This document shows positions 1 to 64,000 of a DNA stretch of 64,000 bases, piece by piece. How positions within the stretch are numbered: position 1 is the stretch's first letter; each line of letters begins with the position of its first letter. The notes beneath the pieces were generated by a model. The model saw only the letters and a list, made by a program, of their open reading frames with translations, was not told the DNA's origin and searched no databases. The DNA comes from Eubacteriales bacterium (GTDB lineage Bacteria > Bacillota > Clostridia > Lachnospirales > Lachnospiraceae), in NCBI GenBank assembly GCA_030536995.1, contig JAUNOY010000004.1, positions 1 through 64,000 on the forward strand. Direction: 5' to 3'. The position numbers and the translations under genes are program-made.

Positions 1-177
1 GCCACCCTTGCATATCATAGAAGAATCTTATTTACAGACTTTTTCTCACAGTCTCACAATCCGTGGGAATCGTACCAGTAATACGCTGTTCAGTTCCACC
101 TGTAAGGTGGCAGACGCACAATAGTATATTTATGGTGTATTTTTAACTTTTCGCATGTTTAATTCACCGGCATAGAT
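1..177. other. unassigned left edge of window
   Basis: No gene can be supported here. Frame 1 on the plus strand is open from the edge to a TAA at 79-81, about 26 codons with no recognisable family, so it could be the tail of a gene cut by the window or chance. From about 160 onward the sequence leads into the transposase remnant, but stop codons interrupt the transposase frame. Confidence 0.3.
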
Positions 178-411
178 ATGGACAGAATTATTTACACATG
201 TATTGAGTCGTTCCATTCCCTGATTAAGAGAGAATGGCTGAATCGGTTTAAGATCCGAGCTTATGATCATGCATATTGTTTGATTTTTGAATATTTGGAA
301 GCATTCTACAATACGAAACGAATTCATAGTCACTGTGATTATATGTCACCAAACGATTATGAAGAGCTGTATCGTAGGCTTCAGCAAGACGAATTGCAGC
401 TGGCAGGTTAA
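178..411 (+). pseudogene. IS3-family transposase, C-terminal fragment
   Basis: The 77 codons encode the end of an rve/rve_3 integrase core: CIESFHSLIKREWL, then a middle helix, then YNTKRIHSHCDYMSPNDYE, which is the usual C-terminal signature of IS3-family (IS150-like) OrfB transposases. The catalytic DDE aspartates and the N-terminal HTH are absent. A stop codon (TAA at 160-162) lies just upstream in frame, so this is a dead remnant rather than an active element. The stretch after the stop, ending near 460 with ...GACATAGGACCA, looks like the CA-ending right terminus of such an element. No left end is visible inside the window. Confidence 0.75.
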
Positions 412-460
412 GATGAGGAAAACCTCATTTTAACTTGTACTAAATCTTGACATAGGACCA
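412..460 (+). mobile_element. probable right end of IS3-family remnant
   Basis: After the transposase stop, the sequence runs to ...AAATCTTGACATAGGACCA at 442-460. IS3-family elements end in CA and usually place the right inverted repeat within about 50 bp of the transposase stop, which fits. The matching left terminus is outside the window or lost, so the boundary is inferred from one end only. Confidence 0.4.
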
Positions 461-525
461 TAATTATAGCATATCCGAATTGGGTATCATAGATATTTTA
501 TTACTGAGGAACCAGGAAAAATATC

Positions 526-554
526 TGGAAATTTTGTAAAGGATATGGTATAAT
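526..554 (+). promoter_or_regulatory. sigma-70-type promoter for the CNNM gene
   Basis: A perfect -10 box TATAAT (549-554) lies 17 bp after TGGAAA (526-531), a 4/6 match to TTGACA. Transcription would begin near 561, about 185 nt before the start codon, giving a long 5' leader. Confidence 0.6.
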
Positions 555-560
555 TCGGAA

Positions 561-745
561 CATATATATTTGAGAAAGGAGCAAAAAGAGAAAATGGAAG
601 AAGGCGACAGCGCCAATGGAAATCAACCTCCGTTATCTCATATGTTTGAATGGATAAGACATAGTCTGTTTTTACAGGAGTAAGAGACAGGCTCTGTCTT
701 TTTGTGCTTTTATACCATACATATTGAGATATTGGAGGTTTTATT
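561..745 (+). promoter_or_regulatory. structured leader with terminator, unassigned
   Basis: The leader holds a GGCG-ACA-CGCC-type hairpin (around 602-616), short inverted repeats (CTGTTTTTACAG at 666-677), then a Rho-independent terminator: AGACAG (685-690), loop GCT, CTGTCT (694-699), followed by a T tract. The layout of promoter, folded region, terminator and transporter is that of an attenuator or riboswitch. I could not match it to the yybP-ykoY, M-box, fluoride or c-di-AMP consensus by eye. Confidence 0.4.
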
Positions 746-2047
746 TTGAAAGATTCTATGATTATGATTATATTGTTACAGGTTGTTTTAATTTTTTTGA
801 ATGCAGTTTTTGCATGTGCAGAAATTGCAGTGATTTCCATGAATGACAATAAACTTGCAAAGATGGCGGCAGAGGGAGATAAACGTGCCGTACGCCTGGC
901 ACAGCTGACAAGTCAGCCAGCCAGATTTCTGGCAACCATTCAGGTAGCGATTACCTTATCCGGATTTTTGGGAAGCGCTTTTGCAGCAGAAAATTTTTCC
1001 GGAATTCTGGTGGAGGCTTTGGTAAAAACAGGTATTCCCATTGCTCCCTCCATTTTGGATTCTGTTTCTGTTATTTTTATTACCATTGTTTTGTCATATT
1101 TTACTCTCGTATTTGGAGAACTTGTGCCAAAGCAGATTGCCATGAGAAAAGCAGAACCGCTGGCGCTGGCTATGTCCGGAATGATCAGTGGAATTGCAAA
1201 AATTTTTGCTCCTCTTGTAAATATGCTTACAATGTCCACAAATGGTATTCTCCGTATGCTTGGAATTGATCCCAACGGGGACACAGAAAATGTAAGTGAA
1301 GAGGAAATTCGTATGATGGTGGATGCAGGCAGTGAAAAAGGAACCATTGACCACGAAGAACGGGAATTTATTCAGAATGTATTTGAATTTGATGATCTCA
1401 CTGCAGAAGAAATCCTTACGCATAGAACAGAAGTAATCATGTTAGATGTGGAAGAATCTGCCGAGGGTTGGAAAGATACTATTTTTCGTACCAGACATAC
1501 GCTTTATCCTGTATGCCAGGGAACGGCAGACAAGGTGATCGGGGTAATGAACGCAAAAGATTATTTCCGTCTGGACAGCCGGGATTTGGAAAATGTGATG
1601 AAACAGGCAGTAAATCCTGCATATTTTGTACCGGATACAATAAAAGCAGATGTTTTGTTCCGAAATATGAAAAAAAGGAAAGAAACTATGGCAGTGGTTC
1701 TGGATGAGTATGGCGGTGTGACGGGAATTCTTACAATCAATGATCTGATAGAGCAGCTGGTGGGAGATCTTGGAGAGGATGAAGAAGAACATACAGTAGA
1801 GCAACTGGAAGAAAATGTGTGGAAGATTTCCGGAGGAATTCCGTTAGAAGAGGTTTCAGAGCAACTTGGAATTTCCTTATCCTGTGAGGAATACGATACC
1901 TTCAGTGGTTTGATTTTTCATCATTTACAAAGCATTCCTGAGGATGGAACGGATGTGGAAATTGAGTTTTCCGGTTTGAAGATTCGGGTAACAGAAATCG
2001 AAGATCATCAGGTAAAAACAGCAATCGTTCAGAAGACAGAAAAATAA
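746..2047 (+). CDS. CNNM/CorC (HlyC) family transporter
   Basis: A 433-residue member of the hemolysin/CorC/CNNM family, inner-membrane proteins implicated in Mg2+ or other divalent-cation homeostasis. The N-terminal DUF21 (CNNM) domain has about four hydrophobic segments (residues 1-150, including the ...VFGELVPKQIAMRKAEPLA segment), followed by a tandem CBS pair (about 205-325, with VLDEYGGVTGILTINDLIEQL) and a C-terminal CorC_HlyC domain (about 345-425). The start is TTG at 746, eight bases after GGAGG (733-737). An upstream leader with its own terminator suggests that expression is controlled by attenuation. The older name hemolysin is misleading: nothing here indicates a toxin. The transported ion cannot be read from the sequence. 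Confidence 0.88.
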   Translation: MKDSMIMIILLQVVLIFLNAVFACAEIAVISMNDNKLAKMAAEGDKRAVRLAQLTSQPARFLATIQVAITLSGFLGSAFAAENFSGILVEALVKTGIPIAPSILDSVSVIFITIVLSYFTLVFGELVPKQIAMRKAEPLALAMSGMISGIAKIFAPLVNMLTMSTNGILRMLGIDPNGDTENVSEEEIRMMVDAGSEKGTIDHEEREFIQNVFEFDDLTAEEILTHRTEVIMLDVEESAEGWKDTIFRTRHTLYPVCQGTADKVIGVMNAKDYFRLDSRDLENVMKQAVNPAYFVPDTIKADVLFRNMKKRKETMAVVLDEYGGVTGILTINDLIEQLVGDLGEDEEEHTVEQLEENVWKISGGIPLEEVSEQLGISLSCEEYDTFSGLIFHHLQSIPEDGTDVEIEFSGLKIRVTEIEDHQVKTAIVQKTEK

Positions 2048-2097
2048 TAGCTATAAGATAGAAGCCGATGGAAATATCAGTCAGGAGTGAGCAGACA

Positions 2098-2460
2098 GTG
2101 AAAAGAGAAGAAATTTTTGAATACGTGAAAAAAAGATATGGAACAATGCCGGAGTACCTGTGGAGAAGTTCTCCGGACAGCGCAGTACTTCGTCACGAAA
2201 ATGGAAAATGGTATGCGGTGTTTATGGTGATTGACAGAAAGAAACTTGGATTTCAGGAAGAGGGTGTTGTGGATATCATAGATGTGAAATGTGATCCTGA
2301 AATGATAGGTATGATTCTTCAGACCCGCGGTTTTTTGCCGGGATATCATATGAATAAGCAGCATTGGATTACAATTCTTCTGGACGGGACTGTGGGAAAA
2401 GAACAGATTCTGGATTTTCTGGATCTGAGCAATACTCTTGTTGAGAGACTTTCGGAGTGA
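2098..2460 (+). CDS. MmcQ/YjbR family protein
   Basis: A small cytosolic protein of the MmcQ/YjbR family (CyaY-like fold). The N-terminus KREEIFEYVKKRYGTMPEYLW and the segment HENGKWYAVFMVIDRKKLG match the family pattern, and the C-terminal GYHMNKQHWITILLDGTV is the other conserved block. The GTG at 2098 is preferred because AGGAG precedes it and family members begin at this point (about 121 residues). An upstream ATG at 2068 would add ten residues. The family is annotated as DNA-binding on structural grounds but has no firm function. The gene lies 50 bp after the CNNM gene on the same strand and may be co-transcribed. Confidence 0.75.
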   Translation: MKREEIFEYVKKRYGTMPEYLWRSSPDSAVLRHENGKWYAVFMVIDRKKLGFQEEGVVDIIDVKCDPEMIGMILQTRGFLPGYHMNKQHWITILLDGTVGKEQILDFLDLSNTLVERLSE

Positions 2461-2507
2461 AGATAGGGATGAAAATTGTAGTTTGAAAAGTAGGTATAAG
2501 AAGGGCG

Positions 2508-3316
2508 ATGGCATTATTTGAAAAACGAGACAAAAAATGTGTAGCTATAGAAAAGGAATGTATTGCTTTATTAAAAAAAGAAGAGCAGTTTAATCAAAAA
2601 GCGCTGAAGGCTCAATCGCCTCACTGGAAAGCTGAATTGGAGAAAAAAGTTCCTGAAAAAGTTTATCATAGTCTGGAGGTGGCATTCACAAAAGCATTTT
2701 CTGTAGTATTTACAAAAGGCGTGGGGGTAATAGAGAAAACATACAATAGGGAGAATCTGGAGGCAACCTACTCATTCAGGACTATGCTGTTCAGGTTAAA
2801 GGTGGTCGAAGGGAACTGAGACAAGTCAAGCGAAATGCAAATCGCTCCGGCATGGCGAATGTTGCCCTGACAACAGTGGAAGGGATTGGACTTGGGGCGC
2901 TTGGTATTGGTTTACCGGATATCGTCCTGTTTGTTGGTATGCTGCTCAAGGGCATTTATCAGACTGCTATAGGTTATGGCTTTACATACGATAGCACTGG
3001 GGAACGGTTGTTTATTCTGCGAATGATGGAAGCTGCGCTTATGAGAAACTCTGATTTTGAGGAAAAAAATGCACAGGTAGACAATATGATTGAAGGAATA
3101 ACATTAATTGGAGAGAATGATTTGGAGGAACAGCTTCAAAAGACATCCAGCGCCTTTGCAGTGGATATGCTGTTACTCAAATTTGTGCAGGGCTTCCCGT
3201 TGGTAGGAGTTCTTGGAGGAGTTGCCAATCCAATTTATTATAAAAAAATAATGCGCTATGTTCAGATGAAATATCACAAGAGATATCTTATGGCAGCAGC
3301 GCAGCGGAATGGCTGA
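2508..3316 (+). pseudogene. EcsC family protein, frameshifted
   Basis: Two reading frames together encode one EcsC-family protein of about 270 residues. The first (from ATG 2508) runs normally to ENLEATYS and then leaves frame, stopping at 2819. The second carries on from about 2774 as QDYAVQVKGGRRELRQ and continues through GMANVALTTVEGIGLGALG and DYPD-type hydrophobic segments to the stop at 3316. Adding one base near 2774 restores a single continuous frame. EcsC-type proteins are membrane-associated, first named from the B. subtilis ecs locus, and have no defined biochemistry. The break could be a real inactivating mutation or a sequencing error; there is no homopolymer at the site. Confidence 0.75.
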
Positions 3317-3411
3317 GTGTTCCGGAACTTTTTATTGCAATTTCATTGATGTTCTTTTAAAATGAAAAGAACAATGGACTAACTATCAAATAACGGAAAT
3401 GGAGTTAAAAA

Positions 3412-4254
3412 ATGGATTTAAAAAACAGAACACTTTCAAATTTCGCAGAGCTTGTCGAATCTGGTGAGTGCAAAAAATTTAAAGGAAGATTAAAGGTAGG
3501 TGTGGATCTTGGAACTGCAAATACGGTTCTGGCTGTTGTAGATACTGCAAATCGTCCAATAGCTGGAATTTCCGCGCCTTCTCATGCGATTCAGGATGGA
3601 GTGATTTTAAACTATTATGAATGCGTACAACTCGTAACCAAATTAAAAGAAACGCTGGAAGAACGACTTAGTACGGAGCTTACTTATGCGGCTGCCGCGA
3701 TTCCGCCCGGAGTATCTGAAGGCAGTGTTAAGAGCATTGGCTATGTACTGGAAGGCGCTGGTTTCGAAGTAACCAACATCGTAGATGAACCGACTGCAGC
3801 AGCGGCTGTACTGAAAATCAGCGACGGCGCTGTTGTAGATGTGGGTGGAGGCACTACAGGTATCAGCATTCTGAAGGACGGAGAAGTAATTTATACGGAT
3901 GATGAGGCAACTGGTGGAACTCATATGACAATGACGGTTGCAGGACATTATCGCATTCCTTATGAAGAAGCTGAAATACTGAAAAGGCAGCCGGACAAAC
4001 AGGAAGAAATCTTTCCTGTGATTAAAGCTACCGTAGAAAAAATGGCTCTGATTACGGAAAAGTTTATCAAAGGATACGATGTTCCTGCTATCTATGTCGT
4101 AGGCGGATCTTCTATGTTCCGGGAATTTGCGCCTGTATTTGAGAAGCGCCTGAAGCTTCCGGTATACCAGCCGGTTCATCCGCTTCTTGTTACGCCGCTT
4201 GGAATTGCTTATTGTTGTCAGCTTCCAAAACCTTCTGCTAAAAAAACAACCTGA
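3412..4254 (+). CDS. eutJ: EutJ-like Hsp70/actin-fold chaperone
   Basis: A 280-residue EutJ homologue, an ATPase-fold protein of the Hsp70/MreB/FtsA superfamily. Phosphate-1 motif KVGVDLGTANTVLAV (about residues 25-40), phosphate-2 motif VVDVGGGTTGISIL (about 141-155) and adenosine motif IYVVGGSSMFREF (about 228-240) are in order. EutJ is encoded in ethanolamine-utilisation microcompartment operons and is thought to act as a chaperone for the lyase or its reactivation. Here it stands alone, with no eut genes in the window. The nearest related system is the diol dehydratase operon some 7 kb away on the other strand. The ribosome binding site is weak. A sister role in Pdu assembly is possible but unproven. 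Confidence 0.8.
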   Translation: MDLKNRTLSNFAELVESGECKKFKGRLKVGVDLGTANTVLAVVDTANRPIAGISAPSHAIQDGVILNYYECVQLVTKLKETLEERLSTELTYAAAAIPPGVSEGSVKSIGYVLEGAGFEVTNIVDEPTAAAAVLKISDGAVVDVGGGTTGISILKDGEVIYTDDEATGGTHMTMTVAGHYRIPYEEAEILKRQPDKQEEIFPVIKATVEKMALITEKFIKGYDVPAIYVVGGSSMFREFAPVFEKRLKLPVYQPVHPLLVTPLGIAYCCQLPKPSAKKTT

Positions 4255-4281
4255 ATACGTTAAAAAAATAATAATGAAATC

Positions 4282-4310
4282 TTGACAAAAATATGTAATA
4301 TTGTTAAAAT
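4282..4310 (+). promoter_or_regulatory. sigma-70-type promoter for DUF2871 gene
   Basis: TTGACA (4282-4287), a 17-bp spacer and TAAAAT (4305-4310) lie about 50 bp before the ATG. Confidence 0.65.
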
Positions 4311-4360
4311 GAACAATGTTCAAATATTGCCTTACAATTAAGAAGAAAGGAAAACAAAAA

Positions 4361-4768
4361 ATGAAGAAATTATGGAACATTGCTTTTACATATTTTCTGG
4401 CAGCTATGGCAGGAGGCGTTTTTTACAGAGAGTTTACCAAATATTGGGGATATACAGGGGAAACCACACTTGGTTATATTCATGTACATTTAATGGTATT
4501 GGGAACATTTACTTTCCTTCTGCTGGGTGTGATTGCAAAAGTTACAAATCTGACCAGTCAGAAAAGATTTCCTGTTTTTGTAAAACTGTATAATATTATT
4601 TTACCTCTTATGATGGTGGTAATGATTTGGAGAGGTGTTCTTCAGACTATTGGAATAGAACTGTCCAGAGGAATGGATGCAGCTATTTCAGGGATGGCAG
4701 GACTGACACATATTGCAATTGCAGGAACATGGATTTTCTTATTTACAATTTTGAAAAGAACGGAATAA
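4361..4768 (+). CDS. DUF2871 membrane protein
   Basis: A 135-residue membrane protein of the DUF2871 family, with four predicted transmembrane helices. Recognisable blocks are AAMAGGVFYREFTKYWGYTG, an amphipathic/membrane segment LGYIHVHLMVLGTFTFLLL with two conserved histidines, and AGLTHIAIAGTWIFLF near the end. The histidines inside helices recall haem- or metal-binding membrane proteins, but the family function is unknown. The start at 4361 follows AGAAAGGA at a normal distance. A clear promoter and a strong terminator flank it, so the gene forms its own transcription unit. Confidence 0.8.
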   Translation: MKKLWNIAFTYFLAAMAGGVFYREFTKYWGYTGETTLGYIHVHLMVLGTFTFLLLGVIAKVTNLTSQKRFPVFVKLYNIILPLMMVVMIWRGVLQTIGIELSRGMDAAISGMAGLTHIAIAGTWIFLFTILKRTE

Positions 4769-4775
4769 AGATTTG

Positions 4776-4807
4776 ACAGGGGACAAAAGAAATGTCCCCT
4801 GTTTTTT
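4776..4807 (+). terminator. Rho-independent terminator
   Basis: Ten-base perfect stem ACAGGGGACA (4776-4785) / TGTCCCCTGT (4793-4802) followed by six T. It ends the DUF2871 unit. The convergent antiporter gene stops at 4810. Confidence 0.9.
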
Positions 4808-4809
4808 GC

Positions 4810-6012
4810 TTAATGACTTTCTTGGCGAAGAAGCTTTTTATAGGTGGAATCAATTCCCAAAGCCCCCAGTGGAGCAGTAATCAAAATGGCAAGAACTGCC
4901 ACAGAAAGAGTGATTTTTCCGCAGGGAAGCCCCAATGTCAGTGGGATAGAACCGATTGCCGCCTGTACAGTTGCTTTTGGAAGATAAGCAATTATACAGA
5001 AAATACGCTCCTTCCATGTCAGAGAGGTTTTCATGAGACAAAGGAAAACACCGACAGATCGGAAAGTAAGTGCAATAATTATCATTATAAGAGCAGAAAT
5101 TCCGGCATTCATTGTGTACCGTATATCAACTGTAGCTCCGACCAGAACAAATAAAACTACTTCTGCAGCAAGCCAGAGCTTTCCAAATTTTTCGGCCAGA
5201 CGCTGTGAAACAAAAGTAACACTTTTTATTTTTATTGCGCAGGCCATGCTTACGACGGCAAGCAGACCGGATACAGACACAGTGCCTTCCAACCATGTTT
5301 CTATTGCCATAAGAAGGAAGGATACGCCCAAAATAATAATAACTTTCATGCTGTTTCTGACATAGTGTTTGTGTGCGTATGCTGTTTCAAAAAACAGGCT
5401 GAGAATGTAACCTGCGATTGCCCCGAAAACGATACCGAGAATAATGGAAACAGGAATATTTACAAAATCCAGAATATCTGCATTGCCGCCCTGTGCCATA
5501 CGGACAAAGGTTGAAAACAATACGATAACGAAAATATCGTCACAGGAAGCACTTGCCATAATAAGTTGCGGTATACTTTTATCTGTACCATATTTTGAAT
5601 CCATAAGATGAACCATTCGTGGTACAACGACTGCGGGAGAAACTGCTGCGAGAACAGCGCCTGTTACAGCAGCATCTATTATTGAGATGCCAAGAATATT
5701 CGGGGCAAATAAAAGAAATCCCAGAATTTCAAAACTTGCCGGTACGCATGACATCAGAATAGCCGGACGTCCTACTTTTTTCAAGTCGGAGAGATTAAGC
5801 GATAATCCGGCCTTGAGAAGAATGATGATCAGTGCCATTTGCCGCAAATCTGCGGAAACCGACAGAATAGACGGATCAAGCAGGTTGAGAACATATGGAC
5901 CTAAAAGGATACCTGTCAGAAGCATGCCGATGATACGCGGCAGTTTCAATTTCTGGAAAATAGAAGCCATTATCAGTTCAATAAGAAAAATGAATGCAAG
6001 AGATGTTAACAT
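4810..6012 (-). CDS. cation:proton antiporter (CPA family)
   Basis: A 400-residue polytopic membrane protein of the monovalent cation:proton antiporter superfamily (Na+/H+ exchanger fold). Eleven to thirteen hydrophobic helices are visible. The typical start is QKLKLPRIIGMLLTGILLGP; the extended-helix region reads MASASCDDIFVIVLFS, where the CDD pair occupies the position of the family's ion-binding acidic residues. A later helix has AYLPKATVQAAIGSIPL, the conserved lysine/arginine-containing TM typical of CPA members. ATG at 6012 is preceded by AAGGAGGAA; longer in-frame extension upstream lacks a ribosome binding site. No C-terminal TrkA-N domain is present. Whether Na+ or K+ is moved cannot be decided. 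Confidence 0.85.
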   Translation of the reverse strand: MLTSLAFIFLIELIMASIFQKLKLPRIIGMLLTGILLGPYVLNLLDPSILSVSADLRQMALIIILLKAGLSLNLSDLKKVGRPAILMSCVPASFEILGFLLFAPNILGISIIDAAVTGAVLAAVSPAVVVPRMVHLMDSKYGTDKSIPQLIMASASCDDIFVIVLFSTFVRMAQGGNADILDFVNIPVSIILGIVFGAIAGYILSLFFETAYAHKHYVRNSMKVIIILGVSFLLMAIETWLEGTVSVSGLLAVVSMACAIKIKSVTFVSQRLAEKFGKLWLAAEVVLFVLVGATVDIRYTMNAGISALIMIIIALTFRSVGVFLCLMKTSLTWKERIFCIIAYLPKATVQAAIGSIPLTLGLPCGKITLSVAVLAILITAPLGALGIDSTYKKLLRQESH

Positions 6013-6138
6013 AGTGTTCCTCCTTAAAAGATGCAAGGTATTATAGCATTGAGCAACATTTTTGTAAATGTTTTTTGCCTTAAAGAAAAACAGGAGCCTC
6101 ACTTGCAAATTTTTCTGCAGTTTAATGTCCGCCACTCA

Positions 6139-6167
6139 TTGACAAATGACTTTCTGTGTGATATTCT
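6139..6167 (+). promoter_or_regulatory. promoter of the glycine riboswitch transcript
   Basis: TTGACA (6139-6144), 17-bp spacer, TATTCT (6162-6167). Transcription from about 6174 would include the entire riboswitch. Confidence 0.65.
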
Positions 6168-6207
6168 ATAGAAGCATTCGAGGAAGCCTCTTGAATCCGA
6201 AATGTTT

Positions 6208-6312
6208 TTTGGAGACTGGAGGTGGAGAATACTCTGGAAAAACTCTTAATTGAGTACCGAAGGTGTAAGGTTCTGATGGACTGAATCTCTCAGGTAAAGG
6301 AGACAGAGGCGT
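6208..6312 (+). promoter_or_regulatory. glycine riboswitch
   Basis: The region contains the conserved glycine-aptamer landmarks in order: GGTGGAGAATACTCTGGA, ACCGAAGGTGTAAG, and AATCTCTCAGGTAAAGGAGA followed by CAGAGG. Only one complete aptamer is evident; the preceding bases may form the linker/kink-turn that single-aptamer versions use. It sits between a promoter and a terminator and directly precedes an amino-acid:sodium symporter of the glycine/alanine family, the usual context. Confidence 0.85.
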
Positions 6313-6367
6313 GAATTCTGATATATGAATTTCTCGTACTGGCTTTTCTCAATTTACATGTTTTTTC

Positions 6368-6397
6368 AGAGCAGCGATTTAAGCTGCTCTATTTTTA
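6368..6397 (+). terminator. riboswitch expression-platform terminator
   Basis: Stem AGAGCAGC (6368-6375) / GCTGCTCT (6383-6390) plus ATTTTTAT. Being placed between the glycine aptamer and the start codon, it is the likely regulated terminator. Confidence 0.8.
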
Positions 6398-6426
6398 TGA
6401 AATAATGTATGTAAGGAGAAGAAAAA

Positions 6427-7818
6427 ATGTCTGAAACACTGTTACCAATTGTACAAACAATCAATAGCTATTTATCTGATTACATCCTGTTTATTCTGCT
6501 GATTGCAGTAGGATTATGTTACTCTTTCAAAACCCGGTTTGTCCAGGTGAGATGCTTTGGAGAAGGGATGCGCCATGTATTTGGAAATCTGACTTTGAAC
6601 GGTAAAAAACACGAATCCGGAATGAGTTCTTTTCAGGCTCTTGCAACTGCTGTTGCTGCGCAGGTAGGAACCGGAAATATCGTAGGTGCATCCGGGGCTA
6701 TATTGACAGGCGGTCCCGGCGCCATTTTCTGGATGTGGGTGATTGCATTTTTCGGTATGGCAACTATATATGCAGAAGCAATTCTTGCACAGGAAACACG
6801 CACGGTTGATAAGAAAGGTAATATCAAAGGCGGTCCGGTGTATTACATAACAACAGCTTTCAAGGGGAATACAGGTAAATTTCTTGCCGGTTTTTTTGCA
6901 GTTGCAATTACACTTGCGCTTGGATTCTTTGGTTGCATGGTACAGTCCAATTCCATTGGATCTACCTGTGAAACTGCGTTTGGAATCCCATCCTGGGTAG
7001 TAGGGCTTATTCTTGTAGTTATCTGCGGATTCATTTTTCTGGGTGGAATTAAGCGTCTTGCAGCAGTTACGGAAAAAATTGTTCCTGTTATGGCGGCATT
7101 GTTTTTACTGGGAAGTCTGATTCTCTTAATTGCAAGAATTAAGTATATTCCGGCTACTATTGGAATGATTTTCAAATATGCGTTTCAGCCGCAGGCAATT
7201 ATTGGCGGTTCTTTTGGAGTAGCTTTGAAAATTGCGCTGACTCAGGGGGCGAAGCGAGGACTTTTTTCCAATGAAGCAGGTATGGGTTCCACTCCGCATG
7301 CTCATGCTCTGGCAAATGTTAAAAAGCCTCATGATCAGGGATGTGTGGCTATGATTGGTGTATTTATTGATACGTTTGTAGTATTAACATTAAATGCGCT
7401 GGTTGTAATTTCTACTTTATATACCAGCGATGGTATTCTTGCCAATGGCTATACAGGCGCTGCTGTAGAAGTTGTAAATAAAACAAATCTGACACAGACT
7501 GCATTTGGTCTTGTTTTTGGTGAACAGATTGGCGCGGTTTTCATTGCAGTGACCCTGTTTTTCTTTGCGTTTTCTACAATTTTAGGATGGAATCTGTTTG
7601 GAAAAATTAATGTTTCATATCTTTTTGGCGAAAAAGCGACGAAGATATACACGGTTATTGCTCTGATTTTTATTTTCCTTGGAACACTGGCTTCTAACGA
7701 TCTTGTATGGGAACTTTCAGACATGTTTAATAACCTTATGGTAATCCCGAATGCTCTGGCGCTGTTCGCACTTACCGGAATGGTGACGGCATCTATGAGA
7801 CGGGCGAAGAAGTTATAA
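6427..7818 (+). CDS. AGCS-family sodium:glycine/alanine symporter
   Basis: A 463-residue transporter of the alanine or glycine:cation symporter (AGCS) family. The family fingerprint is clear: SSFQALATAVAAQVGTGNIVGASGAI near residue 65-90, GGPGAIFWMWVIAFFGMAT, and GAKRGLFSNEAGMGSTPHAH around residue 275-295, which forms part of the substrate site. About ten to eleven helices. Start ATG 6427 follows TAAGGAGA. It lies directly after a glycine riboswitch and its terminator, which makes glycine the most probable substrate or signal: with a single downstream gene, the riboswitch either switches on export/uptake when glycine is high or limits uptake. The direction of control cannot be read from the sequence alone. 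Confidence 0.9.
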   Translation: MSETLLPIVQTINSYLSDYILFILLIAVGLCYSFKTRFVQVRCFGEGMRHVFGNLTLNGKKHESGMSSFQALATAVAAQVGTGNIVGASGAILTGGPGAIFWMWVIAFFGMATIYAEAILAQETRTVDKKGNIKGGPVYYITTAFKGNTGKFLAGFFAVAITLALGFFGCMVQSNSIGSTCETAFGIPSWVVGLILVVICGFIFLGGIKRLAAVTEKIVPVMAALFLLGSLILLIARIKYIPATIGMIFKYAFQPQAIIGGSFGVALKIALTQGAKRGLFSNEAGMGSTPHAHALANVKKPHDQGCVAMIGVFIDTFVVLTLNALVVISTLYTSDGILANGYTGAAVEVVNKTNLTQTAFGLVFGEQIGAVFIAVTLFFFAFSTILGWNLFGKINVSYLFGEKATKIYTVIALIFIFLGTLASNDLVWELSDMFNNLMVIPNALALFALTGMVTASMRRAKKL

Positions 7819-8070
7819 GAGAAAACCTGGATAATGTTTATTATGTGACCAGCTTGGTTGGTTCTGTATGTAAAAGGTGATTGTTGAATGATTCAAAATC
7901 ACATAAATACAGGATTAACTGAGCTGTTTTTTTTAGAAAACAGGTTTTGGCAAAGAAAATTTGAAACAGAGTATTTTTTACATAGATTTAATCATAACAA
8001 ACCATTAGATTATACGATATGGTGCTAATATACAGAAGAAATATTTTTAAAAAGGTTAAAGAGGTTTTTT

Positions 8071-9444
8071 ATGGGAAAAATTTATGTGCTCGATACAAAT
8101 GTGTTGATTCAGGCGCCATATGCACTGGAGTGTTTTGAAGAAAATGAAGTGGTTTTACCAATGACAGTGCTGGAGGAATTGGATAATCTTAAAAAAGAGG
8201 AGGGAGAAAAAGGCGCAAATGTACGAAATACTATACGGATTCTTGAAATGTACAGAGGAAAACGGAATTTATTAGAGGGTGTGCCTACAGAGAACGGAGG
8301 AATTCTTCGTGTGGAAAAAAACTATAGGAATGTAGAGCTGCCTCCGGAATTTCAGGAATATAAATCAGATAACAGAATTTTGAAAGTATGTATCGGATTG
8401 TCAGAGGAACGGGAAGAAAAGGTGATCCTTGTGACAAAAGATATTCTTTTACGTATTAAAGCCCAAATGCTTGGAATTCAGGCGGAAGATTTTGCGGCAG
8501 AACAGGTTGCGGGGCATGAAGAACAGTACCTGGGGAGAAAAGAGGTTTTTGTGCCGGAAGAGCTGTTCAAGGATTTTAAGAAAAAAGGTGTTCCTGTTCA
8601 AATGGTATATTGTTGTGATGAGAATGGGAATTGTATGCATCCGGAGTTATTTGAAAATGAATTTGTTATATTAAAGGCAGACCAGTCATCAAAGAAAACA
8701 CAGTTGGGAAGGGTAGAAAAAGGTGTGATTCGTAAGCTTGAATATAAGAAAATAAAACCTTATGGAGTTACCCCGAGGAATGTGGGACAGTATTTTCTTC
8801 AGGAAGCATTGATGCAGTCCGCAGAGAAAGCGCCGCTTGTTATTGTAAAGGGAATGGCCGGAACAAGTAAAACCTTTTATTCGCTGGCGGTAGGATTGGA
8901 AAAATTACTGAATAATCCTTCGGGAGAGTACCGGAGGATACTGATATGCAGACCAAACGCTTTGTTTGATTCAGATATTGGTTTTCTTCCCGGGGATGAG
9001 CAGGAAAAAATATCACCCCTGATGCGTCCGATTATGGATAATCTGGAACAGCTTGTGGATTCCAGTGACAGTGAAAGATATTTGGATGAACGGGAATTAA
9101 ATGACAAAATACAGGAGATTTTTGATAGGGGACTGATTCAGACAGAAGCACTGAATTTTATTCGGGGAAGATCTATCATAAAGACATATTTGATTATTGA
9201 TGAAGCACAGAATATGACGCCTGCGCAGATAAAAGGAATTATTACGCGTGCAGGAAAAGAGACGAAGATTATTCTTCTTGGGGATCCAAACCAGATTGAC
9301 AGACCGTATCTGGATGACAGAACAAATGGACTCAGTTATGCGTCTGAGCATATGAAAGGCAGTCCGTTGTGTTGGCAAATTACACTTCTTCCGGAAGAGT
9401 GCGAGAGATCATCCCTTGCAATGGATGCAATTCGACGTCTGTAA
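8071..9444 (+). CDS. PIN domain-PhoH family ATPase
   Basis: A 457-residue fusion of an N-terminal PIN nuclease domain (about 1-135; KIYVLDTNVLIQAPYALECF at the start, with the conserved D of VLDTN and a later TKD) and a C-terminal PhoH-like ATPase (about 225-455). In the ATPase the P-loop reads GMAGTSKTF, with serine replacing the usual glycine before KT, and Walker B is LIIDEAQNM. This arrangement (YlaK/PhoH2 type) couples an ATP-driven RNA helicase-like motor with a ribonuclease. Some relatives are toxin-antitoxin modules, but no antitoxin-like small gene is seen immediately upstream. A 250-bp spacer precedes it. Confidence 0.9.
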   Translation: MGKIYVLDTNVLIQAPYALECFEENEVVLPMTVLEELDNLKKEEGEKGANVRNTIRILEMYRGKRNLLEGVPTENGGILRVEKNYRNVELPPEFQEYKSDNRILKVCIGLSEEREEKVILVTKDILLRIKAQMLGIQAEDFAAEQVAGHEEQYLGRKEVFVPEELFKDFKKKGVPVQMVYCCDENGNCMHPELFENEFVILKADQSSKKTQLGRVEKGVIRKLEYKKIKPYGVTPRNVGQYFLQEALMQSAEKAPLVIVKGMAGTSKTFYSLAVGLEKLLNNPSGEYRRILICRPNALFDSDIGFLPGDEQEKISPLMRPIMDNLEQLVDSSDSERYLDERELNDKIQEIFDRGLIQTEALNFIRGRSIIKTYLIIDEAQNMTPAQIKGIITRAGKETKIILLGDPNQIDRPYLDDRTNGLSYASEHMKGSPLCWQITLLPEECERSSLAMDAIRRL

Positions 9445-9500
9445 AAAGATGCTGCGGTGAAGAGATTGGAAATAACTAAATATTTAAGAAGGTGAACAAT

Positions 9501-10157
9501 TTGGATTATAAAGAGATACTGCGAAATGAAGAAGTAAAAATGTATTTAAAAAAAGGAAATGAAAACCTTGGTATATTGGGATATACAGACCATTCAGAGA
9601 AACACTGTGCAATTGTTGCAAAAAGGGCAGGGATGATTCTGTCTAAATTCGGACATTCTGAACATGAAATCTATCTGGCTCAAATTGCGGGAGCTATGCA
9701 TGATATTGGGAATGTAGTCAATAGAAAAAATCATGGAGAATATGGAGCGCTTCTGGCAAATTCTATTTTGGAAAAACTGGATGTTCCGTTGGAGGACAGG
9801 GTAATTATTATGTCTGCCATTGGAAATCACGATGAATCTACCGGAGAGGCTGTTGATGCCGTATCAGCTGCGCTCATTCTGGCAGATAAAACGGATGTTA
9901 GAAGAAATCGTGTAAGAAATAAGGATAAAGCATGTTTTGACAAACATGACCGTGTGAATTATGCTGTTACAAATGCAACGGTAAAAGTAAGTGAACAGAA
10001 GCATCTTATTACTTTAAACTTGCAGATTGATGAGGAAATCTGCACAATGTATGAGTATTTTGAAATCTTCCTTGGAAGGATGATGATGTGCAGAAAAGCT
10101 GCGGAATTATTGGGAGCCAGATTTAAACTGACTGCAAATGGAAGCAAGGTTTTGTGA
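9501..10157 (+). CDS. HD domain-containing protein
   Basis: A 218-residue cytosolic HD-superfamily metal-dependent phosphohydrolase. Metal ligands are visible: DHSEKHC early, AGAMHDIGNV (the HD doublet), GNHDES and ADKTDVRR, matching HDIG-type phosphohydrolases. The substrate is unknown; related proteins hydrolyse nucleotides or (p)ppGpp-like molecules but no second domain tells which. TTG at 9501 is preferred because AGAAGGTG is optimally placed before it; an in-frame GTG at 9492 overlaps that ribosome binding site. It follows the PhoH gene by 56 bp and may be co-transcribed. Confidence 0.8.
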   Translation: MDYKEILRNEEVKMYLKKGNENLGILGYTDHSEKHCAIVAKRAGMILSKFGHSEHEIYLAQIAGAMHDIGNVVNRKNHGEYGALLANSILEKLDVPLEDRVIIMSAIGNHDESTGEAVDAVSAALILADKTDVRRNRVRNKDKACFDKHDRVNYAVTNATVKVSEQKHLITLNLQIDEEICTMYEYFEIFLGRMMMCRKAAELLGARFKLTANGSKVL

Positions 10158-10253
10158 AAATCTGTTAAGATAAGTATTTTTATTCATCCATAATCGGAAT
10201 CAGGTGTTATAATAGACTGTATAGATAATAATATGGATTCCGGGAGGGATAAT

Positions 10254-11120
10254 ATGTGGATAATTTATGCGTTTGGTTCAGCATTGTTTGCGGGAATTAC
10301 TTCTGTTTTGGCAAAGTGTGGAATTAAAAAAACAGATTCTACAGTTGCTACTGCACTGCGCACAATCATTGTACTCATTTTTTCGTGGATAATGGTTTTT
10401 ATAGTAGGTTCTCAGTCGCAGATTGGTGCCATTGAAAAAAGAGCATGGTTTTTTCTGATTCTTTCAGGAATATCCACAGGAGCATCCTGGCTTTGCTATT
10501 TTAAGGCATTACAGCTGGGAGACGTAAATAAGGTAGTTCCCATTGATAAATCAAGTGTGATTTTAACAATTTTGCTGGCGTTTTTGTTTTTGCATGAGAA
10601 AATTGATTTTCCAAAGGGAATAGGAGTTATTTTGATCGGAGCAGGAACTTTTCTGATGATTGAAAAAAAGAAAATGTCATCAGAAGGACAGAAGAGAGGC
10701 AGCTCATGGTTCTTTTATGCTGTGGGTTCTGCAGCTTTTGCAAGTCTTACTTCTATTTTCGGAAAAGTGGGAATCAGTAATATTGAGTCGAATCTGGGGA
10801 CTGCGATACGTACAGGAGTAGTTCTTGTGATGGCGTGGGCTATGGTATATATAACCGGAAAACAAAAAGCAGTGAAAAATATTTCTCGCAGGGAACTTGG
10901 ATTTATTTCTCTGTCCGGGCTTGCAACAGGAGCATCCTGGTTATGCTATTACAGAGCATTACAGGATGGTCCTGCAAGCATCGTTGTTCCAATTGACAAG
11001 TTAAGTATCCTTGTTACGGTGTTGTTTTCCTATCTTGTATTTGGGGAACGTCTGTCGAAGAAGGCGTGGGCAGGTCTGGCTGCAATCGTAGCAGGTACTC
11101 TGATTATGGTAATTTCGTGA
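10254..11120 (+). CDS. EamA (DMT) family transporter
   Basis: A 288-residue drug/metabolite-superfamily transporter with two EamA repeats (about 2-140 and 150-288), ten helices in total. The two halves are visibly homologous: each contains GASWLCYFKALQLGD or GASWLCYYRALQDGP followed by a VVPIDK segment. That duplication is normal for the family. ATG at 10254 follows GGGAGGG. EamA members export amino acids, nucleosides or other metabolites; the substrate is not identifiable. Nothing around it forms an operon. Confidence 0.85.
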   Translation: MWIIYAFGSALFAGITSVLAKCGIKKTDSTVATALRTIIVLIFSWIMVFIVGSQSQIGAIEKRAWFFLILSGISTGASWLCYFKALQLGDVNKVVPIDKSSVILTILLAFLFLHEKIDFPKGIGVILIGAGTFLMIEKKKMSSEGQKRGSSWFFYAVGSAAFASLTSIFGKVGISNIESNLGTAIRTGVVLVMAWAMVYITGKQKAVKNISRRELGFISLSGLATGASWLCYYRALQDGPASIVVPIDKLSILVTVLFSYLVFGERLSKKAWAGLAAIVAGTLIMVIS

Positions 11121-11137
11121 TACAAATTTATAATAGA

Positions 11138-11470
11138 TTACATATCTTCTATATCTAACATTTTGATTATTTTAGCAGGAACACCTCCTACAACAACATT
11201 TTCCGGGACATTTTTTGTGACGACTGAACCTGCGGCAATGATAGAGCCGTTTTCAATTGTTACACCCGGAACAATGGTGGCATTTGAGCCTATCCAGACG
11301 TTTTCTCCAATCACAATCGGAGCAGGATGTAAGGTGCTTCGTTTTTTCGGCAGAAAATCGTGGTTTATCAGGCATTGGTTGGCAACGAATTGTCAGGGTG
11401 GAGTGGACAGGATTACGAAAAATTAAATATTGTTGCCACCTATAATTTGATTTGTATGAAAAATATATAA
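11138..11470 (-). pseudogene. hexapeptide-repeat acetyltransferase, decayed
   Basis: Read on the minus strand, the stretch from about 11335 to the TAA at 11138-11140 encodes the left-handed beta-helix and C-terminus of a Maa/LacA-type acyltransferase: [20 protein letters not shown], then [20 protein letters not shown] and [11 protein letters not shown]. Before it, [10 protein letters not shown] and [17 protein letters not shown] are in different frames, so at least one indel lies near 11390. Upstream, QIIGGNNI and then stops are seen and the N-terminal half is missing. This is a gene relic lying between two convergent units. Confidence 0.75.
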
Positions 11471-11680
11471 AAGTATAAAAATGCCTGTATATTAATTGGG
11501 GTATTTCCTGTAGGATAAGAAAGAAAAAGGAAATCTTTTGAACTTATGGGAATGAAAAAATTATGAGATTGACGGATAAAGATACAGATGACAAAAAACA
11601 ACGTGAAAAAAAATACGGTCAATTTCTTTCCGTTTCTGATAAGTATTGTCGTATTTGGTAAGGTGGACAGACAGAGAATA
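11471..11680. other. AT-rich spacer with no gene
   Basis: The frames that remain open here encode only low-complexity Phe/Ile-rich strings with no ribosome binding site. Probably decayed upstream sequence of the acetyltransferase relic. Confidence 0.5.
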
Positions 11681-11723
11681 AAAACAGCGTGAAATTTCCT
11701 GTTGGAAAGCTTCACGCTGTTTT
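11681..11723 (-). terminator. terminator of the pdu operon
   Basis: Stem AAAACAGCGTGAA (11681-11693) / TTCACGCTGTTTT (11711-11723), directly after the pduO stop. On the minus strand the stem ends in a T-rich run. Confidence 0.85.
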
Positions 11724-11726
11724 GCT

Positions 11727-12287
11727 TTATCTGTCTTTTAGGATTTTTCTTACAATCTGATCCTGAATTTCGCTGTTTTTTTCATGCTCTACTTTATAAT
11801 CGGTATATCTTGCACAGATATAGAGATAGTCAGAAAGACGGTTGATATATTGTACAGCTTTTGCATCAGAACCATAATTCTGAGAAACTCTGCGAAAACG
11901 ACGTTCTGCTCGTCTTGCGACGGCTCTGGCGAAATCCAGTCTTGCAGACAGTTCACAGCCGCCGTAAAGAACAAATTCTTTGACTCTTGGAAAGGCTGCT
12001 TCCATTTCGTCAATAGCGTGTTCCAAAGCAGTTGTTTCCTCCTGGGAGAAACGGTAATTCAAATCTCTGGGATCTGCAATGCCTGCCATAATCTGAATCA
12101 GGTTTCTCTGAATATGAGACAGCTCTTCTTTGGACTCATCGTCAGAAAGAACTTTGGCAAGACCAATACAGCTGCTTAACTCATCAATTGTACCAAGCAG
12201 CTCAATACGGTCGTCAGATTTGGATACGCTGAGACCGTTCATTAGAGAAGTAGTTCCTCTGTCTCCGTTTTTTGTATAAACTTTCAT
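11727..12287 (-). CDS. pduO: PduO-type cob(I)alamin adenosyltransferase
   Basis: A 186-residue PduO-family ATP:cob(I)alamin adenosyltransferase, which makes adenosylcobalamin, the cofactor of the diol dehydratase encoded upstream. The ATP-binding N-terminus KVYTKNGDRGTTSL (TKxGDxGxT motif, residues 2-15), GTIDELSSCIGLAK, and the cobalamin/ATP-lining ARAVARRAERR (about 122-132) with INRLSDYLYICARY near the end are all intact. It lacks the C-terminal DUF336 domain of some PduO proteins. Its ATG overlaps the stop of pduH (ATGA), so it is the last gene of the operon and is translationally coupled. Confidence 0.92.
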   Translation of the reverse strand: MKVYTKNGDRGTTSLMNGLSVSKSDDRIELLGTIDELSSCIGLAKVLSDDESKEELSHIQRNLIQIMAGIADPRDLNYRFSQEETTALEHAIDEMEAAFPRVKEFVLYGGCELSARLDFARAVARRAERRFRRVSQNYGSDAKAVQYINRLSDYLYICARYTDYKVEHEKNSEIQDQIVRKILKDR

Positions 12288-12652
12288 ATTCCAAACTCCT
12301 TATTCATAGTGGCAGAAGGCTGATCTTTAAAGGGCAGTTTTTTGATTGCCCGGGCGCTGTTGGCGCCGATGTTCCGACACTGCAGCCGGGTAGGGGTGAG
12401 GTAACTTTCTATATTCCGCCCCTTTTCCAGTCCGCGCATTTTCAGGCAGACGGCAGTGCCGAAGATACCGATACCGGAACCGAGCATGGAGTCCCGGGCT
12501 GCTTTAAAAGCAAGCTGCTCCATACATTCATTTGGAAATTCCTCGATGTCGTAGAAAACGCCCTCTTCTTCGATTCCGGCACAGACCTCTTTCAGGACAG
12601 ATGGATCAGCCTCATGTGTGTAAATAAATATGGAAGGTTTCTTGATGATCAT
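12284..12652 (-). CDS. pduH: diol dehydratase reactivase, small subunit
   Basis: A 122-residue PduH/DdrB homologue. Together with PduG it exchanges damaged cobalamin for intact adenosylcobalamin in the dehydratase, swapping with the medium subunit, which it resembles. The resemblance is visible: EVCAGIEEEGV and ARDSMLGSGIGIFGT parallel the GIEEEG and [11 protein letters not shown] motifs of PduD. Start at ATG 12652 (after AGGGAG), 12 bp after the pduG stop; a longer upstream reading would overlap pduG out of frame. Position between pduG and pduO is canonical. Confidence 0.85.
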   Translation of the reverse strand: MIIKKPSIFIYTHEADPSVLKEVCAGIEEEGVFYDIEEFPNECMEQLAFKAARDSMLGSGIGIFGTAVCLKMRGLEKGRNIESYLTPTRLQCRNIGANSARAIKKLPFKDQPSATMNKEFGI

Positions 12653-12663
12653 AATAACACTCC

Positions 12664-14478
12664 CTATTTGTTTTCGCCAAGATAGGACAATACAAGACCT
12701 GTTGCAACTGCGTTTCTTGGACCTTCTGTTCCGCGTATATTGCCGCGACCGCAAACGATTCGATAGTCTGTAAACGCTTCTGTGAGCATTTCAGGTATCT
12801 CGAAATCCTCTGCGGAGCCTCCTACAAGGACAACTGTGGAAATGTTCTTCAGATTGTGTCCCGGCGCAACCTTGCGAAGCGCACGAAATGCGTTGGTGAT
12901 AAAAACCTTGCGTTTGGCTTCCCGGCGAACCTGGACAATTTTTTCCATTGGGATATCTTCTTCAAGGCGAATCATTCCATTATCAGTGAGAAGACAGACT
13001 CTTCCAAAGAAGCGCGGGTCAATAGATTCATCTACAAAGGTCATCTGTCCGTTTTCCATTCTCATATGAAAGAGACTTTCAACCTTTGCAAGAGGGTAGC
13101 GCTTAATCTGTTCTGCAACGTGACGGTCACTTAAACCAAGTTCTGTCTGAATAAGCATGGAAACAAGTTCTCCGGCTCCTGCCTGATGAGTTGTGACGAC
13201 ATTGCTGTCATTGGAAATGACAGCGGCGTCTGTAGAGCCGCCTCCCATATCCAGAATAGCCAGAGGAAGCTGTGTTCCAGGTGTTGTCAAAGCTCCGAGA
13301 CTTGCCATAATTGCCTCCACACCGGCAACTTTTACCTTGGTGTTAAGGTCTGCACTTAAACGGGTGGCAATTTCCTGCATTGGAAGTTTCTGGGTTTTGA
13401 CCATGGCAGCGATTCCTACGGCTTTTTCAAGACAGGTTTCGCCAGCCAGAGCACCGGAGATCAGAACGGGGGCAAGGGTATCGATTGCCAGAATATCCGT
13501 AATCCGGATGTCTGCTTCGCTGCTTTTATCCAGATGGCTCATTCCTGTACGGATACGGGAAAGCATGTTGCCTACATTTGTATCCGGCTGTCCGCTGATG
13601 TCGTGAATATCCCCCGCATCAGAAGCGGCAGCCATAATCTTGTCAGCACCCTCATCCAAACTGATAGTAATGTTGCGGTCGCCGTAGAAATAAATTTCTC
13701 CTGCCGGAAGTACATTTTCGTGGACATTGCCCCCGGGAGTTTTCAGAACAACTGCGCTGCGTTTACCAATCAGACTTTTTGCAATCGGGGTGACAGTGCG
13801 TGTTTCTTCCGCGCTTAGACCCAGAAGAGTAGCGATTCCGTATGGATTGGAAAGCATACGGATTGTCTGACCGGGAAGTGCTACTTCAATAGCTGCAGGA
13901 ACACCGTCAGGAAGACGGTCAATCCGGCGGACTTCGTCGATGATCGGGACTTTTTTGTTCAGACGGTTTTCTACAAGAACAGCCTCGTCAGCCTGAAGGA
14001 TAATGCCCACGATGTTAAGTTCATTATATCGGTTTACAATAGCGGCTACTTTTTCGTAGCTGTGTTCGGCAGAAGCAGCAAGGATATAGTCGGTATCAGG
14101 GACTGCGCGGGAGATATTTTCAATCAGAAGGATTTCTCCTACGGCCTGACCGGCTCCTGCTGGAGTGGAAGGATTATGACCGATCATGGAAGAATCAGTG
14201 ATAACTGTTTCCGTCAGAGTTTCCATTGCAGTGTCGCCAATGACAGGGGCGGCCTCATTGAGGCGCACCAGATCAAGGTCAGAGGTTTCTTTGCCAATTC
14301 GGCTCATTGCCAGTTTTAGAGCGTTTTTGACAGAATAGACATTCTCAATGGTACCCTTGGTTCCAGTAGTAGGGCAGGAGGCACTTGTCAGAAATCTCAG
14401 ATTACCGTCAGGTGTTACTTCACCAACACATACTTCAGTTGTAGAATTTCCTATATCAACACCTGCGATATAACTCAA
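12664..14478 (-). CDS. pduG: diol dehydratase reactivase ATPase, large subunit
   Basis: A 604-residue DdrA/PduG-type reactivase, an actin/Hsp70-fold ATPase. N-terminal phosphate motif YIAGVDIGNSTTEVCVG (residues 3-19), central GGGSTDAAVI second phosphate loop, and VVLVGGSAEDFEIPEMLTEA adenosine motif near residue 550 are present. The enzyme uses ATP to release inactivated cobalamin from the dehydratase. Length equals that of enteric homologues (about 610). Its start overlaps the pduE stop by four bases (ATGA). Confidence 0.93.
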   Translation of the reverse strand: MSYIAGVDIGNSTTEVCVGEVTPDGNLRFLTSASCPTTGTKGTIENVYSVKNALKLAMSRIGKETSDLDLVRLNEAAPVIGDTAMETLTETVITDSSMIGHNPSTPAGAGQAVGEILLIENISRAVPDTDYILAASAEHSYEKVAAIVNRYNELNIVGIILQADEAVLVENRLNKKVPIIDEVRRIDRLPDGVPAAIEVALPGQTIRMLSNPYGIATLLGLSAEETRTVTPIAKSLIGKRSAVVLKTPGGNVHENVLPAGEIYFYGDRNITISLDEGADKIMAAASDAGDIHDISGQPDTNVGNMLSRIRTGMSHLDKSSEADIRITDILAIDTLAPVLISGALAGETCLEKAVGIAAMVKTQKLPMQEIATRLSADLNTKVKVAGVEAIMASLGALTTPGTQLPLAILDMGGGSTDAAVISNDSNVVTTHQAGAGELVSMLIQTELGLSDRHVAEQIKRYPLAKVESLFHMRMENGQMTFVDESIDPRFFGRVCLLTDNGMIRLEEDIPMEKIVQVRREAKRKVFITNAFRALRKVAPGHNLKNISTVVLVGGSAEDFEIPEMLTEAFTDYRIVCGRGNIRGTEGPRNAVATGLVLSYLGENK

Positions 14479-14867
14479 AGTAAGATTCCCCTCTTTTCGT
14501 ATACTTCAGCGGCCTCCATAACAAGGCGCGCACAGTTTTTGGCATTGTATTTTTCAAGAAGCTCCTGCGCCATGAGAACCAGCTCTAACTTGGTAGAACG
14601 ATTTGGGCGCAGCTTGTCGTACATTTTCAGAATAACATCGTCCGGAACATCAACCAGCTCTGCAGCACGTTCGAAGTTTTTCTCCATAGGAGTATTTCCG
14701 GCTTCAAGAGCAACCTGTCCCTGTGCTTTGAGGATTTCTTTGGAAATCTTGATGTCATCCGGTCCTACGTGGTCTTTTAATACTTCATCCAGAGTAATAT
14801 CTGTGAATTTTTTACCGGTTCTGGATGTGATTTTCTCTTTTTCATGTTCTGCTAAAGGATATCTCAT
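14475..14867 (-). CDS. pduE: propanediol/glycerol dehydratase, small subunit
   Basis: The 130-residue gamma subunit of B12-dependent diol/glycerol dehydratase. The core FTDITLDEVLKDHVGPDDI, NFERAAELVDVPDD and LRPNRSTKLELV matches PduE/GldE. It is shorter than the Salmonella PduE (about 173) because the N-terminal encapsulation-like extension is absent; it begins at the conserved YPLA segment, like glycerol-dehydratase small subunits. The stop of pduD lies immediately upstream (adjacent genes at 14867/14868). Confidence 0.92.
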   Translation of the reverse strand: MRYPLAEHEKEKITSRTGKKFTDITLDEVLKDHVGPDDIKISKEILKAQGQVALEAGNTPMEKNFERAAELVDVPDDVILKMYDKLRPNRSTKLELVLMAQELLEKYNAKNCARLVMEAAEVYEKRGILL

Positions 14868-15560
14868 TTATTTGCCCTCCCATTCCACAGCGCCGACTGA
14901 AGGATCAAGCTGTTCTGTTTCAGCAATGTGCATAATAGCAGCTTTAACCTGATATTTCGGTCTGGACATCGGGTCGTTTGTACATGGAATCGGAACGACC
15001 TGTTCGCCTTTTACATATTTGGCTGCGTTCTGTCCGATCTGACGATAAGTTTCCAGAGTCATAAGCGGTGCCTGAGGAAACAGCTCCAGGTTGGAAAGAG
15101 GATATAAGTCTTTCTGATGGATTACGGTCGTTCCCTTGGACTGAATGCCGATGCCGATTCCGGAACCGGAATGTTTTGCTGCTTCCAGCGCCATGAAACA
15201 TACATCTGATGTGTCCAGTATCTTGATGACACGGGGAATCATACCTTCCTCCTCGATTCCTGCTTTCACATTTCTGAGTACGTCGTCAAGAGGGATGCCG
15301 CAGATGGTCTTTGTGATTTCTTTCTGGAACGCAGCGCCGACACCGATAACAACTTCTTTCGGATCTGTGCCCTTTTTGGCACGGGGATAATCTGCGTAGG
15401 AGGTTTTAACTTCGTTGATGCGTTCTTTTCCGACAAAAGAAGGAACTTCAGAAACAGGTGCAGCCTGAGGCGCAGGTGAAGCGGAGGAGTTCCCTGTCTG
15501 AGTCATCTGACTTAATACGGCATTTGTGATTTGTTTAATTAATTCTTCATTAATCTGCAT
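14868..15560 (-). CDS. pduD: propanediol/glycerol dehydratase, medium subunit
   Basis: The 230-residue beta subunit, which binds the lower face of cobalamin. Core motifs [43 protein letters not shown] and [20 protein letters not shown] match PduD/DhaB2. Residues 1-19, [19 protein letters not shown], form an amphipathic helix followed by an Ala/Pro/Ser linker; this is the layout of the known PduD encapsulation peptide that directs enzymes into bacterial microcompartments. The gene starts 16 bp after pduC with a good AGGAGGAGG site. Confidence 0.93.
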
Positions 15561-15575
15561 AGTCCTCCTCCTTTC

Positions 15576-17240
15576 TTAAATATCATTAGGATTGATGATG
15601 TGCGGGATTTTCTTAATCTCTTCCCAGCGTTCTCCGTCTACACGGTAGCCAGTTCCAGGACCCATGTAATCGTTTGGTGTATTGACTCCGGATAATACAT
15701 GGAAATTTTTGTCAAGGATTGCAGCTGTCTGCATATAGTCGCCGGCAACACGCTGCTTCAGCATATTGAGAACACTTTCCGCAACATCACTGAAACCTGA
15801 TTCTGCAAGTGCCTTTACAATATCAACACCTGTGATACCGCGTTTTAATACGTCTTCAGCAGCTGCAAGATCAGCGGTTACATCACGAGGAAGAGTATCC
15901 TTGCTTCCGTGAGCATAGGTAACTGCTTCAACCTGTTCATCGGAAATCGGAGACAGACCCAGATTGCGGAATACAGCCTGTACGGCACGGGCAGCTTTAT
16001 TTCTTACAAAGATTACCTGTTCTTCTGTGACCGGCTTCAGACCGCCGTCTACCTGCATATCACGCTGGAGAACATTGTAATCATCGAAATCTTCCGCATC
16101 AAAGTTGGAGCCTGCAAACATATTGTCGTAGTTTGGTTCTGCCGCATAGCCGGAGAAGATGAAGTCTGTTCCAGGAAGGAACTGCAGCATCGTTCTTGCA
16201 GTACGTCTCATGTCGGAGTTAGAGAAACTCTGGTCATTGGAGGATGCACACTCCAGACCGAGAAGAGCTGCAACAAGGTTCTCGGCAATTACTTCGCGGA
16301 TACCGGAAGGAACGGAACCTGTTACGCCGATACAGCTTACGGAACCATTCTGGATTCCCTGACTTCCTGCTCCCTTTGTGACAAAAAGACAGCGGCATTC
16401 AAGGTAAAGCATGGATTTCTTCTCGCTGCTTCCCATAAGTACCTCAGAACCGGAACCTGAAGTGAAACGGACCTTCAGACCGCGGGATGCATAGGCAGAG
16501 TTAAGAAATGCTTTGGAATACGGAGTATCGTCTCCGTCGATAAATACTTTTTCTGTTCCATATACAGAAAGAGTTTCTGCATAGGTGGTCAGACCGCGGA
16601 TACCAAGCTCCAGTTCAGTTGCTTCCTCCGCGGAACACTGTGTCAGTACGCCTGGACGCCCTACCTGGGAGCCAATGAGGAGGGCAATGGAGCTAAGAGG
16701 TGCGTAACGCGCAACGCCCATGGTGGTTTCCTCCTCTGCGAAACCGCGAAGAGCGCCTTCAGCAGCATCGGCGGCAATCTGAACCGGATCGTCTTTCAGG
16801 TTTGTGATGTGAGCCTGATTGCCGGGAGTCTTTCTTGCGCGGATTTTCTGCATACCCATCATAAGTTCTACAACGTTGAGATGGTTCATGACTTCAGCCA
16901 TCTTTGCAGGGGTGATACCGGAGATTAATTCCAGAATTTCTTTTCTGGAAACATGAATATCTACGATCATCCTTGCGATATCGAGAGAAGATACTGCCAT
17001 GGAGGCTTCTGTTTTTTCGATATTTATTGCATAATCGGCAATAAACTGATCGATGAAGTCAAAGTCTTCACGACGTTTGCCATCAAGTTCGGTGATCTTA
17101 CCGTTTTCAACTCTGACAGATGGTTTGGGGTCGTAGGGACTGCTCATGGCAACAAATCCCATTTCCGGCCATTCGTTGATGTAGCCGTCCAGATTTACAG
17201 GACGTGCATCAAGTGCTTCGATTCGTTTTGAACGTTTCAT
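15576..17240 (-). CDS. pduC: propanediol/glycerol dehydratase, large subunit
   Basis: The 554-residue catalytic alpha subunit of adenosylcobalamin-dependent diol/glycerol dehydratase. It converts 1,2-propanediol to propanal or glycerol to 3-hydroxypropanal by a radical mechanism in a TIM barrel. Full length for the family. Recognisable blocks: RPVNLDGYINEWPEMGFVAM near the N-terminus, SGSGSEVLMG, CIGVTGSVPSGIREV, and the C-terminal DKNFHVLSGVNTPNDYMGPG. Diol and glycerol specificity cannot be separated by eye. First gene of the operon, with AAGGAGA before the ATG. Confidence 0.95.
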   Translation of the reverse strand: MKRSKRIEALDARPVNLDGYINEWPEMGFVAMSSPYDPKPSVRVENGKITELDGKRREDFDFIDQFIADYAINIEKTEASMAVSSLDIARMIVDIHVSRKEILELISGITPAKMAEVMNHLNVVELMMGMQKIRARKTPGNQAHITNLKDDPVQIAADAAEGALRGFAEEETTMGVARYAPLSSIALLIGSQVGRPGVLTQCSAEEATELELGIRGLTTYAETLSVYGTEKVFIDGDDTPYSKAFLNSAYASRGLKVRFTSGSGSEVLMGSSEKKSMLYLECRCLFVTKGAGSQGIQNGSVSCIGVTGSVPSGIREVIAENLVAALLGLECASSNDQSFSNSDMRRTARTMLQFLPGTDFIFSGYAAEPNYDNMFAGSNFDAEDFDDYNVLQRDMQVDGGLKPVTEEQVIFVRNKAARAVQAVFRNLGLSPISDEQVEAVTYAHGSKDTLPRDVTADLAAAEDVLKRGITGVDIVKALAESGFSDVAESVLNMLKQRVAGDYMQTAAILDKNFHVLSGVNTPNDYMGPGTGYRVDGERWEEIKKIPHIINPNDI

Positions 17241-17293
17241 AATGTGTCTCCTTACAAAAAATCAGTGGATAATACCACATGTTTATTTTGCAT

Positions 17294-17327
17294 CCGTTCC
17301 TATGCCGTTTAAGGAGCATAACGGAAC
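17294..17327 (-). promoter_or_regulatory. inverted repeat in the pdu leader
   Basis: GTTCCTATGC (17296-17305) and GCATAACGGAAC (17316-17327) form an imperfect inverted repeat just downstream of the predicted pdu promoter, roughly +7 to +40. It could be an operator for a regulator or an RNA hairpin. No T tract follows, so it is not a terminator. Confidence 0.4.
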
Positions 17328-17340
17328 ATTGTTACTTTAG

Positions 17341-17369
17341 AGTATACTACAATTACAACAAAATAGCAA
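17341..17369 (-). promoter_or_regulatory. pdu operon promoter
   Basis: On the minus strand TTGCTA (17364-17369 on plus), 17 bp, TATACT (17341-17346). Start of transcription near 17334, about 95 nt before pduC. No B12-box was seen in this leader. Confidence 0.55.
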
Positions 17370-17502
17370 CAAAACAATACAGAAAGTAATCAGAAAACCA
17401 CAAAAAAATATTCGAATTCCCTCATAGAACCGCATGGTTTTGAGGGAATCGGGCAAAAATACAGATATACTTATTGTGAAATAAATATCATTAAAAATAT
17501 AG
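17370..17502. other. spacer, no gene seen
   Basis: Between the pdu promoter and the MATE terminator the sequence is AT-rich and has no credible gene or structure. Confidence 0.5.
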
Positions 17503-17546
17503 ACAAAATCAGGCAGGAAAGCGTAAGCTTTTCTGCCTGATTTTGT
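17503..17546 (-). terminator. terminator of the MATE gene
   Basis: Long stem ACAAAATCAGGCAGGAAAGC (17503-17522) / GCTTTTCTGCCTGATTTTGT (17527-17546), loop GTAA, abutting the MATE stop codon. Both orientations could be terminated. Confidence 0.85.
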
Positions 17547-18882
17547 CATATGTGGGGAATTTTGGATGAGGAAAAATGCCGGAAACATAAAAATCCTGTT
17601 ACTGTTGAAACAACCAGCTCGGTCATAGGATATGCACACCATATGCCTGTCATTTCCCAGAGAGAAGAGAGAAGGAATGCCATTGGTATAAGGACAAAAA
17701 AGCTTCTCAGGAAGGAAATAATCTGTGCCGGAACAGGTTTGTTTATGGAAATAAAATATGTAGACAGAACAATGTTCAGTCCGATAAACGGGCAGGCGGT
17801 AAAATACAGCCGAAGCCCCCTGATTGCGTAATCCCTCAGCACCGGGTCGTTCTCACTGTTAAACACAGAGACAAAAAGCGGCGCATTAAAGAAAATCACA
17901 GAATAGATCAGTGCAGATAAAAGGAATGCGGTAATCAGAGAGTATTTTAAAAGAGTATGTACATTTTCCATATTCTGCAATCCGAAATTACGGCTGATAA
18001 GAGGCTGCATTCCCTGAGACAGACCTGTATAAAGGGCAATGACAACAAGTGAAATAACCGTGATCACGCCAAAGGCTGCCACACCGGTATTTCCGGTCAG
18101 TCTTAAAATGATAAAATTAAAAAGAAACATTACCACCCCGGATGCTGCCTCGGTTAAGAATGGAGGAATTCCATTTGTGATGATATTTCGGAAGCAGTCT
18201 CTGTCTGTACAGAAGGCAGACGGAGAAGATTTTTCGAAATGGAAACCATTTCTTTTCTTTACAAAATAAGATGACAAGACCAGCATACTGATCACAGGTG
18301 ACAGACCTGTTGCAAATGCGGCTCCAAATATTCCCATTTTAAGCGGAAAAATAAAAATGTAGTCGAGAATGATGTTCGACACACTTCCGATCATCATTGC
18401 AGCCATGGAGAGTGAAGGTTGGCCATCATTTCGCACAAAGCACTGCAGAAGATGATTAAGCAGGAATGCAGGCGAAAACAGCATCAGAACTTTCAGGTAA
18501 ATATTTGTAATGGCAAAAACCTCATCGTCAGCACCCAGAAGTCTTACAAGGGTATCGGAGAAAAAAGTCCGGAAAAAAAGAAGACTACAGCAAAAGCGAT
18601 GGCAAGAAAAACGGCATTGGTGAAAACACGATTTGCAGCAAGGTGTTCGTTCTGACTTTTCAGTATGGAGTATCGGGTTCCGCCGCCGATGCCGATCATA
18701 AGACCGATACCGCTGATCAGGCAGAAAACAGGAAAAGCAAGGTTCAGCGCAGTTAAACCGTTTGTTCCTGTTTTAACAGACACAAAAAAGGTATCTGCCA
18801 GAGTGTAGCAGGAGTAGGCAATCTGTCCGAGGATGTTAAAAGCTACATACCTGCAAAAATTTTTGAAAATTTCACGATTCAT
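17546..18882 (-). pseudogene. MATE family efflux transporter, frameshifted
   Basis: Two minus-strand frames make one MATE (multidrug and toxin extrusion) protein of about 445 residues. The N-terminal part (ATG at 18882, after AGGAGG) runs MNREIFKNFCRYVAFNILGQ through GIGGGTRYSI to VVFFFSGLF and then stops at 18544. The rest continues in another frame as SDTLVRLLGADDEVFAITNI and AFLLNHLLQCFVRNDGQPSL to 17546. One extra base in the A-run at 18561-18566 (T-run in the gene) restores GLFFSDTLVRLLG. The break is in a homopolymer, so sequencing error, phase variation or true loss are all open. A leader terminator precedes the gene. Confidence 0.85.
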
Positions 18883-18911
18883 AGAAACCTCCTGTTATTA
18901 TTTTGAATAAA

Positions 18912-18950
18912 ACAAAAAATCCCGGATACAAATAGCCTTTGTATCCGGGA
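18912..18950 (-). terminator. terminator hairpin in MATE leader
   Basis: A perfect 13-bp stem TCCCGGATACAAA (18920-18932) / TTTGTATCCGGGA (18938-18950); on the minus strand it is followed by six T. It lies about 30 nt before the MATE start codon, so it would act as an attenuator unless it is bypassed. Confidence 0.7.
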
Positions 18951-19020
18951 GCGTCTCAAACCGCAGATACAGAATAACATAACAGGACAGAGAATGCAAC
19001 TGCAGAGATGAAAAATCTAA

Positions 19021-19049
19021 TTGTTATATTAACGGGGGAGTTATATAAT
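19021..19049 (+). promoter_or_regulatory. promoter for the uvrX-yolD pair
   Basis: TTGTTA (19021-19026), 17 bp, TATAAT (19044-19049). The ATG is about 100 bp downstream. Confidence 0.55.
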
Positions 19050-19153
19050 AATGTGTGGTATTATGATTTTGAACATTATCGCTGCGTTTGTAAACATATA
19101 TATGTATTATGCTGTTTTCAGCACCGTTCACGTGAAGAGGGGAGAAGTTTTTT

Positions 19154-20695
19154 ATGGACAGGCAAAAAGGAGAAAGAACACACACATATATTGCTATTGA
19201 TCTGAAATCTTTCTACGCATCTGTGGAATGTGTGGAGAGAAAACTGGATCCTCTGACAACTAATCTGGTGGTGGCGGATGCCAGCCGTACGGAAAAGACA
19301 ATCTGCCTTGCGGTTTCTCCGTCTTTGAAGGCATACGGAATTCCCGGAAGGGCAAGACTTTTTGAGGTGGAGCAGAAGATGAAAGAGGTGAATGCCAGAC
19401 GAAAAATGGCTGCTCCTGACAGGAAATTTACAGGAAACTCTGTTCTGGCAAAGGAGCTAGAGGTTTCTCCGCAGCTTGCGGCAGGATATCTTGCCGCGCC
19501 TCCGAGGATGGCACTCTATATGGAATACAGCTCCAGAATTTATGATATCTATCTGAAATATGTGGCTCCGGAGGATATGCATGTATATTCCATTGACGAG
19601 GTATTTATGGATGTCACACATTATCTGAGAACCTACAGGATGACGGCAGAAGAGCTTGCCAGAAAGATAGTGCAGGATGTTTTGAAAACAACAGGAATCA
19701 CGTCAACCGCCGGAATCGGGACAAATCTGTATCTTTGTAAAATTGCTTTGGATATAGAGGCGAAGCATATTCCGCCGGATGAAAACGGTGTGAGGATTGC
19801 CTGTCTGGATGAAATGAGTTACAGGCGACTTCTGTGGGATCACAGACCTCTTACGGATTTCTGGAGAGTAGGTCCGGGATATGCAAGAAAACTGCAGGAA
19901 AACGGAATGTATACTATGGGAGATGTGGCAAGGTGTTCCGTTGGAAAAGAGGGAAGTTTTCACAATGAGGAGCTTTTATACAGGCTTTTCGGAATTAATG
20001 CAGAGCTCCTTATCGACCATGCCTGGGGATATGAGCCATGTACCATTGCAGATGTAAAAGCTTACCGACCGGAGAATAACAGTATCTGTTCCGGACAGGT
20101 TCTACAGTGCCCATACAGTGCGGAGAAAGCCAGACTGGTCACAAGGGAAATGACAGATCTTCTGGCTCTTGACCTTGTGGATAAAAAATTGGTAACAGAT
20201 CAGATTGTACTGACAGTGGGGTATGATATTGAAAATCTGACCGACCCTGAAAGAAGAAGGGCATACAGAGGAGAGGTCACGACAGATCGCTATGGCCGGA
20301 AAATTCCAAAACATGCTCATGGAACTATAAATCTTGGAAGAGCAAGTTCTTCCGGAACGCTTATTATCAAATATGCAACAGAGCTTTTTGACAGAATTGT
20401 GGACAGGAGTCTTCTTGTACGGAGAATCACCGTGACAGCTAATCATGTAGTGCCGGAGTCTTTGGCAGTGAAGAAACAGACCTATGAGCAGCTTGAACTT
20501 TTCACCGATTACGGGGAGAGGGAGGAACAGGAGAAAAAAGAGGAAGAAGTTCTGAAAAAGGAACGCAGGCTTCAGGAAGCAATGCTGGATATCAAAAAGA
20601 AATATGGAAAAAATGCTATTCTTAAGGGAATGAATCTTGAGGAAGGGGCAACGGCAATGGACAGAAACAGCAGAATTGGAGGTCATAAAGCATGA
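19154..20695 (+). CDS. Y-family DNA polymerase, UvrX/UmuC-like
   Basis: A 513-residue Y-family translesion polymerase of the UvrX/YqjW type. Catalytic acidic residues are in place: D16 in YIAIDLKSFYASVEC and D148-E149 in VYSIDEVFMD. A helix-hairpin-helix-like segment RVGPGYARKLQENGMYTMGD follows, then a little-finger region and a Glu/Lys-rich tail (about 455-480). It would bypass DNA lesions at the fork. GAGGGGAG precedes the ATG. It overlaps the next gene by four bases, and the UvrX-YolD pair is a known Firmicute arrangement. No convincing LexA box was found upstream. Confidence 0.9.
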   Translation: MDRQKGERTHTYIAIDLKSFYASVECVERKLDPLTTNLVVADASRTEKTICLAVSPSLKAYGIPGRARLFEVEQKMKEVNARRKMAAPDRKFTGNSVLAKELEVSPQLAAGYLAAPPRMALYMEYSSRIYDIYLKYVAPEDMHVYSIDEVFMDVTHYLRTYRMTAEELARKIVQDVLKTTGITSTAGIGTNLYLCKIALDIEAKHIPPDENGVRIACLDEMSYRRLLWDHRPLTDFWRVGPGYARKLQENGMYTMGDVARCSVGKEGSFHNEELLYRLFGINAELLIDHAWGYEPCTIADVKAYRPENNSICSGQVLQCPYSAEKARLVTREMTDLLALDLVDKKLVTDQIVLTVGYDIENLTDPERRRAYRGEVTTDRYGRKIPKHAHGTINLGRASSSGTLIIKYATELFDRIVDRSLLVRRITVTANHVVPESLAVKKQTYEQLELFTDYGEREEQEKKEEEVLKKERRLQEAMLDIKKKYGKNAILKGMNLEEGATAMDRNSRIGGHKA

Positions 20696-20895
20696 GCAAT
20701 GCACAGAATCGCTGGCAGGAAACACATAAATACGATGATATCATGAATCTTCCTCGCCACATTTCAAAAAAGCATCGACAGATGTCTATCCATGACAGAG
20801 CTGCTCAGTTTGCACCGTTTTCAGCTCTTACAGGGCTGGATGAAGCACTCAGGGAGACGAAAGAAGAGCATATGGAAAGAGAAGATAAAAGATAA
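20692..20895 (+). CDS. YolD-like protein
   Basis: A 67-residue YolD-like protein, the small partner regularly encoded beside UvrX/YqjW polymerases and proposed to act like a UmuD-type accessory factor. The family core is evident: YDDIMNLPRHISKKHRQMS and DRAAQFAPFSALTGLDEAL. Its ATG overlaps the polymerase stop (ATGA). It is shorter than the usual 100-120 residues and ends in a charged helix, but it contains the conserved block. Confidence 0.88.
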   Translation: MSNAQNRWQETHKYDDIMNLPRHISKKHRQMSIHDRAAQFAPFSALTGLDEALRETKEEHMEREDKR

Positions 20896-20967
20896 AAATA
20901 TTTTGAAAAAAATATATTTTTATATACTTTTTTGTCGAAATGTGTTATATTTATTTTTTGATAAAAG

Positions 20968-20981
20968 TTAGTTGAAGCTAA
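20968..20981 (+). promoter_or_regulatory. possible DtxR/IdeR-type operator
   Basis: TTAGTTGAAGCTAA (20968-20981) is an inverted repeat with TTAG/CTAA arms, 24 bp before the feoAB start. This resembles half of the TTAGGTTAGGCTAACCTAA consensus of iron-dependent DtxR-family repressors. It is a weak match, offered because of the iron-uptake gene. Confidence 0.35.
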
Positions 20982-21004
20982 TGTCAGAGGAGGAAAAATA
21001 GAAA

Positions 21005-23338
21005 ATGAAATTAAGTGAACTTGCCATTGGAAAGACGGCAACGATAAAAGCAGTTGGCGGCTCCGGGGCTTTGCGTCAGCATTTTCTGGACATGGGCCTC
21101 ATACAGGGAACAGAAGTTACAGTAGTGAAATATGCGCCTATGGGTGATCCTATTGAGCTGAGAATCCATGGGTATGAATTGACAATCCGGTTGGAAGATG
21201 CAGATAACATTGAAATCGGAGAGGTACATAAACCAAAAAAAGAAAAAAAACAGGAAAAGAAACAGGAGAAACATCATCCCGGGTACGGTGAAGGTGGTAA
21301 GTTTCATGACAGTAAAATAGAAAATCCGCTTCCGGACAATGAACTCCTTACTTTTGCTCTGGTGGGAAATCAAAATTGCGGTAAGACAACTTTATTCAAT
21401 CAGTTGACCGGCTCCAAACAGCATGTTGGAAATTTCCCGGGGGTTACTGTGGACCGCAAAGACGGAGTAATTCGGGGGTATGACAATACCCTGATTACGG
21501 ATTTGCCCGGTATTTATTCCATGTCTCCATACAGCAGTGAGGAGATTGTTACAAGAGAGTTTGTTATACGGGAAAAACCAAAAGGAATTATTAATATTGT
21601 AGATGCTACCAATATTGAGCGAAATCTTTATCTTACCATGCAACTTCTGGAGCTTGGTTTGCCTATGGTCGTGGCACTTAATATGATGGATGAACTTCGT
21701 GAGAACGAAGGTTCCGTACTTGTAAATGAGATGGAAGAAGCTTTGGGAGTTCCGGTTGTACCGATTTCTGCAGTAAAGGGAGAAGGGCTCGAGGAGCTTA
21801 TCCGTCATGCAATTCATGTGGCAAAATATCAGGAATGTCCTCTGGATACGGATTTCTGTAAAAAAGAAGAGGGAATTCACAGAGGAATTCATGCGGTGAT
21901 GCATCTCATTGAGGATCATGCGCAGAAAGCAGAAATTCCAGTTCGATTCGCAGCAAGTAAGGTGATGGAGGGCGATGAGAAGATTCTCGAACAGCTAAAG
22001 ATGACAGAGCATGAGAAGCATATTTTGGAAGAAATCGCCGGACAGACAGAAGAGGAAACAGGAATGGATCGTGCGGCAGCAGTGGCACAGATGCGTTTTG
22101 ATTATATTGAGGAAATCTGCAGAGAGGCTGTTATTAAGCCAAAAGAAAGCAAGGAACGTGTCAGAAGCCGTAAGATTGACCATTTTCTTACAGGAAAGTA
22201 TACCGGAATTCCGGCGTTTATCGGTATCATGGGTCTTGTGTTCTGGCTGACTTTCAATGTTATCGGAGCATTTCTTCAGGGAATTCTGGAATCCGGAATC
22301 ACAGCTTTGACAGATATGACAGCAAGAGCAATGGAGGCGGCAAATGTCAATGAAGTGGTACAGTCTCTTGTGATTGACGGTATCTTTAATGGAGTCGGCG
22401 GAGTTCTGAGCTTCCTTCCGATCATTGTGACGCTGTTCTTTTTCCTCTCTCTTCTTGAAGACAGCGGATATATGGCGAGAGTTGCTTTTATCATGGATAA
22501 GCTGCTTCGTAAGCTGGGACTTTCTGGAAGAAGTATTGTTCCGATGCTGATCGGATTCGGATGTACAGTACCCGGGGTTATGGCAAGTCGTACCCTTCCT
22601 TCTGCTCGTGACAGAAAGATGACGATTCTTTTGACTCCGTTTATGAGCTGTACTGCCAAGCTTCCGATTTATGCATTTTTTACGGCAGCTTTTTTCAAAG
22701 AGCACAGGGCGCTTGTGATGATTGGACTTTATGTACTTGGAATTGTAGTCGGGATTATCATGGCAATCCTTATGAAAGCAACTGCTTTTAAAGGAGAAGC
22801 AGTTCCCTTTGTTATGGAGCTTCCGAATTATCGTATGCCGGGGGCAAAAAATGTGCTGCACCTTCTGTGGGACAAGGCAAAGGACTTCCTTCAGAGAGCT
22901 TTTACCGTTATCTTTGTGGCAACAATCCTGATTTGGTTCCTTCAGAATTTTGATATGGGACTCAATATGGTTTCTGATTCTCAGGATAGCATTCTTGCAA
23001 TGGCGGCAGGTGTGCTTGCTCCTGTATTTGCTCCGGTAGGATTTGGAGACTGGAGAATTGTAACTTCCTTAATCTCCGGATTTATGGCAAAGGAGAGTGT
23101 AGTTTCTTCTCTGACTGTATTATTCGGAAGCACTGCAGCGCTTCAGGGCGCGCTTAGCAATGTAGGAGCAGCGGCTCTGCTGGTATTCTGCCTCCTCTAT
23201 ACGCCATGTGTGGCAGCGATTGCCTCTGTAAAGCGTGAACTCGGAGGAAAATGGGCGGTGGCAATGGTTGTCGGCCAGTGTGTCATTGCCTGGATTGCAG
23301 CTTTTGCAGTGTATCAAATCGGGCTTTTGGTATTTTAG
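21005..23338 (+). CDS. feoB: FeoA-FeoB fusion ferrous iron transporter
   Basis: A 777-residue Fe2+ uptake protein with FeoA fused at its N-terminus. FeoA SH3-like domain about 1-75 (RQHFLDMGLIQGTEVTV), a Lys/Glu linker 76-110, then the FeoB G-domain: G1 GNQNCGKTTLF (121-131), G2 FPGVTVD, G3 DLPGIYS, G4 NMMD. The membrane part holds two Gate motifs (VPMLIGFGCTVPGVMASRTL and a later segment ending GFGDWRIVTSLISGFMAKES). GTP binding by the G-domain regulates transport. Fusions occur in several Firmicutes and Bacteroidetes. No separate FeoA or FeoC gene is nearby. AGGAGG precedes the ATG. Confidence 0.95.
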   Translation: MKLSELAIGKTATIKAVGGSGALRQHFLDMGLIQGTEVTVVKYAPMGDPIELRIHGYELTIRLEDADNIEIGEVHKPKKEKKQEKKQEKHHPGYGEGGKFHDSKIENPLPDNELLTFALVGNQNCGKTTLFNQLTGSKQHVGNFPGVTVDRKDGVIRGYDNTLITDLPGIYSMSPYSSEEIVTREFVIREKPKGIINIVDATNIERNLYLTMQLLELGLPMVVALNMMDELRENEGSVLVNEMEEALGVPVVPISAVKGEGLEELIRHAIHVAKYQECPLDTDFCKKEEGIHRGIHAVMHLIEDHAQKAEIPVRFAASKVMEGDEKILEQLKMTEHEKHILEEIAGQTEEETGMDRAAAVAQMRFDYIEEICREAVIKPKESKERVRSRKIDHFLTGKYTGIPAFIGIMGLVFWLTFNVIGAFLQGILESGITALTDMTARAMEAANVNEVVQSLVIDGIFNGVGGVLSFLPIIVTLFFFLSLLEDSGYMARVAFIMDKLLRKLGLSGRSIVPMLIGFGCTVPGVMASRTLPSARDRKMTILLTPFMSCTAKLPIYAFFTAAFFKEHRALVMIGLYVLGIVVGIIMAILMKATAFKGEAVPFVMELPNYRMPGAKNVLHLLWDKAKDFLQRAFTVIFVATILIWFLQNFDMGLNMVSDSQDSILAMAAGVLAPVFAPVGFGDWRIVTSLISGFMAKESVVSSLTVLFGSTAALQGALSNVGAAALLVFCLLYTPCVAAIASVKRELGGKWAVAMVVGQCVIAWIAAFAVYQIGLLVF

Positions 23339-23431
23339 GTAAATTATTAAAAAATTTAATAAAATTTGCGATAAAAAACACTTCCTGTGCATTGTACTTA
23401 TAGAAAGGTACAAAAAGAGGAGGTGTTTTTT

Positions 23432-24298
23432 GTGTTTAAAAATAAAAACAGGATATATGCAATCCTTCTGGCAGTGACTTTATCGGGAAGTATGATTTCA
23501 GGCGGATGCAGTATTGCACGGGCAAATCCGCAAAATGAGGTGCTTAAGATTACGCTTCTAAAGGTGGGAAAGGCGGATGCCATTGCACTTTTGACAAAGG
23601 GAAAAGCAATGGTCATTGACGCAGGTGAGGAAGAGGATGGAGAAGAACTGGTAACCTTTCTTTCACAGCAGGGGATTACAAGGGTGGATACGCTTATCAT
23701 CACCCACTACGATCAGGATCATGTAGGCGGTGCAGATACTCTGATTGAGGAAATGGAAGTGGGACAGGTTGTTCTTCCGGCATATGAGGGAATACACAGC
23801 GAATACGCTGACTTTATGAGGGCATTGGAGGAGAAAAAAATTACGCCTGTAAAGCTTAATGAAAAGGTGGAATTTGAATTCGGAGACGCAGAGATTCTTG
23901 TTGAACCGCCATTATCTTATGATGCCGGAAATGCAGAGGAAATAGACAACAATTTTTCTTTGATAACAACTGTGACTTACGGAGACAACAAATTGATTTT
24001 TACAGGAGATGCAGAGAAACAGAGAATCAGAGAATGGCTGGAAAATACAAAAACAGATTCCTGCGATTTTCTGAAAATGCCCCATCATGGCGTATATAAC
24101 AAGGCGCTGGGAGAACTTCTCGATGCAGTAGAACCTGAATATGCCGCAATTTGTTCTTCTCATAAAAATCCGGCGGAAGTAAAAACACTGGAACTTTTGA
24201 AGCAGAAGAATGTTTCTGTAATGGAGACAAAGGATGGGGATGTCACTGTGATCAGCGACGGAAAAAAACTGGAAATTCATCAGGAAAGAGAAAAATAA
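23432..24298 (+). CDS. ComEC-like metallo-beta-lactamase lipoprotein
   Basis: A 288-residue extracytoplasmic hydrolase of the metallo-beta-lactamase fold, similar to the C-terminal domain of ComEC/Rec2. A positively charged N-terminus, a hydrophobic helix and the lipobox-like SGGC (about residue 24) indicate a lipoprotein. The metal motif THYDQDHVGG stands for HxHxDH with H-x-D-x-D-H, and later FTGDAE and MPHHGVYN provide the other ligands. GTG at 23432 is preferred, since AGGAGG sits right before it. Its substrate is unknown; relatives cleave DNA or cell-surface compounds. It is the first gene of the VTC-DUF4956-sigma operon. Confidence 0.82.
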   Translation: MFKNKNRIYAILLAVTLSGSMISGGCSIARANPQNEVLKITLLKVGKADAIALLTKGKAMVIDAGEEEDGEELVTFLSQQGITRVDTLIITHYDQDHVGGADTLIEEMEVGQVVLPAYEGIHSEYADFMRALEEKKITPVKLNEKVEFEFGDAEILVEPPLSYDAGNAEEIDNNFSLITTVTYGDNKLIFTGDAEKQRIREWLENTKTDSCDFLKMPHHGVYNKALGELLDAVEPEYAAICSSHKNPAEVKTLELLKQKNVSVMETKDGDVTVISDGKKLEIHQEREK

Positions 24299-24310
24299 GG
24301 GGGAATACTC

Positions 24311-25066
24311 ATGGCACAAACAGTATTTAACCGCTATGAAAAGAAATATCTGATGCCTGAAATAGTATATCAGGAATTGAGACAACGCTTAGAGTCGCGG
24401 ATGAATGGAGATGAGTACGGGCTTCATACAATCTGCAATATTTACTATGACACACATGAATCGGATTTAATCCGGCGTTCTATTGAGAAACCGGTATATA
24501 AGGAGAAGCTGAGGCTTCGAAGTTATGGTATTCCGGAAATGGATTCAACAGTTTTTCTGGAGATAAAAAAGAAATACAAGAAGGTGGTAAATAAACGCAG
24601 AATTCCGCTGACTTTACAGGAAGCTTACGATTATGTGGAAAAGGGTATCCGTCCGCAAAAGGACAGCCAGATTCTTAGAGAAATAGATTTCTTTTTGCAG
24701 AGATATTCTCTTGAAAGAGGGATTTATCTGGCTTATGACAGAATCGCATTATATGGAAAAGAAAATCCGGATTTCCGCGTGACCTTTGACAGAAAAATCA
24801 GAAGCCGCCACCGGGATATGGGACTGGAGAAGGGAGATTATGGAGAACTGCTGCTTCCGGAAGGATATTATTTGATGGAGAGCAAAATCATGGGAGCAGC
24901 GCCTTTGTGGTTTACGGAAATTCTGTCCGAACTGGCAATTTATCCGGTATCTTTTTCAAAATACGGGAATATCTACCGCAAAGAACATGATACTTTTCAT
25001 CTCGATGAGATGATGGTTCACAGAACAGAAAACTGGAATAAACTTGGGAGGAAACTGGTATGTTGA
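24311..25066 (+). CDS. VTC domain polyphosphate polymerase
   Basis: A 251-residue VTC-domain protein. The VTC fold makes polyphosphate from ATP in eukaryotic Vtc4, and bacterial members are annotated as polyphosphate polymerases. All basic/acidic tunnel motifs are present: K11-K12 (RYEKKYLM), K66-LRLR-70, E84-K86, K95-R97, R144 (YDRIAL), R156-T158-D160 (RVTFD) and E190-K192 (LMESKIMG). These match the Vtc4 triphosphate-tunnel residues. No transmembrane helix is visible, so it probably acts at the inner membrane through the DUF4956 partner that overlaps its end by seven bases. Confidence 0.85.
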   Translation: MAQTVFNRYEKKYLMPEIVYQELRQRLESRMNGDEYGLHTICNIYYDTHESDLIRRSIEKPVYKEKLRLRSYGIPEMDSTVFLEIKKKYKKVVNKRRIPLTLQEAYDYVEKGIRPQKDSQILREIDFFLQRYSLERGIYLAYDRIALYGKENPDFRVTFDRKIRSRHRDMGLEKGDYGELLLPEGYYLMESKIMGAAPLWFTEILSELAIYPVSFSKYGNIYRKEHDTFHLDEMMVHRTENWNKLGRKLVC

Positions 25067-25728
25067 AGAGCATTTTTCATGCAGGGACATTTTATATAGA
25101 AGCGGTTGTACTGGCTATGATCACAGCCCTTGTTTTGGGGATTATAATCGCGTTATTGTATAAAAAATCAGGTACCTGTATCAGCAGCTTTGCTGTAATT
25201 CTGGCTGTATTGCCACTTCTGGTCATGTCTGTTATTATGATTGTAAACGGAAATCTGGGAACTTCGGTAGCTGTGCTGGGAGCTTTCGGTCTTGTACGTT
25301 TCCGCAGTGCGCCGGGAAGTGCGAGAGAAATAGGATTTATCTTTTTTGCAATGACCGCTGGTCTTGCTGTAGGAATGGGATTTCTGACGCTGGCAGTTAT
25401 CATGACAGGTCTGATTGGCGGAGTGATTTTTTTGCTTGAGATAATTCAATTCGGGAAAGAGGTTTCCAAAGAAAGAGAGCTGCGGATAACGATTCCGGAG
25501 AATTTAAATTATACGGGGATTTTCGATGATTTATTTATGGCATATACGAAATATGCACGGCTTGAACGTGTAAAGACTACGAATATGGGAACGATGTTTG
25601 AGCTTTCTTACAGGATAGAGCTTCGAAATATGGAAAAAGAAAAAGAGTTTATTGATGAATTGCGATGCAGAAACGGAAATCTTTCGATCATATTGGGGCT
25701 TGTACAGAGAGATAAAAATGAGCTGTAG
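25060..25728 (+). CDS. DUF4956 membrane protein
   Basis: A 222-residue protein of the DUF4956 family, nearly always adjacent to VTC-domain genes. Four hydrophobic segments occupy residues 10-130, including GNLGTSVAVLGAFGLVRFRS (the family signature) and a later glycine-rich pair. The C-terminal 90 residues are soluble, with an ACT/ferredoxin-like look. It likely anchors the polymerase or guides the polyphosphate product, by analogy with the Vtc membrane domain; this is inference. The overlap with the VTC gene (ATG inside its end) implies translational coupling. Confidence 0.82.
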   Translation: MLKSIFHAGTFYIEAVVLAMITALVLGIIIALLYKKSGTCISSFAVILAVLPLLVMSVIMIVNGNLGTSVAVLGAFGLVRFRSAPGSAREIGFIFFAMTAGLAVGMGFLTLAVIMTGLIGGVIFLLEIIQFGKEVSKERELRITIPENLNYTGIFDDLFMAYTKYARLERVKTTNMGTMFELSYRIELRNMEKEKEFIDELRCRNGNLSIILGLVQRDKNEL

Positions 25729-25774
25729 AAGCAGTATATCTGCCGAGACAGAAAGGAAATGAGGGGAATGTGCC

Positions 25775-26350
25775 ATGCTGGTATTTGCTGCGGTGATTGG
25801 TGAGGTGCCACAGGAAAAAGAAACGAATTTAATAGATGAAACTGTCTTTTATAAAATTGCGGCAGGGGAAAAATATGCATTTTGCGAACTGTATGAAAAA
25901 ACCGGAAATATGATTTTTTCATATGCGCTTTCTTTGCTGAGAAACAGAGAAGATGCAGAGGATGCCATGCAGGAAACTTATTTAAAAATCCGTTCTGCAG
26001 CACATTTGTATCATCCAATGGGAAAGCCTATGGCGTGGATTTTTACCATAGCGAGAAATGTCTGTCTTATGAAGCTCCGGCAGCAGAAGCATTATTTAGG
26101 TGTTTCCATTGAGGAGATAAAAGAAGACTGTGGCTGCAGCCAGATCAAAGACAGAGAGGACAGAATTGTATTGGAGACAGCATTTCAGATTTTATCTAAA
26201 GAAGAGTGTCAGGTAATCGTACTGTATGCAGTATCCGGTATGAAGCATAGGGAAATCAGTGAAATATTAAATCTTCCCATATCGACGGTTCTGTCCAGAT
26301 ATAACCGCGGAATAAAAAAACTGCGAAAAGAGCTGGAGGGGAGATTATGA
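25775..26350 (+). CDS. ECF-type RNA polymerase sigma factor
   Basis: A 191-residue extracytoplasmic-function sigma factor. Region 2 is FCELYEKTGNMIFSYALSLL and NREDAEDAMQETYLKI (about 40-80); region 4 is LSKEECQVIVLYAVSGMKHR and EISEILNLPISTVLSRYNRG (about 140-180). Only regions 2 and 4 are present, as in true ECFs rather than SigI. It is paired, with a four-base overlap, to an RsgI-like anti-sigma factor. ATG 25775 follows GAGGGG. Targets are unknown; the operon context suggests control of the polyphosphate genes in front of it, but no promoter match was verified. Confidence 0.88.
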   Translation: MLVFAAVIGEVPQEKETNLIDETVFYKIAAGEKYAFCELYEKTGNMIFSYALSLLRNREDAEDAMQETYLKIRSAAHLYHPMGKPMAWIFTIARNVCLMKLRQQKHYLGVSIEEIKEDCGCSQIKDREDRIVLETAFQILSKEECQVIVLYAVSGMKHREISEILNLPISTVLSRYNRGIKKLRKELEGRL

Positions 26351-27504
26351 GAAAAATAACAGATTTCGAAATAAAAAAACATATAAAAAACGGAATACAT
26401 GAAATATGTCCGGATAAAGAGGAAGAAATCTGGAGTCAGCCCGTAACCAGGGCGTCAGGAGATGAATGGTTTCTGGATGGGGTGGAAAAGCCGGGACGCC
26501 GTCCGGGGAAAGCCCTGTGGATGCTTCCATCTTTTGCTGCCTGTGCTATGGTATGCTTTTTGTTCCTTCATATATGGAATTTCAGGACGGATGCTACGAT
26601 TTATCTGGATGTAAATCCGAGTATTGAACTTGAAATCAACAGGAAAGAAAAGGTTCTGAGCGCACAGGCAAATAATGAGGACGGAGAAATTGTTCTGGAG
26701 AATATGAACCTTAAAAATACAGAACTGGATGTTGCAGTTAATGCGATTCTGGGTTCTATGGTTAAAAATGGCTACCTCAATGAGGCAAAGAGCATGATTC
26801 TTCTTTCTGTGGATGGGGCGAATCAGGAAAAAACAGACAGAATCCGCGAAAAGCTTTCGAAAGATATGAACAGTTGTCTGACCTCTCTTCTGGGGGCAGG
26901 AGCAGTCTTCCATCAGGACATTAAAGCTGATAAAGAAATGCAACTTCTGGCTGAGGAATATGAAATTTCCCCGGGAAAAGCGGCTCTCCTGCAGAAGATT
27001 ACAATGGATTATCCGAAGCTTTCGTACGATTCTCTTGCCAGAATAACGATGAATCAGCTACCTCTGTATCTGGAAAAACAGGGCGTGGATATCAGGGATT
27101 ATACTTACTACACAGGAACGGAATTTCCGGAAAAAGAGGAAGACGGAGATAAGGACGACCTTCTGGACGATAATGACAGAAAAGAAAAAGAAGATCCAGA
27201 TGAGGACAGAGATGATGAGGAGGAAGAACAGGCAAACACGGAGAAAGAAACAGTTTCTTCAGGAAGTATAAACAAACCGGGAAACGGAGGCTCTTCCGGG
27301 GGGAATGTCAAACCTGAGACAGGAGAAACTGTGGGCGGCCAGGATAAACAGGAACAGGATGAAACGTCTGAAAATATAGAAGATACGTCAGAACAGCAGG
27401 AAGATGCAGGAGAAGAGGAGTTTGATGACGATGCAGAGGCTGATGATTCTGACGATGAGTCTTATGACGGGGAAGATGCAGGCGACGATGAGGCTGATGA
27501 TTAA
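26347..27504 (+). CDS. RsgI-like anti-sigma factor with acidic tail
   Basis: A 385-residue membrane protein, cytosolic at residues 1-56, with one transmembrane helix (57-77) and an extracytoplasmic part beginning TDATIYLDVNPSIELEINRK. In RsgI proteins this VNPS site is reported to be cleaved between Asn and Pro; here that is N90-P91. A helical domain (about 100-245) follows, then a tail (about 255-385) that is extremely rich in Asp/Glu with Gly/Ser inserts. RsgI proteins normally control SigI and end in carbohydrate-binding domains. This one instead partners an ECF sigma and ends in a polyacidic stretch, perhaps a cation or polyphosphate-related sensor (speculative). Confidence 0.8.
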   Translation: MRKITDFEIKKHIKNGIHEICPDKEEEIWSQPVTRASGDEWFLDGVEKPGRRPGKALWMLPSFAACAMVCFLFLHIWNFRTDATIYLDVNPSIELEINRKEKVLSAQANNEDGEIVLENMNLKNTELDVAVNAILGSMVKNGYLNEAKSMILLSVDGANQEKTDRIREKLSKDMNSCLTSLLGAGAVFHQDIKADKEMQLLAEEYEISPGKAALLQKITMDYPKLSYDSLARITMNQLPLYLEKQGVDIRDYTYYTGTEFPEKEEDGDKDDLLDDNDRKEKEDPDEDRDDEEEEQANTEKETVSSGSINKPGNGGSSGGNVKPETGETVGGQDKQEQDETSENIEDTSEQQEDAGEEEFDDDAEADDSDDESYDGEDAGDDEADD

Positions 27505-27623
27505 CAGACAGAAACGATTTTACTCCATCTCAGCAGTGAGACTTCACAGAATCCACGATTCATTCTGTCTGAATCCTTATATTCATTGACACGATAATAA
27601 TTGTTAAACGAAACCGGAGATTC

Positions 27624-27667
27624 ATAAGGAGCGAGTGCGAAAGGCACAAGCTCCTTATTTTCTTTTG
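27624..27667 (+). terminator. terminator after the RsgI-like gene
   Basis: ATAAGGAGC (27624-27632) pairs with GCTCCTTAT (27650-27658), with an inner GTGC/GCAC stem and a following TTTTCTTTT. Confidence 0.7.
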
Positions 27668-27755
27668 GGATGACTACTTTTGCTATGGTATATTCGGTCA
27701 TTTCAGAGATATTTGAAAAAACTTCGGGAATTGAAACCTGTGGTTTTTCGACGGC

Positions 27756-27784
27756 TGGACTTATAGGGCGTTTTAGTGTACAAT
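27756..27784 (+). promoter_or_regulatory. promoter of the Mrp-type operon
   Basis: TGGACT (27756-27761), 17 bp, TACAAT (27779-27784), about 45 bp before the first gene of the operon. Confidence 0.5.
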
Positions 27785-27830
27785 AAAACAGAATATGTCT
27801 AAAAAAGAAGAAGAGGGGGGATAGAGAGTT

Positions 27831-28298
27831 ATGTATTTGTTATATTTTATTCTGTGGGTGATTTTTAATGGCAGAATAACTCTGGAAATCTGCCTGTTTG
27901 GCGTTGTGATTGCAGGCGCTGTTTTTGCCTTTACCTGTAAATTTATGGACTACAGCATAGAAAAAGAAAAGCATATTCTGAAAAAAACGATGCAGATGCT
28001 TCACTATATCTGTGTTCTTGTGATTGAGATTGTAAAGGCAAACTTTGCAGTAATTCACTTGATTCTTTCAGAAAAGGAAGAGATTGAACCTGCGCTGGTA
28101 AGCTTTGACGCAAAGATGAAGACAATTACCGGAAAAGCATTTCTTGCCAATGCAATTACGCTGACACCCGGAACAATCACAGTATCTCTGGAAGATTCCA
28201 GATATCTGGTGCACTGTCTGGATGAAAGTATGGCAGAGGGAATGGATGATTCTGTATTTGTAGATTTACTGGAAAAAATGGAAAGAGAAGAGAAATAA
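27831..28298 (+). CDS. mrpE: Mrp antiporter subunit E (MnhE-like)
   Basis: A 155-residue MnhE/PhaE-like subunit. Two or three N-terminal hydrophobic segments (MYLLYFILWVIFNGRITLEI, then a Gly/Ala-rich helix), a membrane stretch in the middle, and a soluble C-terminal half with LANAITLTPGTITVSLEDSR, the most conserved stretch of the family. E is needed for assembly of Mrp-type Na+(Li+)/H+ antiporters. GGGGGA precedes its ATG. It is the first gene of a ten-gene operon in the order E-F-G-MbhD-MbhE/B-C-D-D'-D''-L. The order EFG first is typical of Mbh/Mbx-type archaeal clusters rather than the Bacillus ABCDEFG order. Confidence 0.88.
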   Translation: MYLLYFILWVIFNGRITLEICLFGVVIAGAVFAFTCKFMDYSIEKEKHILKKTMQMLHYICVLVIEIVKANFAVIHLILSEKEEIEPALVSFDAKMKTITGKAFLANAITLTPGTITVSLEDSRYLVHCLDESMAEGMDDSVFVDLLEKMEREEK

Positions 28299-28315
28299 AA
28301 CAGGAGGGAAATGAA

Positions 28316-28648
28316 ATGGGAAAAGGAATCCCTGGATTGGAGCAGGCATACCACATACTGTTTCTGGCTGCACTTATTTTTCTTGCAGTGATGGTTGTGC
28401 TCTGTCTGATTCGCGCCATAATCGGACCGAAAATTGCGGATCGTATTGTGGCGATCAATATGATGGGAACCATGGTTATGGTTATTCTTGGTATTCTTGC
28501 GCTGATGCTTGAAGAGGGGTACCTGGTAGATATCTGTATCATTTATGCAATGATCAGTTTTCTTGCGGTTATCGTTCTGACAAAGGTATATATGGGCGTT
28601 TACCAGCAGAAAAAAAGGGAGGAGGAGAAAGAGGATGGCAGTGTTTGA
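28316..28648 (+). CDS. mrpF: Mrp antiporter subunit F
   Basis: A 110-residue subunit with three transmembrane helices, MnhF/PhaF family. The characteristic block is CLIRAIIGPKIADRIVAINM followed by MGTMVMVILGILALML, and the third helix is VDICIIYAMISFLAVIVLTK. The conserved Asp of VDICI is intact. It overlaps the next gene by 14 bp. Good AGGAGGG site before its ATG. Confidence 0.88.
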   Translation: MGKGIPGLEQAYHILFLAALIFLAVMVVLCLIRAIIGPKIADRIVAINMMGTMVMVILGILALMLEEGYLVDICIIYAMISFLAVIVLTKVYMGVYQQKKREEEKEDGSV

Positions 28649-29036
28649 ATGGGTGCGTTTCCTTGCAGGGGCAGTGTTTCTGCTTCTGGGGCTGGGAATT
28701 TTTCTGATTGAGATTATCGGTGTGTTCCGTTTTCGGTACGTACTGAACCGTATGCATGCAGCAGCCATGGGAGATACGCTGGGAATAGGTTTTTCTCTTG
28801 TGGGGCTGATTCTCATGAGCGGATGGAATTTCACTTCACTCAAATTGTTGCTTGTGATTGTGTTTTTATGGTTTTCTTCTCCGACCTCTTCACATTTGAT
28901 TGCAAGACTGGAGGTCACAACAAATGAGGATAAGGAAATGAGATACAGGGAGATTTCTCTTCATAATCTGGAGGAGGAACTTCGGGAAAAGAAAACAAAG
29001 GAAATGAAAGAAAAAGAACAAAGGGAGGAAGCTTAA
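28635..29036 (+). CDS. mrpG: Mrp antiporter subunit G
   Basis: A 133-residue MnhG/PhaG subunit with three helices: FLAGAVFLLLGLGIFLIEII, the block RFRYVLNRMHAAAMGDTLGI (family signature RMHAAT...DTLG) and LLLVIVFLWFSSPTSSHLIA with the conserved SPTSSH. The last 35 residues are a charged cytoplasmic helix (Glu/Lys-rich), longer than in Bacillus MrpG. Overlaps F and precedes MbhD by three bases. Confidence 0.88.
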   Translation: MAVFEWVRFLAGAVFLLLGLGIFLIEIIGVFRFRYVLNRMHAAAMGDTLGIGFSLVGLILMSGWNFTSLKLLLVIVFLWFSSPTSSHLIARLEVTTNEDKEMRYREISLHNLEEELREKKTKEMKEKEQREEA

Positions 29037-29039
29037 GTT

Positions 29040-29327
29040 ATGGAGATATTCAGAATTATCCTGTTGGGCTTTTTGCTTGTCTGTGCAATTTCAGTAAGCC
29101 TTTCCAAAAAACTTTTAAATTCCATTTTGATTTATATGTCCTACAGCCTTGTTGTTTCTATTATCTGGGTTCTGTTGGAATCACCGGATCTTGCGATCAC
29201 AGAGGCGGCAGTAGGAGCAGGTATAACCAGTGTACTGTTTTTTGTAACACTGAAGAAAATTCATGCAATTGTAGGAACAGAAAAAAAAGAGGAGGGGGAT
29301 AAAAAAGATGAGCAGAAAGATTCCTGA
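29040..29327 (+). CDS. MbhD-type subunit (DUF4040)
   Basis: A 95-residue DUF4040 subunit equal to the MbhD/MrpA C-terminal domain. It has three helices and the canonical SPDLAITEAAVGAGITS block with the conserved membrane glutamate. In Bacillus Mrp this part is fused inside MrpA; in archaeal Mbh and in this operon it is a separate small gene. Overlaps the next gene by 20 bp. Confidence 0.87.
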   Translation: MEIFRIILLGFLLVCAISVSLSKKLLNSILIYMSYSLVVSIIWVLLESPDLAITEAAVGAGITSVLFFVTLKKIHAIVGTEKKEEGDKKDEQKDS

Positions 29328-30279
29328 AAAAGAATATGAAAAGACCCATTCCTTTAAGTTCAAACAATGGCTGGATGGAACGAAGGATCCTTATCTTGAT
29401 GAAGTAGAAATGAAACCGCAGAAAGAATTCTGTGAAAATAAAGAGGTTTTAAAGAAGAGGGAGGAAGAAGATAAAGAAATTTTTCAGCGTGTTTACGATG
29501 TGGAACACAATGCAAAAATACGGTTTTTTAACAGGGCTTATACAGTATTCAGCGTGCTGTTCTGTATTAGTCTTGTCTTTTTGCTTCTGACAGCAGTGTC
29601 ACATCTCCCGAAGTTTGGACAGGGAAATAATCCTGTCAATAATGAGGTTTCTCAGAGATATATCGAGAAAGGATTACAGGAGACCGGTGCAGTAAATATT
29701 GTGACGGGAATGATTCTTGATTATCGTGCTTTTGATACGCTGGGAGAATCCCATGTACTTTTTATTGCTACCTGTACGGTTCTGATTCTTCTCAGAAGTG
29801 ACAGGAAGAAGGGGAAAAACAGTATAGAAGATATGGAAAATAATGACCGTATCTATGAGCCGAAAAATGATATTATTCTTCAGACGGTTGCAAGGATTCT
29901 TGTACCTCCGATTATAATTTTTGGTATCTATGTAATCCTTGGAGGACATCTGGGACCGGGAGGCGGATTTTCAGGCGGCGCTGTTATAGGAGCGGGACTG
30001 ATTCTTTATCTCAATGCGTTCGGATTTGCAAAAACAGAGCGTTTCTTTACTGCCAAAACTTATAAATGGATGAGCTTTGGCGCGCTTGCGTGTTATGCTC
30101 TGGCGAAAAGCTACTCTTTTTACACCGGAGCAAACCACATTCACAGCATCATTCCGATGGGAACGCCGGGAGCTATTTTGAGCAGCGGTCTGATTCTGGT
30201 TTTGAATATTTGTGTAGGAATTGTAGTGGCAGGAACAATGTATACATTTTATGCCATGTTTCGGAAAGGAGGGTACTGA
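29308..30279 (+). CDS. MbhE-MnhB fusion subunit
   Basis: A 323-residue protein joining two Mrp modules. Residues 1-70 are a charged cytosolic segment absent from ordinary subunits. A helix near 75-97 and the block GLQETGAVNIVTGMILDYRA then FDTLGESHVLF correspond to MbhE (the last part of MrpA). From about residue 190, ILQTVARILVPPIIIFGIYV, GHLGPGGGFSGGAVIGAGLI and the final helices are MnhB/MrpB. The MnhB glycine-rich GPGGGFSGG motif is intact. This fusion differs from both the Bacillus layout (E in MrpA) and the archaeal one (separate genes). Confidence 0.85.
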   Translation: MSRKIPEKEYEKTHSFKFKQWLDGTKDPYLDEVEMKPQKEFCENKEVLKKREEEDKEIFQRVYDVEHNAKIRFFNRAYTVFSVLFCISLVFLLLTAVSHLPKFGQGNNPVNNEVSQRYIEKGLQETGAVNIVTGMILDYRAFDTLGESHVLFIATCTVLILLRSDRKKGKNSIEDMENNDRIYEPKNDIILQTVARILVPPIIIFGIYVILGGHLGPGGGFSGGAVIGAGLILYLNAFGFAKTERFFTAKTYKWMSFGALACYALAKSYSFYTGANHIHSIIPMGTPGAILSSGLILVLNICVGIVVAGTMYTFYAMFRKGGY

Positions 30280-30280
30280 T

Positions 30281-30658
30281 ATGGATTTTTCCAATCTTAT
30301 AACGAATTACGAAGAAGCCGTGGCAGTGATACTTTTTGGAATTGGATTTTCCAATCTTCTGCTGCAGAAGAATCTGATAAAAAAGATTATCGGATTTAAT
30401 ATTATGGATACAGCCATGTATATGTTTCTGGCATTTAAAGGATATATTTCCGGTCGAAAAGCTCCAATTGTAGTGGATGGAATTCAGAGTATGGAGGCGT
30501 ACATAAATCCGATTCCAAGCGGACTTGTCCTTACTGGGATTGTGGTATCTGTCTCTGTCACAGCTCTGATGCTTTCCCTTACTATTCGTCTGTACAGACG
30601 GTATCATACTTTAGATTTGGATGAGATTTCTACCCGTCTTGAGAAGGAGGGCCTGTGA
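30281..30658 (+). CDS. mrpC: Mrp antiporter subunit C (NuoK-like)
   Basis: A 125-residue MnhC/NuoK-like membrane subunit with three helices. It has FGIGFSNLLLQKNLIKKIIG, a middle helix NIMDTAMYMFLAFKGYIS and a conserved NPIPSGLVLTGIVVSVSVTA (NuoK-like P-x-P...LTxIVV). ATG 30281 is preferred (AAGGAGGG) over an upstream in-frame ATG at 30251 that would overlap the preceding gene by 29 bp. The stop is TGA overlapping the next ATG (TGATG). Confidence 0.87.
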   Translation: MDFSNLITNYEEAVAVILFGIGFSNLLLQKNLIKKIIGFNIMDTAMYMFLAFKGYISGRKAPIVVDGIQSMEAYINPIPSGLVLTGIVVSVSVTALMLSLTIRLYRRYHTLDLDEISTRLEKEGL

Positions 30659-32169
30659 TGCAGTTTGTTCAGAATTTTCCGTTTATGAGTATTATCCTGA
30701 CCCTGTTTTCCGGTCCGCTTTCATCTATTCTGAGCGGGAAAAAAGCGAAGTATCTTAATCTTGCAGTGATTTCAATTGTAGGTGTAATGTCTGCAGCAGT
30801 GCTTGCTTTTACGGTTAGTACAGGAGAGCCGTATGTATATATGATGGGGCATTTTCCGGCGCCGTGGGGAAATGAAATCCGCGTAGGCGTGCTGGAAGGG
30901 CTGATGGCTGTTTTCTTCTGTATTATCATGCTTTTGTCCATGCTGGGTGGAATCAAGGAAAGAGAAAGGGAGATTGAGGAATCCAAGCAGAATCTTTATT
31001 ATATTATGGTAAATCTTTTGCTGTCTTCTCTTTTGGCGCTGATTTATACAAATGACCTTTTCACTGCTTATGTGTTTGTGGAAATCAATACAATCTCTGC
31101 CTGCGGACTGATTATGATCCGTCAGAACGGACGTACTTTTGTTGCAGCGACCAGATATATGATTATGAGTCTTCTGGGCTCAGGTATGCTTCTTATGGGA
31201 ATTTGTTTCCTGTATGGACTTACAGGACACCTTCTCATGAGCAATATTCAGGAAGCAGTAGCAGCGTTGAATCAGACAGGGGCATATCATTTGCCGCTGG
31301 TAATTTCGCTGGGTATGATTTCTGTTGGACTTGCCGTGAAAAGCGCGCTGTTTCCGTTTCATGGATGGCTCCCGGATGCATATGGATACTCTACTGTTTC
31401 TTCTGCATCCATTTTATCTTCCCTTGTATCAAAAGGCTATATTTTTCTTTTGATAAAAGTAATGTTCCGCGTGTTTGGATTTGCAGTTGTATGGGACAGT
31501 AAAGTTATCAACGTGCTTTTTGTATTTGGTATTTCGGGAATGATTATTGGTTCGATTGATGCGATTCGCTCCAGAAATATCAGGAGAATGATTGCATATT
31601 CATCGGTAGCGCAGATTGGCTATATTTACATGGGATTCGGACTGGGCAGTATGGAAGGATTTATTGCCAGTATTTTTCATGTTCTGTCCCATGCGGCAAC
31701 GAAATCTCTGCTCTTTGTATCTGCGTCCGGTTTAACGGAAGCCTCCGGAAACAGCGCTGTTTTTGGTGAACTTACAGGTGCAGGATTCAGAAATAAGGTG
31801 GCGGGAGTTGCGTTTACGGTAGGTTCTCTGTCCATGGTAGGTCTTCCTGCATTTTCAGGATTTATTTCCAAGCTTCTTTTTGCACAGGCGGCTGCGGGGC
31901 ACCATGACTGGAAGGTACTTCCGACACTCATTGCTCTTGCTATCAGTACTGTGTTAAATACAGTTTATTTCCTGAAAACAGTGATTCGAATTTATACGCC
32001 TGTACCGAAAGTGGAATGTAAAAAGAAGGACTATGTGACGATTACCATGAGACAACAGCCTGTAAAATTTGCAGCTCTTGTCTGCTTTATCATTATAAAC
32101 CTGATACTTGGTCTGTTCTCACAGCCAATTGTCACACTGATTTCAGACGGTCTGAAAATGTTTGCATAG
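30658..32169 (+). CDS. proton-translocating ND subunit 1 (MrpD-like)
   Basis: A 503-residue NuoN/M/L-family subunit with about 14 helices. The proton-path residues are all present: Glu in TM5 (FTAYVFVEINTIS), Lys in TM7 (GLAVKSALFPFHGWLPDAY), Lys in TM8 (SSLVSKGYIFL), His in the IFHVLSHAATKSLLF helix, and Lys in TM12 (SGFISKLLFA). These positions carry protons in complex I and Mrp. ATG 30658 overlaps the C-subunit stop. It is the first of four ND-type subunits in the operon. Confidence 0.9.
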   Translation: MQFVQNFPFMSIILTLFSGPLSSILSGKKAKYLNLAVISIVGVMSAAVLAFTVSTGEPYVYMMGHFPAPWGNEIRVGVLEGLMAVFFCIIMLLSMLGGIKEREREIEESKQNLYYIMVNLLLSSLLALIYTNDLFTAYVFVEINTISACGLIMIRQNGRTFVAATRYMIMSLLGSGMLLMGICFLYGLTGHLLMSNIQEAVAALNQTGAYHLPLVISLGMISVGLAVKSALFPFHGWLPDAYGYSTVSSASILSSLVSKGYIFLLIKVMFRVFGFAVVWDSKVINVLFVFGISGMIIGSIDAIRSRNIRRMIAYSSVAQIGYIYMGFGLGSMEGFIASIFHVLSHAATKSLLFVSASGLTEASGNSAVFGELTGAGFRNKVAGVAFTVGSLSMVGLPAFSGFISKLLFAQAAAGHHDWKVLPTLIALAISTVLNTVYFLKTVIRIYTPVPKVECKKKDYVTITMRQQPVKFAALVCFIIINLILGLFSQPIVTLISDGLKMFA

Positions 32170-32180
32170 GAGGAATAGAG

Positions 32181-33701
32181 ATGAGTTTGATATTATTGTC
32201 GGTATTTCTCCCGACTGTATCGGGAATACTGCTAGTGGTGTCCTCTTTTTGGGAACATTTAAAGGCGGGGACTGCTACAGAAAAAAGAAAAAAGGGAATC
32301 CTTAAAAGGCTTCATTTATATGTTGGGATTATTCTGATTTTTACCGCACTTCTGGCTCTTGCTGCAGCATGGACGGGAGAGAGGGAGATTACACTTTTTT
32401 ATCTTATGAAGGATATTCCAATATACTTCAAGGTGGATAATCTGGGAAGATTCTTCGTTACTTTTGTAAGTATTGTATGGGTGCTGGCTGGTATTTATTC
32501 GTTTACCTATATGAAGCATGAGAGAGAGGAGAAGAGATTCTTCGGCTGCTATCTGCTGGTTTACGGGATTTTGATTGCACTGGATTTCTCAGGAAATCTG
32601 GTGACATTTTATCTGTTTTATGAGCTTATGACATTGGCATCTGTACCCCTTGTTATGCACAGTGGTATGCGCGAATCTATCATGGCAGGGCTGAAATATC
32701 TGTTTTATTCCATGTGCGGAGCCTATATGGGACTCTTCGGAATCTTCTTTTTATATCGGTATTGTGATACGCTTTCCTTTGTGGAAGGAGGCTCGTTAAA
32801 TGCGGCGCTTGTATCCGGAAATGAGAAGCTTCTTATGATTGCAGTATTTAGTATGCTGATCGGATTTGGAGCAAAAGCAGGCATGTTTCCTCTTCATGCG
32901 TGGCTTCCTACAGCGCATCCGGTTGCGCCATCCCCTGCTTCCGCAGTGTTGTCAGGGGTGATTGTAAAGTCGGGTGTGCTTGCGATGATTCGTGTGGTTT
33001 TCTACGTTGCAGGGGCAGAGTTTGTCAGGGGAACCTGGATACAGACAGCCTGGATGATTCTGTCATTGATTACTGTTTTTATGGGTTCCATGCTTGCATA
33101 TAGGGAGAAGGTATTTAAGAAACGTCTTGCCTATTCTACAGTAAGTCAGGTTTCCTATATTCTGTTTGGGCTTTCTCTGCTGCAGCCGCAGGCTATGACA
33201 GGAGCCCTTTTGCATACAGTATTTCATGCATTTATTAAGTGCGGTCTTTTCCTGACAGCGGGAATTTTTATCTTCTGCTGTGGGAAAAACAGGGTAGAAG
33301 AGTTAAAGGGAATCGGCAGAAAAATGCCGAAAACATTGTGGTGTTTTACTTTCGCATCACTGGCGCTGATCGGAATTCCTCCTGCCAGCGGTTTTGTCAG
33401 CAAGTGGCATCTGGCGCAGGGAGCGCTTGGCGCACCGGTGGGAATCCTGCGCTATATCGGTCCTGCTGTATTGCTTGTGAGCGCGCTTCTCACGGCAGGA
33501 TATCTGCTTCCGATTGTGATGAACGGATTTTTTCCGGGGACAGATTTTGATGAGAAAAAAGCGGGAAATGCAGAGCTTAAAGAAGCTCCTGCAGGAATGC
33601 TGATTCCGCTTATGATACTGGCAGGGTTAAGTCTTCTGCTTGGAATTTTCCCCAGTCCGTTGACAGAGTTTGTCAGCAGGATTGCGGAAACCTTGATGTA
33701 G
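32181..33701 (+). CDS. proton-translocating ND subunit 2
   Basis: A 506-residue ND-type subunit. Motifs: Glu in LVTFYLFYELMTLASVPLVM, Lys in GFGAKAGMFPLHAWLPTAHP, Lys after SGVIVKSGVLAM, HTVFHAFIKCGLFLTAG, and Lys in PPASGFVSKWHLAQ. A charged N-terminal loop precedes the second helix. All antiporter-type residues are kept, so this is likely a working ion channel and not a relic. It is 11 bp after subunit 1. Confidence 0.9.
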   Translation: MSLILLSVFLPTVSGILLVVSSFWEHLKAGTATEKRKKGILKRLHLYVGIILIFTALLALAAAWTGEREITLFYLMKDIPIYFKVDNLGRFFVTFVSIVWVLAGIYSFTYMKHEREEKRFFGCYLLVYGILIALDFSGNLVTFYLFYELMTLASVPLVMHSGMRESIMAGLKYLFYSMCGAYMGLFGIFFLYRYCDTLSFVEGGSLNAALVSGNEKLLMIAVFSMLIGFGAKAGMFPLHAWLPTAHPVAPSPASAVLSGVIVKSGVLAMIRVVFYVAGAEFVRGTWIQTAWMILSLITVFMGSMLAYREKVFKKRLAYSTVSQVSYILFGLSLLQPQAMTGALLHTVFHAFIKCGLFLTAGIFIFCCGKNRVEELKGIGRKMPKTLWCFTFASLALIGIPPASGFVSKWHLAQGALGAPVGILRYIGPAVLLVSALLTAGYLLPIVMNGFFPGTDFDEKKAGNAELKEAPAGMLIPLMILAGLSLLLGIFPSPLTEFVSRIAETLM

Positions 33702-33717
33702 AAAGGGGGAGAAAAAA

Positions 33718-35193
33718 TTGAATTCAGTGATTATGCCGATCGTGATTTTGCTCCCGATTTTCTGCGGAGCGCTTGTGCCGGTTCTTCCTTTTAAGAGCCG
33801 CAGACAGATGGAATTTTATATTGAAACTGCAGTGATTCTCAATTCGGTTCTTGTTGTTTGCATGCTGTTTCATCGCCCGGATGAGGTGTTTACAATGTTC
33901 CGCCTTACCGGAAATTTAAGTATCAGTTTTCGTCTGGATGACCTTGGAACAGTGTTTGCTGCTATTGTTTCACTGCTCTGGCCGCTGGCATCTCTGTATG
34001 CCTTTGAATATATGCAGCACGAAGGACATGAAAAGGTTTTCTTTATGTTTTATACCATGACATATGGAATTACTCTTGGAATTGCACTTTCCGACGATAT
34101 TTTGACCATGTATTGTTTTTATGAGATGCTGACTCTGATTACACTGCCTTTGATTATGCATACTCTTTCGAGAAATGCGATACTGGCAAGCCGTACCTAT
34201 CTTTATTATTCTCTGGGCGGCGCAGCCTTTGCTTTTATCGGGATGATTTTTATTCTGATTTACGGAGACAATTCTCAGTTTATTCCGGGAGGAGTGCTTA
34301 ACCTTGTCAAAATCGGAAACAAAGGAAATACCCTTCTTCTGGTTTACGTGCTTTGTTTTATGGGATTCAGTGTGAAGACTGCTATGTGGCCGTTCGGGGC
34401 ATGGCTTCCCAAGGCAGGCGTTGCACCTACTCCGGTAACAGCTCTGCTTCATGCGGTTGCAGTTGTTAAAGCAGGCGCTTTTGCGGTAATCCGTGTTACA
34501 TACTATAGTTTTGGAACAGAGTTTCTCAAAGGAACCTGGGCGCAGAATGTATTGATGGTATTTGTGATTTTTACTATTGTATATGGGTGCAGCCGTGCCT
34601 TGAAGGAAACTCATTTCAAACGAAGGCTTGCATATTCTACCATGAGTAACCTGTCTTATATTTTGTTCGGCGTAGTTTTGATGTCGCCGGCAGGTCTTGT
34701 GGGAGCGCTGAGTCATATGATTTTTCATGCGGTAATGAAAATCAGTTCTTTCTTCTGTGCAGGTGCGGTAATCTGTAAAACAGAAAAGAATTATATACAT
34801 GAGCTGGATGGACTTGGAAGAAAAATGCCAGTTGTATTCACTGTGTTTACCATTTCCGGATTGGCGTTAATGGGAGTGCCGGGACTGCCCGGATTTATCA
34901 GCAAATGGAATCTTGCAAAAGCAGCAGTTCTGGATGGAGGAACTCTGGCGGTAATCGGAATGGGAGCTCTTCTTGTATCGGCTCTTTTGACTGCGATTTA
35001 TATGATGACGATTTCTGTGCGCGCCTTTTTCCCCGGCAAAAATTTTAATTATCAGAAGCTGGAGGGAGTGAAGGAACCGGGGATTCAAATGCTTTTTCCG
35101 CTGCTTGTTTTCGTGGCGGCAATGTTTGTGTTTGGGCTTCATTCCCAGCCGGTGATTTCAGCACTCACGGATTTGGCAGCTTTTGTGAAGTAG
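33718..35193 (+). CDS. proton-translocating ND subunit 3
   Basis: A 491-residue ND-type subunit starting at TTG (33718, after GGGGGAG). It keeps the TM5 Glu (ILTMYCFYEMLTLITLPL), the TM7 Lys (FSVKTAMWPFGAWLPKAG; note FG where the others have LH, so the TM7 histidine is missing), the TM8 Lys (VVKAGAFA) and the TM12 Lys (LPGFISKWNLAK). The loss of the TM7 His makes it the most divergent of the four. Transcription is continuous, with 16-bp spacing on either side. Confidence 0.9.
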   Translation: MNSVIMPIVILLPIFCGALVPVLPFKSRRQMEFYIETAVILNSVLVVCMLFHRPDEVFTMFRLTGNLSISFRLDDLGTVFAAIVSLLWPLASLYAFEYMQHEGHEKVFFMFYTMTYGITLGIALSDDILTMYCFYEMLTLITLPLIMHTLSRNAILASRTYLYYSLGGAAFAFIGMIFILIYGDNSQFIPGGVLNLVKIGNKGNTLLLVYVLCFMGFSVKTAMWPFGAWLPKAGVAPTPVTALLHAVAVVKAGAFAVIRVTYYSFGTEFLKGTWAQNVLMVFVIFTIVYGCSRALKETHFKRRLAYSTMSNLSYILFGVVLMSPAGLVGALSHMIFHAVMKISSFFCAGAVICKTEKNYIHELDGLGRKMPVVFTVFTISGLALMGVPGLPGFISKWNLAKAAVLDGGTLAVIGMGALLVSALLTAIYMMTISVRAFFPGKNFNYQKLEGVKEPGIQMLFPLLVFVAAMFVFGLHSQPVISALTDLAAFVK

Positions 35194-35208
35194 AAGGGAG
35201 GAGAGAAA

Positions 35209-37290
35209 ATGGAATTTTTAATAGGTATGCTTGTATTTTTTCCCTTCCTAGGCGGTCTTGTCTGCAGTGTGACGGGGAAAAGAAACGAAAAAGTCAGGGA
35301 CTGTCTGGCTGCGGCCGTGACAGTTCTGGAACTTGCTCTGATTCTGGCGGCTTTTGTCTGCAACAGAGAGGCAATCTGGCAGCAAAGTGATATCTGGAAC
35401 AGTGCGGTGGCTTCGCTTTGTCTGAAAGATATCTGTGGCATGGGGCTGAATTTTCAGCTTGACGGCTTCCGCCTGATATACGGAATAGTAGCTGCTTTTA
35501 TGTGGACTATGGCATGTCTGATGGCAAAGGAATATCTGAAACATCACGAGAACAGAAACCGTTTTTATCTGTTTCTTTTACTGACTCTCGGGGCGACAAT
35601 GGGAGTTTTCCTGTCCGCAGATTTGTTTACAACATTTATTTTCTTTGAAATTATGTCCTTTACTTCTTATGTGTGGGTGGTACAGGAAGAAAATCAGCCG
35701 TCCATACGAGCTGCAGGAACATATCTTGCAGTGGCAGTGATTGGTGGCCTTGTAATGCTCATGGGTATTTTTATGCTGTACCATGAGCTTGGGACGGTGG
35801 TTATCGACCAACTCCATGAAGCTGTACAGCACTGTGAAAATAAAGCTGTGATTTATGCATCCGGTGCCTGTATGCTGGTGGGATTCGGTGCAAAAGCAGG
35901 TGCCTTTCCTCTTCATATCTGGCTTCCGAAGGCGCATCCTGTTGCGCCGGCTCCGGCGTCTGCTTTGCTGTCCGGTATCCTGACAAAGACAGGAATATAT
36001 GGAATGCTTCTTCTTTCGGCAAACCTCTTTTTCCACGATGTAGTATGGGGGGCGCTCATTTTAGCTCTTGGAGTGGCAACTATGCTGGGCGGCGCGCTGC
36101 TGGCAGTCTTTTCCATTGATTTAAAGAGAACGCTTGCCTGTTCCTCTATGTCCCAGATTGGATTTATTATGGTTGGTATCGGCATGCAGGGGCTTCTTGG
36201 AGAGGAGAATGCTCTGGCTGTTCACGGAACTTTGCTTCATATGATGAACCATTCTATGATTAAGCTTGTTTTATTCCTTGCGGCAGGCGTGGTGTTCATG
36301 AATACCCATGCCCTTGATTTGAATGAAATCCGTGGATTTGGAAGAAAGAAACCATTTTTGAAAGGGGTTTTTCTTATTGGTGCGCTGGCAATCGGCGGAA
36401 TTCCTTTCTTCGGAGGTTATGTGAGTAAAACCTTGCTTCACGAGAGCATTGTGGAGTTTGGCGGAGGATGGATCATGAAGGCAGTGGAATACAGTTTTCT
36501 GTTTTCCGGAGGTTTGACCGTCGCATACATGACGAAGCTTTTTATTGCTGTATTTATAGAATCCAATACATCTGCAAAAGTGCAGAAAAAATATGACAGT
36601 CAGAAAAAATACATCAATTCTCAGTCTGCCTTTGTTCTTGCGGTCAGTGCAGGAGTGCTCCTTATCTGGGGACTTTTCCCGGAAAATCTGATGGATAAGG
36701 CTGCGCAATTTGGCCAGGGAATTATGCGTCTTGGACACTTTGGGGAAAGAGTAGCGTATTTTGAACTTAAGAATCTTTCCGGAGCCGCAATTTCTATAGG
36801 AATCGGAGCGGTTGTTTATCTGTTCTTTATCAGGAAAGTTCTTATGGAAAAAACTGCCGGAGGAGACAGATATGTGAATCGCTGGTTCTCATGGTTGGAT
36901 GTGGAAAATCTTATCTACAGACCGTTGTTATTGAAACTTCTTCCTCTTTTGGGCGGTCTGGTATGCAGAGTGCTCGACAGCTTTCTGGACGGGGTCATTG
37001 TATTCCTCAGGAAGAGTATTTACCGTGACAGCCCTCTTCCCCATGAGCTTACAGAGGGGACTTTATTTACACTGAGTGTTGGCGTTGTTCTTAATCGTTT
37101 CCGGGATGTAGCAAACAGTACCTGGAGACGCAAAAGACCGATTGAGAGAGATTACGTTCATTATCTTGCTGTCCGTCATGCGGAGAGCAGGCAGAACAGT
37201 GTGGTTATTCGAAGGAGTATGTCTTTTGCGTTGCTTCTTACCTGCATCGGACTGATGCTGACGCTGTTCTATCTGATTATATTGTGGTAA
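35209..37290 (+). CDS. ND subunit 4, NuoL/MrpA-like, long
   Basis: A 693-residue subunit, the longest in the operon. The core (1-490) has the Glu (FTTFIFFEIMSFTSYVWVVQ), Lys (GFGAKAGAFPLHIWLPKAHP), TM8 Lys (GILTKTGIYGM), HMMNHSMIKLVLFLAAG and TM12 Lys (FFGGYVSKTLLHES). After that it adds about 200 residues: two further helices, a soluble stretch, and a last helix. This is shorter than MrpA (about 800) because the MbhD/E parts are separate genes. NuoL-like subunits use an amphipathic arm; a similar element may be in the extension. It is the last gene of the operon. Confidence 0.9.
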   Translation: MEFLIGMLVFFPFLGGLVCSVTGKRNEKVRDCLAAAVTVLELALILAAFVCNREAIWQQSDIWNSAVASLCLKDICGMGLNFQLDGFRLIYGIVAAFMWTMACLMAKEYLKHHENRNRFYLFLLLTLGATMGVFLSADLFTTFIFFEIMSFTSYVWVVQEENQPSIRAAGTYLAVAVIGGLVMLMGIFMLYHELGTVVIDQLHEAVQHCENKAVIYASGACMLVGFGAKAGAFPLHIWLPKAHPVAPAPASALLSGILTKTGIYGMLLLSANLFFHDVVWGALILALGVATMLGGALLAVFSIDLKRTLACSSMSQIGFIMVGIGMQGLLGEENALAVHGTLLHMMNHSMIKLVLFLAAGVVFMNTHALDLNEIRGFGRKKPFLKGVFLIGALAIGGIPFFGGYVSKTLLHESIVEFGGGWIMKAVEYSFLFSGGLTVAYMTKLFIAVFIESNTSAKVQKKYDSQKKYINSQSAFVLAVSAGVLLIWGLFPENLMDKAAQFGQGIMRLGHFGERVAYFELKNLSGAAISIGIGAVVYLFFIRKVLMEKTAGGDRYVNRWFSWLDVENLIYRPLLLKLLPLLGGLVCRVLDSFLDGVIVFLRKSIYRDSPLPHELTEGTLFTLSVGVVLNRFRDVANSTWRRKRPIERDYVHYLAVRHAESRQNSVVIRRSMSFALLLTCIGLMLTLFYLIILW

Positions 37291-37329
37291 ATGTACATTG
37301 CCGTATCTTTTAATGGTACGGCAGTACAT
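37291..37329 (+). terminator. hairpin after the Mrp operon
   Basis: ATGTAC-AT-TGCCGTA (37291-37305) pairs with TACGGCA-GTACAT (37317-37329). The stem is strong but no T tract follows, so it may be a 3' end-protecting hairpin. Confidence 0.4.
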
Positions 37330-37363
37330 AAAAGCGTAACGCTTTAAATTACGAAAATAATGA

Positions 37364-37392
37364 TTGACAAGGGCAAGAAAAAGGGTTAATAT
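37364..37392 (+). promoter_or_regulatory. promoter of the aroF leader
   Basis: TTGACA (37364-37369), 17 bp, TAATAT (37387-37392). Confidence 0.75.
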
Positions 37393-37463
37393 GTAAAATG
37401 TATTAAGGTATATTTTACATATGCATGAAATACAAAAGACTGGTAAAGAAGGAGGATACAACC

Positions 37464-37571
37464 GTGGCAGGGAAAATGCAGAATTTTGATGCAGCAGAAT
37501 TTATGTATTTTGGTTACTTGGGCTATTATTTCGGCACAGGTTTTTTTTGCTGCGGAGAATATCACGAATAG
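37464..37571 (+). CDS. Phe/Tyr-rich leader peptide
   Basis: A 35-codon gene with a perfect AAGGAGG (37449-37455) eight bases before its GTG, ending at TAG 37569-37571. Eleven of 35 residues are aromatic: Phe at 8, 13, 16, 23, 27, 28 and Tyr at 15, 18, 21, 22, 33, concentrated in the second half (YFGYLGYYFGTGFFCCGEYH). A terminator follows 30 nt later and the DAHP synthase gene after that, so this is an attenuation leader sensing charged tRNA-Phe and tRNA-Tyr. AATATCA (37558-37564), inside the peptide's last codons, can pair exactly with TGATATT (37604-37610) of the terminator arm, giving the antiterminator. I recognise no published family name for it. Confidence 0.85.
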   Translation: MAGKMQNFDAAEFMYFGYLGYYFGTGFFCCGEYHE

Positions 37572-37600
37572 TATCTTTACAGGAAGAATGAGGTAAAGAC

Positions 37601-37638
37601 AGCTGATATTTGCATGCGGCAGATATCAGCTTTTTTTT
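37601..37638 (+). terminator. aroF attenuator terminator
   Basis: AGCTGATAT (37601-37609) / ATATCAGCT (37623-37631), followed by eight T to 37638. It lies between the leader peptide and aroF. Confidence 0.88.
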
Positions 37639-37682
37639 CGCTTTTGATGAGAGGATAGATTATAAACAGGAGGAATCAAATT

Positions 37683-38693
37683 ATGATTATCGTATTAAAA
37701 AAGAATGCAGACCCGAAAAAAGTGGAATTGTTGAAAGAATCTCTGACAGAGAAAGGTTTGAAGCTCCATCTGTCTGATGGTGTGGAGTCTTCTCTGATTG
37801 GTTTGATCGGTGATACAACTCATATTCACGAAGACCAGCTTCGTGCCCTTGAGGTTGTAGATGATGTAAAAAGAATCCGTGAGCCGTACAAAAAAGCAAA
37901 CCGCAGTATGCATCCTGAGGATACGGTAATCGATGTCTGCGGACAGAAGATTGGAGGAGGTCATTTTCAGGTGATTGCAGGTCCTTGTTCCATTGAAACA
38001 AAGGAACAGATTACGGAAGTTGCGTTTGATGTGAAAAAGTCCGGGGCAAATCTTTTAAGAGGCGGTGCGTTTAAACCAAGAACTTCACCTTACGCCTTCC
38101 AGGGGCTTGGCCGCGATGGTCTTGACCTTCTTCTGGAGGCGAAAAAAGCAACAGGTCTTCCCGTGGTTACAGAGATTATGAGCGCAAATCATCTTGAAAT
38201 GTTTGAGGATGTGGATGTAATCCAGGTGGGAACAAGAAATATGCAGAACTTTGAGCTTTTGAAGGAACTGGGCAAGCTTGACAAGCCCATTCTTCTGAAA
38301 AGAGGAATGGCAAATACTCTTGACGAGCTTCTTATGAGTGCAGAGTACATTATGGCTGGAGGAAATGAAAGAGTGATTCTCTGTGAGAGGGGAATCCGTA
38401 CTTTTGAAACCTCTATGAGAAATACCCTTGATATATCTGCAATTCCCATGCTGAAAAAGAAAAGTCATCTTCCGGTCATTATTGATCCAAGCCATGCCTC
38501 CGGTCACCGTTTTATGGTGGAGCCGCTTACTATGGCAGCGATTGCAGCAGGCGCAGACGGTGTGATGATCGAGGTGCACAATGATCCGGAACATGCATTA
38601 TGTGACGGTATGCAGTCGTTGACTCCTCAGATGTTTGATGATGTTATGGGAAAGGTTCGTACGATAATGCAAGTTTTTGGAAAAACATTTTAA
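37683..38693 (+). CDS. aroF: 3-deoxy-7-phosphoheptulonate synthase
   Basis: A 336-residue type I-beta DAHP synthase, the first enzyme of the shikimate route (phosphoenolpyruvate + erythrose 4-phosphate). Residues 1-65 are the ferredoxin-like regulatory domain found in Thermotoga-type enzymes (MIIVLKKNADPKKVELLKES), and the TIM barrel follows: AGPCSIE, LRGGAFKPRTSPYAFQGLG, KRGM and the metal-binding IDPSHASGHR. Such enzymes are feedback-inhibited by Phe or Tyr through the regulatory domain. Here transcription is also controlled by the Phe/Tyr leader upstream, so both levels respond to the same amino acids. AGGAGG precedes the ATG. Confidence 0.95.
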   Translation: MIIVLKKNADPKKVELLKESLTEKGLKLHLSDGVESSLIGLIGDTTHIHEDQLRALEVVDDVKRIREPYKKANRSMHPEDTVIDVCGQKIGGGHFQVIAGPCSIETKEQITEVAFDVKKSGANLLRGGAFKPRTSPYAFQGLGRDGLDLLLEAKKATGLPVVTEIMSANHLEMFEDVDVIQVGTRNMQNFELLKELGKLDKPILLKRGMANTLDELLMSAEYIMAGGNERVILCERGIRTFETSMRNTLDISAIPMLKKKSHLPVIIDPSHASGHRFMVEPLTMAAIAAGADGVMIEVHNDPEHALCDGMQSLTPQMFDDVMGKVRTIMQVFGKTF

Positions 38694-38700
38694 TGAATAC

Positions 38701-38734
38701 AAAAACCTCAGGCATAAAAATGTCTGAGGTTTTT
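38701..38734 (+). terminator. bidirectional terminator
   Basis: AAAAACCTCAG (38701-38711) / CTGAGGTTTTT (38724-38734), with T runs on both sides. It separates aroF from the convergent symporter. Confidence 0.88.
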
Positions 38735-38738
38735 ATTT

Positions 38739-40154
38739 TCAGGAAAACAGAGAACCAATCCATGACAGAACGCCTGCGGACTGCAGGAAAAGAATTGTCA
38801 TCATAACAGGTACCACATAACGAATCATAAAAATATAAAGTTTCTTTCTGCTGAATTTGTCGCCGCTTGCCTCCATTTCTTCGCAAATCCATTTCGGTTT
38901 TATGATCCAGCCTACAAAGATGCAGGTCAGAAGAGAAATGAACGGCATTAAAAAGCTGTTGCTGATGTAATCCATCAGATCAAGAAGCTGGGCTGTGGTT
39001 CCGTTAGGAAGGTGCAGTTCAAAGTAAAAAATATTATAACCCATACAGATGACTGCAGAGGCTGCTGCAAAGACAATGCCTACAACGAGACTTGTCTTTT
39101 TTCTGGTGCTGTGGAATATATCCATAAAATTTGCAACCAGGGTTTCCATAATGGAAACGGATGAAGTAAAGGCTGCAAACAGCACCATAAGAAAGAAAAC
39201 GCAGCCAATGATATTTCCGGCAGGTCCCATTGCTTCAAAGACTTTAGGAAGGGAAATAAACATCAGACTCGGACCGGATGCCATGCCCTCTGTTCCAAAG
39301 AATACATAAACGGCTGGAATGATCATCAAACCTGCAAGAAATGCTACAAAAGTGTCAAAAAATTCAATTTGTGTAAGAGATTTGCTTAAATTGACATCTT
39401 TTTTAACATAAGAGCCATAGGTAATCATAATTCCCATAGAGACGCTTAAGGAGAAGAAGAGCTGGCTCATGGCATCTAAAAGAATTTCCAGAAAGCGTTT
39501 CACAGTAATTCCCTCGAAGTTGGGAAGGAGGTAGACGGATAAGCCCTGAAGCCCTGTTCGGATAGTACCGTTCCCGTCTTTATGGTGCAGAGTGAGGGAG
39601 AAAAATGCAATACCTACAATCATCAGGAGAAGTCCGGGCATTACAAAGCGGGCAAATCGTTCGATTCCTTTTTCTACGCCGCTGTATACGATAAAAGCAG
39701 TGATGGAAAGGAATAACAGCATAAATACAACAGGGGATATTTTTGAAGTAATGAAATCTGTGAAATATCCGTCCTGTGCTGCCTGTTTTCCTGCTCCTGT
39801 GAAAAAGGTTACCATATATTTGGTGATCCATCCTCCGATGACAGAATAGTAAGTCATAATCAGTACAGGAACAAGAAAGGTGAGATAACCCAGGAATTTC
39901 CATTTAGGGTTCATTTTTCCGAAGGCTTTCAGTGCGTGGGTCTTGGTCCTTCTGCCAATGGCAACGTCTGTGACCAGAAGAGTGAAGCCGAAGGTCAGTA
40001 CCAGTATCAGGTAAATAATAAGAAATAATCCGCCTCCGTCTTTTGCCGCCAGATAAGGGAATCTCCAGATGTTTCCTACGCCTACGGCGCTTCCGGCGGC
40101 AGCCAGAACAAATCCGAGAGAGCCGGTAAAACCGCTTTTTCTTTTTGCTTCCAT
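38739..40154 (-). CDS. sodium-dependent transporter, NSS family
   Basis: A 471-residue neurotransmitter:sodium symporter (LeuT/SNF family), eleven or twelve helices. The first helix is GFVLAAAGSAVGVGNIWRFP, the substrate and Na+ site, fully conserved. TM6-like LFFSLSVSMGIMITYGSY and a later NFMDIFHS are other family blocks. Typical substrates are amino acids coupled to Na+; which one cannot be told here, but tryptophan/tyrosine-type relatives exist (TnaT, Tyt1) and the gene neighbours aroF. ATG at 40154 is preferred because GAGGA precedes it; an ATG at 40175 is less well placed. The XRE regulator is divergent. Confidence 0.9.
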   Translation of the reverse strand: MEAKRKSGFTGSLGFVLAAAGSAVGVGNIWRFPYLAAKDGGGLFLIIYLILVLTFGFTLLVTDVAIGRRTKTHALKAFGKMNPKWKFLGYLTFLVPVLIMTYYSVIGGWITKYMVTFFTGAGKQAAQDGYFTDFITSKISPVVFMLLFLSITAFIVYSGVEKGIERFARFVMPGLLLMIVGIAFFSLTLHHKDGNGTIRTGLQGLSVYLLPNFEGITVKRFLEILLDAMSQLFFSLSVSMGIMITYGSYVKKDVNLSKSLTQIEFFDTFVAFLAGLMIIPAVYVFFGTEGMASGPSLMFISLPKVFEAMGPAGNIIGCVFFLMVLFAAFTSSVSIMETLVANFMDIFHSTRKKTSLVVGIVFAAASAVICMGYNIFYFELHLPNGTTAQLLDLMDYISNSFLMPFISLLTCIFVGWIIKPKWICEEMEASGDKFSRKKLYIFMIRYVVPVMMTILFLQSAGVLSWIGSLFS

Positions 40155-40191
40155 TAATATACATCCTCGTTTCATGTCATTTTTATTCCGT

Positions 40192-40219
40192 ATTATACAG
40201 AAAACAAAAGAAAAATCAA
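40192..40219 (-). promoter_or_regulatory. promoter of the NSS gene
   Basis: On the minus strand TTGATT (40214-40219 on plus), 16 bp, TATAAT (40192-40197). Confidence 0.5.
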
Positions 40220-40230
40220 ATTTATAAAAG

Positions 40231-40245
40231 TTTCATTATATGAAA
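40231..40245. promoter_or_regulatory. palindrome TTTCAT-TAT-ATGAAA, possible operator
   Basis: A perfect six-base inverted repeat with a three-base centre, immediately upstream of the NSS -35 box and within the divergent XRE intergenic region. A related GTTTC...GAAA copy lies at about 40260-40280. Candidate binding site of the adjacent regulator. Confidence 0.4.
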
Positions 40246-40408
40246 TTTTTTGAATAAAAAGTTTCTTAATAATAGAAAAATGAAAGAAGATATGATATAA
40301 TCTCGCGATGGAACAGGATTTTTTCGCCAAAAGTGTATTTATATGAAACTTGATCTGGGAAAACGTGTTCTGTAATCTCTGAATGAAAAAGGAAAAAGGA
40401 AGAGTTTT

Positions 40409-41134
40409 ATGATAAAAGATATGAACCATCATGTAGGAAGCAGAATCAGAATGTATCGGAAATCAAGGGGAATGACGTTGCAGCAGCTTGCGGACAAAAT
40501 CCATAAAAGCCGTTCCAGCACCAGTAAGTATGAAAATGGGGAAATATCCCTGGATATTGAGACACTGGCAGAAATTGCAGAGGTGCTGGAGGTAGGAATC
40601 AACCAGCTTACAGATTTTTATACAGAGGAAAAAGAACCGGAGGAGAATCCGGCTGTTTACAGTGGAATGAGTCCGTTTTTTCGAGCAAAAAGGCTGTATT
40701 TCTATTTTTATGACGGGAGATACCAGAGGCTGAAAGACGGAATTATAGATATTCGCAAATCAAAGACAAAAGAAGGTACATATGAAGCGGCTCTTTCTAT
40801 TCGTTCTGCTACGGCTAACGGGAGAAGCAGTGAGATTTACTATACAGGAAAAGTAATATACAGTGATATGCTGATACGGTTTTCTTTTGTAAATCAGTGT
40901 AATGCCCTGGAAGAAGACCTTCTTTATATTTTTAATCCGCTTGATATCCGTGATTCAACAGACGGACTTTTATGTGGAATCTCCAGTGCAGATCTTATGC
41001 CCTGTGCATTTAAGTGTCTTGTGACACTTCATCCGAGAGAACATACGGAAGAATTAAAAAAACATCTTCTTTTCAGCAAAAAAGAAATGCAGAGGTGGCA
41101 GAAACTGAATATGCTGATCGTGGATAATCATTAG
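40409..41134 (+). CDS. XRE-family transcriptional regulator
   Basis: A 241-residue regulator with an N-terminal XRE helix-turn-helix (about 10-65; RMYRKSRGMTLQQLADKIHK with SRSSTSKYENGEISLDIETL). The C-terminal half is not a cupin and has no domain I know; it contains many aromatic residues (RLYFYFYDGRYQ) and could be a small-molecule sensor. It is divergent from the NSS transporter, which is a common regulator-transporter arrangement. ATG at 40409 follows GGAAGAG; an internal ATG at 40421 is possible. Confidence 0.85.
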   Translation: MIKDMNHHVGSRIRMYRKSRGMTLQQLADKIHKSRSSTSKYENGEISLDIETLAEIAEVLEVGINQLTDFYTEEKEPEENPAVYSGMSPFFRAKRLYFYFYDGRYQRLKDGIIDIRKSKTKEGTYEAALSIRSATANGRSSEIYYTGKVIYSDMLIRFSFVNQCNALEEDLLYIFNPLDIRDSTDGLLCGISSADLMPCAFKCLVTLHPREHTEELKKHLLFSKKEMQRWQKLNMLIVDNH

Positions 41135-41190
41135 AAAAAATAAAATGTTGATTTAAAAAGTACAAAATAGCAATTACCAGTTTTTTTACC

Positions 41191-41219
41191 TTGAAAAATT
41201 TAAGGGGCTGTGTTATTCT
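41191..41219 (+). promoter_or_regulatory. promoter of the Rnf-like operon
   Basis: TTGAAA (41191-41196), 17 bp, TATTCT (41214-41219). Confidence 0.6.
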
Positions 41220-41227
41220 GTTTCGGT

Positions 41228-41245
41228 GCGTTAAAAGATTAACGA
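41228..41245 (+). promoter_or_regulatory. Rex-like operator
   Basis: GTTAA-AAGA-TTAAC (41230-41243) is a perfect inverted repeat matching the core of the clostridial Rex site TTGTTAA-N4-TTAACAA. It covers roughly +1 to +20 of the Rnf-like transcript, a position where Rex would block initiation when NADH is low. Confidence 0.5.
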
Positions 41246-41272
41246 CTAATGATAAAATAAAGGAGAACGGAC

Positions 41273-42436
41273 ATGCGATTAAAAAAGAAGAATGTCTTCC
41301 CTGGAGGAGTCCATCCCACTGACGGGCAGGATAAGGCTCTGACCATGAACAAGCCCGTTCGTGTCTATTTGCCGGATCAGGGAAAGATTTCCGATGAGCC
41401 GGCGTTTGGAAGCGCTGTTTATGAAAAGCAACTGGTGTCTGTGGATGAATTTTCCAGAGAAGACATCATCCGCGGAATGGAAGAAGGCGGTCTTGTGGGA
41501 ATGGGCGGAGCAGGATTCCCCACTCACATTAAATACAAGACAGATTTGCCTATCGAAGCAGTCCTGGTCAACGGCGCAGAATGTGAACCTTTCCTGACCT
41601 GTGACTACAGGTTAATGCTGGAGTGTCCGGCAGGAATCCTCAATGGCGTACGTTTGATGAAAAAAGCGGCAAGGGCAGAGAAAGCCTATATTTGCATTGA
41701 GGATAACAAGCCGGAAGCAGTGAAATCTTTAAATGCAGTTTTGGAAAGCTGCAGGGAAGAGGGAATTGAAGTAAAAGTTCTTCCCACAAAATACCCACAG
41801 GGCGGTGAGCGCCAGCTTATCCAGGCAGTACTTGGAAGAGAAGTTCCGGCAGGAAGTTTTCCTGCTGCAGTAGGAGCAATGGTTTCCAATATAGGAACTG
41901 CTAAAGCAACTGCAGATATGGTTCTGGGCAAAAAGCCTCTTAACAGTCGTGTAGTAACGGTAACCGGCTGTGTAAAGGAACCGGGAAATTTCCTGGTACC
42001 TGTGGGAACTACTGCAAAAGAGCTTATTGAACTCTGTGGGGGAGTTACAGAGAAACATCACAGAATTATCGGCGGCGGTCCTATGACCGGTCCGTGTATT
42101 ACTTACGACTGGGATGGTCGGGAAGAGCTGTTTTGTATTGGAAAGAATACCTCAGGAATCCTTGTGCTTCCTGATTATCAGACAGAAGAAAGCCCATGTA
42201 TGCGATGCGGCGGCTGTGAGCAGGTATGTCCTGCAGGACTGATTCCTTACCAGATTGATTTCGCATATCAGGAAGAGGATTTTGATTTATGTGAGAGCCT
42301 GCATGCAAGCGAATGTATTGCCTGCGGCTGCTGTTCTTATACCTGCCCTGCAAAGAGGGAGCTGAGTCTCCGTACCAGACTGGCGCGTGACACAGTAAAG
42401 CAGAGAATGAGAGAAAGGGCGGAAAAGAAAGCATGA
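41273..42436 (+). CDS. rnfC: RnfC-like Fe-S/FMN subunit
   Basis: A 387-residue RnfC/NqrF-type subunit. N-terminal GGVHPTDGQDKALT, the nucleotide/FMN region GGLVGMGGAGFPTHIKY and VNGAECEPFLTCDYRLMLE, and two [4Fe-4S] clusters: CMRCGGCEQVCP and CIACGCCSYTCP (about residues 305 and 345). RnfC is the NAD(H)-contacting peripheral arm of Rnf complexes. It is somewhat shorter than the usual 440 residues because the C-terminal extension is missing. Good AAAGGAG. It overlaps rnfD by four bases (ATGA). Confidence 0.9.
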   Translation: MRLKKKNVFPGGVHPTDGQDKALTMNKPVRVYLPDQGKISDEPAFGSAVYEKQLVSVDEFSREDIIRGMEEGGLVGMGGAGFPTHIKYKTDLPIEAVLVNGAECEPFLTCDYRLMLECPAGILNGVRLMKKAARAEKAYICIEDNKPEAVKSLNAVLESCREEGIEVKVLPTKYPQGGERQLIQAVLGREVPAGSFPAAVGAMVSNIGTAKATADMVLGKKPLNSRVVTVTGCVKEPGNFLVPVGTTAKELIELCGGVTEKHHRIIGGGPMTGPCITYDWDGREELFCIGKNTSGILVLPDYQTEESPCMRCGGCEQVCPAGLIPYQIDFAYQEEDFDLCESLHASECIACGCCSYTCPAKRELSLRTRLARDTVKQRMRERAEKKA

Positions 42437-43377
42437 GTGAGAGAAGAATTATAAACGGACCTCATCTTCGGACAGAGAGAACTACCAGATGGGTGATGCT
42501 GCAGGTGACGATTTCCCTGATTCCTGCACTTCTGGGTGCGATTTATTTTTTTGGAATCCGTGCGTTTTACGTGACAGGGTTTTCTGTGGCAGTCTGTGTA
42601 CTTACAGAATATCTCTGGCAGAAGCTCACAAAAAAACAGGTTACAGCAGGAGATTTCAGTGCAGTGGTAACAGGAATCCTTCTGGCATTTAATATGCCTG
42701 TGACAGCTCCTCTGTGGGTTGTATCGGCAGCAGGAGTATTCAGTATTCTTTTTGTGAAGCAGATGTTTGGCGGAATAGGAAGTAATTTTGTCAATCCCGC
42801 GCTGATGGGAAGACTTCTGGTGATGGTTGCATGGCCGGGAGCCGTGATGCAGTATGTAGCTCCGAGAACGTTGGCAGCAGATGCTGTCTCATCAGCAACA
42901 GTACTTGGAACAGTGAAAAACGGAGGAGAAGCAGCCTACGATTATCTGCAGATGTTTATCGGTGAAATGCCGGGAGCTCTGGGAGAGACAAGTACTCTTC
43001 TTCTCTTAGTCGGATTTGCCTATATGTGTTATATGGGAGTTGTCAACTGGGAAGCATCTGTTACCTATATTGTGACAGTTCTTGCCCTTACCTTTGTATT
43101 TGGACCGGAAGGCCTTTTTACGGGAGATATTCTTGTGAATCTTTTTGGCGGCGGTCTTGTTCTGGGCGGATGCTATATGCTTACAGACTATGTGTTTGTT
43201 TCCCGAAAGGGTAAGCTTCTCTACGCAGTGACAGCCGGAATCATTACAGCGGCGATTCGTATTTACAGCAATTATCCGGAAGGAATCTGTTTCGGTATCC
43301 TGACGGCAAACTGCATGGCAGGATTAGTATCCATGCTTTATAAAAAACATGTATATGGAATGAAAAAACAGGCATAA
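42433..43377 (+). CDS. rnfD: RnfD-like membrane flavoprotein
   Basis: A 314-residue RnfD/NqrB-like subunit with about ten helices. The N-terminal HLRTERTTRWVMLQV and FGGIGSNFVNPALMGR are family blocks, and the FMN attachment site lies at residues 153-156, SSAT (T156), in the D-x-x-SSAT context of RnfD (usually SGAT). The enzyme moves electrons through its covalent FMN across the membrane, coupled to Na+ or H+. The SSAT variant is a modest deviation. Following gene rnfG begins 18 bp later. Confidence 0.9.
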   Translation: MSERRIINGPHLRTERTTRWVMLQVTISLIPALLGAIYFFGIRAFYVTGFSVAVCVLTEYLWQKLTKKQVTAGDFSAVVTGILLAFNMPVTAPLWVVSAAGVFSILFVKQMFGGIGSNFVNPALMGRLLVMVAWPGAVMQYVAPRTLAADAVSSATVLGTVKNGGEAAYDYLQMFIGEMPGALGETSTLLLLVGFAYMCYMGVVNWEASVTYIVTVLALTFVFGPEGLFTGDILVNLFGGGLVLGGCYMLTDYVFVSRKGKLLYAVTAGIITAAIRIYSNYPEGICFGILTANCMAGLVSMLYKKHVYGMKKQA

Positions 43378-43395
43378 ATTTGGAGGCATTTAACT

Positions 43396-44754
43396 ATGAA
43401 AAATAAAAATGTAAGAGGTATCCTTGCGCTTGCAGTTGTGACTGCATTATCTTTTGGAGTAATCTACGGTTCACATACATTTTCTGAAAAATTTGCGGCA
43501 GAAAATACTCAGACAGCACAGGAAGGCCAGTCAGAGGTTCTGGAGGAACTGGATACGGAAGGGTTCGACGGAATCGAAAAAGCAGTGAAAACATCAGACG
43601 GCTATCTTGTAACTGTCCGCACAAAAGGCTATGGCGGAGATATTGTAATGGATGTGGCTTTTGATGCAGAAGGCAAAACTGTGACAAAAGTAACAGTAAA
43701 GGAGCAGACTGAGACAGAAGGTGTCGGATCCAAAATCACAGAGACGGAGTTTTTAAGCCAGTTTGAAGGAGTAGAGGCACCGGTTTACCTTCCGGGAATG
43801 AACGTTCCGATGACACTGGAAGAAACTGGAGAGGAAACTCCGGCAGCTGATCAGGAGGAAGACCTTCTCAAAGATGCGGTCCTTGCAGACGGAGATTATA
43901 TTGCAAAGGGCCAGCCGGATGATAACGGTCTTACAGATCAGGTAACCATGACAGTGAAGGATGGAAAAATCACTGCTGTTAACTGGGATTCAGTAGGAGA
44001 GGACGGAACAAAGAAAAGCGTAATGTCTGAAAACGGAGAATACGTTATGACAGAGGACGGTCCGACCTGGAAGGAGCAGGCAGAGGCTCTTGCCCAGACA
44101 CTTGTGGAAAATCAGACGCTGGATGTATTTACTATGGATGAGCAGGGAAAAACTGACGCGGTATCCGGAGTCAGCATTTCCATTGGAGGCTTCGTAGATC
44201 TTGCAAAACAGTGTATGTATGAAGCGGCAGGAATTGTGACAGAGAAATCTCTGACTCTTGCAGACGGAGATTATATTGCAAAGGGCCAGCCGGACGATAA
44301 CGGTCTTACAGAGCAGGTGACCATGACAGTGAAAGACGGAAAAATCACTGCTGTTAACTGGGATGCGATAGGAGAGGATGGAACAAAGAAAAGTGTAATG
44401 TCTGAAAACGGAGAGTACGTTATGACAGAGGACGGTCCGACCTGGAAGGAGCAGGCAGAGGCTCTTGCCCAGACACTTGTGGAAAATCAGACATTGGATG
44501 TATTTACTATGGATGAGCAGGGAAAAACCGATGCGGTATCCGGAGTCAGCATCTCCATTGGCGGTTTTGTAAGCCTTGCACAGGATTGCCTTAATCAGGC
44601 AGCAGGAGTCGAAACACCGGAAGAGACACCGGCAGAGACAGAAGCACCTGAAGACGGTACGGTTGTTGACGGTGTATCCGGAGCAACAATTTCTTCTACT
44701 GCAGCTGTAAATGCAGTTAATATGGCATTTGATTTCTTAAATGCAGCGAAATAA
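43396..44754 (+). CDS. rnfG: RnfG-like flavoprotein with internal tandem repeats
   Basis: A 452-residue protein. One signal-anchor helix (about 6-26) is followed by the first half of an RnfG FMN_bind domain (about 53-135, DGYLVTVRTKGYGGDIVMDV). Next come two nearly identical 125-residue repeats (163-287 and 288-412), each starting LADGDYIAKGQPDDNGLT and having VSGVSISIGGFV near the end. The C-terminus GVSGATISSTAAVNAVN (S428-T431) is the canonical covalent FMN site of RnfG. The repeats are themselves FMN_bind-like, with SGVS (Ser260, Ser385) where the flavin Thr would be. So a normal 190-residue RnfG appears split by a duplicated insertion. ApbE, which attaches FMN, lies 3.4 kb away. Confidence 0.85.
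   Translation: MKNKNVRGILALAVVTALSFGVIYGSHTFSEKFAAENTQTAQEGQSEVLEELDTEGFDGIEKAVKTSDGYLVTVRTKGYGGDIVMDVAFDAEGKTVTKVTVKEQTETEGVGSKITETEFLSQFEGVEAPVYLPGMNVPMTLEETGEETPAADQEEDLLKDAVLADGDYIAKGQPDDNGLTDQVTMTVKDGKITAVNWDSVGEDGTKKSVMSENGEYVMTEDGPTWKEQAEALAQTLVENQTLDVFTMDEQGKTDAVSGVSISIGGFVDLAKQCMYEAAGIVTEKSLTLADGDYIAKGQPDDNGLTEQVTMTVKDGKITAVNWDAIGEDGTKKSVMSENGEYVMTEDGPTWKEQAEALAQTLVENQTLDVFTMDEQGKTDAVSGVSISIGGFVSLAQDCLNQAAGVETPEETPAETEAPEDGTVVDGVSGATISSTAAVNAVNMAFDFLNAAK
43882..44631 (+). repeat. 375-bp tandem direct repeat within rnfG-like gene
   Basis: Unit 1 (43882-44256) and unit 2 (44257 to about 44620) are offset by exactly 375 bases (125 codons) and differ at only scattered positions, mostly synonymous. 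The near identity at the DNA level points to a recent duplication or gene conversion. Confidence 0.85.
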
Positions 44755-44773
44755 GGAAAACGGAGGAAAAGAT

Positions 44774-45541
44774 ATGAAGTTAAGATACCCGGCAGAAGCC
44801 TTCGCACTGGGCGTCGTGCTGTTTTCCTCTGGAATGAAGGAAGCCTTTGCAGCAGGAATCCTCACCATTTTTGCAGTTGTATTTGCGGAATTTCTAAGGA
44901 ATCTTCTCACGGATCTTGTACCGGACTGGAGTGTGAAGCTCAGCGTTTATTTAGGAACGGGGGCTGTCTGTGCCAGTGCATTTCTGGCAGGTCTGACAGT
45001 TCTTGGCATGGAGGTGGAGCTTCCTCTCTGGATGATGGTCTTCCTTCTGGGGCTTCTTGCAGCGAGACATGTGCTTACCGAAGAGATTGATGCAGAATAC
45101 GGAGATCTTTTCTGGGAATGCGCCATTGGATGGGGATTCTGGATTCTTCTTGCAATTGCAAGGGAATTCTTTGCCACAGGAGAGATTTTCGGAAATATGC
45201 TTATTGAGCCGGTGTTCCATTCCAATGCTTTCCTGGAGCCTTACTTTGGATTTATAACTGCGGGACTTGTTCTTGCATTTACGAATGGTGTACTGAAAAA
45301 GCGCTGCGGTAATGTGCAAAGCCTGTTCCTGGTGATTCCACTGGCGTTGTTCATGCGTCCTTTTGAGATGGAAGCCTTCGGAGAAGTGGGAGGATTTATC
45401 TGGACAGCTATTGTACCGGTGATTTTATTTATCTCAGTGAAAAGAATCCTGCGTTTTTCCAGAACAGGAATGGCATATCGCGGGCTTCCCACAGAGATGC
45501 TTTCCATGGGATTCATCTATATGATTCTAAGTATTTACTAA
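44774..45541 (+). CDS. RnfE/A-like membrane protein without Fe-S cysteines
   Basis: A 255-residue membrane protein in the position where rnfE/rnfA are expected. Similarity is visible in LPLWMMVFLLGLLAARHVLT and FWILLAIAREFFATGEIFG, which align with the RnfE block ending SLREIIGNGTLF, and there are seven or so helices. However, the cysteines that hold the [2Fe-2S] cluster in RnfA/RnfE (LGLCP and NC-x-x-GR motifs) are replaced; only isolated cysteines remain. ATG 44774 follows GGAGG; an upstream in-frame ATG overlaps rnfG. The call is by context plus partial similarity. No RnfB and no second A/E gene follow. Confidence 0.6.
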   Translation: MKLRYPAEAFALGVVLFSSGMKEAFAAGILTIFAVVFAEFLRNLLTDLVPDWSVKLSVYLGTGAVCASAFLAGLTVLGMEVELPLWMMVFLLGLLAARHVLTEEIDAEYGDLFWECAIGWGFWILLAIAREFFATGEIFGNMLIEPVFHSNAFLEPYFGFITAGLVLAFTNGVLKKRCGNVQSLFLVIPLALFMRPFEMEAFGEVGGFIWTAIVPVILFISVKRILRFSRTGMAYRGLPTEMLSMGFIYMILSIY

Positions 45542-45560
45542 AAACAGAGAAACGAAACAG

Positions 45561-45597
45561 ACAGCCTTCGGGAGAAATTCCGGGGGCTGTTTTTTTA
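45561..45597 (+). terminator. terminator of the Rnf-like operon
   Basis: ACAGCC (45561-45566) / GGCTGT (45585-45590), with an inner GGG/CCC-type stem, then eight T. Confidence 0.8.
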
Positions 45598-45706
45598 GTA
45601 TAAAAAGCCTGTCCATCACCGTCGGACAAATGCCCGTTCTTGCAAATAATGGTCTGAAAAAAGAACAAGATTTTCCTGAAAATGAGGGAATTGTGCGTCA
45701 GTTCTA

Positions 45707-45736
45707 TTGACGGAATCTTTCCGGATACTTTATAAT
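45707..45736 (+). promoter_or_regulatory. promoter of tdh-kbl
   Basis: TTGACG (45707-45712), 18 bp, TATAAT (45731-45736). Confidence 0.65.
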
Positions 45737-45807
45737 ATAAAGGTATGACTGATTACAAATTTACTGCACAGAAAATACAATATACATAACAGAAAGAGAG
45801 GGTACTT

Positions 45808-46872
45808 ATGGAAAACAAAAATATGATGTGGGCGCTTGTGAAGGAGCGTCCGGAAAAGGGACTCTGGCTGAAACAGGTGGAGATTCCTAAGGTGGGGAAA
45901 AACGAAGTTAAAATCAAAATTTTAAAAACTTCAATCTGCGGAACAGACGTGCATATTTACAACTGGAATCAGTGGGCACAGGACACGATTCCGGTGGGAC
46001 TTACTGCAGGTCATGAGTATGTGGGAGAAATTGTGGAAATCGGCGAGAATGTAGAAGGCTTTGAGATTGGAGAGAAAGTTTCCGGAGAAGGACACATTGT
46101 CTGCGGCAAGTGTAGAAACTGTCTGGCAGGTCTGCCGCATCTTTGCAGAAATACTCAGGGAGTAGGTGTAAACAGAAACGGCGCTTTTGCTCAGTATCTT
46201 GTAATTCCGGCTTCTAATGTATGGAAATGTTCTCCTCTTATTAAAGAAGAACTTTATTCCTGCTTTGATCCCCTTGGAAATGCAGTACACACAGCTCTGG
46301 CTTTCAATATGATCGGCGAGGACGTTCTGATTACAGGTGCAGGCCCTATCGGTATCATGGCTGCAGCTATCAGCAAACACGTAGGCGCAAGATATGTAGT
46401 AATCACAGACGTAAACGAATACAGACTGGAACTTGCGAAAAAAATGGGAGCAACACGTACTGTCAATATCGCGAAAGAAAACCTTCAGGATGTGATGCAT
46501 GAGCTTGGAATGAAGGAAGGCTTTGACGTAGGTCTTGAAATGTCCGGAAACGAAGCCGGATTTAACGATATGGTCAATAACATGAAGAACGGCGGAAAAA
46601 TCGCACTTCTCGGCTTACAGAGGTCAGATGCAAAGATTGACTGGAGCAAGGTAATCTTTAACGGACTGACCATCAAAGGAATCTACGGAAGAGAAATGTG
46701 GGAAACATGGTATAAGATGGATACAATGCTTCAGAGCGGTCTGAACATCGACGACATCATTACACATCGTTTCGATATCCGTGATTATGAAAAAGGCTTC
46801 GCTGCAATGAACAGCGGAAATTCAGGAAAGGTTGTTCTTGACTGGACCTCTCTTCAGGAAGAGAACAAATAA
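45808..46872 (+). CDS. tdh: L-threonine 3-dehydrogenase
   Basis: A 354-residue medium-chain zinc alcohol dehydrogenase. The catalytic Zn site uses CGTD and GHEYVGE, the structural Zn site [15 protein letters not shown], and the NAD-binding fold [17 protein letters not shown]. With glycine C-acetyltransferase next in the operon it oxidises threonine to 2-amino-3-ketobutyrate, which Kbl cleaves to glycine and acetyl-CoA. The similarity and the pairing make threonine dehydrogenase the best call over other polyol dehydrogenases. A ribosome site AGAGAGGG precedes its ATG. Confidence 0.93.
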
Positions 46873-46889
46873 GCAGGAGGGTTAATTTC

Positions 46890-48089
46890 ATGAGAAGAGA
46901 AGAGGCATTAAATTTCTATAAAACAGAAGTGGACAATATTAAAGAAGCAGGGCTTTTTAAAGGGGAAAGCCCAATTGCGTCTCCGCAGGGAGCAAGAGTA
47001 AAGCTCACAGACGGAAGAGAAGTTCTTAATATGTGTGCAAATAACTATCTGGGTCTTGCAAATAATCAGAGAGTTATCGATGCAGCTGTTAATTCCTATA
47101 AAGACAGAGGTTACGGACTTTCTTCCGTTCGTTTCATCTGCGGTACTCTGGATACGCATAAAGAACTGGAGGAAACAATCAGCCGCTTCCTCGGAACAGA
47201 AGATACTATTCTGTATTCTTCCTGTTTTGACGCAAACGGAGGTCTGTTTGAGACAATCCTCGGACCGGAAGATGCGGTAATCAGTGACGAACTGAACCAT
47301 GCAAGTATCATTGACGGTGTTCGTCTTTGCAAAGCAAAACGTTTCCGTTACAAAAATAACGATATGGAAGATCTTCGTGCGCAGCTTGTGGCAGCTGACG
47401 AGGCAGGCGCAAGAATCAAGCTCATTGCTACAGACGGCGTATTCTCCATGGACGGTATCATTGCCAATTTAAAGGGAATCTGCGATCTGGCAGATGAATT
47501 TCAGGCCCTTGTTATGGTGGATGACAGCCATTCAGCAGGTTTTGTGGGCAAAACAGGACGCGGTACTGCAGAGCACTGCGGCGTACAGGGTCGTGTAGAC
47601 ATTATCACAGGAACTCTCGGAAAGGCTCTGGGAGGAGCTTCCGGCGGCTATACAAGCGGAAGAAAGGAAATTATTGATTTACTTCGTCAGAGAAGCAGAC
47701 CGTACCTTTTCTCAAATACGCTGGCTCCGGCTATCGTAAAATCCAGTATCGAGGTCTTTAAGATGCTGGAAGAGGATACCTCTTTAAGAGATCATCTGGA
47801 AGAAATCACAGCTTATTACCGCGCGCAGCTTACAGAGGCAGGTTTCGATATCATCGAAAGCACACATCCGATTGTTCCGGTTATGCTTTACGATGAGAGA
47901 ACTGCAGGAGAGATGGCTGCTAGAATGATGGCAAAAGGCGTTTATGTAGTTGCTTTCTCCTATCCGGTAGTTCCGAAGGGAAAAGCAAGAATCAGAACAC
48001 AGGTAAGCGCAGCTCACACAAAAGAAGACATTGATTATATTGTGAAATGTTTCAAAGAGGTGCGTGACGAAATGAACGCAGAGAAATAA
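46890..48089 (+). CDS. kbl: glycine C-acetyltransferase
   Basis: A 399-residue PLP-dependent alpha-oxoamine synthase, 2-amino-3-ketobutyrate CoA ligase. PLP-lysine motif [15 protein letters not shown] (about 240-255) and the conserved [24 protein letters not shown] and [10 protein letters not shown] are intact. It completes the threonine-to-glycine pathway begun by tdh, 17 bp upstream. The glycine made would feed the glycine-sensing symporter unit at 6.4 kb only in a broad metabolic sense. AGGAGGG before ATG. Confidence 0.95.
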
Positions 48090-48112
48090 AAACTAAAAAA
48101 TGTTCCCAATGA

Positions 48113-48149
48113 AAAACCAGCCTTCAGGATTCCCGGAGGCTGGTTTCTT
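48113..48149. terminator. bidirectional terminator kbl/apbE
   Basis: AAACCAGCCT / AGGCTGGTTT stem (48114-48123 and 48137-48146) between two convergent genes, T-rich on the plus strand. Confidence 0.75.
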
Positions 48150-49155
48150 TCTGGAAATTATCGCTGTAATGAAGTTTATCGTCAGAGGTAATGAAGACCG
48201 CATGTACGTCGGGAAGACTGTTGATGAGCTCCATTCCTTTCTCAAGCCCCAGAGCAAAGCAGGAGGTGCTTAAGCCGTCTCCGTCTGTGGAGCTGTCACA
48301 GATGATGGTGACAGAAATCAGGGAATTGTCGTAGGGGTATCCGGTTTTGGGGTTCAGGATATGGTGGTAAAGCTGCCCGTCTTTTTCAAAAAAACGCTCG
48401 TAGATTCCTGAGGAAACAACAGACTGATTTGTGATATCTACAGTTGCAATGGTTTCGCTCCGGTCTGCGAAAGGCTTCTGGATACCGATTTTAAAAGGCG
48501 TTTTATCCGGCTTGTTTCCGATACAGAGCACATTTCCCCCCAGATTGATAATCGCACTTTTTACACCTTTGGAAAGAAGAAATTCCTTGATTTTATCTGC
48601 GATATACCCTTTGGCAATGGCTCCCAGATCAAGTCCCATTCCATCTTTTCGGAAGGAAAGGGAAGTGCCGTCAAGAATTACATCCTCATAGTTTACAAGG
48701 GGCAGCTTTGCTTTTAAGTCCTCGTCAGAGGGGATTCGTTTTTCTTCGGAAGTGAAATCCCACAGAGAGGAAACAGGCGCAATGGCGATATCAAATGCAC
48801 CGTTGGAAAGCTGTCCGTATGCGAGTCCTTTTGCAGTTAACTCTGCAAGCTCAGGAGAAATCTGAAATTCATTACCATCTTTTGGGAGAGCACCGTGATT
48901 CAGTTTATAAAGCTCGCTGGAGTGGTCGGTACGGCTGAAAATGGCCTCATACTTGTCGCAGAGAGCCATAGCATCCTGAAGAAGCGTTTCATCCTGTGAA
49001 TCGTAAATCGTGATATTGACGACGGTATTAAGCTTGAAAGATGAGGCGGAAATAGGTTCCTGCGAAGGCGCTGCTTTCTGGTAAAAGAAGGCGAAGCCTG
49101 CAAATACAAGAAGGAGAATACCGCCCACAATGACGTTTCTTGTTTTATTGTTCAT
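48124..49155 (-). CDS. apbE: ApbE-type FAD:protein FMN transferase
   Basis: A 343-residue extracytoplasmic enzyme that moves FMN from FAD to a Thr/Ser in target proteins such as RnfG and RnfD. An N-terminal hydrophobic segment (residues 8-25) anchors it to the outer face of the membrane. Family blocks: SSFKLNTVVNITIYD, LSNGAFDIAIAPVSSLWDF, DLGAIAKGYIADKI, INLGGNVLCIG and HHILNPKTGYPYDNSLISVT (Mg-binding). Substrates with SGAT/SSAT sites occur in the Rnf-like operon nearby, which is the best explanation for its position. AGGAG precedes the ATG. Confidence 0.94.
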   Translation of the reverse strand: MNNKTRNVIVGGILLLVFAGFAFFYQKAAPSQEPISASSFKLNTVVNITIYDSQDETLLQDAMALCDKYEAIFSRTDHSSELYKLNHGALPKDGNEFQISPELAELTAKGLAYGQLSNGAFDIAIAPVSSLWDFTSEEKRIPSDEDLKAKLPLVNYEDVILDGTSLSFRKDGMGLDLGAIAKGYIADKIKEFLLSKGVKSAIINLGGNVLCIGNKPDKTPFKIGIQKPFADRSETIATVDITNQSVVSSGIYERFFEKDGQLYHHILNPKTGYPYDNSLISVTIICDSSTDGDGLSTSCFALGLEKGMELINSLPDVHAVFITSDDKLHYSDNFQKETSLRES

Positions 49156-49291
49156 GTAATCTGCTCCTGTAAAGTTTACAATATTGACACAAGCATTTTA
49201 ATGGAAGAAAAAAGGGATGTCAAGTCTCCCTTGTAAGAGATTCTGAGGTTTGATAAAATAAAAAAGCGAAAGAATAGAAGAGGTGACTTGT

Positions 49292-50428
49292 ATGAAATTG
49301 ATACATATATCAGATTTACATATAGGAAAAAGGGTCCATGAATTTTCCATGATTGAGGATCAGAGATATATTTTGAACCAGATTGGAGACATCATTGAGA
49401 ACGTAAAGGCAGACGGGGTTCTGATCGCAGGGGACGTTTACGATAAAAGCGTACCTTCTGCGGAAGCGGTACAGGTATTCGACAGCTTTCTCACCCGCCT
49501 TTCCGGAGAGGGAATTCCGGTCTATGTAATCAGCGGCAATCACGATTCTGCAGAGCGCCTTTCTTTTGGGGCAGAGCTTTTGAAAGAAAGCGGAATTTAT
49601 ATATCCAGAGTTTACGACGGAGAGATACGAACAATCGAAACAGAGGACGAATACGGACCTTTGTATATCCATCTTCTGCCTTTCCTGAAGCCGTCTGTGG
49701 TGCGTCACGCGCTGGAGAGAGAAGACATGGCGACCTGTCAGGAGGCAGTGGAAGCAGCTCTTGAAAAACTTAAAGCGGATCCAGAAAAACGTAATGTTCT
49801 GGTTGCTCATCAATTTGTTCTGGGAGCCGGAAGATGCGATTCTGAGGAGGTATCTGTGGGAGGTCTGGACCAGATTGACGGACGTGTTTTCGACGGGTTT
49901 GATTACGTTGCGCTGGGACATATCCACAGTCCGCAGCATGTGGGAAGGGAGACGATTCGGTATTGCGGAACCCCTCTGAAATACTCTTTTTCGGAGGCAG
50001 GACACAAAAAATCCGTAACTGTAGCAGAGTTTAAAGAAAAGGGAAATGTTGAAATTAAAACGATTCCTCTGACACCACGACTGGATTTGCGGAAAATAAA
50101 AGGAACGTATCTGGAAGTTACGGACAGGAAGGCTTATACGGAAGAAAACCGTTATGATTACATGCAGATTACCCTTACAGACGAGGAGGATATACCAAAT
50201 GCAATGGCGCGTCTGCGAACGATTTATCCGAATCTTATGAGCCTTGCCTACGATAATACAAGAACAAGAGAAAACAGAGAGATTCAGGGACTTCAGGAAC
50301 AGAGCCGAAAAACGGAGCTGGAATTATTTGGTGAATTTTTTGAAAAACTGAACAATGAACCCATGAAAGAAGAGCAGGAAGAATATATGAAAAACCTGAT
50401 TCGAAAGCTGAAGGAGGGAGACGAATGA
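49292..50428 (+). CDS. sbcD: exonuclease SbcD
   Basis: A 378-residue Mre11-type nuclease. Phosphoesterase motifs DLHIGK, GDVYDKS, GNHDS, AHQF and LGHIHSPQ are all present, followed by the capping domain. With SbcC it forms the complex that cleaves DNA hairpins and processes double-strand ends. ATG 49292 follows AGAAGAGG; the GTG at 49283 lies inside that site. It overlaps sbcC by four bases (ATGA). Confidence 0.95.
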   Translation: MKLIHISDLHIGKRVHEFSMIEDQRYILNQIGDIIENVKADGVLIAGDVYDKSVPSAEAVQVFDSFLTRLSGEGIPVYVISGNHDSAERLSFGAELLKESGIYISRVYDGEIRTIETEDEYGPLYIHLLPFLKPSVVRHALEREDMATCQEAVEAALEKLKADPEKRNVLVAHQFVLGAGRCDSEEVSVGGLDQIDGRVFDGFDYVALGHIHSPQHVGRETIRYCGTPLKYSFSEAGHKKSVTVAEFKEKGNVEIKTIPLTPRLDLRKIKGTYLEVTDRKAYTEENRYDYMQITLTDEEDIPNAMARLRTIYPNLMSLAYDNTRTRENREIQGLQEQSRKTELELFGEFFEKLNNEPMKEEQEEYMKNLIRKLKEGDE

Positions 50429-53163
50429 AACCGTTAAAGCTGACTTTATCTGCGTTTGGCCCCTATGCGGGAGTGACGGAAATAGATTTTACCAAGCTTG
50501 GAGAAACAGGGCTTTTCCTGGTGACCGGAGATACGGGAGCCGGAAAGACGACAATCTTTGACGGTATTACTTTTGCCCTCTACGGAGAGACAAGCGGAGG
50601 AATCCGTGAGAGCAGTATGTTAAGGAGTAAATATGCGAAACCGGAGACACAAACCTTTGCAGAGCTGACTTTTTTATATAAAAACCGGGAATATACGGTA
50701 AGGAGAAGTCCGGATTATGAACGTCCCAAAGCCAGAGGTACAGGAACCACCATGCAGAAAGGCGACGCAGTTCTGACCCTGCCGGACGGAAGGAATCCGA
50801 TCACAAAGGTGCGGGAGGTAACGGTTGCAGTGACAGAATTAATCGGGCTTGATATGAAACAGTTCAGCCAGATTGCCATGATCGCCCAGGGGGATTTCCG
50901 CAAGCTCCTTCTTGCGGAGACAGATGAGAGAAGTGTGATTTTTCGTAAGCTTTTCCATACGGATATTTACCATACCATTCAGGAAAAGCTCAGATTTGAA
51001 GCAAACTCTCTGGATAAAGAATACAAGGAACTTCTCAGAAGCATACTTCAGTATATCGACCAGGTGAGATATCCCCAAAACAGCGCCGGAGAGCGGTGGG
51101 AAAAGCTTTTGACGGAAGGATTTGAAGGGCATCTGGAAGAGGGAATGGAACTTCTGGATATTTTTATTGAGGCAGACAGAGAATGTCTTGATGGTGTACA
51201 GAAAGAAATTGAAGCAGTGGAGGAGAAGCTTCAAAATCTTGTTCAGACTCTGGGAAAGGCTTATAAGGAGAGAGAAGCAAGAGAAAAGCTGGCTGTAAAA
51301 AGAGCCCGCTATGAAGAGATAAAACCACTGTCTATGGAAAGTAAGGCCGCGTATGAAAAGGCAGAAGAAAACTATAAAAATACAGAAAAGCTCGCACTTC
51401 TTATCGAAAGCGAGAAGGAAAGCCTGAAAAAATATAATCGTTCAGAGGAACTGGAAAAGGAGTTTGAACAGACAAAGCAGATTCTTGGAACACTGGAAAA
51501 AAAGAAAAAAGAAACAGAAAACGTAAAAGAACAGTTAAAAATTTTTCTGGAAGAAGGAGGAGTAGAGCTTACAGACCTTGCCTTTGCAGGAGAAGAAAAG
51601 AAAGAATGTGTATATGAGATTGAAAAACTGAACAGGGTCAGAGAAAATCTGGACACTTACCGCAGATTGCGGAAAAGTTTGGAACTGAGACAGAAACATT
51701 ATAAGGAAGAGGCACAGCGATATCAGGAACAAAAGGAGATTTCAGACAGACTTCAGCGAGCTTTTTTTGACGAGCAGGCAGGAATTCTTGCACTGGGACT
51801 AGAGGAAGGAATGGAGTGTCCGGTATGCGGCGCAACGCACCATTTGAAACTTGCGAAATGTACAGCTTTTGCGCCATCCAGAGAAGAGGTGGAGAAGCAG
51901 CAGGAAAAAACTTTGAAACAGGAAAAAAAGGTTTCAGAAGCCAGTGCTGAGGCAAGGTCGGCAAGGGAGCTTGCAGTGACGGCTCATGATACCTTTGTCA
52001 CAGGATTTCACGGACTGTTCGGAGAAGCTGCAGAGACAGAACAGGCAGTAAAGCTTATGGAAGTAAGACAAAATACCCTTGAAGAGTCCTTGAAAAAAGC
52101 AGAAGAAAAACAGAAACGAAAAGCTTTTCTGGAAAATAGAATTGCGGAGAGCCAGAGAGAACTGGAAAGAACAGGAAGACTGGAATCGGAGATTTCCCAG
52201 CAAATAGCTGCTGGGAAGGCAAAGGTGGAGCACATAAAAGAACAGGCAGATAATCTGAAAGAAGAACTGGGAGAAAAAACGGCAGCCCGGGTTCGGGAAC
52301 AGATTCAGGCTTTGACACAGCAAAAAGAAAGCATTGAGAAGGGTTATGAAAATGCAAGAAATGTTTTTGAGCAGATGCAGAAAGAAATGACAGAGTTAAC
52401 GTCGGCAATGGAAATTTTAAGCGAACAGCTAAAGACAGCAGAACCGGTGGAAACGGAAGAAATGGAAGTGCGTAAAAATACACTCCTGTCAGAAAAAAAT
52501 AAAAAGAATCAAATAAGAGACAATCTGGCATTGAGGGTGCAGACAAACAGAGACATCAAAGAAAAGCTGGAAGTTCAGAAAAAAAATTACGAAAAAACAG
52601 AAAAGCGCTGGGGATGGCTGAAGGTTCTTTCTGATACTGCCAACGGAAACCTGAAAGGCAAGGCCAGAATGATGCTGGAGACCTATGTCCAGACATGGTA
52701 TTTTGACTGTATCATTGCAAGAGCCAATGTTCGATTCCTGACCATGAGCAGCGGTCAGTACGAGTTGGTCAGGCGGAAAGAAGCGGCAAGTAAGGTAGGG
52801 AAAAGCGGTCTGGAACTGGATGTGATTGACCACTATAACGGAACGGTAAGAAGTGTAAAAACACTTTCCGGAGGAGAAACTTTCCAGGCGTCGTTGGCTC
52901 TTGCCCTGGGGCTTTCCGATGAGATTCAGGCTTCCAACGGAGGGGTGGAGCTGGAAACCATGTTTGTGGATGAGGGCTTTGGTTCCCTGGATGAGGAGGC
53001 GCTTGAGCAGGCGATGAAAGCGCTTCAGGGACTGAGCGAAGGGCAGCGTCTTGTGGGAATTATATCTCATGTGGCAGAATTAAAAGAACGTATAGACAGA
53101 AAAATTACAGTGAAAAAATGCAGAGATGCGCAGGGAGTGGGTAGTTTTATAGAAATCGGATAA
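50425..53163 (+). CDS. sbcC: SbcC ATPase
   Basis: A 912-residue SMC-like ATPase, partner of SbcD. Walker A GDTGAGKTTIFDG near residue 37, a long coiled coil interrupted by the zinc hook CPVCG (about residue 467), then the signature LSGGETFQASLALALGLSD and Walker B ETMFVDEGFGSLDEE. All key residues are intact. Length is within the family range (about 900-1050). Confidence 0.95.
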   Translation: MKPLKLTLSAFGPYAGVTEIDFTKLGETGLFLVTGDTGAGKTTIFDGITFALYGETSGGIRESSMLRSKYAKPETQTFAELTFLYKNREYTVRRSPDYERPKARGTGTTMQKGDAVLTLPDGRNPITKVREVTVAVTELIGLDMKQFSQIAMIAQGDFRKLLLAETDERSVIFRKLFHTDIYHTIQEKLRFEANSLDKEYKELLRSILQYIDQVRYPQNSAGERWEKLLTEGFEGHLEEGMELLDIFIEADRECLDGVQKEIEAVEEKLQNLVQTLGKAYKEREAREKLAVKRARYEEIKPLSMESKAAYEKAEENYKNTEKLALLIESEKESLKKYNRSEELEKEFEQTKQILGTLEKKKKETENVKEQLKIFLEEGGVELTDLAFAGEEKKECVYEIEKLNRVRENLDTYRRLRKSLELRQKHYKEEAQRYQEQKEISDRLQRAFFDEQAGILALGLEEGMECPVCGATHHLKLAKCTAFAPSREEVEKQQEKTLKQEKKVSEASAEARSARELAVTAHDTFVTGFHGLFGEAAETEQAVKLMEVRQNTLEESLKKAEEKQKRKAFLENRIAESQRELERTGRLESEISQQIAAGKAKVEHIKEQADNLKEELGEKTAARVREQIQALTQQKESIEKGYENARNVFEQMQKEMTELTSAMEILSEQLKTAEPVETEEMEVRKNTLLSEKNKKNQIRDNLALRVQTNRDIKEKLEVQKKNYEKTEKRWGWLKVLSDTANGNLKGKARMMLETYVQTWYFDCIIARANVRFLTMSSGQYELVRRKEAASKVGKSGLELDVIDHYNGTVRSVKTLSGGETFQASLALALGLSDEIQASNGGVELETMFVDEGFGSLDEEALEQAMKALQGLSEGQRLVGIISHVAELKERIDRKITVKKCRDAQGVGSFIEIG

Positions 53164-53195
53164 GAATTATTATTGTCCGGAAAGAAAAATAAAAA

Positions 53196-53224
53196 TTGCT
53201 TTTCACAGATGAAAAGAGTATAAT
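53196..53224 (+). promoter_or_regulatory. promoter of moaA
   Basis: TTGCTT (53196-53201), 17 bp, TATAAT (53219-53224). Confidence 0.6.
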
Positions 53225-53264
53225 TCAAGAAAATATACGAAAAAAACACGGGAGTTTTTACGAA

Positions 53265-54239
53265 ATGACAGATAGTTATGGAAGAAATATTGATTACATC
53301 AGAATTTCCATTACAGACAGATGTAATCTGAGATGCGTCTACTGTATGCCGGAAGAAGGGGTAGAGCCGGTATCACATGATGAAATTTTAAGTTTTGACG
53401 AAATTATCCGCCTGACGGAAATTTTTGCATCTGTTGGTATCAAAAAAGTGAAGCTTACCGGAGGAGAACCTCTTGTCCGCAAAGGAGCAGTGGAACTTAT
53501 AAAGAAGCTGAAAGAGATTCAGGGGATTGAACAGGTGACCATAACGACAAACGGGATTTGTCTCACAGAGACAATGAAAGGGCTGGCTGAGGCTGGAATT
53601 GACGGTATTAATCTAAGCCTTGACACCCTGAATCCGGAGGCGTTTGAAAAGATTTCCAGACGGACATGCTTTGATAAGGTGATGGAGGGATTTGAAGAAG
53701 CTCTGAAATATCCGGAAATTCCGCTGAAAATCAACTGTGTCCCCATGGGAATAGAAGGACAGAACGTGCTGGAGCTGGCGGAGCTTGCCCGGAAATATCC
53801 GGTACATGTGCGCTATATCGAAATGATGCCTATTGGTCTTGGAAGACAGTTTATCTGCAAAACAGAAGATGAAATTCTAAGTGAACTGGAAGAGCATTAC
53901 GGTAAATATGAAGTATACAGTCAGAAGCTTGGAAACGGGCCGGGACATTATTATCAGTTTGAAGGTTTTAAAGGGAAAATCGGTTTTATCAGTGCAATGA
54001 GCCATAAATTCTGCGATTCCTGTAATCGTGTGCGGATTACAGCGCAGGGATATTTAAAGACCTGCCTGCAGTATGACGTAGGCAGTGACCTTCGCAGGCT
54101 TATGCGCGGCGCAGCTTCTGATGAAGAAATACGGGAAGCGATATGTGACGCCATATCGAGAAAGCCACTGAGCCATCAGTTTACGGAAGCGTTTACTGAG
54201 CACAGGGAAGAACATATGATGTCTCAAATCGGCGGCTGA
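53265..54239 (+). CDS. moaA: GTP 3',8-cyclase MoaA
   Basis: A 324-residue radical-SAM enzyme, the first step of molybdenum cofactor synthesis. N-terminal radical-SAM cluster CNLRCVYC, the GGEP motif in LTGGEPLV, the C-terminal cluster CDSCNRVRITAQGYLKTC, and the terminal ...QIGG double glycine are all intact. Start ATG 53265 follows GGGAG and fits the family N-terminus; an upstream in-frame ATG overlaps the promoter. No other moa, mod or molybdoenzyme genes are in the window, so moaA stands alone here. Confidence 0.94.
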   Translation: MTDSYGRNIDYIRISITDRCNLRCVYCMPEEGVEPVSHDEILSFDEIIRLTEIFASVGIKKVKLTGGEPLVRKGAVELIKKLKEIQGIEQVTITTNGICLTETMKGLAEAGIDGINLSLDTLNPEAFEKISRRTCFDKVMEGFEEALKYPEIPLKINCVPMGIEGQNVLELAELARKYPVHVRYIEMMPIGLGRQFICKTEDEILSELEEHYGKYEVYSQKLGNGPGHYYQFEGFKGKIGFISAMSHKFCDSCNRVRITAQGYLKTCLQYDVGSDLRRLMRGAASDEEIREAICDAISRKPLSHQFTEAFTEHREEHMMSQIGG

Positions 54240-54277
54240 GTATAGGGAACAGGCATACAATAGAAAGGAGAACTTCT

Positions 54278-55462
54278 ATGGGATTAATAAAAGCAGGGCT
54301 TGGAGCAGCAGGAGGAACTCTGGCAGACCAGTGGAAGGAGTTTTTTTACTGTGACGCTATGGATAAGGATGTCCTTGTGGTAAAAGGGCGTAAACAGGTG
54401 AACCGGCGCTTTTCCGGAAACAGGGGAAACGACAATATTATTACAGACGGTTCCAAAATTGCAGTGGCAGACGGTCAGTGTATGATGATTGTGGAGCAGG
54501 GCAAAGTCGTGGAAGTTTGTGCAGAACCGGGAGAGTTTATCTACGATGCCTCTTCTGAGCCGACGATTTTCAGGGGAAGTCTGGGAGAAGGAGTTCTCCG
54601 TACTTTTGAAACTGCAAAAAAACGCTTTTTTCAGGGCGGCGATACGGGAAAAGACCAGAGAGTCTATTATTTTAATACAAAGGAGCTGGTAGACAATAAG
54701 TTTGGAACAGCAAATCCCGTTCCTTTCCGCGTAGTTGACAGAAACATTGGACTTGACCTCGACGTATCTGTACGCTGCAACGGAGTGTATTCCTATAAGA
54801 TAGAAGACCCCCTTCTTTTTTATATGAATGTGTGCGGAAATGTGGAGCAGGAATATACAGGGGAAGAGATTGAAAGTCAGTTAAAGGCTGAATTTATCAG
54901 CGCTCTGCAGCCTGCTCTGGGCAGTCTTTCCCAGTTGGAAATCCGTCCAAGCGCCATACCTGCGCATGTAGGGGAGCTTGCAGATGCTATGAACCGAACT
55001 CTTAGCAGGAAATGGAGAGAGCTTCGCGGACTTTCCGTTGTTTCCATTGCCTTAAATTCTGTGACTCTGCCGGAAGAGGATGCCCAGATGATTAAATTTG
55101 CCCAGAAAAACGCCATGTTCCGCGACCCTGCAATGGCAGCGGCGAATCTGGCAGGAGTGCAGGCAGACGCTATGAAAGCGGCAGCCTCCAATGCGGCGGG
55201 CGCAATGACCGGCTTTATGGGAATGGGCATGGCGAATCAGGCGGGAGGAATGAATCTACAGGAACTTTATCAGATGGGAGCGCAGCAGACACAGCAGTCC
55301 GGCGTATGGCAGTGCTCCTGCGGAACAAAAAATACAGGAAAATTTTGTTCAGAATGCGGACAGATGAATCCTTTGCTCAACCAGCCGTGGAGATGTAGCT
55401 GCGGAGCGGTAAACAAGGGGAAATTCTGTTCCGAGTGCGGAAGTCCCAGACCTTCGGTTTAA
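54278..55462 (+). CDS. SPFH domain protein, YdjI-like
   Basis: A 394-residue SPFH/virion-core-like protein related to B. subtilis YdjI. N-terminal DQWKEFFYCDAMDKDVLVVK, the membrane-interacting SPFH core, a Met/Ala/Gly-rich segment (about 275-340), and two C-terminal zinc ribbons (CSCGTKNTGKFCSECG and CSCGAVNKGKFCSECG). In B. subtilis the YdjGHI set recruits the PspA-like protein YdjF to the membrane under stress; no PspA gene is in this window. It is followed 16 bp later by the zinc-ribbon/TPM gene. Confidence 0.82.
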   Translation: MGLIKAGLGAAGGTLADQWKEFFYCDAMDKDVLVVKGRKQVNRRFSGNRGNDNIITDGSKIAVADGQCMMIVEQGKVVEVCAEPGEFIYDASSEPTIFRGSLGEGVLRTFETAKKRFFQGGDTGKDQRVYYFNTKELVDNKFGTANPVPFRVVDRNIGLDLDVSVRCNGVYSYKIEDPLLFYMNVCGNVEQEYTGEEIESQLKAEFISALQPALGSLSQLEIRPSAIPAHVGELADAMNRTLSRKWRELRGLSVVSIALNSVTLPEEDAQMIKFAQKNAMFRDPAMAAANLAGVQADAMKAAASNAAGAMTGFMGMGMANQAGGMNLQELYQMGAQQTQQSGVWQCSCGTKNTGKFCSECGQMNPLLNQPWRCSCGAVNKGKFCSECGSPRPSV

Positions 55463-55478
55463 TGCAGGAGGAGCGTGA

Positions 55479-57311
55479 ATGGCTGAATTAAAAGAATTTA
55501 AATGCCCTGCCTGCGGCGGCGCTCTGGAATTCGACAGTAAGGTACAGAAGATGAAATGTCCGTACTGCGATACAGAATTTGAGGTAGAGTCTGTCAGAGC
55601 TTACGAGGAAGAAATAAGTAGTGAGAAAGGTGACGATATAAACTGGGACACTTCCGGCGGTATGCAGTGGCAGGAGGGCGAAACAGAGGGAATGAAGGTC
55701 TATACATGCGAATCCTGCGGCGGTGAGATTGTGGGAGATGCAAACACCGGAGTTACAAGCTGTCCTTACTGCGGAAATCCCGTGCTTGTGACAAAGAACT
55801 TTTCGGGAGACCTTCGGCCTGATTATGTGATTCCATTTAAACTTGGGAAAAAAGCGGCGAAAAATGCCTATCTGAAACATATTCAGAAGAAACCTCTTCT
55901 GCCTAAAGTGTTTAAAGACGAAAACCACATTGAGGAGATAAAAGGGATTTATGTACCGTTCTGGCTGTTTGATGCAGATGCACAGGCGAATGTGAGATAT
56001 CGCGCAACCAGAACAAGAATGTGGTCGGATTCGAACTATAATTATACGAAAACCAGAGTTTATTCTGTGAGAAGAGAAGGAGAAATCGGGTTCGAAAATG
56101 TACCGGCAGACGGTTCCTCCAAAATGCCAGATGACCTTATGGAATCTATAGAACCTTTTTACTTTAAAGATGCCAAAGACTTCAATACAGCATATCTTGC
56201 CGGATATTTTGCAGACAAATACGATGTGGACGCTTCCTCGTGCGAGGAGCGGGCAAATGAGAGGATTCGTGAAAGCACAGAAGATGCCTTTCGCGACACG
56301 GTTAAAGGCTACAGCAGCGTCACACCGGAGCATACCGGAATTTCGCTTTCTCATGGTAAACTGAAATATGCCCTGTATCCTGTGTGGATTTTAAACACAG
56401 TCTGGAAGGGGGAGAAATATACCTTTGCCATGAACGGACAGACAGGAAAGCTTACAGGGGATTTACCTGTAGACAGAAAGGCGTTCTGGAAATGGTTTAC
56501 AGGGATTGCAGTGGCTGCCGGAGCTGTCATCTACTCAATTGCCGCCGCAGTGAATGCTTTTGGAGCAGGAATTCCGGCAGAAAGGCAGCTTCCCAGACTT
56601 GTAGATGAGGCGGAACTTCTCACAGAGGAAGAAAGCTGGTCTTTGGAAGAAAGACTGGATGAACTAAGCGAGAAGTATCAGTGCGATATAGCGATTGTCA
56701 CCACAGAAGATACAGAGGGAAAAAGCGCTGCTGCCTATGCCGATGATTTTTATGATTACAATGGATATGGAATGGGAGAGGGAGATGATGGAATCCTTCT
56801 TCTTGTGGATATGGGCGACAGAGAATGGGCAATGTCTACATACGGATTTGGAATCACGGCGTTTACAGACAGGGGGCAGAAATATCTTTCCGATAAATTT
56901 CTTCCTTATCTGACAGACGGAGATTACATGGAAGCTTTTACTGTTTATGCAGACCTCTGCGGGGATTTCCTGAAGCAGGCAAAAAACGGGGAACCTTTTG
57001 GAGAGGGGAATCTTCCCAGAGAACCCCTGTCTGTCTGGTGGATTTTCGGTTCTCTGACAGGAGGAGCTCTGGTGGCGTTTATTATTACCGGATTTATGGA
57101 GATTCAGATGAAAAGCGCCCGGAAACAGAAGAATGCAGGCGCTTATATAAAAAAAGGAAGTCTTAAACTTACAGGGAGCAGCGATATATATCTGTACAGC
57201 CATGTAACCAGAACGCCAAAACCCAAAGATAACGATTCTTCGGGAGGCGGAAGTTCTGTACATACCAGTTCCTCAGGGCGCAGTCACGGCGGTTCCAGCG
57301 GTTCTTTTTAA
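55479..57311 (+). CDS. zinc-ribbon + TPM domain membrane protein
   Basis: A 610-residue protein joining parts that are separate genes in B. subtilis (YdjG-like and YdjH-like). Two zinc ribbons at the N-terminus (CPACGGAL...CPYC, and CESCGGEIV...CPYCG), a soluble middle domain (about 110-320) with KGIYVPFWLFDADAQANVRY, a transmembrane helix (about 345-362), a TPM_phosphatase domain (about 370-505), another helix, and a Gly/Ser-rich tail SSGRSHGGSSGSF. Residues before the first helix are cytosolic and the TPM domain is outside. Together with the SPFH gene it forms a membrane-associated module of unknown job. Confidence 0.85.
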   Translation: MAELKEFKCPACGGALEFDSKVQKMKCPYCDTEFEVESVRAYEEEISSEKGDDINWDTSGGMQWQEGETEGMKVYTCESCGGEIVGDANTGVTSCPYCGNPVLVTKNFSGDLRPDYVIPFKLGKKAAKNAYLKHIQKKPLLPKVFKDENHIEEIKGIYVPFWLFDADAQANVRYRATRTRMWSDSNYNYTKTRVYSVRREGEIGFENVPADGSSKMPDDLMESIEPFYFKDAKDFNTAYLAGYFADKYDVDASSCEERANERIRESTEDAFRDTVKGYSSVTPEHTGISLSHGKLKYALYPVWILNTVWKGEKYTFAMNGQTGKLTGDLPVDRKAFWKWFTGIAVAAGAVIYSIAAAVNAFGAGIPAERQLPRLVDEAELLTEEESWSLEERLDELSEKYQCDIAIVTTEDTEGKSAAAYADDFYDYNGYGMGEGDDGILLLVDMGDREWAMSTYGFGITAFTDRGQKYLSDKFLPYLTDGDYMEAFTVYADLCGDFLKQAKNGEPFGEGNLPREPLSVWWIFGSLTGGALVAFIITGFMEIQMKSARKQKNAGAYIKKGSLKLTGSSDIYLYSHVTRTPKPKDNDSSGGGSSVHTSSSGRSHGGSSGSF

Positions 57312-57320
57312 AATAATTAA

Positions 57321-57373
57321 AAAGGCAGTCGTTAATATCTCAGGTTTATGAGAAAAACGACTGTCTTTTTTGA
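57321..57373. terminator. bidirectional terminator
   Basis: AAAGGCAGTCGTT (57321-57333) / AACGACTGTCTTT (57356-57368), with an inner CTCA/TGAG stem. T-rich on both strands. Confidence 0.82.
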
Positions 57374-57380
57374 TTATAGG

Positions 57381-58205
57381 TCAGAAAAGTTCCGGCCAGA
57401 ATTTGCGGATTACATATTCCACACCGTCCTCATCGTTAGACAGGGTAATGAAATCTGCCACATCCTTAACTGCCTGCTGGGCATTTGCCATGGCAACTCC
57501 CATTCCGGCATACTGAATCATAGTAAGGTCGTTAAAGCCATCGCCGCAGCAGACCATCTCTTCACGTTTTATTCCGAGTATTTTCAGAAGTTTGGAAAGA
57601 CAGTATGCCTTATCTACGTTCTGAGGCATGATTTCCAGAAAATAAGGTTCAGAACGGAAAACATTGGCTTCAAAACGGTATTTGTCTGCAATTACAGGTT
57701 CGATACATTCAAGAATATCAGGATCTCCTGTGATGAGACACTTGGTTACCGGATGAGTAATATGCCGTACAAAACGGTCTTTACAGTCTATGATTGGAAT
57801 ACTGCAGATTTGCGCTTCTTTTTCTGTGTATTGGTCAGGCCTTCGTCCGGCAAGAATCGCAGAATCACCTTCTGCGTAAGTAAGGATGCCGACATCATAT
57901 TTACAGGCATCTTCAAAAACCCTTCTGGGAATAGAAGCGGGAAGTGTTTTGCTGTATACAAGCTCTTTTGTTTTCCAGTTGATGATTTTTGCCCCGTTGA
58001 AGCAAAGCGCGTAGCTTCCGTAAGCGCCAAAATCAAATTCTTCTGCAATGGGTGCAACTCCGGGAGTCGGGCGTCCGGAGGCGATTGCGACAGGTACGCC
58101 TGCCTTGAGAAGGCGGATAACAGCGTCCCTGGTTTTGGGAGTGACCTGTTTCTGAGAATTGGTAGCAGTTCCGTCAATATCCAAGACTAATAATTTATAG
58201 TTCAT
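57381..58205 (-). CDS. Cof-type HAD-IIB phosphatase
   Basis: A 274-residue Cof/YidA-like HAD phosphatase. Motif I LVLDIDGTATNSQ (D-x-D-G-T), motif II ASGRPTPGV, and the C-terminal CCGDGFNDLTMI with GVAMANAQQAVKDVADFIT (motifs III/IV) are all intact. It acts on phosphorylated sugars, PLP or similar small phosphates; specificity is not evident. It is flanked by a shared terminator and by the TRAP transporter promoter. Confidence 0.9.
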   Translation of the reverse strand: MNYKLLVLDIDGTATNSQKQVTPKTRDAVIRLLKAGVPVAIASGRPTPGVAPIAEEFDFGAYGSYALCFNGAKIINWKTKELVYSKTLPASIPRRVFEDACKYDVGILTYAEGDSAILAGRRPDQYTEKEAQICSIPIIDCKDRFVRHITHPVTKCLITGDPDILECIEPVIADKYRFEANVFRSEPYFLEIMPQNVDKAYCLSKLLKILGIKREEMVCCGDGFNDLTMIQYAGMGVAMANAQQAVKDVADFITLSNDEDGVEYVIRKFWPELF

Positions 58206-58342
58206 GTTTCTTTAATCCTTTTCGTAAAAAATTCTTTATAGTTTTATTTTGCCATAGGAATCAGGAGGTGTCAATGGAATTTTGGCTCGTTGCTGTGAGT
58301 GAGGAGGCAATAAGATTTATGTAAAAAAATAGGGAAATTCTA

Positions 58343-58371
58343 TTGACTATTTCACAGATTGGTTATAAAAT
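58343..58371 (+). promoter_or_regulatory. promoter of the TRAP operon
   Basis: TTGACT (58343-58348), 17 bp, TAAAAT (58366-58371). Confidence 0.65.
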
Positions 58372-58469
58372 TGCTTTAATTCACTAAAAAGATGCAACTT
58401 AAAAGCGAAGACACAGTGAAATTGAAAAGCGGCATCGAAAGTGATAGTTTAACTAAGGGGGAGGAGAAC

Positions 58470-58961
58470 ATGTCAATCTACAAAAAAATCATGAATGCAC
58501 TTGCATCTGTGGAAAAAGCTGTGCTTGCAGTGTCCACACTTCTGATTCTTGTGCTCACAGTGGGAAACGTATTTTCCCGAAAAGTCATCCATCGTTCCTG
58601 GTCCTTTACAGAGGAACTGGTAGTGGCGGTGTTTGTACTCATTACGCTTCTGGCTGCAGCTCTTGCATGCCGTGAGGGAGAGCTGGTAAGTCTGACACTT
58701 ATTACAGACCGTCTTCCGAAGAAACTTAAAAAGCCTTCCGTGATTCTCATTACGGTGCTCAGTCTGATTTTTACAGCCATTCTTTTATACTACGGAATGG
58801 ACAAGGTAATGACTCAGCTTGCAAACGGAAAGAGAACCTTCGTGCTGAACTGGCCGGAGTGGATTTTCTGGTCCTTTATACCGATAGGGGCAGGCTGTAT
58901 GATTCTTCATATTATAGAATTCTGTCTTGATTTCTGCAAAAACGAAAAGGAGGGAAAATAA
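58470..58961 (+). CDS. dctQ: TRAP transporter small permease DctQ
   Basis: A 163-residue DctQ-type subunit with four helices, including SWSFTEELVVAVFVLITLLA (the conserved E-E-L loop) and a C-terminal helix. Start ATG 58470 follows GGGGGAGGAG. It pairs with the large permease directly downstream (58962), the two genes being adjacent with no gap. Tripartite TRAP systems move organic acids (sialate, C4-dicarboxylates, N-acetyl compounds) with Na+. Confidence 0.9.
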   Translation: MSIYKKIMNALASVEKAVLAVSTLLILVLTVGNVFSRKVIHRSWSFTEELVVAVFVLITLLAAALACREGELVSLTLITDRLPKKLKKPSVILITVLSLIFTAILLYYGMDKVMTQLANGKRTFVLNWPEWIFWSFIPIGAGCMILHIIEFCLDFCKNEKEGK

Positions 58962-61301
58962 ATGATCAGTGCAATTTTATTTATATCCTTCTTTATCTTT
59001 TTGATTCTGGGGGTACCCATTGGAGTCTGTCTTGGATTGTCCTCTATTTGTGCAATCCTGTATTCCGGTACGTCACTGACAATTGTTGCGACAAATATGT
59101 ATTCCGGAATCAGTAAATTCCTGCTTCTGGCAATTCCTTTTTTTGTTCTTTCCGGAAACATTATGGCAAGAGCCGGAATTTCCAAAAGACTGATTAAATT
59201 TGTAGATACCTGTGTGGGACACAGAAGAGGCGGTATTGCCATTGTATGTGTAATCGTTGCCTGCTTCTTTGGCGCGATTTCCGGTTCCGGTCCTGCAACA
59301 GTTGCAGCTCTCGGCGCGGTGCTGATTCCGGCTATGGTGGAAGAAGGTGGTTTCAGCGCGGCATTTTCCACGGCATTGATGGCAACTGCAAGCTCGGTGG
59401 CGATTGTCATACCGCCAAGTATTGCGTTCGTAGTATATGCCTCCATTACTGGCGTATCTATTTCCGATATGTTCCTGGCAGGTATTGTTCCCGGTATACT
59501 GATGGGGGTTGCCCTTGTAATCGTAGTAATGATAGAGGCGAGAAGGAAAAATATCCGTCCGGTACGGAAAAAAGCCAGTGCAAAAGAGCGCTGGATGGCA
59601 TTTAAAGATGCATTCTGGGGATTCCTGATGCCGGTTATCATCCTTGGCGGTATTTACGGAGGAATCTTTACACCTACAGAAGCGGCGGCAGTTTCTGTTG
59701 TTTACGGTCTTTTGGTAGGTATGGTAATTTACCGTGAAGTAAAGATTCGGGATCTTTTTGATATCCTGATAGATTCTGCAAAGACGACAGGCGGAATCAT
59801 GTTGATTGTTGCAAGTGCATCTCTGTTTTCCTTTGTCTGTACGAAATTCGGAATTGCACAGGCTGCCTCCGGACTTCTGGGCGCAATTGCAAATAATCAG
59901 TTTGTCTTCCTTTTGATTGTAAACGTGATTTTCCTCATTGCAGGCTGCTTTATTGATGCAAACTCTGCAATGTACATTTTTATTCCGATTATGCTTCCCG
60001 TATGCAAAGCCCTTGGCTACGATGTAGTTGCATTCGGTGTTATGGCAACGGTAAACCTTGCGATTGGACAGGTAACACCTCCGGTTGGCGTAAATCTCTT
60101 TGTTGCAATCGGTATAAAGATTAAAAAAGGTATGGAAGTTACCCTGCAGCAGATTTCCAAAGCGGTTGTGCCTATGATTGCTGCAAGTGTGGCAGTTCTT
60201 CTTATTGTTTCCTATGTGCCTGCCGTTTCTACAGGACTTCCTAAAGCACTCGCAAAAAATGGGGCGTACACAGGAAATCAGGCATCCGGTGAAGTAAGGG
60301 AAACCAAGGATGGAGGAAATCATTCCTTTAATGAGATTGGAGACTATACAGACCTTGACTGGCCGGAAATGACATGGAATTTCGCCTGCTCTACAACTGA
60401 GACAAGCACCTGGGCTGACGGAGGTCGTAAATTTGGCGAGCTGATGGAAAAGGCTACCGGAGGCAAGGTAAAAGTAAATATTTATGCAGCAGACCAGCTT
60501 ACAAACGGAAATCAGTCAGAGGGAATTCAGGCTTTGATGAACGGCGACCCTGTACAGATTTCCATGCATTCAAATCTGATTTATTCGGCATTCGATCCTA
60601 GATTTAACGTGGTATCTCTTCCGTTTGCATACAGTTCTTATGAGGATGCAGATGCGAAATTTGACGGAGAAGCAGGAGAGAAGCTGAAAGGAATTCTGGA
60701 CGAGTACGGTCTGCACTGTATGGGAATCGCGGAGAACGGTTTCCGTCAGCTTACCAACAGTGTCCGTGAGATAAAATCTGTGGATGATATGAAAAACCTG
60801 AAAATCCGTGTAGCAGGTTCCAATCTTCTTATGGAATGTTACAAGAGATGGGGAGCAGACGCCACAAATATGAACTGGTCTGAAACTTATACTGCATTAC
60901 AGCAGAATACAGTAGAAGGTCAGGAGAATCCGCTTCCGGCTATCGATGCAGCCAGCGTACAGGAGGTACAGCCATACTGTTCCATGTGGGATGCAATCTA
61001 TGACTGTCTGTTCTTCTGTATTAATCAGGATATTTATGATGCTCTGACACCGGAGCAGCAGGCAGTGGTGGATGAAGCCGGACAAAAGGCGGTGGAGTAT
61101 GAGAGATATATCAACCGTTCTGACGATGAAGAAATCAAATCACGCTGGGCTGATAAAAACGGCGTGACAATTACAGAAAAAGAAGAGATAGATATTGATT
61201 CCTTCAGGGAGGCGGTAGAAGGAATTGATGAATGGTTTGTTGAAGAACTGGAGAAACAGGGCTATAAAGACGGAAAAGAGCTGGTAGATTCTTTTCGCTG
61301 A
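58962..61301 (+). CDS. TRAP large permease fused to DctP binding protein
   Basis: A 779-residue fusion. Residues 1-426 are DctM: FLILGVPIGVCLGLSSICAI, the helices IMARAGISKRLIKFVD, FFGAISGSGPATVAALGAVL, the later TPTEAAAVSVVYGLLV, and QVTPPVGVNLFVAIGI. Residues about 465-779 are a DctP substrate-binding protein: GGRKFGELMEKATGGKVKVN, VSLPFAYSSYEDADAKFDGE and the lobe WSETYTALQQNTVEGQENPL. A 35-residue linker joins them. There is no signal peptide and no separate dctP, so the binding lobe must lie outside next to the last helix. DctP-DctM fusion is rare or perhaps undescribed. Confidence 0.85.
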   Translation: MISAILFISFFIFLILGVPIGVCLGLSSICAILYSGTSLTIVATNMYSGISKFLLLAIPFFVLSGNIMARAGISKRLIKFVDTCVGHRRGGIAIVCVIVACFFGAISGSGPATVAALGAVLIPAMVEEGGFSAAFSTALMATASSVAIVIPPSIAFVVYASITGVSISDMFLAGIVPGILMGVALVIVVMIEARRKNIRPVRKKASAKERWMAFKDAFWGFLMPVIILGGIYGGIFTPTEAAAVSVVYGLLVGMVIYREVKIRDLFDILIDSAKTTGGIMLIVASASLFSFVCTKFGIAQAASGLLGAIANNQFVFLLIVNVIFLIAGCFIDANSAMYIFIPIMLPVCKALGYDVVAFGVMATVNLAIGQVTPPVGVNLFVAIGIKIKKGMEVTLQQISKAVVPMIAASVAVLLIVSYVPAVSTGLPKALAKNGAYTGNQASGEVRETKDGGNHSFNEIGDYTDLDWPEMTWNFACSTTETSTWADGGRKFGELMEKATGGKVKVNIYAADQLTNGNQSEGIQALMNGDPVQISMHSNLIYSAFDPRFNVVSLPFAYSSYEDADAKFDGEAGEKLKGILDEYGLHCMGIAENGFRQLTNSVREIKSVDDMKNLKIRVAGSNLLMECYKRWGADATNMNWSETYTALQQNTVEGQENPLPAIDAASVQEVQPYCSMWDAIYDCLFFCINQDIYDALTPEQQAVVDEAGQKAVEYERYINRSDDEEIKSRWADKNGVTITEKEEIDIDSFREAVEGIDEWFVEELEKQGYKDGKELVDSFR

Positions 61302-61321
61302 TTCGATAGTGTTTTCTTAAA

Positions 61322-61363
61322 AATGAGGGTTGAGGGGATTATAAAATCCCTTCAACCCTCATT
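61322..61363. terminator. terminator between TRAP and LysE genes
   Basis: AATGAGGGTTGA (61322-61333) / TCAACCCTCATT (61352-61363) with inner GGGATT-like stem. The lysE-like stop codon lies inside it. Confidence 0.8.
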
Positions 61364-61932
61364 GCGCACAATAAAAGAAGCGCCGCCATTATAAGATTCA
61401 TGGCTTTGTACTGTTTCTCGTAAAAGCGTTTCAGGATGTTTCCCGCAAATACCCAGATGAGATTTCCAAGCGCGCCGAGAATCATCAGATAAACGGCGAA
61501 CAGGAAAAGAACAGGCACACGCTGCTCATAGGGCAGGATGAACGAAGAAAACATGGTCAGTCCGTAAATGATGATTTTTACGTTTATGAGCTGAAGAAAG
61601 ATTCCCATAAAGTAGGAAGGCTCTTTTTCGGCCTCAGCCTCTGCCGGCGGCTTTCGTCTGACAGTCTGCCATGCCAGATAGAGCAGGTAGGCAGCGCCTA
61701 CATGTTTCATCATATTCTGGATTCCTGGGACAATGTTTCCAAGGGTGCTGCAAAACAGTCCGCTTAAACACATAAGAGTAAGAGAACCTGTCCAGATACC
61801 CAGAAGAAGCTTCAGATTCTTTCTGGCGCCGTATTTACTGGCTGTGGACAGAAGCAGGATGTTGTTTGGACCCGGAGACCAGACAGTGACGCAGGCAGTG
61901 ACTGTCATGTCAAGAAATAATGAGAAGGGCAT
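61339..61932 (-). CDS. LysE family translocator
   Basis: A 197-residue LysE/RhtB-family amino-acid exporter with six helices. Family blocks: TVTACVTVWSPGPNNILLLS at the N-terminus, KYGARKNLKLLLGIWTGSLT and INVKIIIYGLTMFSSFILPY. Substrate unknown (Lys, homoserine/Thr and others). Start at 61932 has only a weak ribosome binding site. No LysR-type regulator is adjacent. Confidence 0.85.
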   Translation of the reverse strand: MPFSLFLDMTVTACVTVWSPGPNNILLLSTASKYGARKNLKLLLGIWTGSLTLMCLSGLFCSTLGNIVPGIQNMMKHVGAAYLLYLAWQTVRRKPPAEAEAEKEPSYFMGIFLQLINVKIIIYGLTMFSSFILPYEQRVPVLFLFAVYLMILGALGNLIWVFAGNILKRFYEKQYKAMNLIMAALLLLCAMRVEGIL

Positions 61933-62067
61933 GATATAAATTCCTGTCGTAACTGTGAATGTTGTGAACAGTTACTTCCTTTCGCAGTTTCCTCCGAAGA
62001 GGATTTCATATGAAAATTATATCATACTTCTTTCGGCAAAATCCAGAGTCTGTTTGAAAATCCGTTT

Positions 62068-62847
62068 CTATGGTCTGAGGTAATTCCGCATGGATTTCAG
62101 GGCATTTTTTTCCAGACGGCTGACCTGAGCCTGAGAGATGCCGATTTCCTCCGCAACCTCCATCTGTGTGCGTCCTTCATAAAAGCGCAGTTCAATGATA
62201 TGTTTTTCACGCTCCGGAAGCCTATGCATGGCTTCTCTCAGGGAAAGATTTTCAATCCAGCGGTCTTCTTTGTTTTTTTTGTCGCTGATTTGATCCATGA
62301 CATAGAGTGTGTCTCCGCCCTCCGTATAGACGGGTTCGAAGAGACTTACGGGACTCTGTATAGCGTCGATGGCATAGACGATCATCTCTTTTTCAATGCC
62401 GATTTCTTCGGCTATTTCATTGATTGTAGGTTCTTTTAAATTTTGTTTGATGTAGTTCTCTTTTGCGTAGATTGCTTTGTATGCAATATCTCTCAGAGAA
62501 CGGCTGACACGTATGGAATTGTTATCTCTGAGAAAACGCCGGATTTCTCCGATGATCATGGGGACTGCGTAGGTGGAAAACTTTACGTTTAAAGAAGTAT
62601 CAAAATTATCAATGGCCTTGATAAGACCGATACAGCCTATCTGGAACAAATCGTCCGGATTTTCATTGCTGCTTCCGAAACGCTTAATCACACTTAAAAC
62701 AAGACGCAGGTTTCCCTTGATGTAAAGCTCCCTTGCTTCCAGGTCTCCGTCATTGATCCTTCGGAAAAGTTCTTCTTTTTCCACGGAAGTAAGAACCGGA
62801 AGCTTCGATGTATTGACTCCGCAAATTTCTACTTTGTTAAGCGCCAT
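62068..62847 (-). CDS. sigG: sporulation sigma factor SigG
   Basis: A 259-residue sigma factor of the forespore-specific SigF/SigG group. The N-terminus NKVEICGVNTSKLPVLTSVE is the SigG hallmark, followed by regions 2 (GNLRLVLSVIKRFG and DDLFQIGCIGLIKAID), 3 and 4 (MEVAEEIGISQAQVSRLEKN). ATG at 62847 with AAGGAGG. SigG drives late gene expression inside the forespore and shows the organism has the sporulation programme. A GTATA-N18-CATCATC box upstream suggests forespore control. Confidence 0.95.
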   Translation of the reverse strand: MALNKVEICGVNTSKLPVLTSVEKEELFRRINDGDLEARELYIKGNLRLVLSVIKRFGSSNENPDDLFQIGCIGLIKAIDNFDTSLNVKFSTYAVPMIIGEIRRFLRDNNSIRVSRSLRDIAYKAIYAKENYIKQNLKEPTINEIAEEIGIEKEMIVYAIDAIQSPVSLFEPVYTEGGDTLYVMDQISDKKNKEDRWIENLSLREAMHRLPEREKHIIELRFYEGRTQMEVAEEIGISQAQVSRLEKNALKSMRNYLRP

Positions 62848-62871
62848 CTTTAGAATCCTCCTTGTTTTTGA

Positions 62872-62896
62872 GTTACTGTTTTTTATTTGCAGTAAC
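62872..62896 (-). other. hairpin in sigG 5' leader
   Basis: Perfect 7-bp inverted repeat GTTACTG / CAGTAAC with an A/T-rich loop, located 25-50 bases before the sigG start codon. It could hamper or regulate translation. Confidence 0.35.
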
Positions 62897-62912
62897 ATCT
62901 TCGGCTACTAAA

Positions 62913-62942
62913 GATGATGTGCCGCACTATGGATAAATATAC
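62913..62942 (-). promoter_or_regulatory. SigF/SigG-type promoter of sigG
   Basis: On the minus strand GTATA (62938-62942 on plus), 18 bp, CATCATC (62913-62919). This fits the GHATR-N18-CATNHTA consensus for forespore sigma factors in all but the last base. sigG is known to be autoregulated. Confidence 0.45.
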
Positions 62943-63003
62943 TTTTTCTGTAAAAATATAAAAAATATAAGCCCTTGACAAATGGGAGGAGCTGCGAAGT
63001 CGT

Positions 63004-63258
63004 TTACTCTTTATGCAGGAATTTTTCCTCCTGAATTTCCACAAGAATGATGTCATCTCCAATTTGGCGGATACATTTCCACGGGATTACAAATTCGCTT
63101 TCTTTTCCGAAGAATCCGAAAAAGCGGCAGGGACCGGGAACGACCAGAGCAGTAATGCAGCCGGATTTGCAGTCAAATTCAAGATCAATGGGACAGCCAA
63201 GACTCCGACAGGTACAGATATTGATAATTTCTTTTTGCTTTAGGTCACAAATACGCAT
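63004..63258 (-). CDS. YlmC/YmxH family sporulation protein
   Basis: An 84-residue PRC-barrel-like protein of the YlmC/YmxH family, often encoded near sigG in clostridia. Core blocks: MRICDLKQKEIINICT, LGCPIDLEFDCKSGCITALV and FFGKESEFVIPWKCIRQIG, which ends in a DIILVEI strand. The role is unknown; YlmC in B. subtilis is linked to sporulation and YmxH to dipicolinate-synthesis neighbourhoods. The ribosome binding site is weak. Confidence 0.8.
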   Translation of the reverse strand: MRICDLKQKEIINICTCRSLGCPIDLEFDCKSGCITALVVPGPCRFFGFFGKESEFVIPWKCIRQIGDDIILVEIQEEKFLHKE

Positions 63259-63419
63259 AAAAAACTCTTTTTTACAAAATTTATGTGCAAATTAGATAAA
63301 ATATGCAAGTCCTTTTATTGACACAGGGAAGGAAAATAAAGTATAATTGTTACATATAAATTTAAGCCGGTGCAGCGATAGGGTGTGGCGGCAAGTTTTG
63401 GTGAAGGGAGGACTCCTTT

Positions 63420-63869
63420 GTGAAATGTCCGTTTTGTAATCAGGATAATACGAGAGTGGTAGATTCAAGACCTGTGGAAGATACGAATTCAATCCGCCGT
63501 CGCCGTCTGTGCGATAACTGCGGAAGGAGATTTACAACTTACGAGAAGGTGGAGACCATACCTCTCACAGTCATTAAGAAAGACCAGAACAGAGAACAGT
63601 ATAATCGTTCCAAGATTCAGACAGGTATTTTGCGCGCCTGTTATAAACGTCCTGTTTCTGTTGAGAAGATTGAGGAGGCACTGGATGCCATTGAAGGTGA
63701 AATCTTTAATACGGAGGAGAAAGAAATTTCCAGTACAAAGATTGGTGAAATTGTTATGAATCACCTAAAGGATCTGGATGCTGTGGCTTATGTGCGTTTC
63801 GCATCTGTGTACAGAGAATTCAAGGATGTGAGTACCTTTATGGACGAACTCAAAAAATTTATGAATTAA
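63420..63869 (+). CDS. nrdR: transcriptional repressor NrdR
   Basis: A 149-residue NrdR, the nucleotide-sensing repressor of ribonucleotide reductase genes. Zinc ribbon [16 protein letters not shown]...[12 protein letters not shown] at the N-terminus and the ATP-cone [20 protein letters not shown] with [15 protein letters not shown] behind it are complete. Start is GTG 63420 after GGGAGGA. It sits divergent from ylmC and sigG, a known neighbourhood. Confidence 0.95.
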
Positions 63870-63877
63870 TGAATTAA

Positions 63878-63924
63878 AAAACTGCCCGAAGGATTTTATT
63901 TTTATCAATCCTTCGGGCAGTTTT
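63878..63924. terminator. bidirectional terminator
   Basis: AAAACTGCCCGAAGGATT (63878-63895) / AATCCTTCGGGCAGTTTT (63907-63924), an 18-bp perfect stem between nrdR and the convergent gene at the right edge. Confidence 0.9.
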
Positions 63925-63945
63925 GGGGTCTGGGGAAAGCCGGGA

Positions 63946-64000
63946 TTAAACGATACCCTGAGCTTTCATTGCATCTACAACTTTCTCAAAGCCTGCAATA
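63946..64000 (-). CDS. gdhA: glutamate dehydrogenase, C-terminal end (partial)
   Basis: Only the last 18 codons are inside the window, reading IAGFEKVVDAMKAQGIV and then TAA at 63946-63948. NADP-type glutamate dehydrogenases end in ...ANIAGFxKVADAMxAQGVV, which this matches well. The rest is beyond the right edge. Confidence 0.7.
   Translation of the reverse strand, partial: IAGFEKVVDAMKAQGIV

What the first reader, a model, noticed from the sequence alone, without database searches (positions are those of the whole stretch)
27831..37290. Mrp/Mbh-type antiporter operon with four ND-like subunits and no redox module
Ten tightly linked genes in the order E, F, G, MbhD, MbhE-MnhB fusion, C, then four NuoL/M/N-like subunits of 503, 506, 491 and 693 residues. 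Known Mrp complexes have two such subunits (A and D) and complex I has three. All four keep the TM5 Glu, TM7 Lys, TM8 Lys and TM12 Lys of the proton path (one loses the TM7 His), so none looks like a relic. No hydrogenase, formate or Fd-oxidising peripheral genes are present. A four-channel complex could move more ions per turn, or two pairs could be alternatives. I do not know of a described complex with this subunit set.
Basis: partly seen in the sequence, partly recalled or inferred. Interest (0 to 1): 0.85.

Follow-up and report, generated by a model that had tools for sequence, protein, structure and literature searches.

The report
Four-channel sodium/proton exchanger operon
A Blautia-like bacterium carries a ten-gene operon for a redox-free membrane complex with four proton-path subunits, one more than the commonest relatives because the middle subunit was duplicated, and it is predicted to swap several protons for each sodium ion; relatives with one to five such subunits would show whether subunit number sets that ratio.

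Summary
In detail: ten tightly packed genes (E, F, G, MbhD, MbhE-MnhB, C, then four NuoL/M/N-like subunits N1-N4) with no redox genes in the operon. The own genome has exactly these four PF00361 proteins and no PF00346 (NuoD-type) protein. N1 is the proximal (MrpD-side) type; N4 is the distal MrpA/NuoL type with a lateral helix. N2 and N3 are sister clades (100/100) from one old duplication of the middle subunit of three-subunit relatives. Both evolve under purifying selection. The pair recurs in 30 of 30 close loci, the four in 17 of 37 same-genus genomes. It is not a new kind of system: mrpA-less "group 3" Mrp operons with several mrpD copies are in print, as are complex I variants with four and five such subunits. 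New, as far as nine paper searches show: the conserved four-subunit redox-free version; the series of 1-5 subunits on one small-subunit module; and Rnf genes directly upstream of 2-3-subunit relatives in 13 of 60 phylum loci. Inferred mechanism: electrogenic H+/Na+ exchange with a high H+:Na+ ratio. The lateral helix does not lengthen with subunit number, which counts against one rigid four-unit arm.

The parts
27831..28298 (+). MrpE/MnhE-type subunit (155 aa)
   Evidence: PF01899 E 1e-29
28316..28648 (+). MrpF-type subunit (110 aa); Asn48 at the place of MrpF Asp38
   Evidence: PF04066; alignment to 7qru_F; Asn in 26 of 26 relatives of this type
28635..29036 (+). MrpG-type subunit (133 aa)
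   Evidence: PF03334
29040..29327 (+). MbhD-type subunit (95 aa); Glu55 = Na+-site Glu69 of MBH MbhD
   Evidence: PF13244, alignment to 6cfw_D; Glu in 23 of 23 rows
29308..30279 (+). MbhE-MnhB fusion (323 aa); Asp143 and Glu147 probably = MrpA Asp776 and Glu780; Phe221 = MrpB Phe41
   Evidence: PF20501 + PF04039, matched ranges to 7qru_A/B, 24 of 24 rows keep the three residues
30251..30658 (+). MrpC/NuoK-type subunit (135 aa)
   Evidence: PF00420
30655..32169 (+). N1: first antiporter-like subunit, MrpD/proximal type
   Evidence: PF00361; first-position clade
32181..33701 (+). N2: middle-type subunit, copy 1
   Evidence: PF00361/PF00662; N2 clade 100/98
33718..35193 (+). N3: middle-type subunit, copy 2, TM7 His lost
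   Evidence: PF00361/PF00662; N3 clade 100/99
35209..37290 (+). N4: distal MrpA-N/NuoL-type subunit with C-terminal lateral helix (residues 565-604 in the model)
   Evidence: PF00361; AF2 model pLDDT 84.6, matches MrpA and NuoL
37601..37631 (+). terminator-like hairpin with a T7 tail, about 310 bp past N4, before the next gene (336 aa, DAHP synthase by recall); may end the operon or belong to that gene's leader
   Evidence: consensus scan, 13 found against 9.7 expected

Best explanation
The ten genes encode the parts of a stand-alone, redox-free Mrp-type complex whose middle antiporter-like subunit was duplicated long ago, giving four, and the complex is predicted to exchange several protons for each sodium ion across the membrane. 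Shown by sequence: one complete small-subunit (sodium) module E-F-G-MbhD-MbhE/MnhB-C, then N1 (proximal MrpD type), N2 and N3 (duplicated middle type) and N4 (distal MrpA/NuoL type with lateral helix), with the proton-path Glu and Lys residues and most sodium-site residues kept. Inferred: the subunits stack in gene order, sodium module - C - N1 - N2 - N3 - N4; each of the four carries protons and all push one sodium path, so the H+:Na+ ratio is higher than the 2 modelled for two-subunit Mrp. Such a high ratio would let a weak proton gradient (fermentation acids leaving the cell) expel Na+ and feed a sodium gradient probably also made by Rnf and probably used by the ATP synthase, whose c subunit resembles sodium-type c rings. 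Direction and ratio are untested.
For: Gene content and order. Only four PF00361 proteins and no PF00346 in the own genome. Order kept in relatives, also in L152 of another family of the class, at 49, 49, 45 and 39% identity for N1-N4. Three position families and one N2/N3 duplication, 100/100. Proton-path residues kept. Sodium-site residues MbhD Glu55, MbhE Asp143/Glu147, MnhB Phe221 kept. N4 model matches NuoL and MrpA into the lateral helix. dN/dS at most 0.16 in every gene comparison where dS could be estimated (four loci). No flanking gene family in more than 3 of 33 loci and no NuoB/CD/H in 30 loci, so self-contained. Own F-type c subunit: second and third PDB hits of 36 are 1yce (named sodium ion specific) and 3zk1 (Na+-type by recall), with GIGEG and ETTGIY motifs. 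RnfA/E-type domains elsewhere in the genome. A one-MrpD stand-alone group 3 Mrp uses Na+ in vivo (PMC8415708 passages).
Against: No activity, complex or expression data. The distance from TM12 Lys to the C-terminus does not grow with subunit number (286 in the window; 214 E. coli NuoL; 205-380 in three-subunit operons, cut locus L108 left out; 283 in the five-subunit one), and the modelled lateral helix has only 40 residues, too short to tie all four together (inference). MrpF Asp38, a proposed Na+ entry residue, is Asn here, though Asn is usual in the phylum sample. N3 has changed gate residues (TM7 His lost, Asn at the NuoM His322 place), so it may not carry protons the same way. In P. furiosus the proposed direction is the opposite, Na+ in and H+ out.
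Confidence: 0.55

Rival explanations
1. N2 and N3 are alternative middle subunits: the cell builds three-subunit complexes with either N2 or N3, for two conditions or two ions, as the changed residues of N3 would allow.
For: They are a duplicate pair; N3 has its own conserved gate residues (His at the NuoL His254 place 14 of 14, Asn at the NuoM His322 place 14 of 14, TM7 His lost in 13 of 14). L136 has N1-N2-N4 only. The lateral helix is not longer than in three-subunit relatives.
Against: N2 and N3 lie together in 30 of 30 close loci, between N1 and N4 wherever those are in the stretch, with one set of small subunits; complex I variants with an extra middle-type subunit are read as one longer arm (PMC9040806).
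Confidence: 0.2
2. The complex runs the other way: it uses a Na+ gradient (from Rnf) to expel protons during acid stress, as proposed for the stand-alone Mrp of P. furiosus.
For: P. furiosus deletion strain is more sensitive to acidification; authors propose Na+ in, H+ out. Own genome has RnfA/E-type domains, and in 13 of 60 phylum loci Rnf genes lie directly upstream of a related complex.
Against: With four protons per Na+ this needs a sodium-motive force four times the proton-motive force (own calculation); it fits a low ratio better.
Confidence: 0.2
3. It docks onto an unlinked redox enzyme (for example Rnf or a soluble ferredoxin oxidoreductase) and is a redox-driven pump after all.
For: RnfA/E-type domains elsewhere in the genome; Rnf-Mrp neighbours in relatives; a partial RnfC/D/FMN-binding set 4 kb downstream; a NuoF-type 662-aa protein near the operon in L022 and one of 665 aa in L136.
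Against: No NuoB/CD/H-type docking subunit in the operon or in 30 close loci, no PF00346 in the own genome; no flanking family in more than 3 of 33 loci.
Confidence: 0.08

Closest known systems
Stand-alone group 3 Mrp (P. furiosus mrpEFGBB'CD; PMC8415708)
   Same: E-F-G-B-B'-C gene order, no fused mrpA, no redox module; multiple mrpD copies allowed in the group's description.
   Different: One MrpD there; four antiporter-like subunits here, including a distal MrpA/NuoL-type one with lateral helix.
Three-subunit Mrp-type operons without redox genes (Peptoclostridium acidaminophilum plasmid L142, Natronorubrum bangense plasmid L144; three ND genes in 29 of 52 complete runs of the phylum sample)
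   Same: Same head E-F-G-MbhD-MbhE-MnhB-C in L142; its first, middle and last ND proteins fall with N1, N2/N3 and N4 types.
   Different: One middle subunit, not two; MbhE and MnhB are separate genes in L142.
[quoted passage not shown] Manganitrophaceae Complex_I_3; PMC9040806)
   Same: Extra antiporter-like subunits; S. meliloti D1 falls in the same middle family as N2/N3.
   Different: Those have redox modules and, in two of the three, a ~26-residue lateral-helix insert; here neither.
Classical Mrp (Bacillus pseudofirmus, 7qru)
   Same: All small subunits and a MrpA-N/MrpD-type pair; the same sodium-site residues looked at apart from MrpF Asp38.
   Different: MrpA is one fused protein there; two antiporter-like subunits, not four.
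MBH and MBS of Pyrococcus (6cfw, 6u8y)
   Same: MbhD, an MbhE-MnhB fusion as in MBS, ion-path residues.
   Different: No hydrogenase-like module here; MBH has one and MBS two antiporter-like subunits (table in PMC8415708).

Membership tests
Mrp antiporter, group 3 (stand-alone) | MrpE, F, G, B and C subunits encoded together | tested here: met
   Pfam hits over cut-offs
Mrp antiporter, group 3 (stand-alone) | no fused mrpA; only mrpD-type genes, sometimes several (definition in PMC8415708) | tested here: met
   MbhD and MbhE lie outside the four PF00361 proteins; N4 is MrpA-N-like in fold but not fused to MbhD/E
Mrp antiporter, group 3 (stand-alone) | no redox module linked | tested here: met
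Mrp antiporter, group 3 (stand-alone) | sodium-path residues | tested here: inconclusive
   MbhD Glu55, MbhE Asp143/Glu147, MnhB Phe221 kept; MrpF Asp38 place is Asn
Mrp antiporter, group 3 (stand-alone) | Na+/H+ antiport activity | not testable with these tools
   needs vesicle assay or E. coli KNabc complementation
Respiratory complex I | NuoB/C/D/H redox and quinone subunits | tested here: not met
   none in the operon or in 30 loci; no PF00346 in own genome, control rings in 11 of 14
MBH/MBS/energy-converting hydrogenase | hydrogenase-like large and small subunits in the operon | tested here: not met
Extended-arm (2M-type) complex I | extra middle-type antiporter subunit | tested here: met
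   N2/N3 duplication
Extended-arm (2M-type) complex I | lengthened lateral helix on the distal subunit | tested here: not met
   no relation of C-terminal length to subunit number; 40-residue helix

The most novel reading that the evidence does not exclude
Redox-free Mrp complexes form a natural gearbox: whole antiporter-like subunits are added or lost on one fixed sodium module (one to five), each adding a proton per sodium ion, and the Lachnospiraceae four-subunit version is a high-gear exchanger that turns a weak proton gradient into the sodium gradient its Rnf and ATP synthase run on.
Probability: 0.3. Interest if true: 0.8.

Novelty: new variant of a known kind. Interest (0 to 1): 0.55.

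Why it matters
Whether each antiporter-like subunit of complex I and Mrp moves one proton is a long-standing question, hard to test in complex I because the subunit number is nearly fixed and redox chemistry is tied in. A redox-free series with one to five such subunits on the same sodium module would let the H+:Na+ ratio be measured against subunit number directly. It also points to an unexamined part of energy metabolism in Lachnospiraceae, and the Rnf genes directly upstream of relatives suggest a working pair.

Tried and rejected
Relic or pseudogene: rejected; dN/dS 0.06-0.11 for N1-N4 against L033, and in the nearer relatives N3 is better conserved than N2 (81 against 73% in L033; in some distant ones, such as L021 and L025, it is the other way round). 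dS is near or past saturation and could not be estimated in many comparisons, so ratios are rough.

Two alternative MrpA/MrpD pairs: rejected by the trees; only N2/N3 are duplicates.

Lateral helix scaling with subunit number: predicted from PMC9040806, not met (alignment, output cut).

N3-N4 docking: AF2 of a chain running through the N3 stop into N4 gave pLDDT 83 but pTM 0.56.

Rnf dependence by co-occurrence: uninformative, Rnf-Nqr is in 56 of 61 relatives.

Shared neighbours: 231 flanking ORFs of 33 loci gave no family in more than 3 loci.

Promoters: 21 sites against 20.9 expected, not used. Rfam at gathering score: nothing in or near the operon.

Chadwick et al. 2018 on 2M complex I is recalled; the DOI I recalled led to an unrelated paper and a second try is not held, so I rely on PMC9040806 passages.
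Full report
Observation. The window holds ten genes on the + strand from 27831 to 37290, with gaps of at most 17 bp or overlaps of at most 29 bp. Pfam names them MNHE, MrpF_PhaF, PhaG_MnhG_YufB, MbhD, MbhE+MnhB, Oxidored_q2 and four Proton_antipo_M proteins. NCBIfam's listed models for the four are Mrp subunit A- or D-, complex I- or hydrogenase-type, none reaching its curated cut-off (best 25 of 71-74 shown). The own genome (2.83 Mb, 40 contigs, 92.5% complete) has four PF00361 matches, all here, and no PF00346 (the control rings in 11 of 14 genomes). The host looks like a Blautia-type Lachnospiraceae: N3 is 98% identical to a protein named Blautia sp. and the nearest locus, L033, is named Blautia.

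Conservation. A scan of genome contigs with N2 gave 30 loci. All 30 hold N2 and N3 next to each other (N3 short at the end of L024, split into two frames in L027). N1 is in 29 and N4 in 27, whole or in part. 17 of 30 hold all ten genes in the window's order (L027 with its split N3 among them); the rest hold a part, mostly where the stretch ends, which I did not check one by one. Of 61 relatives, 31 have PF00361. Of the 37 that the tool labels same genus (own included), 19 have it; 17 of those have exactly four, on one contig about 1.5 kb apart, and the other two have 2 matches and 5 (split over two contigs, one a fragment). A class-wide look with N3 at E<=1e-120 found 5 of 245 genomes including the own. 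Three of these were fetched: L152, of another family in the class, has all ten genes in order with N1-N4 at 49, 49, 45 and 39% identity; L153, same family, has all ten too; L151 is cut in N1. No flanking gene family occurs in more than 3 of 33 loci. So the unit is the ten genes.

What the four subunits are. I built a tree of 121 ND subunits, with E. coli NuoL/M/N, HyfB/D/F, HycC, classical MrpA/D, the S. meliloti complex I variant and three-subunit operons among them (quick tree, several long branches). N1 lies with first-position subunits, in the group that holds MrpD and NuoN (99). N4 lies with last-position subunits, on the side of the tree that holds MrpA, NuoL and HyfB (100), but NuoM is on that side too. 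N2 and N3 are both 'middle' subunits. A careful tree of 60 rows puts N2+N3 in one clade (100/100, 36 rows), split into N2 (100/98, 19 rows) and N3 (100/99, 17 rows), with the Peptoclostridium middle subunit and L095_n2 nearest outside (100/99). One old duplication explains this. L136 has N1-N2-N4 without N3; L035 has five, from two extra first-type copies plus N2 and N4. L095, L115 and L122 reach four by another route, with a second middle family.

Residues. TM5 Glu, TM7 Lys, TM8 Lys and TM12 Lys are in all four. In clade samples of 16, 18, 14 and 16 sequences (N1-N4) they are invariant except TM8 Lys in N3 (Lys 11, Asn 3 of 14). N3 has lost the TM7 His in 13 of 14, has His at the NuoL His254 place in 14 of 14 and Asn at the NuoM His322 place in 14 of 14. 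N3 is thus a specialised copy, not a decayed one. dN/dS against L033 is 0.057, 0.076, 0.069 and 0.108 for N1-N4 (dS about 2, so rough).

Sodium module. By alignment to solved structures, MbhD Glu55 matches MBH Glu69 (position counted), the proposed Na+ site (PMC7419157 passages). MnhB Phe221 matches MrpB Phe41, from the equal-length ranges. MbhE Asp143 and Glu147 match MrpA Asp776 and Glu780 if the two-residue gap in the 7qru_A match lies before them; that alignment was not printed. Roles are from PMC9568556 passages. Glu55 is kept in 23 of 23 rows and the other three in 24 of 24. MrpF Asp38 is Asn48 here and in all 26 relatives of this type; in the other groups Asn also dominates (12 of 13, 33 of 48, 8 of 10), so this may be a group feature.

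Wider series. From 299 genomes of the phylum, 109 have MbhD. I picked by eye 64 matches in which MbhD is not part of a MrpA-like protein, leaving some 28 others of that kind, and fetched 60 of the 64. Of 52 ND runs there with room behind them, 29 have three ND genes, 12 one, 8 two and 3 four; with the order-level loci and two plasmids it is 31, 21, 8, 6, and 1 with five, of 67. The 'one' class is inflated: six of the 12 are rearranged or broken loci in which the run stops early (L082, L084, L101, L123, L133, L139). L112 and L117 carry redox genes. In 13 of the 60 loci RnfC, D, E, A and B homologues lie upstream on the same strand, with RnfB within -30 to 637 bp of E on stop-to-stop frames (RnfG was not searched). 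Pfam confirms one of them, L085, gene by gene, RnfG-type included. None of these 13 is of the four-subunit N2/N3 type.

Cell context. The own genome has two Rnf-Nqr (RnfA/E-type) matches in one 436-residue frame on contig 14 (the rest of that operon was not looked at) and two c-type ATPase subunits. The F-type one has its best PDB hits to 4bem, 1yce (named sodium ion specific) and 3zk1, with GIGEG as in 3zk1 and ETTGIY where that has ESTGIY. That 3zk1 and 4bem come from Na+-coupled enzymes is recalled. Coupling of Rnf, Mrp and an ATP synthase that uses Na+ and H+ is proposed for Methanosarcina (PMC7399021 passages).

Mechanism. Best reading: one ten-subunit complex with a single Na+ path and four proton paths, exchanging H+ against Na+ with a ratio above the 2 modelled for two-subunit Mrp (PMC9568556 passages, which also says the ratio is unknown). 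With n protons per Na+, H+-driven Na+ export works while n times the proton-motive force exceeds the sodium-motive force (own reasoning), which suits a cell with a weak proton gradient. The ratio, the direction and the linear arm are inferred.

Known or new. [quoted passage not shown] furiosus (PMC8415708 passages); cyanobacterial group 3 operons with two mrpD are listed in PMC5703873. The window fits this definition, so it is a new variant, not a new kind. Nine searches of the open library showed me no description of a redox-free four-subunit operon or of Rnf genes joined to Mrp-type operons. I saw listings for most papers and passages of nine (PMC6349859, PMC5703873, PMC9040806, PMC9568556, PMC7419157, PMC7399021, PMC8415708, PMC8269263, PMC8542988); subscription papers such as Swartz 2005 and Chadwick 2018 (both recalled) were not read.

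Noticed in passing
L080, L081, L083, L085, L086, L087, L089, L090, L092, L093, L097, L100, L127: RnfC, D, E, A and B homologues lie directly upstream of a 2- or 3-subunit Mrp-type operon in 13 of 60 fetched phylum loci, suggesting a functional Rnf-Mrp pair.
   Followed up: partly
window 41273-45541: A partial Rnf-like set: RnfC-like protein without a match to the RnfC_N domain, RnfD-like, a protein with four FMN_bind stretches, and a 266-aa protein with no Pfam match; no RnfA/E/B among the neighbours scanned.
   Followed up: no
window 25775-27504: Sigma-70-family (region 2 and 4, ECF-like) factor followed by an RsgI-like anti-sigma factor, about 330 bp upstream of the operon.
   Followed up: no
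   Followed up: partly
L028/L032 and L029/L030: Two loci with this operon on separate contigs of one assembly each (CAJTIU and CANOKL records); true second copies or assembly duplicates not told apart.
   Followed up: no
   Followed up: no
window 6224-6316: Glycine riboswitch (RF00504, 47.9 bits) upstream of a 463-aa ORF at 6427.
   Followed up: no
L149, L150 (own genome): The genome encodes two rotary-ATPase c/K subunits, one in an F-type and one in a V/A-type gene context as I read the neighbouring ORFs.
   Followed up: partly
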